From the NCBI RefSeq assembly GCF_963682185.1, contig NZ_OY821667.1, positions 3,175,501 to 3,239,500 of the forward strand: DNA of 64,000 bases, read 5' to 3'. Source of the DNA: an uncultured Cohaesibacter sp. (GTDB lineage: Bacteria > Pseudomonadota > Alphaproteobacteria > Rhizobiales > Cohaesibacteraceae). This document shows positions 1 to 64,000 of the stretch, piece by piece. The notes beneath the pieces are model-generated. The model worked only from the letters and a program-made list of their open reading frames with translations. It did no database searches and was not told where the DNA came from. Within the stretch, counting starts at the first letter, position 1, and each line of letters starts with the position of its first letter. The translations under genes were made by a program, and so were the position numbers.

Positions 1-65
1 GTTATTCGAATGTAGCTTCGACACCGCGAGGGTGTCTGGTCTGTAAGGCGAACCGCCTTCATAAC
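1..65. other. Possible three-way-junction RNA or structured repeat at the window edge
   Basis: Three nested complementary pairs are visible. GTTAT (1-5) can pair with ATAAC (61-65) and close the element. Inside it are GACACC (20-25) with GGTGTC (31-36) over a 5-base loop, and AAGGCG (45-50) with CGCCTT (54-59) over a 3-base loop. Together they would fold as a small three-way junction. No known RNA family was recognised, and the element may extend left of the window. It could also be coincidental hairpins in an intergenic region. Confidence 0.22.
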
Positions 66-789
66 AACAAAAGCCGGATCAACCTGATTTGCTTCTGGAT
101 CTCGCGATCCGTGTTTCATTTCATAATGAAGCGAGGCCTCACCTCGTTCCCTACATGCTCCTCCTTGATGGGATCTGTTGATCCTGAGCACGCCAGTCCC
201 CTGCTGCGATTGTGGAGTTCCGCCCAATGAGCTTGCGTGCTGCTTGTACGAACATCAGCAAGCCCCGTGCCAAATAGTAGCCGAAGACGCACAAAAACGG
301 TGTGTCGGAAGGCGCAAGCGGAGCTTCCAGCCTGATCGCTCAATCATTAACCATTTGTGACATAAGAGCTTTCTTTCCCGTGAGTAGGAGAAGGCGTCTC
401 ATGGTGATTCTGGCTAATTTTTTCAAGAAGGGCGCAAAGAAAAAGCAAAGAGCGCAGGAGGCTTGATCCTTCGTCTAAAGAAAATGCTTGGATTTGTGCG
501 GATTTCCAGACACGCTCAGGAGCGAGTGTCACGATATCCGCACAGATTTGGGTGGAGTGCGGGGACAAGATGCTTCATGGACATGTGAAAACCGGCAAAT
601 AGTCAGTTTTGGCCCCTTCCTTCTATCGAGCGCCTCGACGCTTGCTCCATTATGTGTATAAAGTTGAAGGGTTGGAGAAGGGCATGAGGAGCGGTTCGCG
701 GGGGGGCATGGTTCGAAAAAGGAACAGCCTGATGAACTGCCCGCCGTGGTGAGGACCTTGCGGTTTGCCCTGTCAGAGAGGACCAAGGC
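66..789. other. Intergenic stretch without a convincing gene
   Basis: About 720 bases hold only short open frames (60-75 codons) with low-complexity or unfamiliar translations and no good ribosome binding site. Small hairpins are present, such as GGATC/GATCC at 97-110 and CGAGG/CCTCG at 132-146. The right end must carry the promoter of the following response regulator gene, whose purine-rich AGAGAGGA ribosome binding site lies at 775-782. Nothing else can be assigned. Confidence 0.4.
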
Positions 790-2139
790 GTGGATCAGAT
801 CGATATTTCGATACTTTACATCGAAGACGATAAAAGCGTGCAATTTGCGTATCAGCAATCCATGGAAATGGCTGGCTTTACCGTTCTTACAGCAGACAAT
901 GCGGAAGACGGGTTGACGCTGGTGCGGAAGCATCCGGCCTCGGTCGTTCTGACCGACATCCGCCTGCCGGGCATGTCTGGCGTCAAGTTGATGGAAAAGG
1001 TACTCGCCATTGATCCGGCCATCCCTGTGGTTCTGATCACTGGCCATGGCGATGTGGAAATGGCGGTCAATGCCATGAAGCAGGGCGCCCATGACTTTAT
1101 CGAAAAACCATGCAGCAACAAGCGCCTGACGGAAATCCTGCAACGAGCGGTCGACAAGCGTCGGCTGGAACTGGAGAATGTCCAGTCACGCTTGCAGCAA
1201 AAGGCGGCCAATGGCCCCGTAATGATCGGCTCGAGCAAGGCGATGAACCGTATTCGGGAGATGATCCTGAATATCTCGGATACAGATGCTGATGTGCTGG
1301 TGCAGGGCGAAACGGGCACAGGCAAGGAAGTGGTGGCCAATGCCATCCATATGTGGAGCGATCGGCGCAATGCCAATTTCGTGCCGCTGAACTGCGCTGC
1401 TTTCCCCGATAGCCTGTTTGAAAGCGAAATGTTCGGTCATGAGGCAGGCACCTTCACCGGCGCTACCAAAAAGCGGATCGGCAAGGTGGAATATGCGCAT
1501 AAGGGCACGCTGTTTCTCGATGAGATTGAAAGCATGCCGCTGGATATTCAGGCCAAGTTTCTGCGCGTGCTGCAAGAGCGCACCGTCGAGCGGCTGGGCA
1601 ACAATATACTCGTGCCGGTCGATTGCCGCGTGGTGGCAGCCACGAAGGAAGATCTCCAGAAACTGAGCGAAAAGAAAGCCTTTCGCTCCGACCTCTATTA
1701 TCGGCTGAATGTCGTTACCATTCACCTGCCGCCCCTGCGCGAGCGGCGTGAAGACATTCCCGAACTATTTTATCATTTTGCCTTTCAGGCTGCCCAGCAA
1801 TATCGGCGCCCGATGCCGGACATTAAACCCGAGCTTGTTATCTGGCTGCAAACCCAGAAATGGCCGGGCAATGTGCGCGAGCTGAAGCACTTCGCCGACC
1901 GCTATATTCTCGGTTTTGTGCCCCCTGAGACTGACGGCTTCTCCATTTCGGATGAAAATCGCATGAGCCTCACGGAATGTCTGGATTCCTTTGAAAAGCA
2001 ATTGATCGAGGATGCCCTGCGTCAGACCGGTGGTCATGTCGGCTCGGCTGCCAAGCAGTTGTTGCTGCCGCGCAAGACCCTGTATGACAAGCTCAATCGC
2101 CACGACATCAAGCCAGATGCCTTTCGCTCGGGTAATTAG
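790..2139 (+). CDS. dctD: Sigma-54-dependent response regulator, DctD-like
   Basis: A 449-residue NtrC-family activator. The receiver domain (about 1-120) has the acidic pair D13/D14, phospho-acceptor D56, T84 and K106. The AAA+ domain (about 145-380) has Walker A GETGTGKE at 173-180 and Walker B LFLDE near 241-245. A Fis-type helix-turn-helix closes the protein (about 415-445). The sigma-54 contact loop reads GTFTGA at 220-225 instead of the usual GAFTGA. The start is GTG, chosen for the AGAGAGGA site 8 bases upstream and because the receiver fold begins at once. The family activates C4-dicarboxylate or related transporter genes with RpoN. The sensor-kinase gene lies head-on downstream, supporting a DctBD-type pair. 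The target is unknown; no sigma-54 promoter was identified in the window. Confidence 0.88.
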   Translation: MDQIDISILYIEDDKSVQFAYQQSMEMAGFTVLTADNAEDGLTLVRKHPASVVLTDIRLPGMSGVKLMEKVLAIDPAIPVVLITGHGDVEMAVNAMKQGAHDFIEKPCSNKRLTEILQRAVDKRRLELENVQSRLQQKAANGPVMIGSSKAMNRIREMILNISDTDADVLVQGETGTGKEVVANAIHMWSDRRNANFVPLNCAAFPDSLFESEMFGHEAGTFTGATKKRIGKVEYAHKGTLFLDEIESMPLDIQAKFLRVLQERTVERLGNNILVPVDCRVVAATKEDLQKLSEKKAFRSDLYYRLNVVTIHLPPLRERREDIPELFYHFAFQAAQQYRRPMPDIKPELVIWLQTQKWPGNVRELKHFADRYILGFVPPETDGFSISDENRMSLTECLDSFEKQLIEDALRQTGGHVGSAAKQLLLPRKTLYDKLNRHDIKPDAFRSGN

Positions 2140-2177
2140 ATTGATTGGATCTGCAGGCCTTTAGAAAGCCTTGACGC

Positions 2178-3869
2178 CTAGAGCGTGCCGTCAGATGAAA
2201 CTTGCGCCGCATCGACCCATTCGCGCCATTTGATGATGAACTCGGCTCCCCCTGCTGCGTGATTCTGCGCCTTGATGGAGCCGCCGGAATTCTCGACAAT
2301 CCCTTTGACAATTGCCAACCCCAAACCGGTGCCTCGTTGCTTGGTTGAGAAATAGGAGTCAAAAATGCGGGTCGGTTCGGAGATGCCGCTGCCATTGTCG
2401 CGCACGCGCACCTGTACCTTGCCATCTGCCTTGTCGATCAGGATGAGCAGTCGCTTTTTCTCCTGATTGTTCATGGCGTCCAGCGCATTGGTGATCAGGT
2501 TGCTGAATATTTGCTCCAGACCGATATCATTGCAGGGCACCTGAATGACATTATGGCTGGCTAGGAATTCGAGCTGTACATTGCTTTTCTTCAGCGTGGC
2601 CTGAAACAGCTTGATGGAAGAATTGGCCACCAACACGATGTTGGCATTGCCGCTGGAGATACGATGCCGGCTGGCAAAGGACTTGAGTTCCGATATCTGT
2701 TGCGTCATGCGCTCGATATGAGAGGCCACCAGCGCCAGATTTTCGTCCACCTGCGGATAGAGTTTGCGCTCGAGCAACAGCCGGGAGGTATCAAGCAACA
2801 TATAGATGGCCGAAAGCGGCTGGTTGAATTCATGCGCTAGTTCTGTCGCCATCTGGCCAATCGAGGCCAGCTTGCTGTTTTCAACCAGCTGGTTTTGCAG
2901 TTTCTGGATGCTGCGCTTGTATTTGTTGCGGAAGTTCCGATAGGCAAACAGGATGATGCCATAGATCAGCAAAGCCAGAAGAACAGCAAGCACGGCGAGC
3001 GCATAATAATAGTGTGTGCTTTGCAGCGACAGAATAGTCCAGCCATAGTCGAGAATGTCCTCTTCGATGGAGAAGATGCCCGGAAGCGCGCAGCCGAACT
3101 TGGAATTGCTGTAGAAGGTCATATCGCCCACGCTGTAGCAGCGCGACAGGGCAATAGGGCTCAGCAGATGCCGGACAAACTGCTTCTCCGAATCCACCTT
3201 GTCTATGGCCCGCGCACTGATATCGCCAAGGGTCTTGTTCTTCCAGGCCTTGTTGGAGCTCAGGAAGATGATGTTATGGACGTCCGAGACGATGATTTCA
3301 TCGGGGCCGGACGCCCAGACATCCTCCAGATCGGAGAGATTGATCTCGATAGTAATGGTGCCGATGATGTCTCCACCCGACTTCAACCCGTAGGAAATGA
3401 AGTAGCCCGGAGTGAGAGACGTGATGCCAACCCCGTAAAACTGGCCAAGTCTTCCGGCCATTGCGGCCTTGAAATAGGGCCTGAAACCGTAATTCTTGCC
3501 GATATAGCTATCGGGCTTGTCCCAGTTGCTTGAGGCGATGGCCTTGCCTGATTTGTCCTGCACAAAGACGGTGGCCACGTTGGTGGCATATTTGATGCGC
3601 TGCAGGAAATAGCCACTTTCAACCGAATCCAGATCGCCTGTGGCGATGTCGACAATCTTCTGGTTTTGCGAGAGGATGAAAGGAAGAAATTTATATTGGT
3701 AAATCGAGGATTCAAGGCTCGATTTATACATGTTGATGATCAGCTTGCTGGCATTGATCCGGTTTTTCATCTCCTCATAGAAGGGAAAGGAAATGATCAA
3801 TATAAGTAGAGTGATGATGAGCAGATGAAAGGACTTGATCCTTATAAAGGGTATCAGCTTTTCAACCAT
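2178..3869 (-). CDS. dctB: Sensor histidine kinase, DctB-like
   Basis: A 563-residue membrane kinase. One transmembrane helix lies near the N-terminus (about 14-32), followed by a large periplasmic double-Cache-like sensor region and a second helix at about 288-310. The dimerisation/phospho-acceptor region contains AHEFNQPL with His346. The ATPase domain has the N-box NLITNALDAM (about 456-465), DNGSG (about 491) and GTGLGLA (about 513). This matches DctB-type kinases that sense C4-dicarboxylates or similar acids and phosphorylate a DctD partner. The gene is convergent with the regulator gene, with only 38 bases between the stops, rather than in the usual dctB-dctD operon. The ligand cannot be read from the sequence. 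The start is ATG, with a GAGCAGAG purine stretch upstream. Confidence 0.87.
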   Translation of the reverse strand: MVEKLIPFIRIKSFHLLIITLLILIISFPFYEEMKNRINASKLIINMYKSSLESSIYQYKFLPFILSQNQKIVDIATGDLDSVESGYFLQRIKYATNVATVFVQDKSGKAIASSNWDKPDSYIGKNYGFRPYFKAAMAGRLGQFYGVGITSLTPGYFISYGLKSGGDIIGTITIEINLSDLEDVWASGPDEIIVSDVHNIIFLSSNKAWKNKTLGDISARAIDKVDSEKQFVRHLLSPIALSRCYSVGDMTFYSNSKFGCALPGIFSIEEDILDYGWTILSLQSTHYYYALAVLAVLLALLIYGIILFAYRNFRNKYKRSIQKLQNQLVENSKLASIGQMATELAHEFNQPLSAIYMLLDTSRLLLERKLYPQVDENLALVASHIERMTQQISELKSFASRHRISSGNANIVLVANSSIKLFQATLKKSNVQLEFLASHNVIQVPCNDIGLEQIFSNLITNALDAMNNQEKKRLLILIDKADGKVQVRVRDNGSGISEPTRIFDSYFSTKQRGTGLGLAIVKGIVENSGGSIKAQNHAAGGAEFIIKWREWVDAAQVSSDGTL

Positions 3870-4071
3870 TTGCTCTGCTCGTCAGGAAGGACTGAAAGAA
3901 GCCGCAAAGCGCATATGCGCTCAAGGCCGTTGCAACAAGCCATTATAGGCGTGTTTGTGCCCATCTTGCCAGCCCGCTTGCGCCCGACCAAAGAAGAGCA
4001 TCAAACATAATGGTGAAAAGGTCTGGATTCCATTGGGAGAACGGGAAGGTCACGCGGATTGCTGACATGCG

Positions 4072-4094
4072 AAAGGCCGCGAAACGCGGCCTTT
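4072..4094. terminator. Perfect GC-rich hairpin, possible terminator
   Basis: AAAGGCCGCG (4072-4081) and CGCGGCCTTT (4085-4094) form a perfect 10-bp stem with an AAA loop. No long T-run follows on either strand, so it is a weak or bidirectional terminator candidate. It lies in the gap upstream of dctB, beyond the stop of the micro-ORF at 4200-4274. Confidence 0.4.
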
Positions 4095-4199
4095 GAAATA
4101 GAGGTTCCTGTATGAGCGAATGTGGGCTCATTATGCTCATTTGACAGCAGGGCCTTTACAAAGCAATGCCTGCTTTTGGTTCTGATCGAGAACCCAAGG

Positions 4200-4274
4200 C
4201 TAAAAAAGCAATGCTCCAGTAACGAGGCCGAATGTGAAGCATACAGAGAGTATGCTCAAACCGACATAAAACAT
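4200..4274 (-). CDS. Putative 24-residue single-helix membrane peptide
   Basis: A very short frame reads ATG, then 23 mostly hydrophobic codons, then TAG. The peptide begins MFYVGLSIL and ends TGALLF, so nearly all of it could be one transmembrane helix. What makes it credible is an excellent Shine-Dalgarno, AAGGAGG, 6 bases before the ATG. Its initial Met-aromatic-aromatic pattern recalls small subunits such as CydX, but there is no real match, and the cytochrome bd operon with its own cydX is 55 kb away. No partner gene is adjacent; the next gene on this strand is dctB, 330 bases downstream. Function is unknown, and whether it is translated cannot be told from sequence alone. Confidence 0.45.
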   Translation of the reverse strand: MFYVGLSILSVCFTFGLVTGALLF

Positions 4275-4465
4275 CTCTTTCCTCCTTAGACTTGCGGATC
4301 ATCCCGTCAAGTCACGCTTTTATTAGACCGCAACAGGATGAAAAAGTCTCTCAACACTTACAATTATAATGTAATGTCGTTAACAAATAATACAACATTC
4401 AGAGATGCTTAAAGTTCTATAAAGCCTTTTCGGCTTGCCGCGGGTTGTGGCAGTCGAATAGACAC

Positions 4466-4491
4466 GAAAAAGGGGCCCATGAGCCCCTTTT
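4466..4491 (-). terminator. Rho-independent terminator of the oxidoreductase gene
   Basis: Read on the minus strand, AAAAGGGGC and GCCCCTTTTT form a stem with a short loop, followed by a run of five T. It lies about 60 bases beyond the stop of the Gfo/Idh/MocA gene, the position expected for its terminator. Confidence 0.75.
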
Positions 4492-4548
4492 CCTGTCGTT
4501 GTTTTAGCAATGGCTGAAGGCTTCTCCATAGGGGAAGCCAGATGCCCT

Positions 4549-5535
4549 TTAGACATCAACCCAGCCGTCGCTGAGGTCTGCTGCATATAGCGCATCAATG
4601 GCGGCCTGATTGGCCCGTGAGCTTTCCAACGTGAAGATCGTGGCCTCCTCTCCGGCGATCTTGTCGCCGAAAGCTTCGACCTGAAGCTGGTACTGATAGG
4701 CACCCTGGAAGGACCATTTCTTCATTTCGCTGCGGTTGTTGTTGTAAAGGCAGACATTGACAGCATCGTAATTCAATGCGTTGAACGGAGCACTCAATTC
4801 AATCAGCCCCTTTTCGCCGTGGAATGACATGCATTGACGCAAGGCAAGCTGGGTGGAGCAGTAGAAGGTCATGTCAAAGCTGCCAAAATCATATTGGCAG
4901 TTGGCATAGATATCCGTCCCGAAATCGGGGTCGCGCTCGACAGACGCTCTGGCACGGATTGGTTCCCTGCCAGTTGCAAAGCGGGCAGTCACCGTTGGAT
5001 AGACGCCGATGTCAGGCAGTCCACCTCCGCCCAGCTCAACCTTGTTGCGCATGTTGTTAGGGTCAACATTGTAATAGCTGAAAGCACCCTGAATATGCCG
5101 CAGGGTGCCAATTTCACCGTTGGCGATCAAATCGCGCACCAACTGCCATTGCGGGTGATAGGTCACCATGAAGGCTTCACTGGCGACAAGGCCGCTTTTG
5201 TCTCGTGCTTCAATCAGGGCATCGATTTCTTTGGCATGCAGGGAAATCGGCTTTTCGCAGAGAACATGTTTACCGGCTTCCAGACAGCGTTTCGTCCATT
5301 CAATATGCTGCGATGTTGGCAGCGGAATATAAATGGCGTCTACTTCCTTGCTTTTAAGTAATTCCTCGTAACTGCCATAGGCCAAAGGCATGCCAAACCT
5401 TTCGGCAAATGTGTCAGCGCTCGCCTGACTGCGGCTGGCGACAGCCTGCAGGGTTCCGTTTCGAGACGCTTGAATGGCTGGCACCAATTCTTCTCTGGCA
5501 ATTTTGGCGGTTCCTAGAATGCCCCAGCGGATCAT
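4549..5535 (-). CDS. Gfo/Idh/MocA family NAD(P)-dependent oxidoreductase
   Basis: A 328-residue sugar or polyol dehydrogenase. The N-terminal Rossmann fold starts with WGILGTAKIA (residues 3-12). The family motif EKPIS lies near residue 94, and the C-terminal alpha/beta domain has the GGGGLPDIGVYP segment that contributes to substrate binding. Length is typical. The closest functional relatives by eye are D-xylose 1-dehydrogenase (NADP+) and dihydrodiol dehydrogenase-like proteins, but substrate cannot be fixed in this family. A GGGAGAG ribosome binding site precedes the ATG. The gene stands alone with its own terminator, between the micro-ORF and a divergent YCII-like gene. Confidence 0.85.
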   Translation of the reverse strand: MIRWGILGTAKIAREELVPAIQASRNGTLQAVASRSQASADTFAERFGMPLAYGSYEELLKSKEVDAIYIPLPTSQHIEWTKRCLEAGKHVLCEKPISLHAKEIDALIEARDKSGLVASEAFMVTYHPQWQLVRDLIANGEIGTLRHIQGAFSYYNVDPNNMRNKVELGGGGLPDIGVYPTVTARFATGREPIRARASVERDPDFGTDIYANCQYDFGSFDMTFYCSTQLALRQCMSFHGEKGLIELSAPFNALNYDAVNVCLYNNNRSEMKKWSFQGAYQYQLQVEAFGDKIAGEEATIFTLESSRANQAAIDALYAADLSDGWVDV

Positions 5536-5656
5536 TTTTCTCTCCCGTGTTTCTTATGTAATTCTAACAGTTGATATGTACTACTAACAAAGGTCAAGGC
5601 CACAATTTTGCTCGGATTTTGACACATTTACCTTTAAATCAGACACTCCGATATAT

Positions 5657-5998
5657 ATGACATGGAGTGTGGTGGTGCCCAAATACAATTTATTTTTTCA
5701 CTCAAAACAATTGCCTGAGACGTTCGAAGAAGGTGAGAGGGATTTTGCTGCGCTGAAAGCTTGGAGCAAGTCATTCGACAAGTTCGTCGTTAATCCTGGC
5801 AGTGTTTTGAAACAGTCCCTGATTGTTACGTCTGAAAATGTTGAAATCGTGACACCGGGAGAAACCTTGTCCGCCTATGCCGAGATTGAAGCGAAGAACA
5901 AGGATGAAGCTGTTGCGATCGCGAAAAGCTGGCCTATTCTCGATAACGGTTTCATTGTGATCTCTGAAGTTGTTGATCTGGACGTCCATGGCGACTAG
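5657..5998 (+). CDS. YCII/DGPF-like small protein
   Basis: A 113-residue soluble protein. The second half (GETLSAYAEIEA, then DEAVAIAKSWPIL) matches the pattern of YCII-related proteins, in which a ferredoxin-like alpha/beta fold ends with a domain rich in AxxxA(K/R)xxP. The DGPF signature itself is absent. Family members are often fused to or located near ECF sigma factors, but none is present here. The start is uncertain because no clear Shine-Dalgarno precedes the ATG at 5657; a leaderless or downstream start is possible. Function is unknown. Confidence 0.55.
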   Translation: MTWSVVVPKYNLFFHSKQLPETFEEGERDFAALKAWSKSFDKFVVNPGSVLKQSLIVTSENVEIVTPGETLSAYAEIEAKNKDEAVAIAKSWPILDNGFIVISEVVDLDVHGD

Positions 5999-6090
5999 AG
6001 GCATTCCGGCTTTTGTGAGTGTTCAATGCTTCAAGTCTGGGTGAAAAGCTTTGTCTGTAGTCTACTTGGTGTGTTGATAAGCATGCTATG

Positions 6091-6140
6091 TTTTGCATTT
6101 TTCTGCAAAAAGTTGCATAACTATGCAAAATAGATGCAAA
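6091..6140. promoter_or_regulatory. Cluster of TTGCAT/ATGCAA inverted repeats before deoR
   Basis: TTTTGCA (6091-6097) faces TGCAAAA (6104-6110). TTGCATA (6113-6119) faces TATGCAA (6122-6128) across 2 bases. A further ATGCAAA half-site lies at 6134-6140. The cluster ends 25 bases before the chosen start of the DeoR-family gene. DeoR proteins are commonly autoregulatory and bind tandem repeats, so this is the likely operator array; that assignment is inferred. Confidence 0.5.
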
Positions 6141-6164
6141 TCTGCGTGCCACACAGAGCAGAAG

Positions 6165-6929
6165 ATGACAGACCTCACACTCAACAACCCTTCCGTCAGA
6201 CAAACCTTGTTGCGATCCAGACTGGAAAGCGGAGAGCAGCTCGTTGCTGGTGATTTAGCCAATGAATTTGGTATTTCTCTTGATACTATCCGTCGCGATC
6301 TGCTCGCGCTGGAAAATGGAGGACTGGCACAACGGGTAAGAGGCGGAGCCATTCCCGTTCGCGCCGCGGCCAAACCTTATGCTGAGCGGCGCAGTAAGGC
6401 GAAAGCCAACCATGATGTACTCGCCAAGGCCACCTTGCCCCTGATCAAAAAGGACATGACGATAATTCTGGGAGGCGGTACGACGCTTGTCCGGTTGGCG
6501 GCCCATCTTGAGCCGCTTGACAATCTGTTTGTTATCACTCCTGCCCCCGCCATAGCCTCAATTACACTTGATAAATCGATCCAGACCTATCTCATTGGCG
6601 GGCAACTCAGTCCATGGGGCGCCTGTGCTGTTGGATGCGAAGCGGAAGCCGCACTGGGCAATCTTGCCGCCGATCTGGCCTTTCCCGGTATCTGCGGTCT
6701 GGATCAGGATTTTGGCCTCAGCATGGATTATACCGAAGAGGCCGGTATGACCCGCGCGATGATCAAGTCGGCCAATGAAACCATCCTCGTCTGCGCAAGG
6801 CAAAAGGTGGGCCAGCGCGCGCGTCATCGCATTTTGCCGGTCGAAGACATCACCACTATTGTTACAGACGCCGACGTGCCAACGATGCAGCCATTCAGAG
6901 ATGCCGGTGCGGAGATCATTCATGCATAA
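6165..6929 (+). CDS. DeoR-family transcriptional regulator
   Basis: A 254-residue repressor. The N-terminal winged helix-turn-helix (about 8-60) contains LANEFGISLDTIRRDLLALE and the following RVRGGA wing. The C-terminal DeoRC sensor fold resembles sugar-phosphate isomerases and shows ILGGGTTLVRLAAHL and the IGGQLS strand. Effectors are usually phosphorylated sugars. A start 72 bases upstream is open, but it would place the repeats within the coding region and add a non-conserved leader. The ATG at 6165 gives the normal family length. The gene overlaps the following MFS gene by 8 bases, so the two are co-transcribed and probably functionally linked. Confidence 0.86.
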   Translation: MTDLTLNNPSVRQTLLRSRLESGEQLVAGDLANEFGISLDTIRRDLLALENGGLAQRVRGGAIPVRAAAKPYAERRSKAKANHDVLAKATLPLIKKDMTIILGGGTTLVRLAAHLEPLDNLFVITPAPAIASITLDKSIQTYLIGGQLSPWGACAVGCEAEAALGNLAADLAFPGICGLDQDFGLSMDYTEEAGMTRAMIKSANETILVCARQKVGQRARHRILPVEDITTIVTDADVPTMQPFRDAGAEIIHA

Positions 6930-8121
6930 CCCCTCAACCTGCGCCAATGCGCCCTTGCCATGGAATGGATTCCGCACGCCGAGGAAAGCTGTTTCGGCCA
7001 TGTTCATGCTCAATGGAGCTTTCTTTGGCATGTGGGCCTCGCGTGTGCCCGCCATTGCGCAAATGCATCAGCTCAGCGAATCCATGCTCGGCATTCTCTT
7101 GTTGAGCATGTGTGCGGGGGCCATTGTCTCCTTCCCAACGACCGGTAGTCTGGTAGAGCGTTATGGCAGCTCTTCGGTCACGAAAGTCGTGGCCCTTGTC
7201 TATAGTGCCGCGCTTGCCGGGCTGGCCTTCGCTCCCAGCGCTCTGCTGCTTGGGGCTGCCTTGTTTGCCTTTGGGGTGGCGCATGGTGCCATGGATGTAT
7301 CCATGAATGCATGGGCCGGAGAAGTGGAGAAAGCGCGCGGCAAGCCCATCATGTCTTCCTTTCATGCCATGTGGAGCCTTGGGTCAGGGCTTGGGGCCGC
7401 AACTGGATTTCTGGCGGTGCATCTGGCGCTCAGCCCGATGCTGCATTTTCTGATCGGTGGCGTCTTCTGCCTGCTTCTCGCACTTCCATTCGGTTATGTA
7501 GCCTGGTCGTCTCCGCGCATCGAGCGCAAACCGGGTGCCAAACGGACCTTGTTCGTCCTGCCGAAAGGGGCATTGGCTCTCGTCGGGCTTATGGGGCTTT
7601 GTGCAGGGCTGGGTGAAGGAGCCATGGGCGATTGGGGCGCCATCTATCTTGTGCAGGTCGCTCAGACCAACGAAGGCACGGCCGCTCTTGGTTTCACCTG
7701 CTTTTCTGTGGCGATGGTGGTCATGCGTCTGGCAGGAGACTTCGTTATCGGTCGATTGGGGGCGGTAAGCGCGGCCCGCTTGAGTGGCATACTTGCCGCC
7801 AGTGGATCTCTGCTGGCCATTTCTGTTGCCAGCCTGCCGGCAATTCTTGTCGGTTTCGCCATGATGGGGCTGGGCTATGCCGTTATTGTACCCCTTGCTT
7901 TCTCGCGTGCTGGCAATGATGACACCATGTCACCCGGCCCGGCCATTGCTGCCGTGGCAACCTTTGGTTATGGCGGCGGGTTGTTCGGGCCTGTGACCAT
8001 CGGTTTGCTGGCAGACCTGTTTTCCATTCGCTGGGCCTTTCTGCTGCTTTCTGCTCTTGCCCTGCTCATCATTGTGCTGGCTCCCAATCTTGCCCCGCCT
8101 CAGAAGGGGGCAGGGCAATAA
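6922..8121 (+). CDS. MFS transporter, YbjJ-like
   Basis: A 399-residue integral membrane protein with about 12 predicted helices. The central segment, VEKARGKPIMSSFHAMWSLG, resembles the YbjJ-type branch of the major facilitator superfamily; substrates there are poorly known and may be sugars or their derivatives. The open frame extends 49 codons upstream inside deoR. The ATG at 6922 is preferred because it gives the ATGCATAA overlap with the deoR stop and a normal N-terminus before the first helix. Translational coupling to the regulator suggests the MFS protein moves the effector or a product of its pathway. Confidence 0.82.
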   Translation: MHNPSTCANAPLPWNGFRTPRKAVSAMFMLNGAFFGMWASRVPAIAQMHQLSESMLGILLLSMCAGAIVSFPTTGSLVERYGSSSVTKVVALVYSAALAGLAFAPSALLLGAALFAFGVAHGAMDVSMNAWAGEVEKARGKPIMSSFHAMWSLGSGLGAATGFLAVHLALSPMLHFLIGGVFCLLLALPFGYVAWSSPRIERKPGAKRTLFVLPKGALALVGLMGLCAGLGEGAMGDWGAIYLVQVAQTNEGTAALGFTCFSVAMVVMRLAGDFVIGRLGAVSAARLSGILAASGSLLAISVASLPAILVGFAMMGLGYAVIVPLAFSRAGNDDTMSPGPAIAAVATFGYGGGLFGPVTIGLLADLFSIRWAFLLLSALALLIIVLAPNLAPPQKGAGQ

Positions 8122-8309
8122 ACGCTCAGATTGCAACTTCTATCTGCTTTCTTGCGTATAACCCCGCAGCCAGTCTCGATAATATGCCTTTTGGGTATGA
8201 AAATTTGTCAAAAATTGCGTTTGTTTTCCGCCTTTTCCTTGCAGCCATCGGAAATTTGGCTAGTGTGGGGCCAACAAAACCAAAACTTTCCAAAATGGGA
8301 GGAAATACA

Positions 8310-9266
8310 ATGTTCAAATGGGGTGGAACTCTCCTCGCAGCCGCTGCTGTTGTTGCAACAGCAGGCTTGGCACAAGCCGAAACGCGCGTAACCTACAAAT
8401 CTGCCAAGACCTCTTCATCCTACTACCAGATGGGTGTTCAGATCGCAGAAGCCATCAAGGCTGGTACCGACGGCGATATCATCGTCACGGTCGAAGAAAG
8501 TCAGGGCTCTGTGCAGAATGTCATGGAAGTGCGCGGCCGTGGCGCCGACTATGTCTTCACCACGCCTCCGGCTCTGGTCGGCCTTGCGCAGGCAGGCAAA
8601 GGCGCTTTTGAAGGCAAGACGAGCCCGAAATTCGCTGACATCCGTGCGCTCTTCCCGATCCCGAGCCTGACGATGCATTTCGTTGTTTCCAAAGACAGCG
8701 GCATTACGGATTTCGCTGGTATGGAAGGCAAATCCATTCTGCTTGGCAAGGGCTCTTTTGGTGCGCGCGAAGGGGAAAAATATCTCAAGCTGTTCGGCCT
8801 TGAAGGCAAGATCGATCTGGCCGAAGTGGAACTGTCCAACGCAGTGCCGGCTCTGAAGAATGGCCAGATTGACGGCTTTGTCACCTCCGGTTCCTATCCG
8901 GCACCGAACGTGGTGGAAGCTGCCGCATCCACTGATGTAACCATCCTGTCCCTTTCCGAAGAGCAGATCGCCAAGACCAAACGCGCCAAGCTGGTTATTC
9001 CGGCCGGAACCTATGCCGGGCAGGACACGGACGTTGAAACCACCTCTCTGCCGGTTGTTGCCTACGCAACCGCAGCCATGGATGAAGCCACCGCTTATGA
9101 ACTCACCAAGACCTTCTGGGAACAGAAAGCCAAGATGAGTGAAACCGCGCCATGGTGGAAGGGTGTCAACAAGGCACTGATGAGCAACATCACCACCAAG
9201 CTGCATCCCGGCGCCGTAAAATACTACAAGGAAGCCGGTTTCGAGCTTACCGAAAGCCAGATGTAA
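8310..9266 (+). CDS. TAXI-family TRAP transporter solute receptor
   Basis: A 318-residue periplasmic binding protein. A signal peptide (about 1-23, ending GLAQAE) precedes a TAXI-type fold that contains YYQMG near the N-terminus and LLGKGSFG in the middle. TAXI receptors deliver organic or amino acids to fused DctQM permeases, and exactly such a permease follows. The ATG at 8310 is favoured over the upstream open frame because GGGAGGAAA lies just before it and the signal peptide begins there. The ligand is not deducible. Confidence 0.87.
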   Translation: MFKWGGTLLAAAAVVATAGLAQAETRVTYKSAKTSSSYYQMGVQIAEAIKAGTDGDIIVTVEESQGSVQNVMEVRGRGADYVFTTPPALVGLAQAGKGAFEGKTSPKFADIRALFPIPSLTMHFVVSKDSGITDFAGMEGKSILLGKGSFGAREGEKYLKLFGLEGKIDLAEVELSNAVPALKNGQIDGFVTSGSYPAPNVVEAAASTDVTILSLSEEQIAKTKRAKLVIPAGTYAGQDTDVETTSLPVVAYATAAMDEATAYELTKTFWEQKAKMSETAPWWKGVNKALMSNITTKLHPGAVKYYKEAGFELTESQM

Positions 9267-9293
9267 GCCTGTATCTGATCAAGACAAAATGAA

Positions 9294-9315
9294 GCCGTGG
9301 CCCTTTGGTCACGGC
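9294..9315 (+). terminator. Intercistronic hairpin between TRAP receptor and permease
   Basis: GCCGTG (9294-9299) pairs with CACGGC (9310-9315), flanked by AA and CTT. The T-run is broken. Its place between a receptor gene and its permease suits a partial terminator or mRNA-stabilising hairpin that keeps receptor levels above permease levels. Confidence 0.35.
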
Positions 9316-9404
9316 CTTGTTATACCTGCCCTTTAAGGCTCTTGGACCTCCGTAAACCCAAGCGCCATTCAACGATAAGAAACTGATAGAAAAAGAGCCG
9401 TCCC

Positions 9405-11207
9405 ATGATGCAAGCCCCTGAAGTCAAGAGCCTGCCGACCCGTCTGATTGTAACCATGTTGGCAATCGTGCTCGTGGTCTTTCATCTTGGATTGATCTTT
9501 TCCGGTCTGACGCCGAATCTGGTGTCTCGCCCTATCCATATGGCATTGGCGTTGCCATGGATTCTCATCATCGGTGCTCGCGCCGGAGAGGGCAATCGGC
9601 TCTATCGCTATTCTGGCTGGTTGCTCGCTGCTGCCGGTATTGCGGCCTGTCTTTACATCGCGATCAATCAATCCGATCTCATCGACCAATATGGGTTTCT
9701 AGAGGGCAATGGTCAGATTGTCATGGCCGCCGCTCTGATCGTGGTGGTGTTGGAAGCAGCAAGACGCGCCATCGGCTGGCCTCTGCCCATCGTAGCCTTC
9801 CTTGCGCTGATGTATGGCTTGTTCGGTCAATATATCCCCGGTGAATTCGGTCATTCGCCTATGCCGTTGGGCTCTTTTCTGGGAACCCTCACAATCGCGG
9901 AAGGCGGCCTCTGGGGTAGCCTGACAGGTGTTTCCGTTTCGGTGGTTGCCATCTTTGTCATTTTCGGTGCAGTGCTCAATGCTGGCGAAGCCGGGCAGGG
10001 CTTCATGAATGTGGCTGCTGCGGCTGCTGGTCGCCTCACAGGTGGCGGAGCCAAGGTGTCCGTTGTTTCTTCCGCGCTGTTTGGTTCCATTTCCGGCTCG
10101 GCCAGCGCCAATGTAGCCTCTACCGGCGCAATCACGCTGCCAGCCATGACACGCCTTGGTTATCCCAAGCGTCTGGCCGGAGCGGTTGAGGCTGTCGCCT
10201 CTTCGGGCGGCCAGATCATGCCGCCATTGATGGGGGCAGGCGCCTTCGTGATGGTAGAGCTGACCGGAACGCCCTACACCTCGATCATCATGGCGGCGCT
10301 GCTGCCCGCTGTTCTCTATTTCTTTGCCGTGTGGATCGGCATCAATGCCTATGCCACCAAATTCGAGCTGTCCGGCATCGCCGAGGAAGATCGTCCGCCC
10401 TTGCGCGACGTACTGATCACGTCGGCATTCTTTCTAGTGCCTTTCTTCGTGCTTTTGTGGGGCATGTTCGTGGCAGACTATACGCCGCAATATGCCGCGA
10501 GCCTGTCCATTCTGGCAGGCGCTCTCATGTTGCTGATCAACCGCAACCTGAAGGCAGAACCGCGGCAGATCATCCGGCGCTTCGAGATTGCCTTCAATAC
10601 GGCCGCGCGACAGGTTTCCATGATCGCGTCGATCATCCTGTGTGCTTCCATCATCATCGGGGTTCTGTCCGTCACGGGGTTGGGGGTCAAGATCACCTCC
10701 CTTATCCTATCCGGTTCATCAGGTCTGCTTTGGCCGTCCCTGCTGCTGACGGCGCTTGCCTGTCTCGTACTGGGCATGGAAGTGCCCACGACGGCGGCCT
10801 ACGTCATCTGCGTATCTGTCGCGGGGCCAGCGCTGGTTGAATCCGGACTAGAGCCTCTGCAGGCCCATCTCTTTGTCTTTTGGTTTGCTCTGCTTTCCAC
10901 CATAACCCCGCCAGTGTGTGGTGCTGTTTTCATTGCGGCAGGCATGATCGGGGAAGACTGGCTCAAGGTGGCGCTTGCGGCAATGTCCCTTGGCATTGGC
11001 CTCTATATCATCCCCCTTGGCATGATCGCCAACCCTGAGCTGATCGAACTGGGACAGCATCCAATTGAAGCCCTGCTCGTGGCCTGTCAGGTCGGAGCCG
11101 GTCTTGCGGCCATTTCCTATGGACTGATCGCCAATTACCGGTTGCCCCTACGGGTTGGGTTGATCCTTGGCGGGCTATTGATCGTCTTCGTGCGAGCGAT
11201 GTTCTGA
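9405..11207 (+). CDS. TRAP transporter fused DctQM permease
   Basis: A 600-residue, multi-helix membrane protein of the TAXI-associated fused permease type. The N-terminal four-helix DctQ-like part covers about 1-150. The DctM part (about 150-600) shows a Gly/Ser-rich segment, FGSISGSASANVASTGA, and SSGGQIMPPLMGAGAF, both characteristic of this permease class. It uses an ion gradient to import acids captured by the receptor encoded 138 bases upstream. No terminator was identified downstream. The deoR-MFS-receptor-permease order suggests one uptake locus, but no metabolic enzyme is included. Confidence 0.9.
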   Translation: MMQAPEVKSLPTRLIVTMLAIVLVVFHLGLIFSGLTPNLVSRPIHMALALPWILIIGARAGEGNRLYRYSGWLLAAAGIAACLYIAINQSDLIDQYGFLEGNGQIVMAAALIVVVLEAARRAIGWPLPIVAFLALMYGLFGQYIPGEFGHSPMPLGSFLGTLTIAEGGLWGSLTGVSVSVVAIFVIFGAVLNAGEAGQGFMNVAAAAAGRLTGGGAKVSVVSSALFGSISGSASANVASTGAITLPAMTRLGYPKRLAGAVEAVASSGGQIMPPLMGAGAFVMVELTGTPYTSIIMAALLPAVLYFFAVWIGINAYATKFELSGIAEEDRPPLRDVLITSAFFLVPFFVLLWGMFVADYTPQYAASLSILAGALMLLINRNLKAEPRQIIRRFEIAFNTAARQVSMIASIILCASIIIGVLSVTGLGVKITSLILSGSSGLLWPSLLLTALACLVLGMEVPTTAAYVICVSVAGPALVESGLEPLQAHLFVFWFALLSTITPPVCGAVFIAAGMIGEDWLKVALAAMSLGIGLYIIPLGMIANPELIELGQHPIEALLVACQVGAGLAAISYGLIANYRLPLRVGLILGGLLIVFVRAMF

Positions 11208-11397
11208 GAGAAAAATGATGCTTTTTTGACACCTGTCTGTCTAAAAATCAGAACATTTTGAAGGATTTGTGAATATTTTTCCCGAAGAACATGCCGAATA
11301 CTCTTCTTTTTGAGCCAAATTAGACTTTTTATTGATTCTTTGATCGACTTTTGAGCAGTGATTGCGCAAAAAGTGTGCGCTGTTAGTCAAGTCTTAA
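11208..11397. other. Intergenic, AT-rich upstream region of the NSS gene
   Basis: This stretch holds no gene. Several A/T tracts are present (for example ATTTTTCCC near 11273), so a promoter for the NSS transporter is likely here, but no clear -35/-10 pair was identified. Confidence 0.35.
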
Positions 11398-11600
11398 CAA
11401 TTGGGACAGGTCTGTCCAATTGTGGTCGATGGCTGTTCGATGTGCCGCGCAGGGATTTCTCTAAATCAGAGTCCTGTCCGGTTGAGCAGCTTGGTGGAGC
11501 GGCCAGTCCCTGAGGGCTTTCAGGAGAGCCTGACGGGACGGACACGGGCACGCAGCTTGGAGCTGGTGGTCACTATCCCATGTGGGAACAACCATCCGAT
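11398..11600 (+). promoter_or_regulatory. Highly structured 5' leader of the NSS transporter gene
   Basis: Several hairpins follow one another upstream of the NSS start. CAATTGGGACAG (11398-11409) pairs with CTGTCCAATTG (11412-11422). CTCT pairs with AGAG around 11459-11471. TGTCCG (11475-11480) can pair with CGGACA (11539-11544), enclosing CCTGA/TCAGG near 11509-11524. CAGCT/AGCTG (about 11552-11564) and TCCC/GGGA (about 11576-11587) complete the set. The pattern suggests a cis-acting RNA. It does not show the glycine riboswitch core, and no known class was recognised. Confidence 0.3.
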
Positions 11601-11626
11601 AAAAATGCTTTGGGAAGAAATCAACA

Positions 11627-12967
11627 ATGAGTGCCAAACGCGAACACTGGGGCTCCCGCCTCGGTTTCATCATGGCGACAGCGGGATCAGCTGTTGGCCT
11701 TGGAAATATCTGGAAGTTCCCTTATATGGCTGGCGACAACGGGGGAGCGGCCTTCATCATCATCTATCTGGCTCTGGTCTTTAGCATTGGCCTTTCTGTC
11801 CTTCTGGCCGAAATCATGATCGGCCGGGCGAGCCAGTCTGATGCCGTGAACGCCTTTAAAAAGCTGGGGCCGGGCTTCTTTTCTATCGTCGGTTATATGG
11901 GCATCGCCGCCGCTTTCATGATCCTGTCCTTCTATTGCGTCGTCGCAGGCTGGACCATTGATTATGTCATCAAGTTTGCCAGCGGCGCCTTCTCTGGCAT
12001 GGATGCGGACGCATTGGGGCGGGCTTTTGGCGGTTTTATCTCTGACCCGGTCCAGCCGATCATCTATCAGGCCATCTTTGTTGCCCTGACGGTCATGGTC
12101 GTGCTTGGCGGCGTTGCCAATGGCATTGAACGGGCAGGCAAGATCTTGATGCCGATCCTGTTCCTCATCCTGATTGCCTTGGTTATCCGTTCGGTCACGC
12201 TGCCGGGCGCAGAAAAAGGACTTGCCTTCTTCCTTGCTCCTGATTTTTCCAAGATCACCGGCGACACTATCATGGCGGCGCTCGGGCAGGCCTTTTTCTC
12301 CCTGTCTCTGGGCATGGGCGCCATCCTGACCTACGGCTCCTATCTGGATGGGGAAGCCAATTTGGGCAAATCCGCCTGGCAGGTGACGTTCCTTGACACA
12401 TCTGTTGCCATTCTGGCCGGTCTTGCCATTTTGCCTGCCGTCTTTGCTTTCGGCATGGACCCGGGCGCAGGGCCAGGCCTGACCTTTGTCACGCTGCCTG
12501 CTGTCTTCATGTCGATGCCGGGTGGCATCTTCTTTGGCACGCTCTTCTTCCTGCTGCTGACGATTGCGGCCCTGACCAGCTCCATTTCGCTGTTGGAGCC
12601 GCTTGTCGCCTACTTCTCGTCAAAGGGCTACACCCGCAAGCAGATCACGGTTACCTCTGGCTTCCTGTCCTTCCTTCTGGGCATTCCCTGCTCGCTGGCG
12701 ATGGGCATTTGGGGAGATTTTACCATCTTCGGAAAGAATTTCTTCGATCTGATGGATTTCCTGACCTCGAACATCATTCTACCAATCGGCGGCTTCCTGA
12801 TTGCCATCTTTGTTGGCTGGGTCGTTACCCCGCGTGCTCTCAAGGAAGTGTGTGGTGATGATGCGCCTGGCCTGTTGGCCAAGACCTGGATCTTCATTCT
12901 GCGCTTCATCGCGCCTGTTGCGATCCTGCTGATTCTGCTGTCTGGTCTCGGGCTTCTGGGGGGCTGA
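11627..12967 (+). CDS. Sodium-dependent NSS-family amino acid transporter
   Basis: A 446-residue neurotransmitter:sodium symporter homologue. The hallmark TM1 segment GSAVGLGNIWKFPY is complete, including the unwound helix that holds Na+ and substrate. GGAAF and the TM6 region SLGMGAILTYGSY follow. About 11-12 helices are expected, and the length resembles bacterial MhsT-type transporters. Substrates in bacteria are usually hydrophobic or aromatic amino acids. GGGAAG precedes the ATG. The gene is monocistronic, with a structured leader and its own terminator. Confidence 0.92.
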   Translation: MSAKREHWGSRLGFIMATAGSAVGLGNIWKFPYMAGDNGGAAFIIIYLALVFSIGLSVLLAEIMIGRASQSDAVNAFKKLGPGFFSIVGYMGIAAAFMILSFYCVVAGWTIDYVIKFASGAFSGMDADALGRAFGGFISDPVQPIIYQAIFVALTVMVVLGGVANGIERAGKILMPILFLILIALVIRSVTLPGAEKGLAFFLAPDFSKITGDTIMAALGQAFFSLSLGMGAILTYGSYLDGEANLGKSAWQVTFLDTSVAILAGLAILPAVFAFGMDPGAGPGLTFVTLPAVFMSMPGGIFFGTLFFLLLTIAALTSSISLLEPLVAYFSSKGYTRKQITVTSGFLSFLLGIPCSLAMGIWGDFTIFGKNFFDLMDFLTSNIILPIGGFLIAIFVGWVVTPRALKEVCGDDAPGLLAKTWIFILRFIAPVAILLILLSGLGLLGG

Positions 12968-12997
12968 GACTGATCAAAAACTGCGTAATGAATGATG

Positions 12998-13025
12998 AAA
13001 GGCGGACTGAAAAGTCCGCCTTTTT
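12998..13025 (+). terminator. Rho-independent terminator of the NSS gene
   Basis: GGCGGACT (13001-13008) and AGTCCGCC (13013-13020) form a perfect stem with a GAAA loop, preceded by AAA and followed by TTTTT. It lies 30 bases after the NSS stop codon. Confidence 0.9.
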
Positions 13026-13190
13026 ACGTTTTGGCCTGTCATTAGATGCCAATAATCGCCAGTGGTTTCTCTACCGATTGCTGCGCTGTTGGTCTAAATC
13101 GACAAAAAGTCTTCGTATAATTGTCACATGACCGATATATGAGTTTGATCGCGCCTCTATAGGGAGGCGGTCTGGACCGGAGTTTCATGC

Positions 13191-14075
13191 ATGTCCTCTC
13201 GTAGACATGTCGCGCGTGACATAACCTATGCCTATTCTGCGGAAACAAGACGGGGCCGCGCCATTATCAAGCTGCTGGAAAACACAACCGGACGCTTGCA
13301 GCTGATCAAACGTGCCGATGGCTATGAACGTGAAGTCGCTGCTGGTCGGGATTTCTGGGAAGTGATGGTCGAGTGCTACGGGCTTTCGCTGGATGTGATC
13401 GGCGGGCACCTGAGCAACATTCCGCGCAGCGGTCCACTCATCCTCATCGCCAACCATCCCTATGGCATTCTGGATGGTCTGATGATGGGGCATATCCTGT
13501 CTGAATTACGCGGAGATTTCCGCATTCTGGCCCATAAGGTCTTCCGCAAGGCCGATGACATCAACCGCATCATTTTGCCCATTTCCTTTGAAGACACCAA
13601 GGATGCCGTGCGGCAGAATATCGAAACCCGCAAAACCGCATTGCACTATCTCGGGGATGGCGGTGCAATCGGCATTTTTCCCGGCGGGACGGTGAGCACT
13701 GCCGCCAAGCCGTTCTCCCGTCCCATGGACCCCAACTGGCGTGGCTTTACCGCTCGCATGATCGGCAAATCGGACGCCACCGTGGTGCCGATCTTCTTTG
13801 ATGGGCACACCTCGCGCCTGTTCCAGATCGCCAGCCATATGCACTACACCTTGCGCATGGGGCTGTTGATCAAGGAATTCAGGAAAAGGGTCGACACACC
13901 GGTCAAGGTTGTGGTTGGCGAACCGATCGGGCGCGACGTGCTTGATCCCCTGTCCAAGGACAGCAAGGCACTGATGCGCTATTTGCGCGAAGCCACCTAT
14001 TCTCTTTCCCCCAACCCGCTGGAAGCCTGCGAGGTGGGGTTCGAATTCGAAGAAAAATACAGGCTCCGCGCCTGA
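13191..14075 (+). CDS. Lysophospholipid acyltransferase family protein
   Basis: A 294-residue PlsC-like acyltransferase. The catalytic block reads NHPYGILDG at residues 88-96, an H-x5-D spacing (His89, Asp95) rather than the classic H-x4-D. The second block is FPGGTVST (163-170) in place of FPEGTRS. This pattern recalls the hemolysin-like and ornithine-lipid acyltransferase branch in rhizobia. It probably transfers an acyl chain from acyl-ACP to a lyso-lipid at the cytoplasmic membrane. No long membrane helix is evident. A GGAG site lies 9 bases before the ATG. It is convergent with the DUF1176 gene. Confidence 0.8.
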   Translation: MSSRRHVARDITYAYSAETRRGRAIIKLLENTTGRLQLIKRADGYEREVAAGRDFWEVMVECYGLSLDVIGGHLSNIPRSGPLILIANHPYGILDGLMMGHILSELRGDFRILAHKVFRKADDINRIILPISFEDTKDAVRQNIETRKTALHYLGDGGAIGIFPGGTVSTAAKPFSRPMDPNWRGFTARMIGKSDATVVPIFFDGHTSRLFQIASHMHYTLRMGLLIKEFRKRVDTPVKVVVGEPIGRDVLDPLSKDSKALMRYLREATYSLSPNPLEACEVGFEFEEKYRLRA

Positions 14076-14137
14076 ATACACACTTTTGCGGCTCTCTGCG
14101 GTAAGCCAAGAGGGCTCATGCTGGTCTCAGGTGCAGC

Positions 14138-15259
14138 TCATCGCGCCGTATAGACAAGCGGGAATTGTCGGGCACTGGTCTCAACGCCATCGCACGTTTG
14201 CTTCTCGCGATATTCCAACAGGAAGAATTCCAGAGCCTCCCCTTCCACCGAGCGCAGCTGATAGGCTTCGAAGCTGCCGCAGCTGCCATCCCCATCATAA
14301 TATTCCGAGGTGACCGTGCCGTTTGCGGCATTCATCTGCGGATTGCGGATCTCGTGGTTGTCTTTTCGAGAGCCTATGCCGGGAAGAGCAGGGAAGGGCA
14401 GTACGGTGGCATAATCCGCATTGTCATTCATGCTGACCACATAGGTAGAGCTTCCCGCATGAGCATAGAGGTTGCAGGGCACTTCCCACAGCGTGACAGC
14501 ATCGCTGATGGCATAATGGGCGCCAAAGCCGGCTGTCTGCTCCATGTCACATTCCGGTGCGTCTCGACGGATGGCATTGCGTACGCCGCGGGGCACAGCA
14601 TCGAGCTGGTCAAAGGACACCGCGTCTCCCAGAGGCACCGGATCACCGAAGGGCGGATCGACCTGAATGGTTCTGTTGCTTGCGGTCTGGTTGGGCTGGG
14701 GTTGCTGGCTTGCCTGACTTTGCTCTGGCTGCTGCGGACAGAAAATGCCTCCCTTGACGGAGATAATGAAAGGATAATGCTTGTTGCGCGTAATGGTCAG
14801 CTTGGCGCGGTCCACAACGATTGAGCCGCCAGATACATGCTGATCCAGAACCTCCACAAGTGTTGTGTAGGTGCCCTTGGAGGTGCGATAGAGCCGCAAG
14901 GGCTCCAACGCCTGCCCACCACTTGTGCCTTTATCCTGCCGTTGGAACTCATAGACGGTCTTGCCCACTTTCATCCATGCTGGCAACTCTTCCCCATCAT
15001 TGAAAGGCGCATAGAAAACATAGGCATATTTGTCGGTCTGAGGATTTTTGTTGGCCTGCCAGAAGGCCAGATGGCAACCGTTGTGGCCTTCAATGACATT
15101 CTGCCCGAACAGCCGCAAATCAATATCGGAGCCGTCATCCGCCGCTTGAGCGTTCCCGCCGGATAGCGCGAGCAGAACTGCGACACATAGACCGAGCCAA
15201 TGTCTTTTATGAGTGTTCTGTAAGGATTGGATCAAGGAAACGGACTGTCGCAAGGCCAT
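14138..15259 (-). CDS. DUF1176 domain-containing exported protein
   Basis: A 373-residue secreted protein. The signal peptide (about 1-40) has a basic start, a hydrophobic core VAVLLALSGG and an AQAAD cleavage region. The rest matches DUF1176, with six or more cysteines, a conserved ECD motif, VLPFPALPG and a DGDGSCG loop near the C-terminus. A Gln/Pro/Ser-rich linker (about 176-192) separates two halves. The function of the family is unknown; periplasmic or surface location is inferred. CCGGAG precedes the start. No operon partner is apparent. Confidence 0.8.
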   Translation of the reverse strand: MALRQSVSLIQSLQNTHKRHWLGLCVAVLLALSGGNAQAADDGSDIDLRLFGQNVIEGHNGCHLAFWQANKNPQTDKYAYVFYAPFNDGEELPAWMKVGKTVYEFQRQDKGTSGGQALEPLRLYRTSKGTYTTLVEVLDQHVSGGSIVVDRAKLTITRNKHYPFIISVKGGIFCPQQPEQSQASQQPQPNQTASNRTIQVDPPFGDPVPLGDAVSFDQLDAVPRGVRNAIRRDAPECDMEQTAGFGAHYAISDAVTLWEVPCNLYAHAGSSTYVVSMNDNADYATVLPFPALPGIGSRKDNHEIRNPQMNAANGTVTSEYYDGDGSCGSFEAYQLRSVEGEALEFFLLEYREKQTCDGVETSARQFPLVYTAR

Positions 15260-15376
15260 GGTGTTCTCCGGCGAAGAATAAAGAAAAGTATATGGTCGCG
15301 ATGCTAGGTGAAAAGCCCAATGGGGTCCAGCAGCCTTTTGGGATCATCCGGTGGGTAGACTGTAGCGGAAGACATA

Positions 15377-15407
15377 AGAAAAGGCCGGAGAAATGTCTTC
15401 CGGCCTT
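15377..15407 (-). terminator. Rho-independent terminator of eda
   Basis: AAGGCCGGA (15381-15389) and TCCGGCCTT (15399-15407) form a 9-bp stem. Reading leftward, it ends in TTTTCTT. It lies 32 bases past the eda stop codon. Confidence 0.82.
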
Positions 15408-15438
15408 CACATGCTTTGTCTGCTTGGATGAGCAAAGA

Positions 15439-16086
15439 TCAAACGGCGGTGCGCCACTGTCTGCCCAGATTGGCAGCATTGCGGGCGCGACGTCCGATTT
15501 CATGCCAGTCTTTGGCGCGCACCAGATCAACAGGGGCAATCCAGCTACCACCGATGGCAAAGACATTGTCTTCGATGAGATAATCATCGGCTGTATCGGA
15601 GGTGATGCCACCCGTCGGGCAGAAGGAAATATCGCTCACCGGGCCGGAAATCGCGCGCACCATGGGAACACCGCCCACAATGCTGGCCGGAAAAAGCTTC
15701 TGCTCCATGAAACCAACCTCTCTGAGGGTCATGATCTCGGATAGGGTGGAGGCGCCGGGCAAAAAGGGCCAATCATTGAGCTTGAGGGCCTGTAGCAGCC
15801 TTTCAGATACGCCGGGCGACACGCCGAACCAGCCACCAGCCGATTGGGCTGCGTTGAGCTGCATTTCCGTGAGAATGGATCCGACGCCGATCACAGCGCC
15901 TTCTACCTGATTGGCGATAATTTCGATGGCTCTGAGAGCCTCATGACTGCGCAGCGTCACTTCCAGTACAGGCAGGCCGTTATCGACAAGGCACTGCGCC
16001 AGAGGTTGGGCATCATCGGCATTCTCGATCACAAGAACCGGAATAACCTTTGTTCCCGAAAAAAGCGGGGAGACTTTTGGATGTAT
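15439..16086 (-). CDS. eda: KDPG/KHG aldolase with no ordinary start codon
   Basis: A class I aldolase that cleaves 2-keto-3-deoxy-6-phosphogluconate to pyruvate and glyceraldehyde 3-phosphate. Visible family marks are VLEVTLRS with the catalytic Glu and Arg, the Schiff-base Lys in QKLFPAS, CPTGGI and the IGGSW phosphate site. The homologous N-terminus (KVIPVLVIENADD) extends in frame upstream of the first GTG at 16032, but between that GTG and the upstream stop no ATG, GTG or TTG occurs. An ATA at 16084-16086, six bases after AAGGGA, gives 215 residues, the normal length. Either an AUA start or a damaged start codon is therefore likely. It acts downstream of the hexuronate enzymes encoded above it, but a hairpin at 16335-16365 may separate it transcriptionally. 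Confidence 0.8.
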   Translation of the reverse strand: MHPKVSPLFSGTKVIPVLVIENADDAQPLAQCLVDNGLPVLEVTLRSHEALRAIEIIANQVEGAVIGVGSILTEMQLNAAQSAGGWFGVSPGVSERLLQALKLNDWPFLPGASTLSEIMTLREVGFMEQKLFPASIVGGVPMVRAISGPVSDISFCPTGGITSDTADDYLIEDNVFAIGGSWIAPVDLVRAKDWHEIGRRARNAANLGRQWRTAV

Positions 16087-16334
16087 GGTATATCCCTTAT
16101 GGTTTTCGTTAGAAGGATTTACAATCGAAGCATCATGACAGATGAACTTGATGTCTGATCATCTTCTACCTGTGTAGAAAGATCGAATTCTGTTCCTTTG
16201 ATTGGCTCTTTCTTTGTGGCTTTTGCTGTGTGCGTTTCCTCTTGATTTGAATTTATATCACAATTGAAGCAACTCTGCTGCATTTCCAGAAAATGGCGTT
16301 AATGATTTATCGCATCTTTTTGTTCCAGATATGC
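16087..16334. other. Intergenic upstream region of eda
   Basis: AT-rich spacer between the uxaC terminator and the aldolase gene. It probably contains the aldolase promoter. No TTGGTNNACCAA operator was found here, so eda may be regulated differently from the rest of the locus. Confidence 0.35.
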
Positions 16335-16365
16335 AAAAGTCCGGCGGATATCAATCCGTCGGACT
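16335..16365 (-). terminator. Terminator-like hairpin after uxaC
   Basis: AGTCCGGCGGAT (16338-16349) and ATCCGTCGGACT (16354-16365) pair over 12 positions with one G/T mismatch and a 4-base loop. On the minus strand the stem is followed by TTTTG, so termination may be partial. Confidence 0.6.
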
Positions 16366-16403
16366 ATTTGATTGTGTCATCACAATGCTATCAGCGCCAA
16401 GTC

Positions 16404-17816
16404 TTACTTCTGAGGCAGGAACCAGTTTGCTGCATTCTGGTAGCAAACATCGCGCACAAGCTTGTCGAGCATTTCAGTATCATTTGGCACATGGCCATTT
16501 TCTACCCAGCGACCGACCATCTGGCAGACCAGACGGCGGAAATATTCATGGCGCGGGAAGGACAGGAAGGAACGGCTGTCCGTCAGCATGCCGATGAAGT
16601 GGGAGAAGAGGCCCATCTGTGAAAGCTGGGTCATCTGGCGTTCCATACCATCAAGCTGATCGTTGAACCACCAACCTGAACCGGCCTGCACCTTGCCTGC
16701 AATTTCGCCATCCTGGAAGTTGCCTGCCGTGGAGACGATCACTTCGTTGAAGGATGGGTTGAGGTGGTAGAGAACCGTTTTCGGCAGGTGACCATCGCGG
16801 TCCATTTCACCCATCAGACCGTTCAGTTCGATAGCAATCGGACGGTCATTGATGGAATCGCCGCCCACATCAGGGCCAAGCGATTTATAGAGGCGATGGT
16901 TGCAGTTGCGCACCGCACCGATATGCAGCTGCATGACCAGATCGCGTTCGTAATAGGCTTTGGACAGGTCAACGAACATGTTGGTCTGGAACTGGGCGAT
17001 TTCCAGCTCACTCAGCGCTTCGCCGGAAAGGCGTTTGGCGATGATCGCATCAAGGCTGGCTTCGTCGACCGGTTTGGCATAGCGCAGAACGTCGATGCCG
17101 TGGTCGGTTGCCTTGCAGCCATGAGCCACGAAGTGATCAAGGCGTTCGATCAGCGCTTTCATCAAAGGCGCATAGCTGTCGACAGAATAGCCAACAACCT
17201 TTGCCAGATCGGCAATGAAACCGTCAAAGCCCGGCAGATCGATCTTGTAGGCAGCGTCCGGACGGAAGCTTGGGGCAACGACCATGTCGCTCAGGCTTGC
17301 ATCTTCTGCCATCTGTTTGTGGAAGGCCAGATCATCGCAAGGGGCGTCGGTGGTGCCAACAAACTCAACCTTGAACTGGCGCAGCAGGCCGCGAGCAGAG
17401 TGGCTGTCTTCAGCCAGCATATCGTTTGCCTTTTCCCAGATCTTGTCTGCGGTTTCTGGCGAAAGCAAATCATCGATGCCGAAATAGCGCTGCAGTTCCA
17501 GATGGGTCCAGTGATAGAGCGGGTTTCCGAGGCATTTCGGGACAACGCTTGCAAAGGCGTCGAATTTTTCCCGGAATGTTGCAGCACCGGAGCATTTTTC
17601 TTCCGGAATGCCAGCCCAGCGCATCGCGCGCCATTTGTAATGGTCCCCTGCGAGCCAGACTTCGCCAATCGTGTCCCATTTCTTGTCATTCGCGATTTGC
17701 TCGGGAATGAGATGGTTATGATAGTCAACAATCGGCAGACCAACTGCAACGTCATGATAAAGGTGACGCGCTGCTGCGGTATCCAGCAGGAAATCAGGGC
17801 CTAGAAATGTTTGCAT
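16404..17816 (-). CDS. uxaC: Uronate (glucuronate) isomerase
   Basis: A 470-residue protein, the same length as E. coli UxaC. It converts D-glucuronate to D-fructuronate, or galacturonate to tagaturonate, in the cytoplasm. The N-terminal DYHNHLIPEQIA segment carries the metal-binding HxH-type motif. LYHWTHLELQRYFGI and the C-terminal LTDSRSFLSFPRHEYFRR are signature stretches of the family. It is 97 bases downstream of the mannitol-dehydrogenase-family gene and lies in the leftward operon of the hexuronate locus. Confidence 0.96.
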   Translation of the reverse strand: MQTFLGPDFLLDTAAARHLYHDVAVGLPIVDYHNHLIPEQIANDKKWDTIGEVWLAGDHYKWRAMRWAGIPEEKCSGAATFREKFDAFASVVPKCLGNPLYHWTHLELQRYFGIDDLLSPETADKIWEKANDMLAEDSHSARGLLRQFKVEFVGTTDAPCDDLAFHKQMAEDASLSDMVVAPSFRPDAAYKIDLPGFDGFIADLAKVVGYSVDSYAPLMKALIERLDHFVAHGCKATDHGIDVLRYAKPVDEASLDAIIAKRLSGEALSELEIAQFQTNMFVDLSKAYYERDLVMQLHIGAVRNCNHRLYKSLGPDVGGDSINDRPIAIELNGLMGEMDRDGHLPKTVLYHLNPSFNEVIVSTAGNFQDGEIAGKVQAGSGWWFNDQLDGMERQMTQLSQMGLFSHFIGMLTDSRSFLSFPRHEYFRRLVCQMVGRWVENGHVPNDTEMLDKLVRDVCYQNAANWFLPQK

Positions 17817-17912
17817 GGTTTATTCTCCTGTCATGAGCGATGGACCGCATGAAAATGAAGCCTTCAGATCGATGACCTGAAGGCTCCGTGAAATTGGCAT
17901 CTCTTGATGGTC

Positions 17913-19382
17913 TTAAGAGAGTGCGGCAGCCACAGTCGCCTTTGCACCCGTTTGGACTAAAGTCGCATAGGTTGCTTTGATTCTCGTCACGAAATTTGAA
18001 TCTTGCGACAGTTTTGCAGGGAAAATCGAATCCATTTCCAGAACGCCGTTAATGTAGGCTTCCCAGTTTGGCAGCTGTAGGGCCTTCTGGGCGATCTGCT
18101 CGGCAAGTGGATCGTTGATCGGTGTTGGCTGGCCATTTTCGTCTTCACCGGTCATGAAGCGAAGCCAACCGGCAACACCCAGTGCCAGCAAAGACCAGTC
18201 AGAGCCATTATCCATATGCCAAGCAATGGAGGCCAGCATGCGCTGGGGCAGTTTCTGGCTACCGTCAGAGGCAATCTGCGCGGTCTTGTGTTTGAGCTGA
18301 CTGTTGGAGAAGCGTTTGATCAGCGCATCCGCATAGGCATTCAGATCCACATCTCCCGGCACAGACAGGGTTGGCTGCTGTTCCTTGACCATCAGGGTAT
18401 GGGCAGCTTTCTTGTAATTCTCGTCACCCATGCAGGCGTCGATGGTTTCATAACCACCCAGATATCCAAGATAGGCGAGGAAGGAATGGGCACCGTTCAG
18501 GGTGCGCAGTTTCATTTCCTCGAAAGGCTCAACGTCTGGCACGAACTGTGCGCCGACTTCTTCCCAAGCCGGACGACCCTTGACGAAATTGTCTTCGATG
18601 ACCCACTGACGGAACGGCTCACAAACGATGCCGTTCGGATCTTCCATGCCGCCGAGGGTTTCCTTGATCAGCGCGCGGCTTTCGTCGGTAAGCGCCGGAA
18701 CGATGCGGTCCACCATGGAGCAAGGGAAGGTCACATTCGCCTTGATCCATTTGGCAAGTTCGGCATCCAGCTTTTCAACGAAGCTCGTTACCGCCAACTG
18801 GCACAGCTTGCCGTTGGAGGGCAGGTTGTCCAGGCTAAGAATGGTGAAGCCGTCAAGACCGGCATCGCGACGACGACGCAGCGCTTCCACCAGTGCCCCG
18901 ATGGCCGATTTCGGCGTATGCGGATTTTCAAGGTCATGCTTGATGGCCGGGTTGCTCTCATCCAGCTTGCCGCCTGCCAGGCAATAGCCCTTTTCGGTGA
19001 CCGTCATGGAAACGATGGCAACATCTGGCTCAAGAAATGGCGCAAAGAAAGCATCCATGCCGCCGCGTTCTGGATGCGCGGTTTTGACGATGGAGCCGAT
19101 GATGCGCAGGTTGGAACCGGCATCGCCATGTTCCAGAACGCTGTAAAGATGGTTATTTTCTTCCAGCTGGGCGAAACGGTCCGCTCCGAACAGGATGTCG
19201 CTGACAACGACGCCCCAGTCACTGGCCGGATGCTTCAGAAGGAAGTCCTGATGGTAGCTCATCCAGTGCGCGCGGGCGAAGGCGCCAAAGCCCAGATGGA
19301 TAAGGCGCGGACGCAGACCCTTGCGGTCATAATCGGGCAATTGCGGGTTGCCCGGCGCGTTGAGCAAATCGGAAATGGTCAT
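17913..19382 (-). CDS. uxuB: Fructuronate reductase (mannitol dehydrogenase family)
   Basis: A 489-residue long-chain dehydrogenase that probably reduces D-fructuronate to D-mannonate with NADH. Evidence includes the N-terminal LIHLGFGAFARAHW nucleotide-binding segment, the central PCSMVDRIVPALTD, and the KLRTLNGAHSFLAYLGYLGG motif containing the catalytic Lys/Asn. Mannitol or tagaturonate activity cannot be excluded by sequence alone. Context decides: uxaC follows and uxuA is in the same locus. It begins only 14 bases after the GH31 stop, so translational coupling is likely. Confidence 0.9.
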   Translation of the reverse strand: MTISDLLNAPGNPQLPDYDRKGLRPRLIHLGFGAFARAHWMSYHQDFLLKHPASDWGVVVSDILFGADRFAQLEENNHLYSVLEHGDAGSNLRIIGSIVKTAHPERGGMDAFFAPFLEPDVAIVSMTVTEKGYCLAGGKLDESNPAIKHDLENPHTPKSAIGALVEALRRRRDAGLDGFTILSLDNLPSNGKLCQLAVTSFVEKLDAELAKWIKANVTFPCSMVDRIVPALTDESRALIKETLGGMEDPNGIVCEPFRQWVIEDNFVKGRPAWEEVGAQFVPDVEPFEEMKLRTLNGAHSFLAYLGYLGGYETIDACMGDENYKKAAHTLMVKEQQPTLSVPGDVDLNAYADALIKRFSNSQLKHKTAQIASDGSQKLPQRMLASIAWHMDNGSDWSLLALGVAGWLRFMTGEDENGQPTPINDPLAEQIAQKALQLPNWEAYINGVLEMDSIFPAKLSQDSNFVTRIKATYATLVQTGAKATVAAALS

Positions 19383-19396
19383 GAAAAATCTCCAGA

Positions 19397-21781
19397 TCAG
19401 AATGGCAGCAGAGTGCCGGTTTTATAAGGGGCGCCTGAGACAGACAGCAGGCGGGAATCGCGGGTGGCAACGCTGACCTTGCAGCCTTCAAGGGCCGGAT
19501 CGAACTGGCCGTCATGCTGCCAGTCAAGGTCGAGGGTTGTTGCCGTTTGAGTGACCTTGAAGGTCGTCAGGCGGTGGTTGCCCGAAAGCGCATCGACATT
19601 GTCCACGTCATCTTCATAAGCCTGAGCCTCGAATGTGCAGCTGGCTTCTCCATGCAGCGGATAGATGACGATCTGGCGCAACTGCCCTGCAACAGAACCG
19701 GAGCGTTTTACGCCCGGAGACAGGGTCAGCACGGTGCCGGCCTTGACGAACAGGGGAATGGAGCCAAGGGCAACCGGAACGGTGACTTCCTGACCGCCGT
19801 GGAAATAGTCCCCGGACCAGAAGTCATAATAACCAACCCCGTTATCCGGCAGATAGAGTGTGCGGGTCTTGGCACCTTCTTCCACCACGTTGGCCACCAG
19901 CATGTCGCGGCCGAGGAAGAAATCATCGGTCGGCGCATAGCAGCGTTCGTCATGCTCATGATCAAGGAAGGTTGGACGGATCATTGGTTCATCATCCACC
20001 ACGGCCTTGTAGAGCAGGGTATAGAGATAAGGCAGCAGGGTGTAACGCAGATTGATTGCATTACGGATATGGGCTGTTACCTCAGGGTACATCCATGGCT
20101 CATTGACGGTCTGATCGTCGTTCCAGCTGTGAATGGTGAAACGCGGATGGAAGATGCCGTTCTGAACCCAACGCACGAACAGTTCCGGATCTGGACGGTC
20201 ACCCGAGAAGCCGCCAACATCATGGCCAACATTGTAAAGACCGGAAAGGCTCATGCCGAGGCCCATACGGATGTTGAATTTGAGGCTGTTCCAGTTGGTG
20301 CGGTTGTCACCAGACCAGGTCTGTGCATAGCGCTGGATACCCGGGCAGCCGGAACGAGAGATGAGATAGGCCCGTTTTTCAGGTGCAAACGCAACCTGTG
20401 CATCGTTGGATGCGCGGGTCATGAGAAGAGGCTGAACCGGACGGATCAGATCGATGTCGATCGGATTGCCAAAGCCATCGCACTGGGCCTGACGGTCCCA
20501 GATCTCATATTCGTTATTGTCGTTCCAGGTGGAATTGATGCCGTAATCCAAAAGGGCGGTTTTGACATTGTCGCGCCACCATTTCTGAGTGTCCGGATTG
20601 GTGAAGTCCAGATGGCTACCTTCATCATCCCAGAAGACAGACCGCTCGGCCGCGCCGGTGTCGCTATCCTTGATATAGAGGCCCAGATTGTCCACTTCGC
20701 CATAGCGAGGGTGATCCTGCAGCAGGCAAGGCTTGATGTTTGCGATCAGCTCAAGGCCTGCATCGGCAAAGGCTTTGGCCATGCCTTTGGCATCAGGCAC
20801 CTTGTCCGTGTTCCAGTTGAACACATAGCGTTTTGGGCCAATAGAGGTATAACCGGAAGAAAGCTGGAAGCTGTCGCACGGAATGTCGTGCTCCTTGATC
20901 AGACGCACGAAGCCGAGCAGTTGCTCCTGTGCATTGGGAGCGTCTGTGTAGGACATGGTAGAGCCGGAATAGCCCAAAGACCAACGCGGCAGGAAGGCGG
21001 TGCCGCCTGTCAGCTGCGTGTGGGTCTTGGTCAGCTCAAGAACGGAATCGCCAAGGGCGAAATAGTAATCCAGGTCGCCATCTTCGGCGCGATAGGAGCG
21101 GAATGGCTGGTGATAGTTGTCCAGCTCGTTGCCCAGATCAAACCAGCAAGGCGCCAGGTTGTCATAGAAGAGCGAATAGGACAGGCCGCTTTCAAGGCGG
21201 GTGATCGTGAAGGGCACATGCTTGTAAAGCGGATCGGTGGAGCTTGCATTATAGCCCATCGCATCCAGATTGCGCATTTCAAAGCGGCGACCGGAGCGTT
21301 CCAGCTCACCGGCTTTCTCGCCAAGGCCGTAGAAGCGGTCCGTCTTGGCGCGGCGCAGGAAGTGGCTGTGTGCATGATCCTTGCGGCCCAGCATATAGGC
21401 GCCGGTCGGGCGGTCTTCAGCAATCTGCTGCCATTCATCGCTAGCGCTGCTGCGTCCGTACCAGACAAGGCCCAGCGGTTGGCGAACAACCACTTTCAGG
21501 CAGTCGGTTGCAAGGGTTACGGTGTCATCTGCGGTTTCGCAGGTAAAGGAAGGGCAGGAAAATCCGTCGAGCGAGGCGCGATTGCGGCCTTCGAGGGGCG
21601 CATTGCCCTTGGGGGCAACGGTCCAGCTGCGATCCAGACGATAGCTGCCATCCTTGAGCAGCTGCACGCGGGCCATGCGGTCTTCAAGAATATCGATCTG
21701 CAGGCTGTGCCGCCCTTCGACTTCGAGCTCTACGCCCGTTGCAGTCTGGCTTTTGAACGTCCATTTTTTCAGCTGATACAT
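19397..21781 (-). CDS. Glycoside hydrolase family 31 (alpha-glycosidase)
   Basis: A 794-residue GH31 enzyme. An N-terminal beta-sandwich (about 1-255) precedes the (beta/alpha)8 barrel. The catalytic nucleophile is Asp421 in WNDNNE, and the acid/base is Asp492 in WSGDNRTNW. C-terminal beta-domains follow (about 650-794). There is no signal peptide, so it should act in the cytoplasm on an imported glycoside. Family activities include alpha-glucosidase, alpha-xylosidase and alpha-galactosidase; the substrate is not deducible. Its place between TRAP permease and uronate genes suggests it removes a neutral alpha-linked sugar from a uronate-containing oligosaccharide. GGAGACCTTC precedes the ATG. 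Confidence 0.9.
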   Translation of the reverse strand: MYQLKKWTFKSQTATGVELEVEGRHSLQIDILEDRMARVQLLKDGSYRLDRSWTVAPKGNAPLEGRNRASLDGFSCPSFTCETADDTVTLATDCLKVVVRQPLGLVWYGRSSASDEWQQIAEDRPTGAYMLGRKDHAHSHFLRRAKTDRFYGLGEKAGELERSGRRFEMRNLDAMGYNASSTDPLYKHVPFTITRLESGLSYSLFYDNLAPCWFDLGNELDNYHQPFRSYRAEDGDLDYYFALGDSVLELTKTHTQLTGGTAFLPRWSLGYSGSTMSYTDAPNAQEQLLGFVRLIKEHDIPCDSFQLSSGYTSIGPKRYVFNWNTDKVPDAKGMAKAFADAGLELIANIKPCLLQDHPRYGEVDNLGLYIKDSDTGAAERSVFWDDEGSHLDFTNPDTQKWWRDNVKTALLDYGINSTWNDNNEYEIWDRQAQCDGFGNPIDIDLIRPVQPLLMTRASNDAQVAFAPEKRAYLISRSGCPGIQRYAQTWSGDNRTNWNSLKFNIRMGLGMSLSGLYNVGHDVGGFSGDRPDPELFVRWVQNGIFHPRFTIHSWNDDQTVNEPWMYPEVTAHIRNAINLRYTLLPYLYTLLYKAVVDDEPMIRPTFLDHEHDERCYAPTDDFFLGRDMLVANVVEEGAKTRTLYLPDNGVGYYDFWSGDYFHGGQEVTVPVALGSIPLFVKAGTVLTLSPGVKRSGSVAGQLRQIVIYPLHGEASCTFEAQAYEDDVDNVDALSGNHRLTTFKVTQTATTLDLDWQHDGQFDPALEGCKVSVATRDSRLLSVSGAPYKTGTLLPF

Positions 21782-21978
21782 GAAGGTCTCCCTAGGGCTC
21801 TTTCCCGCTAGCGTGTTTCGGCCAGAAATTGGAATGAGCCGAATTTGAAGGATTTGCAGCAGCTCCTGTTTGCAGGAAATGCTGGTTCTTATTGGGGAGG
21901 CTTTGCGTAACCTGTCTAGAGGTCTGCCAAGCGCTCACCCGCTGCTATCTGACTTGGTGTGTCAGTTGTTTTTGTGGA

Positions 21979-22009
21979 ATGGCGGCGCGCCTTGCAAGGG
22001 TGCCGCCAT
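21979..22009 (-). terminator. Strong intercistronic hairpin between dctM and GH31
   Basis: ATGGCGGC (21979-21986) and GCCGCCAT (22002-22009) form an 8-bp outer stem, with an inner CCTT/AAGG stem. No T-run follows on the minus strand. It may shield the upstream transporter mRNA from decay or attenuate transcription into the enzyme genes. Confidence 0.4.
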
Positions 22010-22030
22010 GGTGTTTGTCAGGCTGTGTGA

Positions 22031-23341
22031 TTAGCCGCCATAGCCAAGGAAGAAGCGCGGCAGGATCAGGGAGAGCTCAGGAATGTAGGTAACCGCCAGA
22101 AGAAGGCCGACCAGCACTGCATAGAATGGCAGCATTGGTTTCAGAACCTTGGAAATGGCGACCTTGCCGACCGAGCAACCGATGAACAGGGCAGACCCAA
22201 CCGGTGGCGTGCAGATGCCGATGCAGAGGTTGAAGGTCATCATGACACCGAAGTGAACCGGATCCATACCCAGATCCTGAACCACTGGCAGGAAGATCGG
22301 GGTAAAAATCAGCAAAGCGGGGGTCATGTCCATGAAGGTGCCGATGATCAGAAGGGCAAGGTTCATGACCAGCAGGATGACGATCGGGTTATCGGAAATC
22401 GCCAGCAGGGCATCGGAGATGTAGAAAGGGATATCCGAGAAGGCCATGGCCTTGGACATGCCGATCGAACAGCCGACCATCAGCAGCACGATGGAAGTGG
22501 TAACAGCCGATTCCAGAATGATCTTGGGCAGATCGCGGATAGAGATTTCGCGATACCAGATCAGGGCAAGGAACAGGGTGTAGACCACAGCAACCGCAGA
22601 GGCTTCCGTTGCGGTAAAGATACCGCCGATGATGCCGCCCATGATGATGATGATCAGGCCCAGCGGCAGGATGGCTGCCTTGGTTTTTTCGCACATTTCC
22701 TGACGGGTTGGTCTTTCTGCCACGGCATAGCCGCGTTTCTTGGCGATGATGCCAGCTACAACCATCAGGCCAAGGCCCATCAGAATACCTGGCAGGTAAC
22801 CGGCAAGGAACAGGGCTGCAATCGAGGTACCACCGGTGATCAGCGAGTAAACGATGAAGGTGGTGGATGGCGGGATGAGCAGCCCGGTCGGGCAGGAGGC
22901 AATGTTGACGGCTGCGGAATAGGCTGGGTCATAGCCCTCCTTCTTCTGCAGCGGGGACATCACACCACCCACAGCAGCTGCCGAAGCAACAGCCGAGCCG
23001 GAAATCGCACCGAACATCATGTTGGCCAGCACGTTACAGTGGGCCAGTGAACCGGGCAGGCGACCGCCAAGGATCTTGGCGAACTCGATGAGACGCATGG
23101 CGATACCGCCGCGGTTCATGATGTTGCCTGCTAGAATGAAGAAGGGGATCGCCAGCAGGGTGAAGCTGTCAAGGCCGGAGGCCATCTGCTGGGCGACGAT
23201 GAAAATCGACTGGTCGAACGACATATCGATCACCATGAAGGTGAACATGGTCGCGATACCGATTGCGAAGGAAATAGGAACGCTGAATGCCATCAGAACG
23301 ATGAAGATCGAAAACAGCGTGATAGTTGCTTGCCATTCCAT
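22031..23341 (-). CDS. dctM: TRAP transporter large permease subunit
   Basis: A 436-residue DctM/SiaM-type membrane protein with about 12 helices. Family marks include FFILAGNIMNRGGIAMRLIEFA near residues 67-88, FGAISGSAVASAAAVG and the LLIPPSTTFIVYSL loop. The C-terminus has PVHFGVMMTFNLCIGICTPPVGSALF. It forms the ion-coupled channel with DctQ, encoded 27 bases upstream, and is served by the divergently encoded receptor at 24456. The genomic setting indicates a hexuronate or glucuronide substrate. Confidence 0.93.
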   Translation of the reverse strand: MEWQATITLFSIFIVLMAFSVPISFAIGIATMFTFMVIDMSFDQSIFIVAQQMASGLDSFTLLAIPFFILAGNIMNRGGIAMRLIEFAKILGGRLPGSLAHCNVLANMMFGAISGSAVASAAAVGGVMSPLQKKEGYDPAYSAAVNIASCPTGLLIPPSTTFIVYSLITGGTSIAALFLAGYLPGILMGLGLMVVAGIIAKKRGYAVAERPTRQEMCEKTKAAILPLGLIIIIMGGIIGGIFTATEASAVAVVYTLFLALIWYREISIRDLPKIILESAVTTSIVLLMVGCSIGMSKAMAFSDIPFYISDALLAISDNPIVILLVMNLALLIIGTFMDMTPALLIFTPIFLPVVQDLGMDPVHFGVMMTFNLCIGICTPPVGSALFIGCSVGKVAISKVLKPMLPFYAVLVGLLLAVTYIPELSLILPRFFLGYGG

Positions 23342-23368
23342 GATTTGGTTACTCTCTCTTCGATCCGC

Positions 23369-23893
23369 TTAGTCTAGGTCGGCTGGGATTGGGTCGGAGC
23401 TTTCATCGCTCTCTTCCCCGCAGTCAGGTGAAAACAGTTCAACGATCAGCGCTGCACAATAGAAGAGCATCATGGCGCCCGAAAAGGGGATCGCACCGTA
23501 GACATAGCCCATCGGCAGGCGAAGAGCCGGGGTCATCTGGCCGGATTCAAGGGTCTTGAACATCAGCTCAAGGCCGCCATAGACCATCACTACGCCAGCG
23601 AAGGCTGCAACAATCAACAATACGGCAACGCGGATATAACGAACCGCTGGTCCGTCGATGATCAAGGTGACAATGTCGATTGCCAGATGGCGCTTCAGGC
23701 CAAGCGTGTAAGCGGCGCCCACAAAAGCGACCCACATAAAGAGGAAGCGTGCGATTTCGTCGGTGGTGGTGCTTGGCGTTCCAAGAATAAAACGCGAGAC
23801 GACCTGCCAGACAACGCAGACGACAAGGATGGTAAAGACCAGGACGGTCAGGGTTCCAAGAACCGCGTTTACCAAGCGAACAGCTTGTTTCAT
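23369..23893 (-). CDS. dctQ: TRAP transporter small permease subunit
   Basis: A 174-residue, four-helix protein of the DctQ family. It contains VVWQVVSRFILGTPSTTTDEIARFLFMW, the conserved Arg/Glu-rich loop between helices (about residues 28-55), followed by KRHLAID. It is the membrane partner of DctM. The open frame extends 44 codons further upstream, but the ATG at 23893 has a GGAG site and starts directly before the first helix. An operator-like TTGGTCGGCCAA lies about 75 bases upstream. Confidence 0.9.
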   Translation of the reverse strand: MKQAVRLVNAVLGTLTVLVFTILVVCVVWQVVSRFILGTPSTTTDEIARFLFMWVAFVGAAYTLGLKRHLAIDIVTLIIDGPAVRYIRVAVLLIVAAFAGVVMVYGGLELMFKTLESGQMTPALRLPMGYVYGAIPFSGAMMLFYCAALIVELFSPDCGEESDESSDPIPADLD

Positions 23894-23966
23894 GGCTGCA
23901 CTCCAATAGCTGTTTGTTCTCAGCTCGAACCAATCGAGCGCGAAATGACTGCCCCTTGGAAGAGAA

Positions 23967-23978
23967 TTGGTCGGCCAA
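23967..23978. promoter_or_regulatory. Probable GntR/UxuR-type operator of the dctQM operon
   Basis: AATTGGTCGGCCAATT (23965-23980) is a near-palindrome whose core, TTGGTCGGCCAA, differs at one position from TTGGTNNACCAA. It sits 74 bases before the dctQ start. E. coli UxuR/ExuR sites have the same TTGGTNNACCAA form, and a FadR/UxuR-type GntR gene lies in this locus. Confidence 0.55.
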
Positions 23979-24240
23979 TTTAGTAAGCGGCCGATTCCCA
24001 GGTTGACAGCAAGGGGTTCAACCAAAAATTGGAGAAGAATTTTTCTCCAGTTGGTCTAGCCACCCGAAATCGAGGGATGCTGATCAGCAGCAAATCAGCC
24101 TGCATTCGTAATGCCTAGAAGAAAAACCCATTATATCAATGATATAGATGGTTCTTGAAAGCGTTTCCTACAAAATGTCCGCAGACTTGGTGTGCCATTC
24201 GGCATCTCTGTTGGCTATACACATCGCTCAAAAAACAAAA
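23979..24240. other. Central part of the divergent hexuronate promoter region
   Basis: No gene is present. A degenerate TTGGTCTAGCCA lies at 24051-24062 and resembles the operator core with mismatches. The rest is AT-rich and must hold the leftward promoter; no convincing -35/-10 pair could be chosen. Confidence 0.3.
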
Positions 24241-24305
24241 TTGGTCAACCAAAATAAAAATTGATTGACAAAAATTTCAAAATGGAGAATTGTTTGGTCA
24301 ACCAA
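24241..24305. promoter_or_regulatory. Paired TTGGTCAACCAA operators bracketing the dctP promoter
   Basis: Two identical 12-base sites, TTGGTCAACCAA, lie at 24241-24252 and 24294-24305, each an inverted TTGGT/ACCAA repeat with a 2-base centre. Their centres are 53 bases apart, about five helical turns, so a looped repressor complex is possible. Between them is a consensus -35 TTGACA at 24265-24270; the -10 about 17 bases later is weak and abuts the second operator. A degenerate third copy, TTGGTTAGACCGA, begins near 24314. Binding by the GntR protein at 27547 is inferred. Confidence 0.65.
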
Positions 24306-24455
24306 AAAGAATATTGGTTAGACCGATCGAGGCGCCTGTGGTCAGCAAATAGATCTGATGGCAAATGTGCTTTGGTTGGATGAATGGCATCTCGCTTTGT
24401 AAGGGCGGGGATGCAAGGCAAACAAACCGACTGAGATTTCATTCGGGAGGGAAAA

Positions 24456-25436
24456 ATGACTCGTAAGCTTTCCATTATTAGTGCTGTCGCTGGTGCAGCT
24501 TTCGCTCTGTCTGCAACTGCAGCAAGCGCTGTTACCCTGAAAATCAGCCACAATAACCCTGAAGATCATCCTCTTCACAAATCCATGTCCTTCTTCGCAG
24601 ACCGCGTTAAAGAGCTGACCAATGGTGACGTCAAGGTACGCATCTACGCAAACGCTCAGCTCGGTACGCAGCGCGAATCCATGGAACTGGTTCAGAACGG
24701 CACGCTGGCAATGGCCAAGTCCAACGCCTCTGAGCTTGAAGCATTCGAAGAATCCTACAGCGCCCTGAACTTGCCATATCTCTTCACCTCCGAAGATCAT
24801 TTCTTCAAAGCTCTAGGTGGTGAAATCGGCGACGACATTCTGATGTCTTCCAAAGACAAGGGCTTCATCGGTCTGACTTACTACTATGAAGGCGCTCGTT
24901 CCTTCTATGCCAACAAGGCCATCAAAACACCGGCCGACCTCAATGGCATGAAAATCCGCGTGCAGCCATCACCATCCGCGATCCGCATGGTTGAACTGCT
25001 TGGTGGCAACCCGACCCCGATTGCCTGGGGTGAACTCTACTCTGCTCTGAAACAGGGTGTTGTTGACGGTGCTGAAAACAACCCGACTGCAATGACCACT
25101 GCACGTCATGGCGAAGTGTCCAAGGTCTTCTCCAAGGACGAACATACCATGATCCCTTCCGTTCTGGTGATGTCCACCAAGAAGTGGGACCGTCTGACCG
25201 AAGATCAGCAGAAAGCGGTTCGTCAGGCTGCGCATGAATCCATGGACTTCCATCGCAAGCTTTGGGCTGACATCGTTTCAAAGGAAATCGAGAAGGCCAA
25301 GACCGATCTGGGTGTGGAATTTGTTGAAGTCGACAAAGAACCATTCATCCAGGCTGTTATGCCGATGCACGAAGAACTGGCTGCCAAGTCCGAACGTCTG
25401 GCTGACCTGATCGAACGCATCAAGGCTGTCAAATAA
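24456..25436 (+). CDS. dctP: TRAP transporter solute receptor, probably for a hexuronate
   Basis: A 326-residue DctP-family periplasmic receptor. The signal peptide (about 1-25) ends ASAV. KIRVQPSP (about 166-173) carries the conserved Arg that grips the substrate carboxylate, and GELYSALKQGVVDGAENN is the family signature. GGGAGGG lies just before the ATG. It feeds DctQM encoded divergently. DctP relatives include D-glucuronate/galacturonate receptors, and the surrounding genes point to a uronate or uronide; whether it binds the free acid or a larger glycoside is open. Confidence 0.92.
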   Translation: MTRKLSIISAVAGAAFALSATAASAVTLKISHNNPEDHPLHKSMSFFADRVKELTNGDVKVRIYANAQLGTQRESMELVQNGTLAMAKSNASELEAFEESYSALNLPYLFTSEDHFFKALGGEIGDDILMSSKDKGFIGLTYYYEGARSFYANKAIKTPADLNGMKIRVQPSPSAIRMVELLGGNPTPIAWGELYSALKQGVVDGAENNPTAMTTARHGEVSKVFSKDEHTMIPSVLVMSTKKWDRLTEDQQKAVRQAAHESMDFHRKLWADIVSKEIEKAKTDLGVEFVEVDKEPFIQAVMPMHEELAAKSERLADLIERIKAVK

Positions 25437-25505
25437 GAGCTGGCTTCAAAGTCAGCCATGCAGTCCGGCAAATGGGGTCCGCTCCCCGCCGGGACTTAAC
25501 TCTCG

Positions 25506-25536
25506 AACATGGCGGGCGTTTATCCGCCATGTTTTT
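25506..25536 (+). terminator. Terminator-like hairpin between dctP and the GH2 gene
   Basis: ACATGGCGG (25507-25515) and CCGCCATGT (25524-25532) form a 9-bp stem followed by TTTT. It probably reduces read-through, leaving receptor mRNA more abundant than the downstream enzyme genes. Confidence 0.7.
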
Positions 25537-25599
25537 CCCGACCCTGACCGGTCATTCCTTGAAGAAGTGCTAGGTTATCTTAATCACAGGAAGTTCCAA

Positions 25600-27414
25600 A
25601 TGGTTCTCGAACGATCTGAATTGGCGGAAAATGCTCTACAGTGCCTTCATGACGAAGCCTATGACGCGCCATACAATCTGCAGAATCTCAATCATGAAAC
25701 CTTGCTCTTTGTCGGCGGTCGCGAAGGCGAGAGTCTTGATGGAGCCTGGAACTTCTGCGTGGATCTGCTGGATACTGGACTTCGTCAAAAATGGTTCGAG
25801 ATGGATCAGATGGATCCTGAAGAGCGCATCGAGCCCTATGACTATGATCCCTATATGGGCGAGCAGGTGGTCGTTCCTTCAAACTGGCAGATGCTGAAAG
25901 AAAAATGGTATTTCTTTGAAGGCAGCGCTTGGTACAGCCGCTCCTTCAATGCTGCAGCCCTTGGTGTGGATGAACGCAAATTCCTGCGTATCGGTGCGGC
26001 GCAGTATGACTGCAAGATTTTCCTCAACGGCGAGTTTCTGGGCAACCACTATGGCGGCTCCACACCTTTCTGCGTCGAGCTGACCGAAAAGCTCCGCGAG
26101 GGAGAAAACTGGCTGATGCTGTGTGTCAACAACTCCCGGACATTGGATCGGGTGCCGATGCGCAACACGGACTGGTTCAACTATGGCGGTGTCTATCGTG
26201 AGGTCGAACTTTACACGACACCCAAAACCTTCATTCGTGATCTCTTTGTCAGCCTCGTACCCGACGGGACCTATAGCCGCATTGCCGTTGAGGCCGTGCT
26301 GGATGGCCCTGATGCCAAGGGTGCGCAGATTGAAATTAAGCTCCCAGATCTCGGTATTAACACAGTCATCGCGTCCTCCCAAGATGGCCTGGCGAAAGCC
26401 GAGATCGAAGCCAGCCCGGAACTATGGTCCCCCTCAACCCCGCGCCTTTATGACGTTGTCGCTCGCCTTGGCGAGGATGAAGTGCGCGACCGGGTTGGCT
26501 TTCGCCAGATTGAGCAGGTCGGTGCAGGCCTGCTGTTGAACGGAAAGCCGCTCTTCCTGCGCGGTATTTCCGTGCATGAGGATGACAAGGTCAAAGGCAA
26601 GGTAACGAGCAAGGAAGATCTGGAGCGTCGCTTCGCGCACGCCAGGGAGCTCAACTGCAATTTCCTGCGTCTGGCTCACTATCCACACCATGAAATGGCT
26701 GCCAAGATGGCCGATGAACTGGGCTTTCTCCTTTGGGAAGAAATTCCGGTCTATTGGGCGATCGATTTCGAAAATCCGGCCACCTTCAAGGATGCGCAGA
26801 ATCAGTTGATCGAACTCATCAAGCGTGATCGCAACCGTGCCAGCGTCATCATCTGGTCCGTTGGTAATGAAAATCCGGATACCGATGCCCGCCTTGATTT
26901 CATGCGTCGCTTGTCAGAAACCGCAAAGCAAGTTGACCCGACCCGATTGACGTCTGCTGCCTGTCTGATCAATCACGCAAAGAAAAAGATCGAAGATCGT
27001 CTGTCGAATTACATCGACGTGATCGGGATCAATGAATATTACGGCTGGTATGAGGAAAACTTCGAAGATCTCGTTGAAATCGGCGTGAACTCTTCTCCTG
27101 AAAAACCGGTCGTTATTTCAGAGACCGGAGCTGATGCCGATATCAGCGCGGCGGGCCCCAAAAAAGGGCTCTTTAGCGAAGCCTATCAGACAGAGGTCTA
27201 CGAAAAGCAGATCGCCACCTTGCGGGAACTCGATTATATCAAGGGTATATCTCCCTGGATCCTCTACGATTTTCGCGTGGAGCGCCGTCAGAATGTCTTC
27301 CAGCGGGGAGGCAACAAGAAGGGGCTTATCGACGCTGACAAGGCAACCAAGAAAGAGGCTTTCCACAAGCTTGCGGCTTTCTACGCCGAGAAGCGGCTGG
27401 AAGGTGAGCAATAA
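25600..27414 (+). CDS. Glycoside hydrolase family 2, beta-glucuronidase
   Basis: A 604-residue GH2 enzyme that should release D-glucuronate from beta-glucuronides. The sugar-binding and immunoglobulin-like domains occupy about 35-310, and the barrel about 310-604. The acid/base is Glu424 in VGNEN and the nucleophile Glu508 in ISETG. The C-terminal GGNKKG (Asn572, Lys574) matches the N-K motif that recognises the glucuronate carboxylate in true beta-glucuronidases, which separates it from beta-galactosidases and mannosidases. It has no signal peptide, so hydrolysis is cytoplasmic. The start at 25600 follows AGGA; an upstream GTG is less likely. uidA-like in function, but the exact substrate is unknown. 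Confidence 0.88.
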   Translation: MVLERSELAENALQCLHDEAYDAPYNLQNLNHETLLFVGGREGESLDGAWNFCVDLLDTGLRQKWFEMDQMDPEERIEPYDYDPYMGEQVVVPSNWQMLKEKWYFFEGSAWYSRSFNAAALGVDERKFLRIGAAQYDCKIFLNGEFLGNHYGGSTPFCVELTEKLREGENWLMLCVNNSRTLDRVPMRNTDWFNYGGVYREVELYTTPKTFIRDLFVSLVPDGTYSRIAVEAVLDGPDAKGAQIEIKLPDLGINTVIASSQDGLAKAEIEASPELWSPSTPRLYDVVARLGEDEVRDRVGFRQIEQVGAGLLLNGKPLFLRGISVHEDDKVKGKVTSKEDLERRFAHARELNCNFLRLAHYPHHEMAAKMADELGFLLWEEIPVYWAIDFENPATFKDAQNQLIELIKRDRNRASVIIWSVGNENPDTDARLDFMRRLSETAKQVDPTRLTSAACLINHAKKKIEDRLSNYIDVIGINEYYGWYEENFEDLVEIGVNSSPEKPVVISETGADADISAAGPKKGLFSEAYQTEVYEKQIATLRELDYIKGISPWILYDFRVERRQNVFQRGGNKKGLIDADKATKKEAFHKLAAFYAEKRLEGEQ

Positions 27415-27546
27415 CAACAAGAAGTCCGAACCAGGACCGTCAGGCTCAGTATGACACAGGTGCCGCCGGTCGGGATCGGCAAGACGCAAAGCGCAGGTGC
27501 TGCACAATTTTCATGTGCTGCCTGCCGTGGCTAGCGAGGGCCAAGG

Positions 27547-28302
27547 ATGATCACGGATACAGGTAAGAGGCGCTATCAGGAAGTTGCCGAAGCGCTGAAA
27601 AAGGAAATGATTGATCAGTCTCTCTCCGTGGGGACGCGCTTGCGGACGGAAAGACAGATCGCTGAAGATTTTGATGTGTCGCGTTCTGTTGTCCGTGAGG
27701 CGATCATCATGCTGGAAATCGAGGGCCTCGTCTCGGTGCGAAAAGGGTCGGGCATCTACATTGAGCGCCTGCCCAATCAATCCGAAAAGAACGCCATTGC
27801 ACGCTCGGATATCGGACCGTTCGAGTTGTTGCAGGCACGCCAGTTGCTGGAAAGCAATATCGCCGCTTTTGCCGCGACCATGGTGACCAAGAACGACATT
27901 CAGCGCATGCAGGAAGCGCTGGACATGGAAATTCAGGCCATCGATTCTGGCAAGGCTGATTATGACGGCGATGAATGGTTTCATCGTCTGATTGCTGAAT
28001 CCACCCAGAATGGCGTCTTGATTGATATGGTCAACGATATGTGGCGCCTCAGAAAAGGTAACCAGATCTGGGATGGCCTGCATGCCCGCATTTTTGACGA
28101 GAGCTATCGCCAGCAATGGCTGGATGACCACCAGCAAATTTTGACGGCTCTCAACCGCAAGGATCCGGGTAAGGCCCGCGACGCCATGTGGAACCATCTT
28201 GAGAATGTGCGCAATACACTCCTGATTCTCTCCGATGTTGAGGATCCAAAGTTCGACGGAGATCTGTTCAAGACGCCCAAGGTCGTCAAGCTGAACAAAT
28301 AA
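27547..28302 (+). CDS. GntR-family (FadR/UxuR-type) transcriptional regulator
   Basis: A 251-residue regulator. The N-terminal winged helix (about 5-75) contains LRTERQIAEDFDVSRSVVREA and the wing VRKGSGIYIE. The C-terminal FCD all-helical domain (about 95-235) binds organic acids in this family. E. coli UxuR and ExuR belong here and recognise TTGGTNNACCAA, the palindrome found three times in the divergent promoter of this locus. It lies between the beta-glucuronidase and mannonate dehydratase genes, so it is the probable local repressor, released by fructuronate or glucuronate. GAGGGCCAAGG precedes the ATG. Confidence 0.9.
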   Translation: MITDTGKRRYQEVAEALKKEMIDQSLSVGTRLRTERQIAEDFDVSRSVVREAIIMLEIEGLVSVRKGSGIYIERLPNQSEKNAIARSDIGPFELLQARQLLESNIAAFAATMVTKNDIQRMQEALDMEIQAIDSGKADYDGDEWFHRLIAESTQNGVLIDMVNDMWRLRKGNQIWDGLHARIFDESYRQQWLDDHQQILTALNRKDPGKARDAMWNHLENVRNTLLILSDVEDPKFDGDLFKTPKVVKLNK

Positions 28303-28409
28303 AAGGTCGGTTGCGCCAAGTTGGTGTGGCGAAGCCGGCAATAAACCCTGCTCCCGATTGCAAATGACCCGCAGTTCGGAGCACCCAAACTGGAAATAAG
28401 AGGCTAAAA

Positions 28410-29567
28410 ATGAAACAGACCTGGCGCTGGTACGGGCCTAATGATCCGGTCACCCTTGACGACATCCGTCAGGCTGGGGCCACCGGCATTGTCACCGCTC
28501 TGCATGAAGTTCCAAACGGCACCGTTTGGAGCCGCGAAGCGATTGCCGAGCGCAAAAAGATCATTGAAGACAAGGGACTTGTCTGGTCTGTTGTTGAATC
28601 CATCCCGCTGCATGAAGACATCAAGCTTCAACGCGGCGACTACAAGACCCTGATTGCAAACTGGGGTGAATCCCTGCGCAATCTGGCCTTGGAAGGGGTC
28701 AACAACATTTGCTACAACTTCATGCCTGTTCTGGACTGGACCCGGACCGATCTGGCTTGGGAATTGCCAACCGGCGCGCGCTGCCTGCGTTTTGATGCAG
28801 ACCGTTTTGCAGCCTTTGACCTGTATATTCTCGAACGTGCAGAAGCACAGGATGAATATACAGACGAGGAAAAAGCCTCGGCAAAAGCCTGCTTTGATGC
28901 GATGACAGAAGATGACAAAAATCTTCTGGTGCGCAACATGATTGCTGGCCTGCCCGGTTCTGAAGAGAGCTACACCATCGAGCAGTTCCGTGCCCAGCTC
29001 AATCTCTACAAGCAGATTGATGCGGACAAACTGCGCGAGCATCTGGCCGAGTTCCTGAACACGGTTCTGCCGATTGCCGATGAAGTGGGTGCGGTCATGG
29101 CCATCCATCCGGATGATCCACCCCGTCCGCTGTTTGGTCTGCCACGTATCGTTTCCACCGTAGAAGACATGCGTGCCCTCAGGGCCATCAACCAGAGCCC
29201 GGCCAATGGCTTTACCCTGTGCACTGGTTCCTACGGTGTGCGTGGAGACAATGACCTCACGGCAATGATCGACGAATTCGCCGACTTCATTCACTTCTTC
29301 CATCTGCGTTCCACTCAACGCGACGGCAAGAGCTTCTATGAAGCCAACCATCTGGAAGGCGACGGCAATCTGGTTGAAGTCATCAAGCACTTCAAGAGCG
29401 TGGAAGACAAGGTGGGCAAATCGATTCCGTTCCGCCCTGACCACGGTCATCAGATTCTCGATGATCTGACCCGCCGCTCCAACCCCGGCTATCCGGCAAT
29501 TGGACGTTTGAGAGGCCTTGCCGAATTGCGCGGCGCCATGGCCGCTCTTGGTGGCAATCTAGACTAA
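28410..29567 (+). CDS. uxuA: Mannonate dehydratase
   Basis: A 385-residue UxuA (E. coli, 394). It dehydrates D-mannonate to 2-keto-3-deoxy-D-gluconate, with a divalent metal. The N-terminus [16 protein letters not shown] is highly characteristic, as are [17 protein letters not shown] near the middle and FRPDHGH near the C-terminus, which carry metal and substrate ligands. The gene is 107 bases after gntR and closes the rightward transcription unit, followed by a long-stem terminator. Confidence 0.97.
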
Positions 29568-29579
29568 TAGTAAGAGAGC

Positions 29580-29630
29580 GACGCACAGTCTCCAGTAAGC
29601 AAACCAGCCCGGAGACTGTGCGTCGGTTTT
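29580..29630 (+). terminator. Terminator of the rightward hexuronate operon
   Basis: GACGCACAGTCTCC (29580-29593) and GGAGACTGTGCGTC (29611-29624) form a perfect 14-bp stem with a 17-base loop, followed by GGTTTTATTT. It lies just after the uxuA stop. Confidence 0.85.
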
Positions 29631-29945
29631 ATTTGCTCTCCCTTCAGGCGCAGGTCTATGCGCTTGCTCCTTGTTTATCCAAATTTTTTCAAGGCCTTGC
29701 TTCTTGGTGCGACCGGAAGTAGCGAGCTTTAGCATGTGAATGGCCGCTGAAGCGCTTGCTCTTTTAGTCAATTTTTACTATGCAAGCTGGGTCAGTTCCT
29801 AAGAAACAAAAGCTGATAAATTGTTCGTTTGCTCAATGATTCTTGTAAAATTCCTTCATTTTACTTGCGGATTCGGGACCAAACGAATTAGCTTTTGACC
29901 AATAAATGGAATAAGCCTTTTGGGAACAACAGGGAGATATTTTCT

Positions 29946-31532
29946 ATGATGAAAAATTCTATTGCAGCCCTCCTGCTGGCTGGAGTGTGCGCACTTCCGC
30001 TGGTTGCGACGTCTGCTTCTGCAGAGGTTGTCTATAACCGTGGTAACTCTGCTGATCCGGAAACCCTTGATCAGCACAAAACCCAGACTGTGTATGAATC
30101 GCACATTCTGCGCGATCTTTATGAAGGCCTTCTGGCCTATAGCGCAGACGGCAAATGCGTTGCCGGTGTGGCCAAATCCTGGGATGTCTCCGAAGACGGT
30201 CTGGTTTATACCTTCCATTTCCGCGATGATGCAAAATGGTCCAACGGTGATCCAGTGGTTGCTGGCGATTTCGTCTATTCCCTGCGCCGTATTGAAGATC
30301 CAGCAACGGCTGCTCAATATTCCACCATCATGTATCCGATTGTGAACGCCGAGAAAGTCAACAAGGGCGAACTGCCCAAGGAAGAACTTGGCGTAAAAGC
30401 GATCGACGATGCCACTCTGGAAATCACACTGAATGCGCCGACACCGTATTTCCTGGGTCAGCTCTGCCATCAGTCCGCATTGCCAGTGCATCCGGCAAGC
30501 GTTGAAAAATATGGCGAGGATTTCTCCAAGCCAGGCAACATGGTTTCCAACGGTGCCTTCACTCTGGCTGAGTTCGTTCCGAACAGCCATGTGAAAGCTG
30601 TCAAGAATCCGATGTTCCATGACGCTGCAGACGTGAAAATCGACGCTGTCATGTATTACCCAACCGAAGATCGTGGGGCTGCTCTGCGCCGCTTCCAGGC
30701 TGGCGAACTGGATTCCAACAACGATGCTCCGGTCGAACAGGTCGACTTCATGCGGGAAAATCTGGGTGACCAGTTCCGCGTAGCGCCTTATCTGGGCACC
30801 TACTATTACGCAGTGAACACCACTGAAGATAAGCTGGCCGACCCGAAAATCCGTCGCGCCCTGTCCATGGCGATTGATCGTGAATTCATCGCCGACGACA
30901 TCTGGGGTGGCACCATGCTGCCGGGCTATTCGCTCGTTCCTCCCGGAATTGGCAACTATGGCGAACCTGCCTATGCCGACTTCAAGGATATGGACCAGTT
31001 CGACCGTGAAGACGCTGCAAAAGCCATTCTGGAAGAAGCCGGTTACAGCGAAGACAAGCCGCTCGAAGTGGAAATCCGTTACAATACGTCGGAAAACCAC
31101 AAGAATACGGCTGTTGCCATTGCTGACATGTGGAAACAGATCGGTGTGAAAACCACGCTGCTCAACACCGATACCAAGACCCACTATGCGAACTTGCGTG
31201 AACATGCGCCGTTCGACTTCGCACGCGCTGGCTGGATCGGTGACTATTCCGACCCGCAGAACTTCCTGATGCTTGTTGAATCCGATTCCGGCTTCAACTA
31301 TGCCCAGTGGAAGAATGCGGACTATGATGCACTGATGGACAAAGCTGCCATGACTGTGGATCTGGATAAACGCGCTGAAATTCTCTTCAACGCTGAAAAG
31401 ATCTTCATGGAAAATCAGCCTTATTTGCCGCTGCTTTACTACAGCTCCCTCAGCCTTGTCTCCGACAAGCTGCATGGCTGGGAAGATAACCTCCTGAACG
31501 TCCATCCTTCACGTTGGATGTCCAAGGACTAA
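29946..31532 (+). CDS. oppA: Oligopeptide ABC transporter substrate-binding protein
   Basis: A 528-residue SBP_bac_5 family protein. The signal peptide (about 1-27) ends SASAEV. Family segments include NRGNSADPETLDQHKTQTVYE at the mature N-terminus, the LRRFQAGELD region and the FDFARAGWIGDYSDPQNFL stretch that contacts the bound peptide in OppA proteins. GGGAGAT precedes the ATG at 29946; the frame is open 17 codons upstream without a ribosome binding site. It is followed by its own terminator and then oppB, so it is probably made in excess of the permease. Confidence 0.92.
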   Translation: MMKNSIAALLLAGVCALPLVATSASAEVVYNRGNSADPETLDQHKTQTVYESHILRDLYEGLLAYSADGKCVAGVAKSWDVSEDGLVYTFHFRDDAKWSNGDPVVAGDFVYSLRRIEDPATAAQYSTIMYPIVNAEKVNKGELPKEELGVKAIDDATLEITLNAPTPYFLGQLCHQSALPVHPASVEKYGEDFSKPGNMVSNGAFTLAEFVPNSHVKAVKNPMFHDAADVKIDAVMYYPTEDRGAALRRFQAGELDSNNDAPVEQVDFMRENLGDQFRVAPYLGTYYYAVNTTEDKLADPKIRRALSMAIDREFIADDIWGGTMLPGYSLVPPGIGNYGEPAYADFKDMDQFDREDAAKAILEEAGYSEDKPLEVEIRYNTSENHKNTAVAIADMWKQIGVKTTLLNTDTKTHYANLREHAPFDFARAGWIGDYSDPQNFLMLVESDSGFNYAQWKNADYDALMDKAAMTVDLDKRAEILFNAEKIFMENQPYLPLLYYSSLSLVSDKLHGWEDNLLNVHPSRWMSKD

Positions 31533-31548
31533 GCCGGTTAAAACCACG

Positions 31549-31574
31549 AAGGGCTGCCTTTTGGCAGCCCTTTT
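31549..31574 (+). terminator. Rho-independent terminator after oppA
   Basis: AAGGGCTGCC (31549-31558) and GGCAGCCCTT (31563-31572) form a perfect stem with a TTTT loop and a TTTT tail. The remaining 260 bases before oppB hold a small CCCCG/CGGGG hairpin (31786-31798) but no gene. Confidence 0.88.
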
Positions 31575-31834
31575 GTGTACAATTATGGCATTTAAGTTCG
31601 CTTTTTGCGGACAGATTGCTAGAATTGTCAAGCAAGAAGCGATAAAACTTCGATAAGAAAAATAAGAAGTGAACCTGGGACGCGCTTTCGCAATCTATGC
31701 GGCCGTCAGGATGTCTTCGAGTTCAAAAATTTCATTGATGTCGACGAAAAGTCAGGTCCGGGTATCCGACGAAACTGCCCCTATGCCCCGGTTCGGGGAA
31801 GGGCTGCAGAAAACTTCATTCAGAAGGACGCATT

Positions 31835-32758
31835 ATGCTGCGATATGTGTTCAAGCGACTGCTAACCGCTATTCCGACATTGTTCATCATTGTCACGCTT
31901 TCCTTTTTCCTCATCCGCGTGGCCCCCGGCGGGCCGTTTGATCTGGAGCGTCCGCTCGATCCCAAGGTGATGGAAAATCTCAACAAGATCTACAATCTCG
32001 ATAAGTCCCTGCTGGAGCAATATTTCATTTATATGAATAATGTGCTGCACGGAAATCTGGGCCCGAGCTTCTTCTTCCGTGATTTCACGGTCGCCGAAAT
32101 GTTTGGCAATGGGCTGCCGATTTCCGTCGAAATCGGCGGATATGCACTGCTGATGGCGATTATTGTTGGCGGAGCACTCGGTGTCTGGGCTGCTCTTAAA
32201 CAGAATCAGTTGCCCGACTATTCCGTCATGACGGTTGCGACCATGGGCATCACCATTCCCAACTTTGTTGTTGCGCCAATCCTGACGCTGATCTTCGGGG
32301 TCATGCTGGGATGGCTGCCCGTTGGTGGCTGGAACAATGGCGCCTGGGAGAACAAGATCCTGCCGATTATCACGCTCGGTCTACCGCAGGTCGCCGTCGT
32401 GGCGCGCCTGACGCGCGGTGCCATGATCGAAGCCCTACGCTCGCATCATATCCGAACCGCCCGTGCCAACGGCCTACCCGGCTGGATGGTTGTTGTTGTC
32501 CATGCCCTGCGTGGCGCCTTGTTGCCGGTGGTTTCCTATGCCGGTCCGGCCGCAGCTGCTTTGCTGACCGGCTCGGTGGTGATTGAAACCGTCTTCGGTA
32601 TTCCCGGCGTTGGCCGCTATTTCGTACAGGGCGCGCTCAACCGCGACTATCCTCTGGTCATGGGCACCGTGATTGTCATTGCGGTCTTCATCATGGTCTT
32701 CAACCTGATCGTCGACCTGCTTTATGCCTGGCTCGATCCACGCGTACGCTACGATTGA
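31835..32758 (+). CDS. oppB: Oligopeptide ABC transporter permease OppB
   Basis: A 307-residue inner-membrane permease with about six helices. The N-terminus MLRYVFKRLLTAIPTLF and LDKSLLEQYF are typical of the OppB/DppB family. The cytoplasmic EAA loop is seen around RANGLPGWMVVVVHALRGALLPVV, and the protein ends with YAWLDPRVRYD. It pairs with OppC, encoded 7 bases downstream. AAGGA precedes the ATG. Confidence 0.95.
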   Translation: MLRYVFKRLLTAIPTLFIIVTLSFFLIRVAPGGPFDLERPLDPKVMENLNKIYNLDKSLLEQYFIYMNNVLHGNLGPSFFFRDFTVAEMFGNGLPISVEIGGYALLMAIIVGGALGVWAALKQNQLPDYSVMTVATMGITIPNFVVAPILTLIFGVMLGWLPVGGWNNGAWENKILPIITLGLPQVAVVARLTRGAMIEALRSHHIRTARANGLPGWMVVVVHALRGALLPVVSYAGPAAAALLTGSVVIETVFGIPGVGRYFVQGALNRDYPLVMGTVIVIAVFIMVFNLIVDLLYAWLDPRVRYD

Positions 32759-32765
32759 GGGAACA

Positions 32766-33917
32766 ATGAATAAGAAAACTCCAAAAACCAAAGCCGGACA
32801 GGCAGCCGAAAAGCTGGTTGAAGCGCAGGTCGGGCGTTCCCTCTGGGATGATGCATGGGCGCGTCTGAAAGCCAACCGCGCGGCAATGACGTCCTTTGTC
32901 GTGCTGTTTTTCATCGCCTTGGCCTGCTTCTTTGGCCCCTTCTTTACCGGCCACCAGTATGACACGGTCTACCGAAACTATGTGAAGGTGCCCGCCTCTC
33001 TGGCTGCCTATCCAAGGGATGACGAGATCGCGCCTGCCTTGGAAAAAGTACTCAAGCGCGCGCGGCTCACCGCAGAGGACATCAAGATCGCTGACAAGGA
33101 GGTGATCGTACAGGCCACCTCCAAGCGTGCCATCAATGAAAAGGCTGTCCGTTATTTCGATCGCTCGGACCTGTTCAAGAATGCAGCTTTTTCCGGTTTT
33201 TCCGATGATAAGAAGAGTGTGACCATTACGGCCAAGATTGACCGTATACATTTCTACTTCGGCACCGACGCCAACGGGCGTGACCTGCTGACTCGAACGC
33301 TGATCGCCGGACGGATCTCGCTGATCATCGGTTTGTTGGCTTCCGGCGTGGCTCTGCTCATCGGTGTGACCTATGGGTCGCTGTCGGGTTATTTCGGCGG
33401 CAGGGTCGACCTCATCATGATGCGCGTTGTCGATGTGCTCTATTCGCTACCGTTCATTTTCTTCGTGATTCTGCTGGTGGTCTTCTTCGGGCGAAACTTC
33501 ATATTGATGTTCATTGCCGTGGGTGCGGTGGAATGGCTGGATATGGCGCGTATCGTGCGTGGGCAGACCCTGTCGATCAAGCGGCAGGAATATGTGCTGG
33601 CCGCTGAGGCTATGGGCGTCGGGGCGGGGGGTATCCTGCGCCGGCATATCATTCCCAACACATTGGGGCCTGTGGTCATCTTCGTCACGCTTCTGGTGCC
33701 CAAGGTCATCCTGCTTGAAAGCTTCCTTTCCTTCCTTGGCCTCGGCGTTCAGGAGCCCATGACTTCATGGGGCGTGCTGATTTCCGAAGGCGCGCGCAAC
33801 TTGCAAGGGGCCAGCTGGATGTTGATCTTCCCATCCATCTTCCTCACAGCAACGCTGTTTGCGCTCAATTTCATTGGTGACGGTCTGCGCGATGCGCTGG
33901 ACCCCAAAGATCGATAG
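32766..33917 (+). CDS. oppC: Oligopeptide ABC transporter permease OppC
   Basis: A 383-residue permease. After the first helix (about 45-62) comes an unusually long periplasmic segment (about 65-165, charged, including YPRDDEIAPALEKVLKRAR) before FGTDANGRDLLTR, the usual OppC entry into the helical core. The EAA loop, EAMGVGAGGILRRHIIPNTLGP, is well conserved, and the protein ends RDALDPKDR. GAGGGAACA precedes the ATG at 32766; the frame is open upstream inside oppB. It forms the channel with OppB. Confidence 0.93.
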   Translation: MNKKTPKTKAGQAAEKLVEAQVGRSLWDDAWARLKANRAAMTSFVVLFFIALACFFGPFFTGHQYDTVYRNYVKVPASLAAYPRDDEIAPALEKVLKRARLTAEDIKIADKEVIVQATSKRAINEKAVRYFDRSDLFKNAAFSGFSDDKKSVTITAKIDRIHFYFGTDANGRDLLTRTLIAGRISLIIGLLASGVALLIGVTYGSLSGYFGGRVDLIMMRVVDVLYSLPFIFFVILLVVFFGRNFILMFIAVGAVEWLDMARIVRGQTLSIKRQEYVLAAEAMGVGAGGILRRHIIPNTLGPVVIFVTLLVPKVILLESFLSFLGLGVQEPMTSWGVLISEGARNLQGASWMLIFPSIFLTATLFALNFIGDGLRDALDPKDR

Positions 33918-33929
33918 GAGCACGGGACA

Positions 33930-35549
33930 ATGACAGATACCAAAACACCTCTGCTCGATATCAATGATCTGCATGTGCATTTTGAAACCAACAGCGACAA
34001 GGATGTGCATGCTGTGCGCGGCATTCACATGCATATCGAAAAGGGCGAAACGGTCGCCGTTGTTGGAGAATCAGGCTCTGGCAAAAGCCAGGTCATGATG
34101 TCGGCCATGGGCCTTCTGGCCGATAATGGTTGGGTGGAAGGCTCGGTGAAATATAATGGCACCGAAATCCTGGGGCTCTCCAAACGCAAGCTGAACAGCT
34201 ATCGCGGCTCCAAGATGACCATGATCTTTCAGGAACCCATGACCTCGCTTGATCCGCTCTATACCATCGGTCGGCAGATTTGCGAGCCTTTGCGGGTTCA
34301 CCAGAAAATGGACAAGAAGCGTGCGATGGCGCGTGCGCTTGAGTTGTTGGAACTGGTGGGGATTCCCGAGCCGAAAAAACGGCTCAAATCCTATCCTCAT
34401 GAGATGTCCGGTGGCCAGCGTCAGCGTGTGATGATTGCCATGGCGCTTGCCAATGATCCTGATCTGCTGATCGCAGATGAACCGACCACGGCTCTGGATG
34501 TGACCATTCAGGCCCAGATCCTGCAGCTGCTGGCTGACCTTCAGAAAAAACTGGGCATGGCCATCCTCTTCATCACTCATGACCTGAACATCGTGCGTCG
34601 CTTTGCCGACCGGGTTTATGTGATGAAGACTGGGGAAGTGGTGGAAGAAGGCAACACGGCTGAAATCTTCGACAATCCGAGCCACGATTATACCAAGATG
34701 CTCCTTTCCGCAGAGCCAGAAGGCAGCAAAGACGCTCCTGATAAAGACGCGCCGGTCTTGCTGGAAGGCAAAGGCGTCAATGTGAACTTCAACATCACAT
34801 CTGGCCTGTTCGGCTCGCAAACCCATGTTTTGCGTGCTGTCAACAATGTCGATATTCGTCTGCATCAAGGGCAGACCATCGGTATCGTCGGGGAATCGGG
34901 TTCGGGAAAATCCACCCTTGGGCGGGCGCTCCTGCGGCTGACAGATATCAGCGGCGAGGTTTTGCTTGATGGCGTTGACATGAGCCAGATTGCAGGGGAC
35001 GCCATGCGCGAACATCGCAAGCGCCTGCAGTTGGTCTTTCAGGATCCCTTTGGTTCGCTGTCGCCGCGTATGATGGTGGGACAGATCATCACAGAAGGTC
35101 TTCTGGTGCATCACCCTGAATTGTCGGCCAAAGAGCGTGACTTGCGGGCGATTGAAGCGCTTGAAGAAGTGCAGCTTGATCCGTCCATGCGCAACCGCTA
35201 TCCGCATGAATTCTCAGGTGGTCAGCGCCAGCGCATTGCAATTGCACGGGCCATGGTGCTCAAGCCTAGAATTGTGGTGCTGGATGAGCCGACATCTGCC
35301 CTGGACCGGTCGGTGCAAAAGCAGATTGTCGATCTGCTGAGGGACCTGCAAGATAAGAACAATCTTTCTTATCTCTTCATCTCGCACGACCTAACCGTTG
35401 TCAGAGCCATGTCTGACTATGTGATGGTCATGAAGCAGGGCGTCATTGTGGAAGAGGGGCTGACGGAGCAGATCTTTGATGCGCCAAGAGAGCTCTATAC
35501 CAAACAGTTGATGGCGGCAGCTTTCGATCTGGAGCCGATCTCTGCGTGA
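33930..35549 (+). CDS. Fused oligopeptide ABC transporter ATPase (OppD-OppF)
   Basis: A 539-residue protein with two ATP-binding cassettes. The first (about 1-265) has Walker A GESGSGKS, signature MSGGQRQRVMIAMAL and Walker B LLIADEP. The second (about 270-535) has GESGSGKS, FSGGQRQRIAIARAM and VVLDEP. In many bacteria these are separate OppD and OppF; here they are one chain, as in several alphaproteobacterial Opp/Ddp systems. It begins 12 bases after oppC and completes the transporter. Confidence 0.95.
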   Translation: MTDTKTPLLDINDLHVHFETNSDKDVHAVRGIHMHIEKGETVAVVGESGSGKSQVMMSAMGLLADNGWVEGSVKYNGTEILGLSKRKLNSYRGSKMTMIFQEPMTSLDPLYTIGRQICEPLRVHQKMDKKRAMARALELLELVGIPEPKKRLKSYPHEMSGGQRQRVMIAMALANDPDLLIADEPTTALDVTIQAQILQLLADLQKKLGMAILFITHDLNIVRRFADRVYVMKTGEVVEEGNTAEIFDNPSHDYTKMLLSAEPEGSKDAPDKDAPVLLEGKGVNVNFNITSGLFGSQTHVLRAVNNVDIRLHQGQTIGIVGESGSGKSTLGRALLRLTDISGEVLLDGVDMSQIAGDAMREHRKRLQLVFQDPFGSLSPRMMVGQIITEGLLVHHPELSAKERDLRAIEALEEVQLDPSMRNRYPHEFSGGQRQRIAIARAMVLKPRIVVLDEPTSALDRSVQKQIVDLLRDLQDKNNLSYLFISHDLTVVRAMSDYVMVMKQGVIVEEGLTEQIFDAPRELYTKQLMAAAFDLEPISA

Positions 35550-35573
35550 TCAATGATCCCAAGAGCTAAATAT

Positions 35574-35599
35574 AAGGCGCCGGCAACGGCGCCTTTTTT
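35574..35599 (+). terminator. Rho-independent terminator of the opp operon
   Basis: AAGGCGCC (35574-35581) and GGCGCCTT (35588-35595) form the stem with a GGCAAC loop, ending in a run of six T (35594-35599). It lies 24 bases after the ATPase stop codon. Confidence 0.9.
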
Positions 35600-35903
35600 G
35601 TGCGCGACAACTTTTATTCCGGGTATGATGGGATGCATTGAAGCGCCTGCGCGCCCCAAAAGGACTTTCCAAAGCCAGAATCAGCGTCTGATTCCAAGCC
35701 ATTCCCAACAGACATGTCTGGGTATCACGTTTGATTGAGCTCTGAAATGCTCTCCATCTGTGGATAAAACAGCCGAAAATGCGCACACACCAGCGGATAC
35801 GACCAATTTACACTATTACACGCAGTGAAAATTTGTAGATGGACTTTTCAAGGATAATTTCTGCTGATATAAATTTCGTCACGGAGCAAGCACTACCCGT
35901 CAG
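35600..35903. other. Gene-free intergenic stretch after the opp operon
   Basis: Only short chance frames occur here (up to 78 codons) with unfamiliar translations. Base composition becomes more AT-rich toward 35860. No promoter, RNA or mobile element was recognised. Confidence 0.4.
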
Positions 35904-35983
35904 GTGTCGCAAGCAGTAAAGCTTAGACAGGTAACCCAACTCGCCCCGTGACGACAGTGTCCACCATGTGTCGCAAGCAGTAA
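35904..35983 (+). repeat. Two direct copies of GTGTCGCAAGCAGTAA
   Basis: Identical 16-base units lie at 35904-35919 and 35968-35983, starts 64 bases apart. Similarity continues more loosely downstream of each unit, with GACAG and GTAACC in comparable positions. A related copy, GTGTCGCAAGCAATAT, reappears at 36453-36468 across the start of the TetR-family gene. They may be regulatory sites or remnants of a dispersed repeat. Confidence 0.55.
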
Positions 35984-36438
35984 GGCGGACAGACTGTAAC
36001 CATTCAAGCTGTTGACGCAGCATCAAATGGTATCTCTATGTTGCGGCATGTTCGGAATTCGCTATTCCAGCATGCCGCACATTGAATCTCTTCCCCAAAA
36101 ATCAAGCTATGTAACGTCTGTATCTCGTTGATGCAGCGTCTTTCTTCATTTTCAGAGCCACTGTCAGATCTGTGCTTGTGTTCTTGAAATCATGAACCAG
36201 TGACAAACTGGCAACTGTGATTAATTTGACCAAAGCATCGTTACGAACTGACATTCGATGTAAGCTGAAGATAGACAAATAGACATTCATTGTCAATCTT
36301 TAAGGGGAAAAAAATTTACAGAAAACGGGATTTCGTATATTGTTTCTAATAGAAAAAATAATTTCAATCGCTAAAGCCAATATACTGTGGTGACAGGCGA
36401 GATTGCAGTCCAGATTTTGAAAGAGGGGATACACATTC
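35984..36438. other. AT-rich gene-free stretch before tetR
   Basis: No credible coding sequence occurs here. From about 36290 the sequence is strongly AT-rich (runs of A at 36307-36313 and TAATAGAAAAAATAATTT near 36350), as expected for a promoter region of the following regulator gene. Confidence 0.4.
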
Positions 36439-36468
36439 GTGTCGCAGGGAATGTGTCGCAAGCAATAT
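36439..36468 (+). repeat. GTGTCGCA repeat overlapping the tetR start
   Basis: GTGTCGCA at 36439-36446 is followed by GTGTCGCAAGCAATAT at 36453-36468, sharing 13 of its first 14 bases (GTGTCGCAAGCA-TA) with the upstream pair at 35904 and 35968. The last two bases belong to the first ATG of the TetR-family gene, so the repeat takes the place of a normal ribosome binding site. Confidence 0.5.
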
Positions 36469-37048
36469 GATGAGCACCAAAGATAAAGTTATTCAGGCCG
36501 CGCATGAGTTGATTTCGCGCTATGGCTATAATCGTACTTCTATGACAGATGTTGCCAAGCAGGCTGGCTTGTCTCGGCAGACCGTCTATGCTGTTTTTGC
36601 CAACAAGGAAGATCTGTTTGCCGAAACCTCCTATAATGTTTTCCGACAGCATTTGAAAAAAACACGGGAAGAAATCACCCATTGCACGTCGCTGGGCGAT
36701 CAGCTGCATATCTATTTCGAGAATATGGTCGTGCAGCCATTCATCTTTTTGCAGAAGCATCCAGAGGCGATAACGCTCTGGAATGACGAAGAAATGAATA
36801 ACCACCCTGCTATCGCTAAGCTAAAGCAAGAGCATAAGCAGTTTCTTGCCGAACTTTTGGTACCATATACCAAACATATTGGTGAGATGGGGCAGTGCCC
36901 TGCCCATATGGCGGAATTCATTATCTTGACTTGTCGTGAAATGAAGTGTGGCAAAGCCAGCTCGATAGAGGAATTACGTCGCCTGCTGGATACTCTTACT
37001 GCATCGATCCTGGCTCTGACTTCCCAAGGGGGAGCTAAAGCAGCCTGA
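36467..37048 (+). CDS. TetR-family transcriptional regulator
   Basis: A 193-residue repressor. The N-terminal helix-turn-helix (about 8-52) contains SRYGYNRTSMTDVAKQAGLSRQ and TVYAVFANKEDLFAE. The remaining helical ligand domain is not assignable to a known effector class. Two adjacent ATG codons (36467, 36470) are possible starts; no good Shine-Dalgarno precedes them. No co-transcribed transporter or enzyme follows; a terminator ends the unit, so targets are elsewhere or are the gene itself. Confidence 0.85.
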   Translation: MMSTKDKVIQAAHELISRYGYNRTSMTDVAKQAGLSRQTVYAVFANKEDLFAETSYNVFRQHLKKTREEITHCTSLGDQLHIYFENMVVQPFIFLQKHPEAITLWNDEEMNNHPAIAKLKQEHKQFLAELLVPYTKHIGEMGQCPAHMAEFIILTCREMKCGKASSIEELRRLLDTLTASILALTSQGGAKAA

Positions 37049-37098
37049 AAGGATAAGCAGGAATAAAGCATCCTGAAGGAAACGGCATAAGATTTACG

Positions 37099-37124
37099 GC
37101 CGGGCCTCTGGGCTCGGCTTTTTT
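37099..37124 (+). terminator. Rho-independent terminator of the TetR gene
   Basis: GCCGGGCC (37099-37106) pairs with GGCTCGGC (37111-37118) with one G/T pair, followed by six T. Confidence 0.82.
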
Positions 37125-37155
37125 GTGTTTGACTAAGCTGGGACGTTTAAGGATA

Positions 37156-37186
37156 TAAAAAATCCCGGAAGCTGAGCTTCCGGGAT
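37156..37186 (-). terminator. Rho-independent terminator of the porin gene
   Basis: ATCCCGGAAGC (37162-37172) and GCTTCCGGGAT (37176-37186) form a perfect 11-bp stem with a TGA loop. Reading leftward, it is followed by TTTTTTAT. It lies 30 bases after the porin stop. Confidence 0.9.
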
Positions 37187-37215
37187 CCAATTATCAGAAA
37201 CAGTGTTAACTGTTC

Positions 37216-38340
37216 TTAGAAGTCACGCTGCAGACGCAGTTTGCCTTCCCAGGTTTCGGTGTCAGCGGTCGTGGCATAATCAAAGTCACGATCGATATAC
37301 TGAACACCAGCGATAACCTTCAGGTTTTTAACTGGTTTGTAGCCGATTTCAGCAGATGCAGACCAGAAATCATAGTCGAGGTTGGTTGTGCCTTTGTCGT
37401 TGTAGTCAGCATAACCACCAGAAACAACGGTCCACAGGTTATCAGCAAAAGCGTATTTCAAGCTAGCAGATACACCATACAGTTCGTTGAGATCATAGTC
37501 GGTAGCACCCAGGGAACCATCAGACATATAAGTGTCGTCGGTGATGCCGTTCCAGCCCATTGCGCCTTCGGTGTAGAAGCCGTTCAGAGCGAAGTTGGAT
37601 CCAGCGGACAGCATGTCGAGGTTGAATACGCCACCAGCTGCTACGGAATAAGCAACATCGTTGTCGTAAGAAGCGTCAGCATAACGAGTCTGGCTCACTA
37701 CACCACCAACTGCGACAGAACCCCAAGCCTGATCAACTTTCAAGCGTGCAATGAGGGTTGGGAGAGACTGACCGGCATAAAGGCCAGTAGTACCAACATG
37801 CTTGTTGTTGGAGATACCCAGGGTAGCGGTTACGCCATTGCCCAGAGCCATGTTGTAGCCGAACTGACCAATGGTGGTATCACCCAGGTCATAGTCGCCG
37901 CCGTACATGTCACCAACATAGTCAACAATACCACCGGAAGTCAGGTAACCAGCATAGAAGCCACCAAGAGACAACCAAGCTTTTGCAACATCAACGTTGC
38001 CATCTTCGCCATTGCCTACGTCACCTTCAAGGCGAACGCGGGAAGACAGAGTGCCGAGTTCGGTTTCTTCTTTGGCGTCGAAGTTCAACTGGCCACGAGC
38101 CCAGATGTCGAATTTCTGGTCAGCACGAGAGTTGGCTTCGCTGAAAACAGCTTCAGTACGGACATAGCCGCTGATTTTCAGGCAGGTGTCTGTGCCTGGG
38201 AGGAAGAAGTAGCCAGCGCCATAAGCGTCGCATACTTTTACATAATCTACAGGCTCTGCTACTGGCAGATCTGCTGCCTGAGCTGCGCCGCCAGCTACCA
38301 AAACGGCTGCAGAACCAAGGATGAGGCTCTTGATGTTCAT
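37216..38340 (-). CDS. Outer-membrane porin, alphaproteobacterial Omp2b/RopA type
   Basis: A 374-residue trimeric-porin candidate. The signal peptide (about 1-22, MNIKSLILGSAAVLVAGGAA ending QAAD) is followed by the conserved start DLPVAEPVDYVKVCDAYGAG. TCLKISGYVR lies near residue 56, two cysteines being typical of this family. Alternating hydrophobic strands lead to a C-terminal Phe (LQRDF) for BAM recognition. The frame is open 27 codons upstream, but AGGG precedes the ATG at 38340 and the signal peptide starts there. It should allow passive entry of small polar nutrients. Confidence 0.92.
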   Translation of the reverse strand: MNIKSLILGSAAVLVAGGAAQAADLPVAEPVDYVKVCDAYGAGYFFLPGTDTCLKISGYVRTEAVFSEANSRADQKFDIWARGQLNFDAKEETELGTLSSRVRLEGDVGNGEDGNVDVAKAWLSLGGFYAGYLTSGGIVDYVGDMYGGDYDLGDTTIGQFGYNMALGNGVTATLGISNNKHVGTTGLYAGQSLPTLIARLKVDQAWGSVAVGGVVSQTRYADASYDNDVAYSVAAGGVFNLDMLSAGSNFALNGFYTEGAMGWNGITDDTYMSDGSLGATDYDLNELYGVSASLKYAFADNLWTVVSGGYADYNDKGTTNLDYDFWSASAEIGYKPVKNLKVIAGVQYIDRDFDYATTADTETWEGKLRLQRDF

Positions 38341-38680
38341 AATTCTGACCCTAGTATTTTTGATAAGCTTGCGACAAGGAGACAATAACCGTTTAATCGT
38401 AAATCGCAAACATACTTTCATCGTCTAAGTGTCAATTGAAAAGTGATGTTGCAAAAAAAACACAAACCACCGCAGACAGCGCAGATTTCTGCGCCTGAGC
38501 TGTGCTGAGTAGCCCGCTCCCTCGGCGTTTTCCATGTGTGAAGAAACAAATCTGACCCTTTGGAGGGCTCTATACGGGACTAGTTTTGAAGAAGACCCTT
38601 GCTGTGGGTAAGGGGAAGAGACCTGGAGTCTCATTTCGCCTTTAACGCTTTCAGCCAAGTTTGTGATGAGCGTCGACAAA
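38341..38680. other. Upstream region of the porin gene
   Basis: No gene is seen. The segment next to the porin start is AT-rich and probably contains its promoter. A run of nine A lies at 38452-38460. Confidence 0.35.
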
Positions 38681-38707
38681 GAAAAAGAGGCCACAAGGAG
38701 CCTCTTT
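38681..38707 (-). terminator. Rho-independent terminator of the NifX-like gene
   Basis: AAAGAGGC (38684-38691) and GCCTCTTT (38700-38707) pair; on the minus strand the stem is followed by a T-rich tail (TTTTTCTTT). It lies about 50 bases after the gene stop. Confidence 0.78.
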
Positions 38708-38754
38708 CTGTATGCGTCATAGTTCAGACAGGTGTGCCTTAACTGTCTTGATAC

Positions 38755-39138
38755 TCAATGCCCACCATGGTGATGGCTATGATCGTGGTCGTGGTTGCAG
38801 TCACAAAGTTGCGGCAGATTCTGACCGTTCATCATGAATTCCTTGACCGCTTCCAGCGGATCGGTCTTCTCAGTAATGCTGGCAATCAGACCACGGGCAT
38901 GCATACGCCGGGCAAAGCCTGCGCCAAAGGAGGCCGATAGAATGACATCGGCGGCATCAAGAGGATGGGGCCCGCTTTTGTCTGCAAATTCATGCATGCT
39001 CATGTCTTTGGGTAAATCCAGGCGATCGGTTTCGACCGGCTGCAGATCGTTGCCCACCGTATAGATAATGAAGCGCCGGGCTTTGCCCGCGTGGTTTGTT
39101 ACGGTGCGGAAATTTTGAGAGGATACAGCAATTTTCAT
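38755..39138 (-). CDS. Dinitrogenase iron-molybdenum cofactor (NifX/NifB-C) family protein
   Basis: A 127-residue small protein. MKIAVSSQNFRTVTNHAGKARRF is the typical start of the NifX/NafY-like fold, which binds Fe-S or Mo-Fe clusters. DVILSASFGAGFARRMHARG is the core motif near residues 64-83. The C-terminus is rich in Cys and His (LCDCNHDHDHSHHHGGH in two blocks), suggesting metal binding. No nitrogenase genes are nearby, so a role in another metal-related process is more likely. GGAG precedes the ATG at 39138. Confidence 0.82.
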   Translation of the reverse strand: MKIAVSSQNFRTVTNHAGKARRFIIYTVGNDLQPVETDRLDLPKDMSMHEFADKSGPHPLDAADVILSASFGAGFARRMHARGLIASITEKTDPLEAVKEFMMNGQNLPQLCDCNHDHDHSHHHGGH

Positions 39139-39421
39139 GTCACGCTCCAAATCGTGAGTCTGGGTCATCTGGCAGGCGAGACGCCATGGCCAGACTGATA
39201 ATGAAAAGGCAAGTGCGGCCAGCCCATGAGGATTTGGCGGCAGGCAAGTGCCCGAGCTGTTCTTGTTCCCCGGTCCGGAAAAAGACACACCAGTTGGGTG
39301 TGGTACAACGCTAAACTAGGATTAGGGGCAGTTGGCCCAAGTTGCAAGTGGGCGTCGCGATTTGAGGGCGCGTTATGCGCAGTCTGCTTCGGCAAAAATG
39401 GCTTCGCCGGATCCTCAGGCA

Positions 39422-40153
39422 TCAGCTGCAAGAGTCTTCCGCTGTATTGGGCTCTTCGGCGAATGTCAAGTGTGTCAGCTCTTCGGCATAGTCTTCAAGA
39501 GCGGCCTCTGCCTTGGGCGTAATCTGATAGATCCCCAGCGAAACCCGCTCAAACCAGCCATAATGATCATCAGACAGGATTCGACGGGCCGTCTCTACGC
39601 CAGTGGTGCGCGCCACGATCGCGGCTTTGGTCGGTCCGTTTTCCGTCAGATATTTAAGGCATTTGAGCGCATCCTGTCGGTAGGCGGTCACCAATGCCTT
39701 CTTGCGTGCCGAGCCGCCTGCGTTCGGATCGCCCACTCTGCGGGCGAATTCGCGCAAAAGACGCGCCTTGCGTGGTTTCATCTGTCGCGGCTTATAGGGG
39801 GCCGGATCCAGATGAGGCGTCACGAAGCCATCCTTCAGCCGGACAGTGATGAGACCAAGCCCAAGACGGCGACAAAGCGCGATATTATTCTTGAGGGATT
39901 TCTGGAACTGTCGGCTGCCGCTGTGGGGCACGGCAATATAAACCGCGTCTGTAACGCCCTGTCGGCTGATGGCCTGATGGAACAGCGTGAGGGAAAAGCC
40001 GAGTTTCAACTCGACAATCAGCGGATCATCCTCACCGCGGCTGGCGACAATATCGGCAGCTCCCACTTCCCCTTTCACCTCATAGCCCTGCTGTTGCAGA
40101 TAGAGTTTGACGGGGGCATACAGGTCGGTTTCGCGGACGGCGGCAGGGGCCAT
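39422..40153 (-). CDS. DUF2161 PD-(D/E)xK-type phosphodiesterase-like protein
   Basis: A 243-residue protein. The N-terminal half resembles the PD-(D/E)xK nuclease fold: YLQQQGYEVKGEV, then ADIVA and VELKLG supply the D...ExK triad (about residues 33-52). The C-terminal half looks like a winged helix (NGPTKAAIVARTTGVETARRIL). This corresponds to DUF2161, predicted phosphodiesterases of unknown role. No toxin-antitoxin or restriction partner is adjacent. AAGGATAG precedes the ATG. Confidence 0.75.
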   Translation of the reverse strand: MAPAAVRETDLYAPVKLYLQQQGYEVKGEVGAADIVASRGEDDPLIVELKLGFSLTLFHQAISRQGVTDAVYIAVPHSGSRQFQKSLKNNIALCRRLGLGLITVRLKDGFVTPHLDPAPYKPRQMKPRKARLLREFARRVGDPNAGGSARKKALVTAYRQDALKCLKYLTENGPTKAAIVARTTGVETARRILSDDHYGWFERVSLGIYQITPKAEAALEDYAEELTHLTFAEEPNTAEDSCS

Positions 40154-40239
40154 GAATTCTATCCTTCACGATAAGGCACGCTCGAATCAGGGCGCTTGAT
40201 TGCCACGAAGCTAGCGGATTCGCAAAGGGAAGGAAAAAT

Positions 40240-40302
40240 GAAAAAGGAAGGGCCGCTCTCTTGTGTCGTCTTGAACCCTGGGGGGACTGAAGAGAGCGGC
40301 CC
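40240..40302 (-). terminator. Terminator of acdS with a large loop
   Basis: GGGCCGCTCTCTT (40250-40262) and AAGAGAGCGGCCC (40290-40302) form a perfect 13-bp stem with a 27-base loop. Reading leftward, it is followed by CTTCCTTTTTCATTTTT. It lies 25 bases after the deaminase stop. Confidence 0.78.
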
Positions 40303-40326
40303 CGGGACGGGGTTGGCACCAGATCC

Positions 40327-41340
40327 TTAGCCGTCCTTATAATAATAGCTGTAGCCGTTGAGCGCCGGAGCGCCGCCCAGATGGGCGTAAAGAACCTTGG
40401 AGCCTTCAGGGAAGAAGCCTTTTTTGGTCAGATCGATCATGCCCTGCATGCTTTTGCCCTCATACACCGGGTCGGTCATCATGGCCTCTGTACGGGCCGC
40501 AAGACGAATCGCCTCGTTGGTCTCCTCGGAAGGAACACCATAAGCCGGATAGGCATAATCAGGGTTGATGACGATTTCATCGTCACGCACGGTGCGGCCA
40601 AGGCCAACGAGCTCTGCGGTGTTGTCCACGATGGAGCGCACCTGAGCACGGGTCTGGTCAACGGTGGCCGAAGCGTCAATGCCGATCACCCGGTCGGCGC
40701 GATCCTGCGCCGCGAAGCCGACAATCATGCCGCCCTGCGTGGAGCCGGTTACGACACAGACAACGATATAGTCGAATTTGAAGCCGAGCTCTTCTTCCTG
40801 CTGCGCCACTTCTTCAGCAAAACCGATATAGCCCAAGGCACCATATTTATGTACCGAAGCGCCAGCCGGAATGGCATAAGGCACGCCGCCAGCATCCTTG
40901 ACGGACTGGATAGCATTTTCCCAGCTCTGGCGAATGCCGATATCAAAGCCATCCTCAACCAGACGGCTGTCAGCGCCCATCAGGCGGGTCATCAGGATGT
41001 TGCCAACGCGATCATAGACTGCATCATAATGGGGAACCCATTTTTCCTGCACCACAACGCATTTCATGCCGATCTTGGCTGCAGCCGCCGCGACCATGCG
41101 GGTATGGTTGGACTGCACACCGCCGATGGACACCAGCGTGTCGGCGCCAGATGCGATGGCATCGGGAATGATATATTCCAGCTTGCGCAGCTTGTTGCCG
41201 CCCATGGCAAGACCGGAGTTGCAGTCTTCGCGCTTGGCGTAAATCTCGACCTTGCCGCCGAGTGCTTCGGACAGGCGGGGGAGTTTTTCAATCGGTGTCG
41301 GACCGAAAGTCAGGGGGTAGCGTTCAAATTTTTCGAGCAC
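40327..41340 (-). CDS. acdS: 1-aminocyclopropane-1-carboxylate deaminase
   Basis: A 337-residue PLP enzyme that cleaves ACC, the ethylene precursor, to ammonia and 2-oxobutyrate. The N-terminus [16 protein letters not shown] and [16 protein letters not shown] (PLP Lys50) match AcdS closely. The residues that separate true AcdS from D-cysteine desulfhydrase, Glu in ARTEAM and Leu in AHLGG, are present. The start is GTG at 41340, preceded by GAGAGG. A much longer open frame continues upstream but would run through the regulator region and add about 290 non-homologous residues. The divergent Lrp-family gene is probably its regulator AcdR. Confidence 0.93.
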
Positions 41341-41508
41341 GGGAGGCCTCTCTGGATCTGGTAGCTGTTTGTTATGATTCCAGACTAGCAAAAATACAAT
41401 GAAAGGTGCTTCGAAATCGGGTGAATTAATTATATCATTATCGATGATTTTCCGATAGATATGATAAATTAAAGAGAAATATAGATAATTTATGAAAGAT
41501 TCTTTCAT
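41341..41508. promoter_or_regulatory. Divergent acdS/acdR promoter region
   Basis: AT-rich 168-base spacer with ATTATATCATTATCGATGAT and similar sequence. AcdR-type Lrp proteins bind this kind of divergent region and activate acdS in the presence of ACC, but no unambiguous Lrp box was defined here. Confidence 0.5.
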
Positions 41509-41976
41509 ATGGAAAAATCTGAACTGGACCGCATCGACAAGAACATATTGCGGCATTTGCAGAAAAATGGACGTCTGAGCAATGCGGAGCTTGCCGAAAA
41601 GGTCAATGTCAGTCCGGCAACCTGCCACAGACGCACGCAGCGCCTGTTTGAAGAGGGCTATATTCTGGGGGTGCATGCCCAGATCAACCCGAAACCGGTT
41701 GGGCTTGGCGCATTGGTTATGGTGGGGGTGGTGCTGGATCACTCCACTCCGGAAAGCTTCAAGGCCTTTGAAGACGCGATTGCATCCATGCCCGTGGTGC
41801 TTGATTGCAATCTGGTGGCGGGGGATTTTGACTATCTGATCACCGTGCGCGTGCGCGACATGGGGGACTTCAACACATTGCACGGCGAGCAACTGATCGC
41901 TCTGCCCGGCGTGCGTCAAACGCGCACCTTCTTTGTCATGAAAGAGGTCAAGAATAACGAGCCACTGCCTTTCTAG
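41509..41976 (+). CDS. acdR: Lrp/AsnC-family regulator, probably AcdR
   Basis: A 155-residue Lrp-type regulator. The N-terminal helix-turn-helix (about 8-55) includes [20 protein letters not shown] and [13 protein letters not shown]. The C-terminal RAM domain (about 65-145) senses a small molecule and forms octamers. Position, divergent from acdS with 168 bases between, is the classic acdR-acdS arrangement of plant-associated proteobacteria. Symbol assigned from context; other amino-acid-responsive roles are possible. Confidence 0.85.
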
Positions 41977-42078
41977 GGCAGGAGGTGGGCCAAACAATTT
42001 GCCTTGCGGGCAAGACTCTTGCAAACTTCGTGCAATGGAAAGGGACGCTCTGATGCGGTGCCTTGGAGACATAGCGCG

Positions 42079-43971
42079 ATGACAGTGACCATAAAAGACG
42101 CTCTGGCAAAGGCACGCGCAGCGCAAACAGCGGGCAACTTGCAGGAGGCTGAACGGCTCTATGCCGCCATTTTGCGAGCGGAGCCTGCTGAGGCCGATGC
42201 CAACCATGGCATGGGAACGCTGGCGCTCGCTGTTGGCAAGGTGGCGGAGGCTGTGCCTTTCTTCGGCGCCGCTCTAAAGGCAAGACCAACAGAAGCTGGA
42301 TTTTGGCTCAGCTATATTGAAACGCTGATCAAGCTGGACATGCGTACCGAGGCCAAAGCTGTTCTCGATCAGGCGTCATTGCAAGGCATGAATGGAAACC
42401 CGTTCGCTGCTCTTGCGCAGGTACTTTCTGAAGGCGGTGCGACGCCGGTTGCGCAAAAGCCGCTGAACAATGCCCAGCTGAACAGGCAGCTGAAACGCGC
42501 TCAAAAGAGGGCCAAGGCTGGCGATGCTGAGGAAGCGCAGAAAATATATAAGGACATCATCTCAGTCTTTCCCGAAAACAAGAGGGCGTTGGATGGCCTC
42601 GCCAAACTGCAAGGGCCGATGGTCAGCGAAACTGTGCAAGGGGCAGAGCTTGCCGGTGAAATCGCCAGGGAACTGACTGAGCTTATCGAGGCAGGAGAAT
42701 TCGAGGCAGCACTCAAACGGGCCTCCGCGCTGCAATCGCGCTACCCCCGATCGGTCCTATTGCGCAACATCGAGGGAACGGCCTACACGCAGCTCAACCA
42801 GCATCAGAAGGCCGTAGAATGCTTCCGGCAAGCGCTGGCCCTCGCACCGGATTCGGCCCAGACCCATTTTTATCTCGGGGCTGCGCAGCAAGAGACTGGA
42901 GACCTCAAGGCCGCCATGGAGAGCTTTGAGCATGCCCTCGCGCTCGATCCGGAGCATGTTGCGGCGCATTGCCAACTGGCGGCGCTCAAAAGCTTTCAAA
43001 GGGATGATCCGCAGATAGATGCCATGCGCACGCTTCATCAGAGACCCAATTTGCCTGAAGCCCACCGCTGTCGGCTCAGTTTTGCACTGTCCGCCGCTTA
43101 TGACGGTTTGGGAGATCTCGATAAAGCTTTCGGGGTTCTCAAACAAGGGAACGCGATCCGCAAGAAGATGCTGGGCTATAGCATTGAGAAAGATCGCACA
43201 CTCTTTGCAAATATCTATAAATATCATGACCTGCTGGCAAACAATCCTGCCAAGGTGCACTGTGACCCTGATGAGATCACGCCGATTTTCATCCTCGGCA
43301 TGCCGCGCTCCGGCACTACGCTGGTTGAACAGATCCTGTCATCCCACTCGCAAGTGGGCGCTGCAGGCGAAGTCGAGATGTTTGGTACACTCGGGACGGC
43401 GATCACCAGCGAGCAGAGCCTCCTTACGGAAAAGACGATCCATGACTTCCGTGCCATGTATAAGGCCGTACTGCAGAAGCGGGCAGGAGGAGGCCGATTT
43501 ATAACTGACAAAATGCCTCAGAATTTCAGGTTCACCAATCTGATCTGCAAGATCCTGCCCGAAGCGAAGATCATTCATGTCGAGCGCGATCCTTTTGCCA
43601 CCTGCTGGTCGAACTTCGCGCACAATTTTGTAACGGATACGCTTGGCTATTGCTACGATATCGAGGATATCGCCGACTATTATGCCCTATATAGGCAGGT
43701 AATGGCCTGCTGGTCTGAGCGTTACCCCGAACGCCTGTATCATCTCAACTATGATGCGCTGGTCAATGATCAGGAGGGCGAAACGAGAAAACTCGCCGAA
43801 CATCTCGGGCTGGGATGGGAAGCCGCGCTTCTGCGCCCCGAGGATAACAAGCGCATTGCGCGCACAGCCTCCCAGCAGCAGGTGCGGCAGGGCGTTTACA
43901 AGGGCAGCTCTTTGAAAGGCCGAAAATACGCCCCCTATCTCAACGGCGCATGGGACAGGCTGGAGGAGTGA
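42079..43971 (+). CDS. TPR-repeat sulfotransferase family protein
   Basis: A 630-residue fusion. The N-terminal part (about 1-350) contains several tetratricopeptide repeats, for example [31 protein letters not shown] and [35 protein letters not shown] (each split by the usual A/G/Y positions). The C-terminal part has the sulfotransferase PAPS loop [19 protein letters not shown] and the 3'-phosphate motif [13 protein letters not shown]. It could transfer sulfate to a protein or polysaccharide. GGAG precedes the ATG at 42079. It is convergent with mntH, 18 bases apart. Target unknown. Confidence 0.85.
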
Positions 43972-43989
43972 CCCGCTTGATTGAGTATC

Positions 43990-45276
43990 TTAGCTGGCCA
44001 GAAATGGCACCGGAATGCCGAAAGTATCAGCCAGAAGCACGAAGTTGAGCACCAGCACCGCCGTGGCGCCTACCGCAGCAAGCGTACGGATAATTTTCCC
44101 GGTGGCGTAAGCCCCCATGATGTCACGACGGGAGGTGAAAATGATCAGGGCGATCATCGGCACCGGCAGGGAAATGCTGAGGATAACCTGACTGACCACA
44201 AGCGCCTGCGTGGCATTGACCCCCAAGGCGACCACGACAAAGGCCGGAATCATGGTGATCAGGCGTCTCAGCCAGACCGGAATTCTGAAATGCAGAAAGC
44301 CCTGCATGATCATCTGTCCAGCCATGGTGCCAACCACCGAGCTGGAAATGCCCGATGCGATAAGAGACACCAGAAAGGCGCCTGCCGCGAACACGCCAAG
44401 CAAGGGGGTGAGGGTATGATAAGCCGTTTCGATTTCGGCCACTTCGCTGTGACCGATATGGAATGCGCTGGCGGCCATCATGACCATCGCCATATTGACC
44501 ATGCCGGCAACCGCCAGAGCGATGACAACTTCCCAGTTGGAATATTTCAGCACCCGTTTGCGTTCGCCTTCGGTGCGGATCACGGCGCGTGATTGGGTCA
44601 GGCCCGAATGCAGATAGATGGCGTGGGGCATAACCGTGGCCCCGATGATACCCACCGCAATGGTAAGGGCAGCAGCATCTGCCAGTTCTGGGGTTACAAG
44701 CCCTGTTGCGGTATCACCCCATGCGATGGGAGCAACAAAGATTTCGGCCAGATAGCAAAGCCCGATCACGCCGACCATCGCTCCTATGATCAGCTCCATC
44801 GGGCGAAAGCCCTTGCCTTCGAACAACAAGATACCATAGGTGACAATGGCCGTGACGCCCATGCCTGCCAACAAGGGCATATCAAACAAAAGCGCCAGAC
44901 CGATAGCACCCCCAAGAAACTCGGCCAAATCGGTTGCCATGGCAGCGATTTCACTGACAGCCCACATAATCCAGACAACGGGAGTGGAGAAATTATCGCG
45001 GCAAAGCTCGGCCAGGTTTTTGCCAGTTACGATACCGAGGCGGGCTGAAAGGGCCTGAAACAGCATGGCGATCAGGTTGGCAAGCAGCACGACCCAAAGC
45101 AATCCATAGCCATAACCGGCTCCGGCTTGAATGTTAGTGGCATAGTTGCCCGGGTCCATATAGGCAACAGACGCAACGATCGCAGGGCCAGCAAACAGTA
45201 GCTTACTACTCCAACCCCGCTTTTCGCCTGATAGAACAGCGCTCATTTTAAGGCGCGTTTGGTCTGTTGCAAACAT
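43990..45276 (-). CDS. mntH: NRAMP-family manganese transporter MntH
   Basis: A 428-residue proton-coupled divalent-metal importer with about 11 helices. TM1 carries MDPGNYATNIQAG (metal-binding Asp and Asn), and TM6 carries MPHAIYLHSGL, the two Nramp signatures. An internal ATG at 45246 is an alternative start. The promoter contains two MntR-box-like palindromes, and the MntR gene is divergent. Import of Mn2+ under repression by MntR is expected. Confidence 0.94.
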   Translation of the reverse strand: MFATDQTRLKMSAVLSGEKRGWSSKLLFAGPAIVASVAYMDPGNYATNIQAGAGYGYGLLWVVLLANLIAMLFQALSARLGIVTGKNLAELCRDNFSTPVVWIMWAVSEIAAMATDLAEFLGGAIGLALLFDMPLLAGMGVTAIVTYGILLFEGKGFRPMELIIGAMVGVIGLCYLAEIFVAPIAWGDTATGLVTPELADAAALTIAVGIIGATVMPHAIYLHSGLTQSRAVIRTEGERKRVLKYSNWEVVIALAVAGMVNMAMVMMAASAFHIGHSEVAEIETAYHTLTPLLGVFAAGAFLVSLIASGISSSVVGTMAGQMIMQGFLHFRIPVWLRRLITMIPAFVVVALGVNATQALVVSQVILSISLPVPMIALIIFTSRRDIMGAYATGKIIRTLAAVGATAVLVLNFVLLADTFGIPVPFLAS

Positions 45277-45327
45277 GGTTTAATCTCTTCTTGGTCTTTG
45301 TATATAATTTAATCCTCTAACTTCTAA

Positions 45328-45373
45328 ATTTAGCCTTGGCTAAATAAATTTCAAGATAGAGCCCAGGCTATAT
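45328..45373. promoter_or_regulatory. Two MntR-box-like palindromes
   Basis: ATTTAGCC-TT-GGCTAAAT (45328-45345) is a perfect 18-base palindrome. ATAGAGCC-CA-GGCTATAT (45356-45373) repeats the AGCC/GGCT core with one mismatch. They lie 52-97 bases upstream of mntH and 146-191 bases before mntR, as expected for manganese-dependent control of mntH and possibly autoregulation. Confidence 0.7.
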
Positions 45374-45518
45374 TTTAAATAATGAACAATAAAATTCACG
45401 TTAGGGTGTGCGCCTTATTTGCCAATTGCAAATTGGTTCTGCATTCTTTACCCAAGGCATCAAGAGAATCTCGATCATCAGGATCGGCCTGAAACCAACG
45501 CAAGCAAAGAAGAAGACA

Positions 45519-45947
45519 ATGCCAGAGAGCCCCAGTCGTCCATCCAAACAGAGCCTGCGTTTTGTGCGCGCGCGCGAGGCTCAAGCCTCAGCGGTCATGG
45601 AAGACTATGTGGAAATGATCGGCGATCTGATTGCTGAGTTGGGTGAAGCACGCACAGCAGACATTGCTGAGCGCATGGGGGTCGCACACCCCACGGCAAC
45701 CAAGGCCATTGCACGGCTCAAGCGCGAAGGGCTGGCTGTTTCAAGACCTTATCGCGGTGTGTTTCTGACCGAAGAAGGGGAGGCGCTGGCCAATCGAGTA
45801 CGCGCCCGCCATCGCTCCGTGGTCGAGCTGCTGGTCGCGGTGGGGGTTCCCAGAGAGACCGCCGAAATTGATGCCGAGGGCATCGAGCACCACGTTTCCC
45901 AGCAGACCCTTGCAGCCTTCGATAAATATCTGGCGGACAAAGAATAG
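45519..45947 (+). CDS. mntR: Manganese-dependent transcriptional regulator MntR
   Basis: A 142-residue DtxR/MntR-family repressor. The winged helix (about 15-75) contains TADIAERMGVAHPTATKAIARLKREGL and the wing YRGVFLTEEG. The metal-binding dimer domain (about 85-142) includes GVPRETAEIDAEGIEHHVS, with acidic and His ligands. It lacks the C-terminal SH3-like domain of DtxR, as MntR does. The ATG at 45519 gives the usual length. It is divergent from mntH and ends at a terminator. Confidence 0.9.
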   Translation: MPESPSRPSKQSLRFVRAREAQASAVMEDYVEMIGDLIAELGEARTADIAERMGVAHPTATKAIARLKREGLAVSRPYRGVFLTEEGEALANRVRARHRSVVELLVAVGVPRETAEIDAEGIEHHVSQQTLAAFDKYLADKE

Positions 45948-45973
45948 GGCGCTCGCCGAAGCTGCGCCCTTTT
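45946..45973 (+). terminator. Terminator overlapping the mntR stop
   Basis: AGGGCGC (45946-45952) and GCGCCCT (45964-45970) form a 7-bp stem with an 11-base loop and TTTT tail. Its left arm includes the last two bases of the stop codon. Confidence 0.75.
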
Positions 45974-46043
45974 CTGAGCTCTATTATAGGACACTCAGCT
46001 GCCCCCATGTCGGGATGACTGGTGCAAGGCACCCCAAAATCAA

Positions 46044-46754
46044 TTAGCCTAGAAGCTCGTCGAGCGTTTTGATAATCAGGTCCGAACCAGCCTCCGTGAG
46101 AGCCTTGCCGTGCATGGTGCGCAGTTCGTCATCGTTCAGATGGCTGCCGCCGACCAGACCGACAACGCGCCCTACGCCTGCTGCCTTGGCGCCAACGGTG
46201 CCTGCAATGCCATCTTCGACAACCATGCAGTCTTTCGGATCTACATTCAGCGCTTTGGCCGCATGTAGGAAGATATCCGGTGCAGGCTTGCCATTGGGTA
46301 CCATCTCGGTGCTGAAGCAACGGCCCTCAAAGCGTTTTTCCTGACCAATCTTGGAGAGGGCCAGCTGTAGCCGGTCCGGGCTGCTGCCCGACGCGATGCA
46401 GTAGGGAATATTTTCTGCATCCAGCTTGTCGAGCAGGGCTTCAGCACCACTGATCATGGTCAAACCCTGTTCCATGCGTTCCATGACCCGTTTATGCCAG
46501 CCTTCAGGGAAAACACCCGCCGGGTCGCGTCCGGTCTTTTCATGCATGAAATGGGTAATGTCGCGTGGAGCCGTGCCAAGGAAGCCCTTGACCAGAGCAC
46601 TCCATTCCATCTGAATGCCATGTTCTTCAAAACTGTTTTTAAGTTCGCCAAGGGAAATAGGCTCACTGTCGACAAGAACGCCATCAAAATCGAAGATAAC
46701 GGCCTTGATGCCGGAAAGGGGATGAGAATTCAAATGAATGTCCTGTTCAATCAC
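46044..46754 (-). CDS. HAD-family hydrolase, beta-phosphoglucomutase-like
   Basis: A 236-residue phosphatase/phosphomutase-like protein. Motif I is VIFDFDGVLVDSEP (residues about 20-33, nucleophile first Asp of DFDG). SGSSPDRL provides motif II (Ser/Thr), KPAPDIFLHAAK the Lys of motif III, and VVEDGIAG the acidic motif IV. The alpha-helical cap between motifs I and II places it with beta-phosphoglucomutase and sugar-phosphatase relatives. The start is a GTG at 46754, weakly supported. It follows a LacI-family regulator gene by 66 bases, likely one operon, so a sugar phosphate is the probable substrate. Confidence 0.85.
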   Translation of the reverse strand: MIEQDIHLNSHPLSGIKAVIFDFDGVLVDSEPISLGELKNSFEEHGIQMEWSALVKGFLGTAPRDITHFMHEKTGRDPAGVFPEGWHKRVMERMEQGLTMISGAEALLDKLDAENIPYCIASGSSPDRLQLALSKIGQEKRFEGRCFSTEMVPNGKPAPDIFLHAAKALNVDPKDCMVVEDGIAGTVGAKAAGVGRVVGLVGGSHLNDDELRTMHGKALTEAGSDLIIKTLDELLG

Positions 46755-46820
46755 GAAGCCAGCCCGAAAAGGGGCTTCAGGTAAGTGGGGTGGGTCTGAA
46801 ACTGGCGCAAACGGCGCCAG

Positions 46821-47828
46821 CTAATGGGGGTTAAACTCTTCTGTTGTTGGTTCCAGCTTCTGCATCAGCGGGGCCTGGGGCTGCTCGATGGCCTGAATGG
46901 CAGCCTTGGCCAGAAAATCTCCCGCTTCGGTAAGATCCTGATAGACGGATAGAATTTCACCCCGGATGAATTTCAGATAGGGGCTGGCTTCCTTGGCGAA
47001 AACATCAATATCAACACCGATGGTCCTGCCGCTTTGCTCGATGGCTGCCAGGGAAAGCACAGCCGTGGCCGTTGACGGTGCGATAATGGCGTCGACGCTT
47101 TTATCGTTATCCAGCCGGGTAAGCAATGCTTGCAGGAGATTTTCGCTCGTGTCGTGGCTCGTTGCGCCTTTGAGCACCTCCATCGTGAAGGGCTGTGTCT
47201 GGTTGGCCTGCTCCAATCCTTTGATCAGATGCTGGCTGTAGCTGAGATCATCAGGCGGGCAGACCACCAGAAAATGGCTGCGGCCCTTGGCAACAAGGCG
47301 CTGAGCGGCCATTTCCCCAAAGGCTTCGGTGTCAAAATCGAAATAACGATGCTTCTCTTGCCAGTCGGTGCGCCCATAGGCCGCAAAGGGAAAATTGCGT
47401 TCCATAAGATAGGCGACGCGCTCATCCTCCGGTTTGGTCTGGTTGAGGATGATCGCGTCTGCGGCGCGGGTTTCTACCACATGCTTGACGACATTCAACC
47501 TGTCTTCAGGCGAGGAGAAAGTGACGATATTCATGTGATAGACCGTACCGGTCAGACTATGGGCGATCGCCGAGATCAGGCGTCCGGTGTGATCGTCAAT
47601 GACATCGTGATCGGCTGAGAGCACCAGCGAGATAACATTGGTTCTGCCCGTAACAAGACCAAGCCCGGAGCGGTTGCGCACATAACCGATCTCCCGGGCA
47701 ATCTTCTTGACCTTTTCCTTGGTGTCCGCCCCGATCTCCGGGCCATCATTGAGCGCCCTTGAGACGGTGGTCACGGCAAAGCCGCTCAATTCGGAAATGG
47801 TCTTCAAAGTGGGTCTTTTATGGGGCAT
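46821..47828 (-). CDS. LacI-family transcriptional regulator
   Basis: A 335-residue repressor. The N-terminal helix-turn-helix PTLKTISELSGFAVTTVSRALN (about 6-27) and hinge GLVTGRTNVISLVLS lead into a periplasmic-binding-protein-like sensor domain. The ATG at 47828 follows AAGGTG; an upstream TTG at 47837 is less likely. It precedes the HAD hydrolase gene and may control it. Effector probably a sugar, not identifiable. Confidence 0.9.
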   Translation of the reverse strand: MPHKRPTLKTISELSGFAVTTVSRALNDGPEIGADTKEKVKKIAREIGYVRNRSGLGLVTGRTNVISLVLSADHDVIDDHTGRLISAIAHSLTGTVYHMNIVTFSSPEDRLNVVKHVVETRAADAIILNQTKPEDERVAYLMERNFPFAAYGRTDWQEKHRYFDFDTEAFGEMAAQRLVAKGRSHFLVVCPPDDLSYSQHLIKGLEQANQTQPFTMEVLKGATSHDTSENLLQALLTRLDNDKSVDAIIAPSTATAVLSLAAIEQSGRTIGVDIDVFAKEASPYLKFIRGEILSVYQDLTEAGDFLAKAAIQAIEQPQAPLMQKLEPTTEEFNPH

Positions 47829-47911
47829 GCGCAACACCTTGGTTCTGGGCGTTGTTATACAGCCAATTTTTGCTGATTAGCAACAAGAACAGCTGCATCA
47901 CCACGCGTCCT

Positions 47912-48895
47912 TTAGGCCGACAGGATCTCGCAATAGAGTTCCGGATCGACATTGGCTCCGGAAATGACAATCGCGAGGGCTCCGTCGTGATCGGGGATCT
48001 TGCCTGCAAGAGCAGCCGCAAGCCCGGCTGAACCACCCGGCTCTGCCACAAGCTTGAGCTTCTCGAAGGCGAAGCGAACAGCAGCGCGCACTTCATCATC
48101 ACTGACCGCCAATCCTCCTGCCAGCTTCTGCTTGTTGATCGGAAGGGTCATCGTGCCCGGATAGGGCGATTGCAATGCATCGCAAATGGAACGGGCTTTG
48201 GGATCATTGCCTGCTGGTGTGTCGCTTGCAAGCGACCGGCCCGTGCTGTCAAAACCTTCCGGTTCTGCCGAATAGACCTTTGCTTCTGGGCATTTTTCCT
48301 TGATGGCCGTTGCTGTGCCCGAAATCAGGCCTCCGCCGCCGCAAGGCGCAATAACAGCGCCGATGGTGGCGCCCACCTCTTCGGCCTGCTGGGCAATTTC
48401 CAGCCCGACTGTGCCCTGTCCTGCAATGATGAAGGGGTCATCATAAGAAGGCACCAGAATAGCGCCCTGTTCCTTGACGAGCGCCATGGCGATCTCTTCG
48501 CGGGATTCGGTGTAGCGATCATAAAAGATGATGTCGGCGCCAAGGGCGCGGGTGTTGTTGACCTTGATCTTGGGGGCGTCGCTGGGCATGACGATGGTGG
48601 CCTGAATGCCATTCATGCTGGCTGCTGCCGCTATGCCCTGCGCATGGTTGCCTGAAGACCATGCGATCACCCCGGCTTCTTTTTGCGATGGGTCTATGGT
48701 TGAGATCCGGTTGAAAGCGCCACGGAACTTGAACGAACCGGTATGCTGAGCCCCTTCAAACTTGATCAATACCCGTTTGCCAAGCCTTTCATTGAGCGGG
48801 GCAAATTCGAGCAAGGGAGTGTGCACGGCATGGCCTTCAAGGCGTTTGGCGGCTCTCAGAATATCATCAAATGAAATGGCTAAATTGTCTGACAT
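47912..48895 (-). CDS. Threonine/serine dehydratase-like PLP enzyme
   Basis: A 327-residue fold-type II PLP enzyme. HTGSFKFRGA (about 51-60) carries the PLP Lys, SSGNHAQG binds the phosphate and the PLP ring, and CGGGGLISG is the glycine loop. It lacks the C-terminal ACT-like regulatory domain of biosynthetic IlvA, so it belongs to the catabolic threonine dehydratase/serine racemase group. ATG 48895 with AGAGAT upstream is preferred over the longer frame. Exact substrate is uncertain. Confidence 0.85.
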   Translation of the reverse strand: MSDNLAISFDDILRAAKRLEGHAVHTPLLEFAPLNERLGKRVLIKFEGAQHTGSFKFRGAFNRISTIDPSQKEAGVIAWSSGNHAQGIAAAASMNGIQATIVMPSDAPKIKVNNTRALGADIIFYDRYTESREEIAMALVKEQGAILVPSYDDPFIIAGQGTVGLEIAQQAEEVGATIGAVIAPCGGGGLISGTATAIKEKCPEAKVYSAEPEGFDSTGRSLASDTPAGNDPKARSICDALQSPYPGTMTLPINKQKLAGGLAVSDDEVRAAVRFAFEKLKLVAEPGGSAGLAAALAGKIPDHDGALAIVISGANVDPELYCEILSA

Positions 48896-49019
48896 CAGGG
48901 AAATCTCTGGATAGGAAGAACGAAGGAAGGGAGTAGGCAAAGAGACGGTTTAACACATGCCTCTTCGCATCATATTGAGGCCGCGGCATGACGGCACAAA
49001 AGGGCAAATTCTGGGGTGA

Positions 49020-49253
49020 CTAGGACGCTTCATCCTCGCTTGGCGGCCCTGCTGGTTGATCTTTGGGGGGCTCATATTCAAGCAGCAGATGATAAACGCA
49101 AATCACCCCGACAACACCGAAGATCGCAGCCCAAGTGGTGCTGGCCATGAGAAATTCAAACAGACCCCAACCCAGAGTCACGCCGCAAATCAGCAGCCGA
49201 ACCCAGAGCGGCTTGAGCATGGGATGTGAAGTGTCGAACAAACTTGCCTCCAT
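49020..49253 (-). CDS. DUF3329-type small membrane protein
   Basis: A 77-residue protein with two predicted helices (about 16-35 and 38-60), HPMLKPLWVRLLICG and LGWGLFEF at the N-terminus, and a charged Pro/Glu-rich tail. The pattern resembles DUF3329 proteins of alphaproteobacteria. It is 93 bases upstream of nothing recognisable on its strand; the VIT-family gene lies 94 bases before it, so co-transcription is possible. Function unknown. Confidence 0.65.
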   Translation of the reverse strand: MEASLFDTSHPMLKPLWVRLLICGVTLGWGLFEFLMASTTWAAIFGVVGVICVYHLLLEYEPPKDQPAGPPSEDEAS

Positions 49254-49346
49254 CGCAAAATGCGCCCGTTGCGCGTCAGTCTATCTTCTCTAGCGCTTTT
49301 TGTCTCAGATGACCAGACACCATCGCACCGTTGGCGATGGCAAAGC

Positions 49347-50075
49347 TCAGCCGATGACAGCCCCGACGACGAAAGCAACGATGGCGCAGGCGCCACCAAC
49401 CAGAACCGTCTCACCCACGCAGCGCAGTATCTTTTCGCGTGTAGACCACCAGCGCAGCAGGCCAAGCCCGACGAGCGCCATGAAGGTTGTGAAAACCGAA
49501 AGGAAAAAGGCGCTCTGGGTGGGGGGCATCAGAAGATAGGGCACCAGCGGAATGATGCCGAAGGCTACGAAAGACAGAAAAGTCACAAATCCGTCCAAAG
49601 CCGGAGACACATGGCGCATGTCATGCATTTCCAGCTCGTAATTCATCATCAGATCGGCAACCAGCTCCGGGCTCTTCATGATTTCGTCTGCAATCTTTTT
49701 CGCCGACTCCAGGGGTAGCCCGCGCTCGGTCATCATTTGCACCAATTCTGCATATTCCTGCTGCGGATGATGTTCCAGCTCTTCAAAAACGAATTTGCGC
49801 TGTTTGTGATAAAGATCCTTTTGGGATCTGGTGGAGAGAAATTCTCCCAACCCCATGGACACCGCATCTGCAAACAGGTTGGCAAGCCCGAACACCAGAA
49901 CCGCGATGGCGCCGATCTGGGCCACGCCCTCGGCTTGCGCGCCCGCAAATCCGGCCACAATGGCAAAGGTGGTCACGATACCATCATTGCCGCCATAGAC
50001 GAGTTGTTTGAGAAAATCCTGCACCTCTCCCAGGTTGTGGACTTCTCGTCTGTGGTGATTCCAGTCGATCGTCAT
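49347..50075 (-). CDS. VIT1/CCC1-family metal transporter
   Basis: A 242-residue membrane protein. The N-terminus DFLKQLVYGGNDGIVTTFAIVAGFAGA is the first helix of the vacuolar iron transporter/CCC1 family, which moves Fe2+ or Mn2+ out of the cytoplasm in exchange for protons. A cytoplasmic acidic helix pair (about 80-150, with EELEHHPQQEYAE) corresponds to the metal-binding domain of VIT1. About five helices are expected. It lies near two metal-related loci (mntH/mntR and the imelysin operon). Confidence 0.88.
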   Translation of the reverse strand: MTIDWNHHRREVHNLGEVQDFLKQLVYGGNDGIVTTFAIVAGFAGAQAEGVAQIGAIAVLVFGLANLFADAVSMGLGEFLSTRSQKDLYHKQRKFVFEELEHHPQQEYAELVQMMTERGLPLESAKKIADEIMKSPELVADLMMNYELEMHDMRHVSPALDGFVTFLSFVAFGIIPLVPYLLMPPTQSAFFLSVFTTFMALVGLGLLRWWSTREKILRCVGETVLVGGACAIVAFVVGAVIG

Positions 50076-50422
50076 GGGTCTGCTCTCCCCCGCATCGTCA
50101 TGAATAGAAGACCTTTGTTCTGCATAGCATAATTCGTTTCAGAAGGCTTTGACCTTATGAAAGGCAGGGGAAAAACGCGCGCTAAAGTCAATGCATTTTG
50201 TCAGGCACTCTCAACAGAATTTTATTATGACAATGACAATCAACTTTACAAAGATGAATTTTTAATTCAAGTTTCGAGCCTTGAGAAGGAGAGAAGGCGC
50301 GCTGAAACGATCGGTATAAAAATGATCGATTGGCGGTCTTTACGAGCTCCAATGAGCCCGGCGTTTTGGTGCTGGCTCATCTGGAACCCATTGGGACACG
50401 AAAGAATTGGGGAAACAATCCG
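50076..50422. other. Upstream region of the imelysin operon
   Basis: No gene is present between the VIT-family gene and the imelysin start. The middle (50215-50275) is AT-rich and contains TGACAATGACAATCAA; it is the probable promoter region for the rightward operon. Confidence 0.4.
50228..50243. promoter_or_regulatory. Possible Fur/iron-responsive box before the imelysin operon
   Basis: TGACAATGACAATCAA has the AT-rich, direct ATGACAAT-like hexamer pattern seen in some Fur/Mur sites, in a segment that should hold the promoter. It is not a clear palindrome, so the assignment is weak. Confidence 0.25.
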
Positions 50423-51700
50423 ATGAAAACTAATCGATTGCTTGGATATTCTGTTGCCTGCCTGCTCGGTCTTGGCGCAGCCGCAACCGCTGCAGAGCCG
50501 GTGAGCAAAGAAGCCGTCCTGGAAACCTATGCCAATATCGCTGAAGCCAAATATACTGACAGCCTGATTGCAGCCCAGAAGCTGCAAAGCGCTGTTGATG
50601 CCCTGATCGCCAATCCATCGGCCGATAGCTTGACGGCCGCGCGCGCTGCGTGGCTTGCTTCCCGCGTGCCTTATCAGCAGACCGAAGTCTATCGCTTTGG
50701 CAACGCCATCGTTGATGACTGGGAAGGCAAGGTCAATGCCTGGCCACTGGATGAAGGCCTGATCGACTATGTCGACGCCTCTTATGGTGGCCCGACCGAC
50801 GAAAACGAATATGCGGCGCTGAATGTCATCGCCAATCCTTCCTTTACCCTGTCGGGCGAAGAGATTGATGCCAGCGCCATCACGCCGGAGCTGCTGGCCG
50901 AGACCCTGCATGAAGCAGACGGCATCGAAGCCAACGTGGCCACCGGCTACCACGCCATCGAGTTTCTGCTTTGGGGGCAAGATCTGCATGGCACCGAGCA
51001 TGGCGCCGGTGAACGCGCCTGGACAGATTATGCCAAGGGCGATGCCTGCACCAACGACAATTGCGATCGCCGTGCAGCCTACCTCAAGGCCGCAACCGAT
51101 CTGTTGGTCTCCGACCTCGACTGGATGGCCAAGCAGTGGCAAACGGGCGGCGAAGCCCGCGCCACGCTCATGTCTGACGAAAATGCTGGCATCGTGACAA
51201 TTGTCACCGGTATGGGCTCCCTTTCCTATGGGGAACAGGCCGGTGAGCGTATGCGCCTTGGCTTGATGCTGAATGATCCGGAAGAAGAGCATGATTGCTT
51301 CTCCGACAACACCCATAACAGCCACTATTATGATGGTCTTGGCATCCGCAATGCCTATGTCGGCGAATATGTGCGCGTCGATGGCTCCCGTGTTTCCGGC
51401 CCGTCCCTGTCCGATCTTGTTGCTGCATCCGACAAGGCTCTTGATGATGAGCTGACCGGCAAGCTGAACACCACCATGATCAAACTGGGTGCCATCAAGT
51501 CAGCCGCTGAAGCGGGCTTCAGCTATGATCAGATGCTGGCCCGTGGCAACGAAGGCGGCGAAGCGCTTGTTATGGGCGGTGTCAACGCGCTGGTTGATCA
51601 GACCAAATCCATTGAACGCGTTGTTTCCTCCCTCAAGCTCAACGATATCGAGTTTGAAGGGTCCGACAGCCTTGATAATCCGAATGCGGTTTTCCAATAA
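50423..51700 (+). CDS. Imelysin-family periplasmic protein
   Basis: A 425-residue exported protein with a signal peptide (about 1-24, ending ATAAEP). The imelysin (M75-like) marks are present: the GxHxxE motif GYHAIE at 175-180, NAWPLDEGLIDYV near 105-117, and a central helical bundle. Relatives include IrpA and EfeO-type proteins, implicated in iron or other metal uptake rather than proven peptidase activity. The ATG at 50423 is chosen for the signal peptide and a GGGGAAA stretch before it. It leads the four-gene operon. Confidence 0.9.
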   Translation: MKTNRLLGYSVACLLGLGAAATAAEPVSKEAVLETYANIAEAKYTDSLIAAQKLQSAVDALIANPSADSLTAARAAWLASRVPYQQTEVYRFGNAIVDDWEGKVNAWPLDEGLIDYVDASYGGPTDENEYAALNVIANPSFTLSGEEIDASAITPELLAETLHEADGIEANVATGYHAIEFLLWGQDLHGTEHGAGERAWTDYAKGDACTNDNCDRRAAYLKAATDLLVSDLDWMAKQWQTGGEARATLMSDENAGIVTIVTGMGSLSYGEQAGERMRLGLMLNDPEEEHDCFSDNTHNSHYYDGLGIRNAYVGEYVRVDGSRVSGPSLSDLVAASDKALDDELTGKLNTTMIKLGAIKSAAEAGFSYDQMLARGNEGGEALVMGGVNALVDQTKSIERVVSSLKLNDIEFEGSDSLDNPNAVFQ

Positions 51701-51721
51701 GCCCCTTTGAATGAAGACAGG

Positions 51722-51750
51722 AAGCGCGACCTTTCCAGGCTGCGCTTTTT
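51722..51750 (+). terminator. Hairpin with T-run between imelysin and DUF1111 genes
   Basis: AAGCGC (51722-51727) pairs with GCGCTT (51742-51747), with an inner CCT/AGG pair, followed by TTT. It lies in the gap after the imelysin stop and argues that the next gene starts at 51774 or 51783, not at 51711. Probably partial termination. Confidence 0.55.
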
Positions 51751-51773
51751 GCGTATCCGCTCCCTTGCAAGAA

Positions 51774-53297
51774 ATGACGCGCATGCTCCGTCTCGGCCTT
51801 AAAACTTTGCCCTTGTTTGTCGCATTGCCTGCTGTTGCTGGTCCGCTGGACGAGCCCCATCTATCCATCATTCCGCGCACAGCCTCGGAAGTGGAGCGCA
51901 TTGCACGTGTAACGGCACCGCCGCAGAGCTTTGACTCACCCCAGCGCTTTGAGGCTCTCTCGGCAGGGGCCGCCACTGTCCGGGTGCGCAAGGATGCCGA
52001 TGCTTTTTCCGAGCCGTCAGCGAGCATGGGCTTTGAAAGCGAACTGGAGTTTGAGCTGGGCAAGGCGATGTTTGAGAAACTCTGGGTGTCGTCTCCCTCG
52101 TCAACCAAGGCCTCAGACGGCCTTGGCCCGCTTTACAATGCCCGCTCCTGCATGCGCTGCCACATCAATGATGGGCGCGGTCATCCCCCTGAGAGCCATG
52201 ACGACAGCGCTGTCTCCATGTTCCTGCGCGTCGCGGTGCCTGATGAGACCGACCCAATGGTCGAGCGCATTGAGGGCTACCAAGGCACCATGGCCGACCC
52301 GACCTATGGCGGGCAGCTTCAGGATTTTGCTCTGGCTGGATATCCCGCAGAATATCGCCTGCGGATCGACTATCAAGAGATGAGCATACCCCTTGCGGGC
52401 GGGGATGAGGCCAGTTTGCGCAAACCAACTTACAAGGCTACCGATCTGGCCTATGGGCCACTGCATCCCGATGCCACGCTCAGCCCCCGCATAGCGCCGC
52501 AGATGATTGGCCTTGGGTTGCTCGAAGCCATTCCGGCGGCGGATATTCTTGCCAAGGCCGACCCGGAAGATATTGATGGCGATGGCATTTCCGGCAAGCC
52601 CAATATCATCTGGTCAGAGCGTTACCAGATGCCCATGTTGGGTCGCTTCGGTCTTAAGGCCGGCCGCCCGACGGTTGAGGAGCAATCTGCCGCAGCTTTC
52701 TTCCGCGATATCGGCATCTCCAATCCGCTCTTCCCTGATGCGTGGGGTGATTGCTCTTTGAACCAGAGCGACTGCCGCTCGGCGCTCCATGGCGACAAGG
52801 ATGTGCGCGGGACGGAACTGGATGAGACTGGGCTTGATCTCGTCACCTTCTATAGTCGCCATCTCGGCGTCCCAGCGCGGCGCGATGTGGAGGACAAGAC
52901 AGTTTTGCGCGGCAAAAAGCTGTTTCATGAGGTCGGCTGCGCCAGCTGTCATACCCCGTCCTACGTGACCCATCGTCTCAAGGATGAACCCGAATTGGGC
53001 TTCCAGCTGATATGGCCTTATACTGATCTTCTGTTGCATGATATGGGCGAAGGGCTCGCAGATGGCCAGCCCGAAGCCCGCGCTAACGGGCAGGAATGGC
53101 GTACGCCACCCCTCTGGGGCATTGGCCTCACCGAGCAGGTCTCCGGCCATCGCTTTTTCCTGCATGATGGCCGTGCTCGCTCTTTGTTGGAAGCCGTGCT
53201 CTGGCATGGCGGAGAAGCCGAGCCACAGCGAGACGCCGTTATCGCCATGCAGCCGGACGACCGCGCAGCCTTGATTTCATTTCTGGAAAGTTTGTAA
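51774..53297 (+). CDS. Di-heme oxidoreductase (DUF1111, cytochrome c peroxidase-like)
   Basis: A 507-residue exported c-type cytochrome. A signal peptide (about 1-22) ends AVAGP. Two heme-binding motifs are visible, CMRCH (126-130) and CASCH (389-393), with possible axial ligands downstream. The central DIDGDGISGKPNI (267-279) resembles a calcium-binding loop found in this family. Such thiol/di-heme oxidoreductases commonly neighbour imelysin genes. The start could also be 51783; 51711 is open but lies over a terminator-like hairpin. Confidence 0.87.
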   Translation: MTRMLRLGLKTLPLFVALPAVAGPLDEPHLSIIPRTASEVERIARVTAPPQSFDSPQRFEALSAGAATVRVRKDADAFSEPSASMGFESELEFELGKAMFEKLWVSSPSSTKASDGLGPLYNARSCMRCHINDGRGHPPESHDDSAVSMFLRVAVPDETDPMVERIEGYQGTMADPTYGGQLQDFALAGYPAEYRLRIDYQEMSIPLAGGDEASLRKPTYKATDLAYGPLHPDATLSPRIAPQMIGLGLLEAIPAADILAKADPEDIDGDGISGKPNIIWSERYQMPMLGRFGLKAGRPTVEEQSAAAFFRDIGISNPLFPDAWGDCSLNQSDCRSALHGDKDVRGTELDETGLDLVTFYSRHLGVPARRDVEDKTVLRGKKLFHEVGCASCHTPSYVTHRLKDEPELGFQLIWPYTDLLLHDMGEGLADGQPEARANGQEWRTPPLWGIGLTEQVSGHRFFLHDGRARSLLEAVLWHGGEAEPQRDAVIAMQPDDRAALISFLESL

Positions 53298-53299
53298 CC

Positions 53300-54301
53300 A
53301 TGTGGAAATATTGCCTTATTCTTTACAGCTTGCTTCTCGCCCCGGCCTATGCGCAAGAGGTCGATATGCCAAAGCTCGTCACCAATGTGGTGAATGAGCA
53401 TATTCTGCCCGGTTACGAACGCCTTGCGACCAGCTCGGCGGCTCTTTCCAAAGCGGTCGAGACCGGTTGCCCGGACGAACTGGATGCGGTGAAGGTGGCC
53501 TATAATGAGGCTTTTGATGCCTGGATGGGCGTCAGTCATCTGCGCTTTGGGCCTTCTGAAGAAAATAACCGCGCCTTTGCGCTGGCCTTCTGGCCCGATA
53601 CAAGGGGCTTTACGCCCAAGACCCTTGCGAGCCTGCTCACAGACAATGACCCGGCCATTCATGATGCGGAAAAATTCAAGACGGTGTCCATCGCCGCGCG
53701 GGGCTTCTACCCGATGGAATTCCTGCTCTATGACACCCAGTTTACCGAGCAGCCCGCGCCTCAACGCTGCGATCTTATGGCGGTCATGGCAAAGGATATC
53801 GCGGATAATTCTTCGGCCATCTTTAGGGATTGGCAGGCAGGCTACGGCGAGATGATGATCAAGGCTGATAATGATATCTACCGCGCGCCCGAAGAAGCGG
53901 TACGCCAGATCTATACAGCGCTTACGACCGGCCTGCAGTTCACCGCTCAAACGCGCCTTGGTCGCCCGATGGGCAGCTTTGAAAAGCCACGCCCCAACCG
54001 CGCCGAAGCCCGACGCTCCGAGCGCTCACAGCGCCATGTTCTGCTCTCGCTTCAGGCAAACCGTCAGTTGGCCTCGCTTCTGTCGGAAAATGACGAGGAT
54101 ATTGATCGGGGCTTTGAGCGCGCGATCCGTATTGCTGAAGAGCTGGACGACCCTGCCTTTGCTGGCGTCGGATCAATACAGGGGCGCATTCGCGTGGAGG
54201 CGTTGCAGGGCGCCATCACATTCACAATTGATCTCGTGGCAGAGTATCTTGGGCCGAAACTGGGAATCTCTGCTGGCTTTAACGCACTGGATGGAGACTG
54301 A
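53300..54301 (+). CDS. Second imelysin-family protein with a degenerate motif
   Basis: A 333-residue exported protein (signal peptide about 1-18, ending AYAQE). It follows the di-heme gene by 2 bases. The overall pattern is imelysin-like: VNEHILPGYE at the N-terminus and a long helical body. Yet the GxHxxE site reads GFYPME (135-140), Tyr replacing His. It may therefore bind metal differently or serve as a partner of the first imelysin. The TGA is one base before the next ATG, so translation is coupled. Confidence 0.82.
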   Translation: MWKYCLILYSLLLAPAYAQEVDMPKLVTNVVNEHILPGYERLATSSAALSKAVETGCPDELDAVKVAYNEAFDAWMGVSHLRFGPSEENNRAFALAFWPDTRGFTPKTLASLLTDNDPAIHDAEKFKTVSIAARGFYPMEFLLYDTQFTEQPAPQRCDLMAVMAKDIADNSSAIFRDWQAGYGEMMIKADNDIYRAPEEAVRQIYTALTTGLQFTAQTRLGRPMGSFEKPRPNRAEARRSERSQRHVLLSLQANRQLASLLSENDEDIDRGFERAIRIAEELDDPAFAGVGSIQGRIRVEALQGAITFTIDLVAEYLGPKLGISAGFNALDGD

Positions 54302-54302
54302 T

Positions 54303-55394
54303 ATGCCTGATCGTCGCTCATTTATCACCGGCCTGTTCGCTCTTGGCCTATGCCCGTCTGTCACCTGGGCCGATGCAGGCAGTCCGGCCTTCTTGTCTGC
54401 CGCCCGCAAGCCCGATGGAGCATATGCCCTGTTCGGCATTTCTGAGCAGGGGCGCACCATTTTCGAAATTGGCCTCCCCGGGCGTGGTCATGCCGCCGCA
54501 GCTCATCCCAAGCGGCCAGAAGCTGTGGCTTTCGCCCGCCGTCCGGGCAACTTCGCCATGGCGCTTGATTGCCGTAATGGTGAAACCAAGGCTGTGCTTC
54601 ATTGCCCGAAGGGACGTCATTTTCAGGGGCACGGAGCCTTCTCGGAAGATGGCAGCCTGCTCTATACGGCCGAGAATGATTATGATCATGCACGGGGTGT
54701 CATCGGCATCTGGAATGCTGATCAGGGCTACAAGCGTGTGGGCGAATTCGCTTCCCATGGCGTCGGCCCGCATGATCTCAAGCTGATGCCCGACAAGAAG
54801 CATCTGGTGATCGCCAATGGCGGCATCGAAACCCACCCCGATAGTGGGCGCGAGAAGCTCAACATCCCCACGATGAAGCCCAATCTTGCCTATGTCACGC
54901 TTGATGGAGCACTGGTGGAGATGGTGGAGTTGCCGCAGGCAATGCACAAAAGCTCTATCCGTCATCTCAGCCTTGGAGCCGATGGCACCGTGGCCTTTGC
55001 CATGCAGTGGCAAGGCGACATCAACAATGCGCCGGCCATGCTGGGCCTGCACAAGCGCGGCGAAGAAGTCCGCCTGCTTGAAGCGCCAGACAATGAACAG
55101 CGCGTGCTGCAGGGCTATGTAGGCAGCGTCGCTCTGGATATGGAGCAGAAGCTGCTGGCCGCTTCGTCCCCGCGTGGCGGTGTGGTGCATCAGTTCGACA
55201 CTGATACCGGCGAATTCTTGGGTGCGATCCATGAAGAGGATGTTTGCGGTCTGGCCATTCGCGATCACAAACTTGTTCGCACCAGCGGCATGGGCATCGT
55301 CTGTCTCTCTGAAGATATGGCGGGCACCCAGATGGACAAGATGCGCGTCACCCATCGCTATCAATGGGACAATCACCTGATCCCCATTGGATAG
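54303..55394 (+). CDS. DUF1513 exported beta-propeller-like protein
   Basis: A 363-residue protein with a twin-arginine-like N-terminus (MPDRRSFITGLFALGLC), suggesting Tat export. The rest carries repeated blade-like segments such as GHGAFSEDGSLLYTAEND and HLSLGADGTVAFAM, typical of DUF1513/seven-bladed propeller proteins found after imelysin genes. Function unknown; a periplasmic role in metal handling with the three preceding gene products is inferred. It ends the operon. Confidence 0.82.
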   Translation: MPDRRSFITGLFALGLCPSVTWADAGSPAFLSAARKPDGAYALFGISEQGRTIFEIGLPGRGHAAAAHPKRPEAVAFARRPGNFAMALDCRNGETKAVLHCPKGRHFQGHGAFSEDGSLLYTAENDYDHARGVIGIWNADQGYKRVGEFASHGVGPHDLKLMPDKKHLVIANGGIETHPDSGREKLNIPTMKPNLAYVTLDGALVEMVELPQAMHKSSIRHLSLGADGTVAFAMQWQGDINNAPAMLGLHKRGEEVRLLEAPDNEQRVLQGYVGSVALDMEQKLLAASSPRGGVVHQFDTDTGEFLGAIHEEDVCGLAIRDHKLVRTSGMGIVCLSEDMAGTQMDKMRVTHRYQWDNHLIPIG

Positions 55395-55414
55395 ACGGGG
55401 AGAGCGAAGCACAT

Positions 55415-55446
55415 AAAAAAGGCGACCGGTTCTGGTCGCCTTTTTT
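55415..55446. terminator. Bidirectional terminator between DUF1513 and cydC
   Basis: AAAAAAGGCGACC (55415-55427) and GGTCGCCTTTTTT (55434-55446) pair over 13 positions with a 6-base loop. T-runs occur on both strands, serving both convergent operons. Confidence 0.92.
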
Positions 55447-55477
55447 GTTTCAGTCTGAGGGGGCCGCGTCAAATGCG

Positions 55478-57142
55478 CTATGCACGCTCACTTAGCACCA
55501 GCTGCTTGTCCATGCGCTCAAGGGCTGCACTGTTGTGCGTGATAAGCAAGATGGTGCGGTCTGATTCATCGTCCAGAATCCGGTTGAGGATTTCCCGCTC
55601 CATCTGTGGATCAAGCCCTTCACCCGGTTCATCCAGAACCAGAATGGGCGCCGGGGAGAGCAGGGCGCGGGCAATGGACAGCCGCCGGATCTGTCCGCCG
55701 GAGAGTGTGCCGCCTGCTTCGCCTACAAAGCTATCAAGTCCCTCTTCCTGCGCGGCCACATAATCGGATAGCTGCACCTGATCGAGCACCCTATTGAGCA
55801 TGGTGTCGCTTGCGTCCGGATTGGCCACCAGCAGGTTGCCCTTGAGGGTGGTGTTGAACAGATGTGGCTTTTGTGGCGCCACGGCAAAATGCGCTCGCAG
55901 GCTTTCGGCACTGAAGCGGCTATATGGCTGCCCGTCGATGAGAATTTCTCCGCCGGAGAGTGGCCAGAAGCCAACCAGTGCGTTGATGATGCTCGACTTG
56001 CCAATGCCTGAAGGGCCGACGATGGCAACCCGTTCGCCCGGAGCAACTGAAAGGCTGAGCTGGTCAAAAGCACTTGGGGCGCCTTCTTCATAGGCAAGGC
56101 TTACGGCCTTGAGTTCCAGTGAAGGGGTTGCGGTCGGTTTGATGTCGATGGCCTCTTCGCTCCATGCGGAAATCCCTTTGGGCTCCTGATCCGTCAGGCC
56201 AAACAGGCGCTTGGCTGCAACCTGCGTTTCGATGAAAGCGCGGATGGCAACGGGCAGGGGCACGATGACCTCGAAGCTCGCCATGGCAAACAGCATCAGC
56301 ATCGGCAGGATCGGGCCTTCAAAGCTGCCGTCGCTGACTTTGGGAATGATGAACCAGAGAGCCGCGAACATGGCAAGGCTGGCCGCAAGGGTCAGCGCGC
56401 TTTGCGACGCAGCCTGAAGCTTGGCAAGCCGCAACTGGCTGGCGCATAGGCCGCTCGATTGCGCTTCAACCGTCTGGCGGTAATCATCATCGCGGCCATA
56501 AACCAGCATTTCGCGCAGGGCCTGTTGCCCTTCCACCAGCGTGGACCGCATCTGAGCGGATTCCAGCACCTGATCGCTGGCAGCCTTGCGCCCGAAATGG
56601 TGAATGAGCCATGGGGTCAGGATGCCGCCGAGGAAATAGAGCACGATCAGCGATAGGGCCAAGCCAGCGGAGAAATAGCCGGCAAAGAAGCAGAAAATGG
56701 GAACCGCAATGAGAGCAACCAGCGAAGGCACCAGAACACGCAGGTAGAAATTCTCCAGCGTAGTGATATCCGCCCCGATCCGCGAGAAGACATCGCCGCT
56801 TTTCATGCCCTGCAATCCGGCGGGAGCCAGCGGTTCCATCCGGTCATAAAACCAGCGCCGCATCTCGGCTACCAGCCGGAGGGTTGCCTCATGGGTAACG
56901 AGCCGCTCGGCATAGCGCCCGACAGTGCGGGTGATCGCCATGGCGCGGATGATGGCCGCCGGAGTGAAATAGTTCATGGTCACGCCAGCCAGTCCGGCCA
57001 GCGCCATGGCGGCAATGAACCAGCCGGAAATGGACATCAGGATCACATTGGCCAGCGCCGTGATCAGCGAGAGGAAAACCCCAAGGATGATCCAGCCGGT
57101 CCAGGGACGCATCAGCCCGAGCAATTTTTTGAACTCAGCCAT
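55478..57142 (-). CDS. cydC: Heterodimeric ABC transporter subunit CydC
   Basis: A 554-residue ABC half-transporter: six-helix membrane domain (about 1-310) and nucleotide-binding domain with Walker A GPSGIGKS, signature LSGGQ and Walker B ILVLDEP. With CydD it exports glutathione/cysteine or handles heme needed to assemble cytochrome bd. The ATG at 57142 follows GGAGG and overlaps the cydD stop by 8 bases. The longer frame upstream is not supported. Confidence 0.93.
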   Translation of the reverse strand: MAEFKKLLGLMRPWTGWIILGVFLSLITALANVILMSISGWFIAAMALAGLAGVTMNYFTPAAIIRAMAITRTVGRYAERLVTHEATLRLVAEMRRWFYDRMEPLAPAGLQGMKSGDVFSRIGADITTLENFYLRVLVPSLVALIAVPIFCFFAGYFSAGLALSLIVLYFLGGILTPWLIHHFGRKAASDQVLESAQMRSTLVEGQQALREMLVYGRDDDYRQTVEAQSSGLCASQLRLAKLQAASQSALTLAASLAMFAALWFIIPKVSDGSFEGPILPMLMLFAMASFEVIVPLPVAIRAFIETQVAAKRLFGLTDQEPKGISAWSEEAIDIKPTATPSLELKAVSLAYEEGAPSAFDQLSLSVAPGERVAIVGPSGIGKSSIINALVGFWPLSGGEILIDGQPYSRFSAESLRAHFAVAPQKPHLFNTTLKGNLLVANPDASDTMLNRVLDQVQLSDYVAAQEEGLDSFVGEAGGTLSGGQIRRLSIARALLSPAPILVLDEPGEGLDPQMEREILNRILDDESDRTILLITHNSAALERMDKQLVLSERA

Positions 57143-58907
57143 GCTGCACCTCCGTGGATTTGCTTGCGAAGCTGGAACGCACCAGCCCCGCATAGGCGCC
57201 GTCTTTCTCTATCAACGCGTTGTGGGGGCCCATTTCCGCGATTTTGCCCTGCTCCAAGACGAGAATGACATCTGCCTGCTCGATTGTGTGCAAGCGGTGG
57301 GCGATGGTAATCGTCGTTGCGCTTTGTTCCAGAGCCTGAAGCGCATTCTGGATTCTGGCTTCATTCTCGCGGTCAAGATGCGCCGAGGGCTCATCAAGCA
57401 AAACGAGCGGTGCGTTGCGCAAGAGGGCTCTGGCAATGGCGATCCTTTGAATTTGCCCGCCGGAAAGCCCAGCACCTTTTTCGTTGAGCTGATGGTTATA
57501 GCCATCGCTCAGCCCCGTGATGAAGTCATGAGCCTGTGCCAATTTGGCGGCGGCCTCAACGGCTTCGGTCCCCGCATCGGGCTGTCCATAGCGGATGGCA
57601 TCAAGGATGGTGCCGGAAAAGAGTGTCGGCTTTTGTGGCACATAAGCCAACTGCGCACGCCATTCCGCGATCGGAAGAATTGAAAGATCAAGACCATTGA
57701 CCAGTATCTGGCCTTCACTTGGCTGGGCGAGCCCCAGAATCAGATCGATGATCGTACTCTTGCCTGCTCCGGACGGGCCAACAAGGGCAAGGCTCTTGCC
57801 AGCAGCAAGCGAAAAGGAAACATCCTCAAGCGCACGAGACCCATCGGGATAGACAAAACCAACAGAACGGAATTCAAGCGAAATGCCCTGCTTGAGATCT
57901 GGTAGTGCATCAAGGGAGCCCTCTTTCTTTTCTGTGCCATCGTCCATCTCCATAACGGAGACCATTGTTTCGGCGGCCCCGACCGCTTCCATGCGGGCAT
58001 GATAGTGAGTGCCCATGTTGCGCAGAGGCAAATAGAAATCCGGCGCCAGCAGCAGAACATAAAAGCCGTCAAAGAAGGTCATGTTGCCATAAAGCAGCCG
58101 AAAGCCGATGAACACGGCGATAATGGCAATGGAAACCGTGGCAAAGAATTCCAGAACGAGCGAGGAAAGAAAAGCCACGCGCAACACACTCATCGTGGTG
58201 CGGCGATAGCTCTCGGCCATGCGCGAAACGGTTTCCGCTTCCCGACGTGAAGCGTTGAAAAGCTTGAGAGTCGTCAGACCCTGAATCATGTCAAGGAAAT
58301 GAGCGGAAAGCCGCGCCAGTTTGCGCCACTGTTTCTGGTTGAGACGCTCGGTGCCCTTGCCGATGAGGATCATGAAAACGGGAATGAGCGGTGCGGTAAC
58401 CACCATCACCACCGCCGAGAGCCAGTCTCGTGTGAGGGTAACCGCCAGAATAGCGAAAGGCAGCAGAACCGTCATCACCATCGCAGGCATATAGCGGGCG
58501 AAGTAGCCTTCCAGCGCTTCGATGCCTTCGGTCAATGTGGTGACCTGATCTCCAACTGCATTTTCGCTGCCGCGCTCAAGGATAGGGCCCTTGGCAATGA
58601 GGCGCGCAAGCAGATCCTTGCGCAATGTGTGCTTGAGATCAATGGCGGCTTTGAGAGCCAGACGCTCGGAAAAATAGGAAAGAACCGCCCTGAGCACAAA
58701 CAGGATCAGCAGCGGTGGCAAGAGAAACAGCAGATCTGTAAGCGTTGCCTGATGTGTAAGGACTGAATCGACACAGAAGGCAATCACGCCCATTTGCACG
58801 ATCAAAACGATGCCGGCAGCAAAGGAAAGTACAATGGAAAGATTGAGAGGCCGCCGGGCTCTGCGCGACTGGGCTTTGAGAAAGGCTGAAATGTGTTTCG
58901 TGGACAT
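57135..58907 (-). CDS. cydD: Heterodimeric ABC transporter subunit CydD
   Basis: A 590-residue half-transporter. The membrane domain (about 20-320) is followed by an ATP-binding domain with GPSGAGKS, LSGGQIQR and VLLDEPSAHLD. Pairs with CydC; needed for functional cytochrome bd. It lies 95 bases after cydX in the operon. The nearly complete set cydA-B-X-D-C points to one transcription unit. Confidence 0.94.
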   Translation of the reverse strand: MSTKHISAFLKAQSRRARRPLNLSIVLSFAAGIVLIVQMGVIAFCVDSVLTHQATLTDLLFLLPPLLILFVLRAVLSYFSERLALKAAIDLKHTLRKDLLARLIAKGPILERGSENAVGDQVTTLTEGIEALEGYFARYMPAMVMTVLLPFAILAVTLTRDWLSAVVMVVTAPLIPVFMILIGKGTERLNQKQWRKLARLSAHFLDMIQGLTTLKLFNASRREAETVSRMAESYRRTTMSVLRVAFLSSLVLEFFATVSIAIIAVFIGFRLLYGNMTFFDGFYVLLLAPDFYLPLRNMGTHYHARMEAVGAAETMVSVMEMDDGTEKKEGSLDALPDLKQGISLEFRSVGFVYPDGSRALEDVSFSLAAGKSLALVGPSGAGKSTIIDLILGLAQPSEGQILVNGLDLSILPIAEWRAQLAYVPQKPTLFSGTILDAIRYGQPDAGTEAVEAAAKLAQAHDFITGLSDGYNHQLNEKGAGLSGGQIQRIAIARALLRNAPLVLLDEPSAHLDRENEARIQNALQALEQSATTITIAHRLHTIEQADVILVLEQGKIAEMGPHNALIEKDGAYAGLVRSSFASKSTEVQHG

Positions 58908-59002
58908 TGAGGTCCCTGATTGTTCGGCCTTTATTGGCCCACATACGACATGACCGGGCGGACCCGGTCATGAAAAGGTTTATAATGGTTGAAAGGTGCT
59001 AA

Positions 59003-59110
59003 TCAAGTATCCTTTTCGTCATAGTTATCTTGGGCTTCATACCACATGACATTGATCACGCCGACGGAAAGGGCGGCAGTCAATCCAAGGATCCATGCAA
59101 AATACCACAT
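59003..59110 (-). CDS. cydX: Cytochrome bd oxidase small subunit CydX
   Basis: A 35-residue, single-helix protein that begins MWYFAWILGLTAALSVGVI, the CydX/YbgT signature (MWYFAWxLG), with a short acidic tail. It stabilises heme b595/d binding in the CydAB complex. GGAG lies 9 bases before the ATG. It sits 22 bases after the cydB stop. Such short genes are easily missed by annotation. Confidence 0.95.
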   Translation of the reverse strand: MWYFAWILGLTAALSVGVINVMWYEAQDNYDEKDT

Positions 59111-59132
59111 TATTAGGTCTCCTTTCCGGTTC

Positions 59133-60290
59133 TCAGTAAGCCGAATGGCTGCGTGCTTCGATTTCGTCCATGGTGACACGGCCCCACATGCGCCAGTAGC
59201 ACCAGATGGTGTAAAGCAGCACGATCGGCACGAAAATCACAGCCGTCCAGAACATGACCGTCAGGGTCAGGTGGCTGGAGGTCGCATCCCAAACCGTCAA
59301 GGACGAATTCGGGCTGGTGGTCGAAGGCATGATGAACGGGAACATGGACAGCCCCGCGGTGGAGATGATGCCTGTCATGCCCAGCGCGCTGAACAGGAAG
59401 GCAAAGCCACCTTTGCCAGCCTTGCTCATCAGAGCCATCAGAAGCGGGCAGAGAATGCCAAGGGCCGGAGCCAGAATGGCGATAGGATAGTTGCTGTAGA
59501 TATTGAACAGCGCACCGGCTTCGCGAGCCACTTCCTTGGCAAGCGGGTTCGGCATGGCATCATAGGCTGGCTGGCTGACGATAACGAACCAGTTGAAGTT
59601 GCCTGCCCAGATCCACAGACCGGCAAGAGCAAACAGCACAGCCGTTGCAACACCGGCATAGAAGCCATATTGACGTGCCCGCGCAGCAACCACTTCATCG
59701 GCCCGCATCTGCAACCATGTGCTGCCGTGTCCGGTAAGCATGGCAACAGAGACCAGCCCGGCCAGAATGGCAAACGGGTTGAGCAGCGGCAACAGGGCCC
59801 ACAGGAACTTGGCGTCATAGGTCACACGCAGGAATTCGTCCAGATGGAACGGAACGCCCTGCAGCAGGTTGCCGAAAGCAACACCGAAGATCAGGGACGG
59901 GATGAAGCCACCGGCAAACAGCCCCCAATCCCATGCATTGCGCCAGCCTTGCTTCTCGATCTTGGAGCGATAGTCAAAGCCGACAGGGCGGAAGAACAGG
60001 GCAAACAGCACCAGCAACATGGCTAGATAAAAGCCCGAGAATGCAGCTGCATAAACAGCTGGCCACGCCGCGAAGATGGCGCCACCGGCGGTGATGAACC
60101 ACACCTGGTTGCCGTCCCAGTGCGGGCCGACAGTGTTGATGATGATGCGGCGTTCCGGGTCATTTTTGCCGAGGAATGGCAACAAGGTGCCAACCCCCAT
60201 ATCCATGCCATCAGTGATGGCGAAGCCGATAAGCAGCACGCCTACGAGCGCCCACCAGGCAAATTTCAGGATTTCATAATCGATAATCAT
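59133..60290 (-). CDS. cydB: Cytochrome bd ubiquinol oxidase subunit II
   Basis: A 385-residue, eight- to nine-helix membrane protein. MIIDYEILKFAWW at the N-terminus and GMDMGVGTLLPFLGKNDPERR (split around D/G) are strong family marks, as is NTVGPHWDGNQVWFI. It partners CydA in the oxidase. GGAAAAAGCG precedes the ATG. Confidence 0.96.
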   Translation of the reverse strand: MIIDYEILKFAWWALVGVLLIGFAITDGMDMGVGTLLPFLGKNDPERRIIINTVGPHWDGNQVWFITAGGAIFAAWPAVYAAAFSGFYLAMLLVLFALFFRPVGFDYRSKIEKQGWRNAWDWGLFAGGFIPSLIFGVAFGNLLQGVPFHLDEFLRVTYDAKFLWALLPLLNPFAILAGLVSVAMLTGHGSTWLQMRADEVVAARARQYGFYAGVATAVLFALAGLWIWAGNFNWFVIVSQPAYDAMPNPLAKEVAREAGALFNIYSNYPIAILAPALGILCPLLMALMSKAGKGGFAFLFSALGMTGIISTAGLSMFPFIMPSTTSPNSSLTVWDATSSHLTLTVMFWTAVIFVPIVLLYTIWCYWRMWGRVTMDEIEARSHSAY

Positions 60291-60312
60291 CGCTTTTTCC
60301 TATCAGTGGGTC

Positions 60313-61899
60313 TTACTCAGCCGGAGCCAAAGACGACGGCTTGGATTGTTCATGGTGATAGCGACCGGTATGGAGCGAGCTCGGACCCAGTCGTGCAAAC
60401 TTGAACATCAGCCACACTTCGATGACCAACAGGAAGGTGTAGAAGGCGAGGAAGCCGGTGAGCGAGAAGATCAGGTCTGCGATCGTCAGGCTGGATGCAG
60501 CCAGGAAGGTCGGCAGAACTTCACCAATGGCCCAGGGCTGACGGCCATATTCGGCCACGAACCAGCCAAGCTCGACAGACAGCCACGGCAACGGAATGCA
60601 GATGACCAAAAGTTTGAGCAGCCAGCGTTTTTCCTCGATCTGCTTTTTGGCAGTGTAGTAGAAGGAGAGGGCAAACAGTCCGAGCATGGTAAAGCCGAAG
60701 GCAACCATGATGCGGAAGCTCCAGAACAGATATGGCACGGACGGAATGGAATCGTCCACTGCGGCCGTAATCATCTCGTCAGTCGCATCCATCGGATTGT
60801 CGATATAGCGCTTGAGAAGCAAACCATAGCCCAGATCTTTCTTATGCAGATTGAAGACAGCCTTGGTTTCTTCAGACTTGTCACCGGCACGCAGCATGGT
60901 GAGCTTGTCATAGGCGATCATGCCTGAGCGAATACGGGCTTCATGCTGGGCTTTTAGATCGGAAATACCGATCACCTGCTTGTCCAGCGAGCGCGTGGCG
61001 ATGAGGCCCATGACCCATGGAATCTCGATGCCATAGTCGACCCGCATTTCTTTATCATTCGGCCAGCCGATCAGGTTGAAGGAAGCCGGTGCTTCTTCGG
61101 TGTGATATTCCGCCTCAATTGCGGCCAGTTTCACCTTTTGCACATCGCCCAGTTCATAACCGGATTCATCACCCAGCACGATAACCGACAGGGACGCAGC
61201 AAGGCCGAAGCCGGCGGCCACAGCAAAGGAGCGCTTGGCAAAGGCCAGATCGCGGCCCTTGAGAATATACCATGCAGAGATGCCGATTACGAACATGGAA
61301 GCTGTGACATAGCCAGCGGCAACCGTATGTACGAATTTCACCTGTGCGACCGGATTGAGGACCACTTCAGCGAAGTTGGTCATCTCCATACGCATGGTTT
61401 CGGCAGAGAATTCAGAGCCGACCGGATTCTGCATCCAGCCGTTGGCAACCAGAATCCACAAGGCCGAAAGGTTCGATCCCAAAGCGGTAAAGAAGGTTAC
61501 CGCCAGATGCTGGCGCTTGGAAAGCTTGTCCCAGCCAAGGAAGAACAGACCCACGAAAGTGGATTCAAGGAAGAAGGCCATCAGGCCTTCGATGGCTAGC
61601 GGCGCACCGAAGACGTCCCCCACATAGTGGGAATAGTAGGACCAGTTCGTGCCGAACTGGAATTCCATGGTCAGACCGGTGGTCACACCCAGGGCAAAGT
61701 TGATACCGAACAACTTGCCCCAGAATTTGGTCATGTCTTTATAGACTTCCTTGCCGGTCATCACATAGACCGATTCCATGATCACGAGCATCCATGTGAT
61801 GCCCAGTGTCAGGGGAACGAACAGGAAGTGGTAAAGCGCAGTGGCAGCAAATTGCCAACGCGACAGATGGACGAATAGATCGCCATAAATAGGTTCCAT
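60313..61899 (-). CDS. cydA: Cytochrome bd ubiquinol oxidase subunit I
   Basis: A 528-residue subunit that binds hemes b558, b595 and d and oxidises ubiquinol. The [22 protein letters not shown] start holds the first heme ligand His. Further family stretches are [13 protein letters not shown]-like [15 protein letters not shown], and [13 protein letters not shown]. It confers high-affinity respiration at low oxygen. The first gene of the leftward operon; about 115 bases separate it from the upstream DUF2946 gene. Confidence 0.96.
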
Positions 61900-62013
61900 G
61901 ACAGCTCTCTTTGATGCTGTATCAACCCATTTGCAGGGTGTTGGTCCCGTAGCAGTCAGGATCCTGCAGTGTGGTCGATTGGTCAGATATTAAGTGAACA
62001 GAATGTTGGGCGT

Positions 62014-62424
62014 TTAAAGAAGTGGAGGCGCGCGGCTGGTGCCGACGCGGGGAGAAAGAGACAGCGTCCCGTCAGAAGGGGCGGTTGGCCAGAAAACTGT
62101 TGTAATCGAATGGACTGGCCGCTCGCAAGCCTGTGCATGATTATTGAAGCCTAGGTCATGCAGCGCTGTGAGAGCACAGATTGCACAGTCATTTTCAAGG
62201 GTGGCGGGCGTCTCGTCTCCATCGAAAGAAACGCCAGCCAGACCATTGGCTGTGCAGATAATCGGGAAATACATGTCCTCACCCGTAGCGCCAGCTGCAG
62301 CTTTCGCGCTGGTGGACAGGTGAATACCGAAAGCCAGAACCTGCAGCCACATAGCGCACAAGGCGAGCAAGGTGATCGCTCGTTGGCTGCGCATGCGTTT
62401 AAACAGGGTAGGCTTCTGGTTCAT
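62014..62424 (-). CDS. DUF2946-like small exported or membrane protein
   Basis: A 136-residue protein. One N-terminal hydrophobic helix (about 16-35, ITLLALCAMWLQVLAFG) can act as anchor or signal. The middle has ICTANG and CAICALTAL, Cys positions typical of DUF2946, and the C-terminus ends in SRAPP, also typical. DUF2946 proteins often occur near copper genes. Here the gene lies just upstream of cydA on the same strand, so a link with oxidase assembly or copper is possible but unproven. ATG at 62424 is chosen; a TTG three bases earlier is open. Confidence 0.65.
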   Translation of the reverse strand: MNQKPTLFKRMRSQRAITLLALCAMWLQVLAFGIHLSTSAKAAAGATGEDMYFPIICTANGLAGVSFDGDETPATLENDCAICALTALHDLGFNNHAQACERPVHSITTVFWPTAPSDGTLSLSPRVGTSRAPPLL

Positions 62425-62805
62425 CAATCGTCGTTCGATTTCGTTTGAATTCTGAATGGCTTTGGATGCGGATTACGTCTGCTCATAAAAGTGCATTTTG
62501 TATTCATATTTGAAAATCAAGAGTTTTTACATGGGGCATCTCGCCACACCCTGAACCGCTTTTTCCAGTCTATCCCTTGTCCAGACCTGCGAATACACTG
62601 CGACTTATGGGATTTTGGTAGCATCACGTTTCTACCGAAGTGGATATCGCTGCATAAAAAACCCGTTTTGGCCTTTGTCACGCTTCGCTTTTCATAAAAT
62701 TTTGCACCCCTTCAAGCCCATGCAACAGCCTGACGCAAGTTTGCTTGGGCATTTTGTATATCAATTGCGAACCCGATGCGACGAGCGCGTCAAAGCGAGG
62801 ATTAA
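62425..62805. other. Intergenic region between DUF2946 and motE
   Basis: No supported gene occurs here; the short frames on the plus strand have no recognisable products. It must hold divergent promoters for the DUF2946 gene and the flagellar genes, but no sites were identified with confidence. Confidence 0.4.
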
Positions 62806-63399
62806 ATGAGCAACTCAGACGGCTTGATGGGAAAATATTTTTCTCTGCACTCCTCTTTGAGACCGAGCCTGCTGCAGATAATTGGTTTGGTGCTTGCCGT
62901 GTCCATGGCCAATGCTGCTGACGCGAAGCAACCTGCTAACAGCAAAACGGTTGAGGCGGGAATAAGTTCCGAGAAAAAAGAAAAAACCATTGATCAGATC
63001 GGTGCCAATAGTTTCTGCGAAAATATCTCCGATTTGGCGTCAGAACAAAGATATGCCTGGCAGCTGCAGAATCTCATCGCGTTGCAAAGTGACATAGACG
63101 AGCGCATCGAAAAACTCGAAACGCTTCGCGCAAATGTCAAGGACTGGATCGCCAAACGCGACAAGGTGCTTAGCGACGTCAAGGAACATATCATCACGGT
63201 CTACGAGCGTATGCGCCCTGAAGCGGCGGCGGAAAGGCTAGCCGCTGTTGATGATCAGGTTGCCATCGCTCTTCTCGCCAAAATGAAGCCGCGTATCGTG
63301 AGCGCCATTCTCAACGAAATGGATGCAGACAGGGCGTCGGACCTGACACAGGAAATGGCGTCACTGGTTGAAATCAAGTCTGGAGAACGGGATCAATGA
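62806..63399 (+). CDS. motE: MotE-family flagellar chaperone-like protein
   Basis: A 197-residue exported protein with an N-terminal hydrophobic segment (about 23-39). A coiled-coil region (about 85-125) precedes the conserved ERMRPEAAAERLA and LLAKMKPRIVSAILNEMD segments of the MotE family. In rhizobia MotE is a periplasmic chaperone for MotC, needed for motor rotation. GAGGATTAA precedes the ATG. It overlaps the next gene, flgH, by 4 bases. Confidence 0.85.
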   Translation: MSNSDGLMGKYFSLHSSLRPSLLQIIGLVLAVSMANAADAKQPANSKTVEAGISSEKKEKTIDQIGANSFCENISDLASEQRYAWQLQNLIALQSDIDERIEKLETLRANVKDWIAKRDKVLSDVKEHIITVYERMRPEAAAERLAAVDDQVAIALLAKMKPRIVSAILNEMDADRASDLTQEMASLVEIKSGERDQ

Positions 63400-64000
63400 C
63401 CACTCTTCTCACCAAAGCCATGGTTCCCCTCTTCGGGATTTTGCTGCTTGCCGGATGCGCCAACAATCAGGAGAAGATCGGGGCCACTCCGGAATTGTCT
63501 CCCATGGGCAATGGCCTGCGGCAGCCGATGATCAACCCGACGCTTGTCGGCTATCAGCCAACTCAGCAAAGAAGCTTTCATGCCATCTGGACCGAGGATC
63601 GCAATCAGTTTTTCCTCGAACCACGCGCCAAGCGGGTGGGGGATGTCTTGACTGTTCTCATCAATATTGAAGATGAAGCCAGCCTCGACAATGCTTCCGA
63701 TCGCAGCCGCGACAGCTCAGAGAAGCAGTCTCTGGGCTTCGGGTTCAGTTTGTTCGGTTTCGGCGAAGATGGCGACGCGGATCTGGATGCAGAATCGAAA
63801 AGCTCCACCAAGGGCAAGGGTGCCATCAATCGCAAGGAAGAGATTGATTTGCAGATCGCGGCCGTCGTGACTCAGGTCTTGCCCAACCACAATCTGGTGA
63901 TTTCCGGCAGTCAGGAAGTGCGCGTGAACGCTGAAGTCCGGGTGCTTAATGTCGAGGGCATCGTGCGCCCGCGAGACATCGCTGCGAACAATGTCATCAC
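63396..64000 (+). CDS. flgH: Flagellar L-ring protein FlgH (partial)
   Basis: The first 201 codons of FlgH run to the window edge. A lipoprotein signal with LLLAGC lipobox (Cys about 20) is followed by the family stretches AIWTEDRNQFFLEPRAKRVGD, GKGAINRKEEIDLQIAAVVT and LVISGSQEVRVN (in order). It forms the L-ring in the outer membrane. The ATG overlaps the motE stop (ATGA). The C-terminal part lies outside the window. Confidence 0.95.
   Translation, partial: MTTLLTKAMVPLFGILLLAGCANNQEKIGATPELSPMGNGLRQPMINPTLVGYQPTQQRSFHAIWTEDRNQFFLEPRAKRVGDVLTVLINIEDEASLDNASDRSRDSSEKQSLGFGFSLFGFGEDGDADLDAESKSSTKGKGAINRKEEIDLQIAAVVTQVLPNHNLVISGSQEVRVNAEVRVLNVEGIVRPRDIAANNVI

Follow-up and report, generated by a model that had tools for sequence, protein, structure and literature searches.

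What is a locus that encodes the route from glucuronate to KDG doing with a TRAP transporter and two glycosidases? The question is raised by ten genes in the window, as we call the whole 64,000-nucleotide stretch of DNA analysed here, from a marine bacterium with a 5.39 Mb genome that has Cohaesibacter marisflavi as a close relative. Here, we argue that this is a UxuR-controlled locus for the use of glucuronides and not only of free glucuronate, in which a TRAP system would import the substrate and cytoplasmic GH2 and GH31 enzymes would hydrolyse it, a reading of comparative evidence that we hold to be somewhat more probable than its negation. It draws on the computed gene families, tight and conserved linkage, the place of the operator, glycosidase N-termini that do not resemble signal peptides, and a KdgK homologue encoded elsewhere.

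Gene content and gene starts

Profile searches over the window matched each of the ten genes to its named family (Table 1), and the two arms of the locus diverge from the dctQ-dctP gap; no RNA family in the window reached its gathering score. Together with the palindromes described below, the family matches bear out the ten-gene locus at 15439-29567, divergent around one operator region, that an earlier sequence-only reading had described. When neighbouring genes were clustered, the nine largest of the 40 largest clusters were the named genes minus eda, which adjoins the gene set in few of the related loci; the next clusters were MFS genes, a gene of LacI type and, judged by coordinates, reading frames that run antisense to the named genes. 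No lipase was recognised among the conserved neighbours from names read by eye.

Some starts probably differ from those in Table 1: judged by where its orthologues start, the GH2 gene probably begins at 25600, and dctQ probably at an internal Met at 23893. The start of eda is uncertain. It has no ATG start; upstream, the conserved frame reaches the codon at 16086-16084, which reads ATA here and ATG in the sister species C. marisflavi (locus L027). The GTG listed at 16032 is 18 codons downstream of this ATA and falls within the first conserved stretch.

Table 1. Genes and putative operator sites of the proposed glucuronide locus, in window coordinates
Feature	Product or nature	Position	Strand	Basis
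eda	KDPG/KHG aldolase	15439..16032	-	PF01081 192 bits, residues 2-181, profile from position 16
uxaC	glucuronate isomerase	16404..17816	-	NF002794 598 bits, above cut-off 387
uxuB	fructuronate reductase	17913..19382	-	NF011611 best match, 548 bits, under cut-off 603
GH31	alpha-glycosidase	19397..21781	-	PF01055 299 bits; YihQ alignment; AlphaFold2 model pLDDT 90
dctM/uxuM	large TRAP permease subunit	22031..23341	-	PF06808 400 bits, TIGR00786 447 bits
dctQ/uxuQ	small TRAP permease subunit	23369..24025	-	PF04290 101 bits, domain from residue 67
TTGGTCAACCAA	putative UxuR-type operator palindrome	24241..24252	.	dctQ-dctP gap
TTGGTCAACCAA	second putative operator palindrome	24294..24305	.	dctQ-dctP gap
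dctP/uxuP	TRAP receptor	24456..25436	+	PF03480 273 bits; hydrophobic signal-peptide-like N-terminus
GH2	beta-hexuronidase, predicted beta-glucuronidase	25567..27414	+	PF02836/02837/00703; closest solved relative a beta-glucuronidase, 6ncy (604 bits)
uxuR	GntR/FCD regulator	27547..28302	+	NF007588 Uxu operon regulator best match, 242 bits, under cut-off 442
uxuA	mannonate dehydratase	28410..29567	+	TIGR00695 553 bits, above cut-off 199.6

Uronate catabolism and the KDG kinase

Might the uronate unit be galacturonate instead of glucuronate? UxaC acts on both acids, and the close solved relatives of the GH2 enzyme carry both names, beta-glucuronidase and beta-galacturonidase (AqGalA). However, the glucuronate-branch genes uxuB and uxuA recur in these loci, and another uronate locus of the same genome holds the genes for tagaturonate reductase and for a member of the altronate/galactarate dehydratase family; against the tagaturonate reductase model, UxuB itself scores 161 bits. 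We regard galacturonate as very improbable, and glucuronate is the predicted substrate of the GH2 enzyme.

The sequence-only reading had also found KDG kinase to be missing, which holds for the locus but not for the genome. When 21 of the 23 genomic PfkB places (leaving out two weak ones) were aligned to E. coli KdgK, two proteins stood out, 44% and 39% identical, and a KdgK homologue is encoded in the second uronate locus.

Regulator and operator sites

A site like the two palindromes in the dctQ-dctP gap is present in that gap in 52 of 70 related loci with non-identical gaps, and in the site-bearing loci 1.6% of the bases contain 62 of the 68 sites. In all, 140 loci had 99 sites, as against one for the reversed pattern. 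The whole genome, by contrast, has TTGGTNNACCAA at four places and the reversed control pattern at ten, so that there is no genome-wide enrichment of the palindrome; what is informative about it is limited to its doubling in this gap and its conserved location. Elsewhere it occurs once inside a PfkB-domain gene, which from its length we take to be iolC-like, and once at 1678155, where neighbours judged by eye showed no tie to uronate genes. The locus thus has the marks of a UxuR regulon: a regulator of the GntR/FCD type, and palindromes ahead of its predicted targets to which it would bind.

Linkage of transporter and glycosidases

The transporter matches all three families of a DctP-type TRAP system (PF03480, PF04290 and PF06808), and 70 of 74 DctP orthologues have a hydrophobic N-terminus above threshold. 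In class-wide sampling, no DctP more than 40% identical was found outside the window genome, and GH2 matches of 48-55% identity were found in five genomes.

How closely are the glycosidases bound to this transporter? We sampled one related family of loci chosen by dctM, not by GH31. Where dctM was about 72% or more identical (n = 48), GH31 was present in 44 loci and GH2 in 42; where it was 50-68% identical (n = 12), a distant GH31 was present in two and GH2 in none. We had considered GH31 the more constant glycosidase and dropped the idea, given the closeness of 44/48 to 42/48 and the fact that three of the six loci without GH2 (L238, L255 and L267) end at a contig edge on the GH2 side. The dctM orthologues without GH31 are L256 and L279, which keep GH2, and L258 and L267, which have neither, although in L267 the sequence covers the side where GH31 is expected. 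The gap between dctM and GH31 is 3-119 nt in 42 measured loci; in the window it is 249 nt. Most assignments of TRAP carriers are to small free acids; a conserved arrangement in which the gene of a probably cytoplasmic glycosidase directly follows the permease gene suggests that part of the TRAP family carries glycosides.

Seen from the glycosidase side, 45 of the 80 best GH31 relatives in named genomes are accompanied by at least two of the TRAP genes (36 of the 45 also by GH2), 29 lie beside an MFS gene, found by sequence motif, and six beside neither carrier. Three of the 29 MFS proteins were scanned, and all fit the acid-sugar family TIGR00893 best, under its cut-off. At least one uxaC, uxuB or uxuA homologue lies within 10 kb in 52 of the 80. 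This comparison connects the unassigned GH31 clade with uronate genes or with carriers of the acid-sugar type.

These data bear on another view, that the transporter serves free glucuronate only and the glycosidases are co-regulated passengers acting on glycosides from other carriers or on internal compounds. The solved chains nearest to the window DctP are DctP receptors, which we take to be uronate receptors. Since DctP is only 34-38% identical to the four that were aligned, its ligand cannot be read off, and it has PTA after an Asn pair where theirs have WPS, IPS or EMS. A published account treats UxuPQM as a transporter of hexuronates (PMC5507952), and locus L266 (dctM 68%, receptor 54% identical) combines a related TRAP system with uxaC but contains no glycosidase. 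Nevertheless, the short dctM-GH31 gap recurs across the measured loci, GH31 lies beside another type of carrier in the 29 relatives noted above, and a separate uronate locus in the genome encodes a receptor with 68% identity to the solved receptor 4x8r, compared with 38% for the window DctP. We consider uptake of free glucuronate only to be improbable, and import of the intact glucuronide to be the best reading of the TRAP system.

The GH2 enzyme

The GH2 enzyme is probably cytoplasmic: none of 77 orthologues has a hydrophobic N-terminus above threshold. By a simple test, neither glycosidase of the window has one, in agreement with the sequence-only reading, which saw no signal peptides. In GH2 beta-hexuronidases, an NxK motif is described for the C6 carboxylate, and an Arg in loop 8 and a Tyr in loop 6 are also named in support (PMC12243196). 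The NKK carboxylate motif seen earlier is present as N583-K585 (residues counted from the GTG), and NRK, NHK or NKK occurs in 74 of 77 orthologues. The catalytic Glu pair is present as E435 and E519, and simple patterns recover the two Glu in 69 of 77 and 74 of 77 orthologues.

The GH31 enzyme

The second glycosidase belongs to GH31 by its PF13802, PF01055 and PF21365 domains, and alignment identifies D421 as nucleophile and D492 as acid/base, both kept in 81 of 81 GH31 rows. With a hydrophobic N-terminus above threshold in only 8 of 124 sequences, it too is probably cytoplasmic. In the tree it falls within a 22-row clade (support 100/100) separate from the YihQ-type and YicI-type enzymes.

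Could it be a sulfoquinovosidase? Against the YihQ-type model NF007746 it scores 164.5 bits, where the cut-off is 553, and the columns of YihQ W304 and Y508, presumably sulfonate contacts, hold Phe in 81/81 rows. By these two results and its separate clade, we reject this identity.

What, then, does it cleave? We predict from gene context and from the loop around residues 308-318, with confidence that is about evenly balanced, that it is an alpha-glucuronidase acting on the uronide itself. To our knowledge, this activity would be new for GH31; among the titles and abstract openings of the literature matches listed, none reported a GH31 alpha-glucuronidase, and the other alpha-glucuronidase families GH67 and GH115 are absent from the genome. 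An acidic residue occupies loop position 308 in YicI and in seven further distant GH31 rows, where we take it to bind the neutral sugar; the window enzyme has Ser there, the sister rows have Ser or Gly, and the four sulfoquinovosidase-type rows all have Gly. The absence of the acidic residue fits an acidic group at C6. R318 is invariant in 81/81 rows. It aligns with YihQ R301, presumably a sulfonate contact, in two alignments, while a larger alignment puts a YihQ Met in that column. We dropped R318 as a clean marker of glucuronate because it is shared by nine sister proteins, 38-45% identical, and one 28% identical; no uxu or uxa genes matched near those nine in the loci fetched.

Another possibility is that the TRAP system imports glycosides and the GH31 enzyme is an alpha-glucosidase or alpha-galactosidase that acts on an alpha-glycosyl-glucuronate disaccharide, stripping off the neutral sugar so that glucuronate remains for UxaC. 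The solved enzymes closest to it (FjDex31A dextranase, glucosidase II and the alpha-transglucosylase Agd31B) act, by their entry names, on neutral glucose, the best NCBIfam model is alpha-glucosidase MalA (291 bits, below its cut-off of 800), and such an anionic disaccharide would call for an acid-sugar carrier just as well. The state of position 308, Ser in the clade as opposed to acidic in YicI and the distant rows, speaks against a neutral sugar, and we judge this alternative possible but unlikely. A Foldseek comparison of the fold did not decide specificity.

A proposed pathway

In light of the two glycosidases, how might the locus work? We suggest that DctP would capture a small glycoside bearing a glucuronate group and that the DctQM permease would bring it in whole. 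In the cytoplasm, beta-linked glycosides would be hydrolysed by GH2 and alpha-linked ones by GH31, if the latter has alpha-glucuronidase activity. The freed glucuronate would pass through UxaC, UxuB and UxuA to KDG, which KdgK from another locus would phosphorylate for splitting by Eda, from this copy or a second one. The comparative evidence thus sides with the sequence-only reading on intact import and splitting inside the cell; for the algal polysaccharide that it suggested as a possible source, the evidence points neither way.

A more specific source can be imagined. Glucuronic acid diacylglycerol (GADG), which has an alpha linkage, occurs in plants and algae. Among the non-phosphorus lipids of a sea mesocosm starved of phosphate, GADG ranked first in abundance (PMC4796936). 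We entertain, as a doubtful idea, that the GH31 clade is a new type of alpha-glucuronidase with alpha-glucuronosyl-glycerol from deacylated GADG as its main natural substrate. The lipid would come from phosphate-starved marine bacteria, algae or plants, and the locus would be the carboxylate twin of the sulfoquinovosyl-glycerol pathway.

An alpha-glucuronidase in GH31 would, as far as we know, give family 31 an added activity, and proteins of marine alphaproteobacteria and enterobacteria that score like alpha-glucosidases could receive correct names. It also becomes possible to test what happens to marine glucuronic acid lipids.

Comparison with known systems

The E. coli uid/gus system pairs a glucuronide carrier with a GH2 beta-glucuronidase. 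The window locus resembles it in predicted import of the intact glucuronide and in a cytoplasmic GH2 enzyme, but has a TRAP system instead of a one-protein carrier, an additional GH31 enzyme and uronate catabolism within the locus. With UxuPQM and the UxaC-UxuB-UxuA isomerase pathway it shares gene families, a GntR regulator and the route to KDG, and differs in having two probably cytoplasmic glycosidases as recurrent parts. For strain HL-91, a cytoplasmic "LfaA glucosidase" feeding glucuronate was speculated, with glucuronides imported and then hydrolysed, the same scheme as we propose here, although the account of LfaA in that paper leaves the transporter unspecified and makes no link to a TRAP system (PMC5507952).

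Like the YihQ sulfoquinovosidase pathways, the window locus is predicted to split an acidic glycoside inside the cell by a GH31 enzyme, here of a different clade and with a carboxylate predicted in place of the sulfonate. The rhamnogalacturonide transporter RhiABC had been cited as a precedent, but closer parallels exist in the same genome, where TRAP-like genes lie beside a GH31 gene whose product is 55% identical to YihQ (NF007746 1001 bits, cut-off 553) and TRAP genes beside a GH4 gene closest to LplD alpha-galacturonidase (344 bits).

Gene set, putative operator and regulator

The locus consists of 10 genes in two divergent arms. The minus strand carries eda, uxaC, uxuB, the GH31 gene, dctM and dctQ; dctP, the GH2 gene, uxuR and uxuA form the plus-strand arm. 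All ten genes listed by the sequence-only reading were identified by Pfam and NCBIfam. We infer that the source genome, a single contig, is closely related to Cohaesibacter marisflavi, since the ten proteins are 96-100% identical, over the matched parts, to those of its locus (L027), the nearest named one. The putative start codon of eda reads ATA, at the position of the ATG in C. marisflavi, and translation of this copy is uncertain.

The palindrome TTGGTCAACCAA occurs twice in the dctQ-dctP gap, and its position there is conserved: at least one such palindrome lies inside the gap in 52 of 70 non-identical loci with divergently oriented dctP and dctQ and a dctP identity of 55% or higher, and 62 of the 68 palindromes of this set fall in gaps, which comprise 22,699 of 1,421,534 bases. 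Scanning 140 loci gave 99 palindromes and one site of the reversed pattern. Genome-wide, TTGGTNNACCAA is not enriched, because the reversed control is more frequent (10 places versus 4, two of the four being the gap sites). The best model for uxuR is the Uxu operon regulator, with a score under the cut-off.

Coordinates of features in the window, its genome and related loci
Feature	Sequence	Position
Window	genome (5.39 Mb)	3175501-3239500
Ten-gene locus	window	15439-29567
Palindromes, dctQ-dctP gap	window	24241 and 24294
Putative eda start, ATA	window	16084-16086 (minus)
eda start, ATG	L027	15696
Apparent peptide-type ABC transporter (solute-binding protein, two permeases; by eye), downstream of uxuA	window	29895-33917
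KdgK homologue, 44%	genome	1568813-1569700
KdgK homologue, 39%	genome	3404877-3405785
TRAP-like genes and YihQ-like GH31	L142	3967-14332 (~2.912-2.922 Mb)
TRAP genes and GH4	L218	6483-10850 (~5.370-5.375 Mb)
LacI-type regulator, MFS and GH31	L068	7311-12364
TRAP system and distant GH31	L273	208-9574
TRAP system and distant GH31	L274	1201-10583

The glycosidases and their predicted substrates

That neither glycosidase carries a signal peptide was supported by simple hydrophobicity of the first 45 residues, a cruder measure than a trained signal-peptide predictor and one applied from guessed start codons: the window proteins scored 0.12 (GH31), 0.14 (GH2) and 2.06 (dctP), and orthologues were flagged as hydrophobic in 8/124, 0/77 and 70/74 cases, respectively. 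Both enzymes are most likely cytoplasmic, and their substrates would therefore need carrying into the cell.

The best solved relative of GH2 is the beta-glucuronidase 6ncy (604 bits), followed by 7vqm, named beta-galacturonate AqGalA (440 bits). The NKK carboxylate motif seen from sequence alone is present, and 74 of 77 orthologues have NRK, NHK or NKK; according to a 2025 subfamily study, most GH2 beta-hexuronidases are marked by an NxK motif with an Arg and a Tyr (PMC12243196). Neither the relatives nor the motif separate glucuronate from galacturonate, and the uxuB-uxuA pair in the locus argues for glucuronate.

GH31 falls within a 22-row clade (support 100/100) separate from YihQ-type and YicI-type rows, in a tree with long branches elsewhere. 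Its AlphaFold2 model (pLDDT 90) is nearest in fold to dextranase, glucosidase II and alpha-transglucosylase, and the nucleophile and acid/base are retained in 81/81 rows. In the first barrel loop, two positions bear on the sugar. Position 308 is Ser in the window and Ser or Gly in sister rows; all four rows of sulfoquinovosidase type have Gly there, whereas YicI and seven further distinct rows of distant GH31 proteins have Asp or Glu. Arg318, invariant in 81/81 rows, matches YihQ Arg301 in two alignments, while a larger one places a YihQ Met in that column; the Arg is further present in nine sister proteins with 38-45% identity and in one 28% identical GH31. No uxu or uxa matches were found in the eight regions of these sister proteins that were compared, and one of the proteins is known from a short contig only. 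YihQ R301, W304 and Y508 are presumably sulfonate contacts, and the columns of W304 and Y508 hold Phe in 81/81 rows. Because the Arg318 and loop comparisons do not single out glucuronate, our prediction that GH31 is an alpha-glucuronidase draws mainly on gene context. If confirmed, this would be, to our knowledge, a new activity for GH31; the literature matches on GH31 and alpha-glucuronidase, judged by titles and abstract openings of part of them, are mainly enzyme inventories.

Linkage of transporter and glycosidases

Of 592 relatives confirmed in a GH31 search of named genomes, the best 80 (57-97% identical) were compared. At least two TRAP genes accompany GH31 in 45 of these 80 (36 of the 45 also with GH2), a motif-recognised MFS gene in 29, and neither in 6; 52 have one or more homologues of uxaC, uxuB or uxuA inside 10 kb. 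In L042 and L082 such homologues are 28-49% identical. TIGR00893, a family of acid-sugar carriers, is the best model for all three MFS proteins scanned of the 29, under its cut-off. Pragia shows the gene order MFS, GH31, uxuB, uxaC, as if the MFS had taken the place of the TRAP system. Separately, enterobacterial L068 has a small unit of LacI-type regulator, acid-sugar-type MFS and same-clade GH31, similar in L055, L065, L066 and L096, with uronate genes absent nearby; the L055 contig is labelled Chryseobacterium with an enterobacterial gene order, and is probably mislabelled or contaminated.

Because this sample had been selected by GH31, linkage was also sampled with dctM in a single family, represented by 87 genomes; with E <= 1e-120 and no more than 20 candidates scored per genome, this gave 61 places in 46 genomes. 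Sixty were compared; the 61st, L144, has GH31 and lacks GH2. Where dctM is about 72% or more identical (48 loci, 46 above 72.0 and two just under), GH31 is present in 44 and GH2 in 42. GH31 is absent from L256 and L279, which have GH2, and from L258 and L267, which have neither; the L267 sequence covers the expected GH31 side. GH2 is absent from L238, L242, L252, L255, L258 and L267, of which L238, L255 and L267 are truncated by the contig end where GH2 would lie. Among the 12 loci whose dctM is 50-68% identical, none has GH2 and two (L273, L274) have a distant GH31 (38-40%). In L268-L271, four of these 12, uxaC occurs with a uxuB homologue of just 25-28% identity, and the tagaturonate reductase of the source genome's other uronate locus is equally distant from uxuB (27%). 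L266 (dctM 68%) carries uxaC and lacks any glycosidase. In 42 loci, 3-119 nt separate the end of the dctM match from the start of GH31, and the top neighbour-gene clusters are GH31, dctM, uxuB, dctQ, uxuR, GH2, uxaC, dctP and uxuA, with eda outside the 40 largest.

Other arrangements were also observed. A stretch with dctQM and GH2, mostly with GH31, lacks dctP in Pseudovibrio (L087, L089, L100, L101) and in L253, L254, L256, L257, L259-L265 and L279; the receptor gene may lie at another place. L258, L267 and L279 (genomes G498, G508) are second dctM copies in genomes that also have a GH31-linked copy, and two of the three have no other glycosidase or uxu gene nearby. In L273 and L274 the TRAP system and distant GH31 are accompanied by a fucose-isomerase-family gene and by what looks like a LacI-like gene.

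Receptor and probable fate of KDG

The dctP product shares 34-38% identity with four solved DctP receptors, which we take to be uronate receptors; the receptor of the genome's other uronate locus (L217) reaches 68% with 4x8r, one of the four. HNNP-HP-HKSM, RVQPSPSA-RMVELLG and ENNP-AL are common to 72 aligned DctP orthologues. The Asn pair is followed by WPS, IPS or EMS in the solved and L217 receptors, by PTA in the window and in L273, beside its distant GH31, and by PTS in the GH4-linked receptor. The receptor of glycosidase-free L266 has PQA, and a PTA or PTS triplet is thus only a hint of a glycosidase-linked receptor.

KDG kinase, thought missing by the sequence-only reading, has two clear candidates away from the locus. 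Comparing E. coli KdgK with PfkB proteins from 21 of 23 genome places gave homologues of 44% (over 302 residues; 326 bits in the NCBIfam KdgK model, below its cut-off of 400) and 39%. The 44% homologue lies in L217, together with a second eda and genes for tagaturonate reductase, KduI and a protein of the galactarate/altronate-dehydratase family; uxaC, a uxuA homologue and a separate set of TRAP genes complete this locus. With KdgK homologues elsewhere in the genome, KDG made by the window locus is therefore probably usable by the cell.

Comparison with known systems

Two further loci of this genome pair TRAP genes with a glycosidase. The first, at 2.91 Mb, has TRAP-like genes of 24-36% identity directly upstream of a GH31 that shares 55% identity with the E. 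coli sulfoquinovosidase YihQ; judged by eye, the group resembles a sulfoquinovose operon. This locus shares TRAP-type genes and GH31 with the window locus, but its GH31 is of the YihQ type. GH31 sulfoquinovosidases have been described as gateway enzymes (PMC10755693). In the second, at 5.37 Mb, a GH4 protein is encoded behind the genes for a TRAP receptor and permease; among solved proteins its best relative is the alpha-galacturonidase LplD. By eye, both of these enzymes look cytoplasmic. Because three TRAP systems in one genome each adjoin a glycosidase for acidic glycosides, the simplest reading is that the TRAP system imports intact glycosides.

UxuPQM are described hexuronate carriers, and the same source also speculates, in one sentence, that a strain takes up glucuronides which a cytoplasmic 'LfaA glucosidase' splits (PMC5507952), much as proposed for the window locus.
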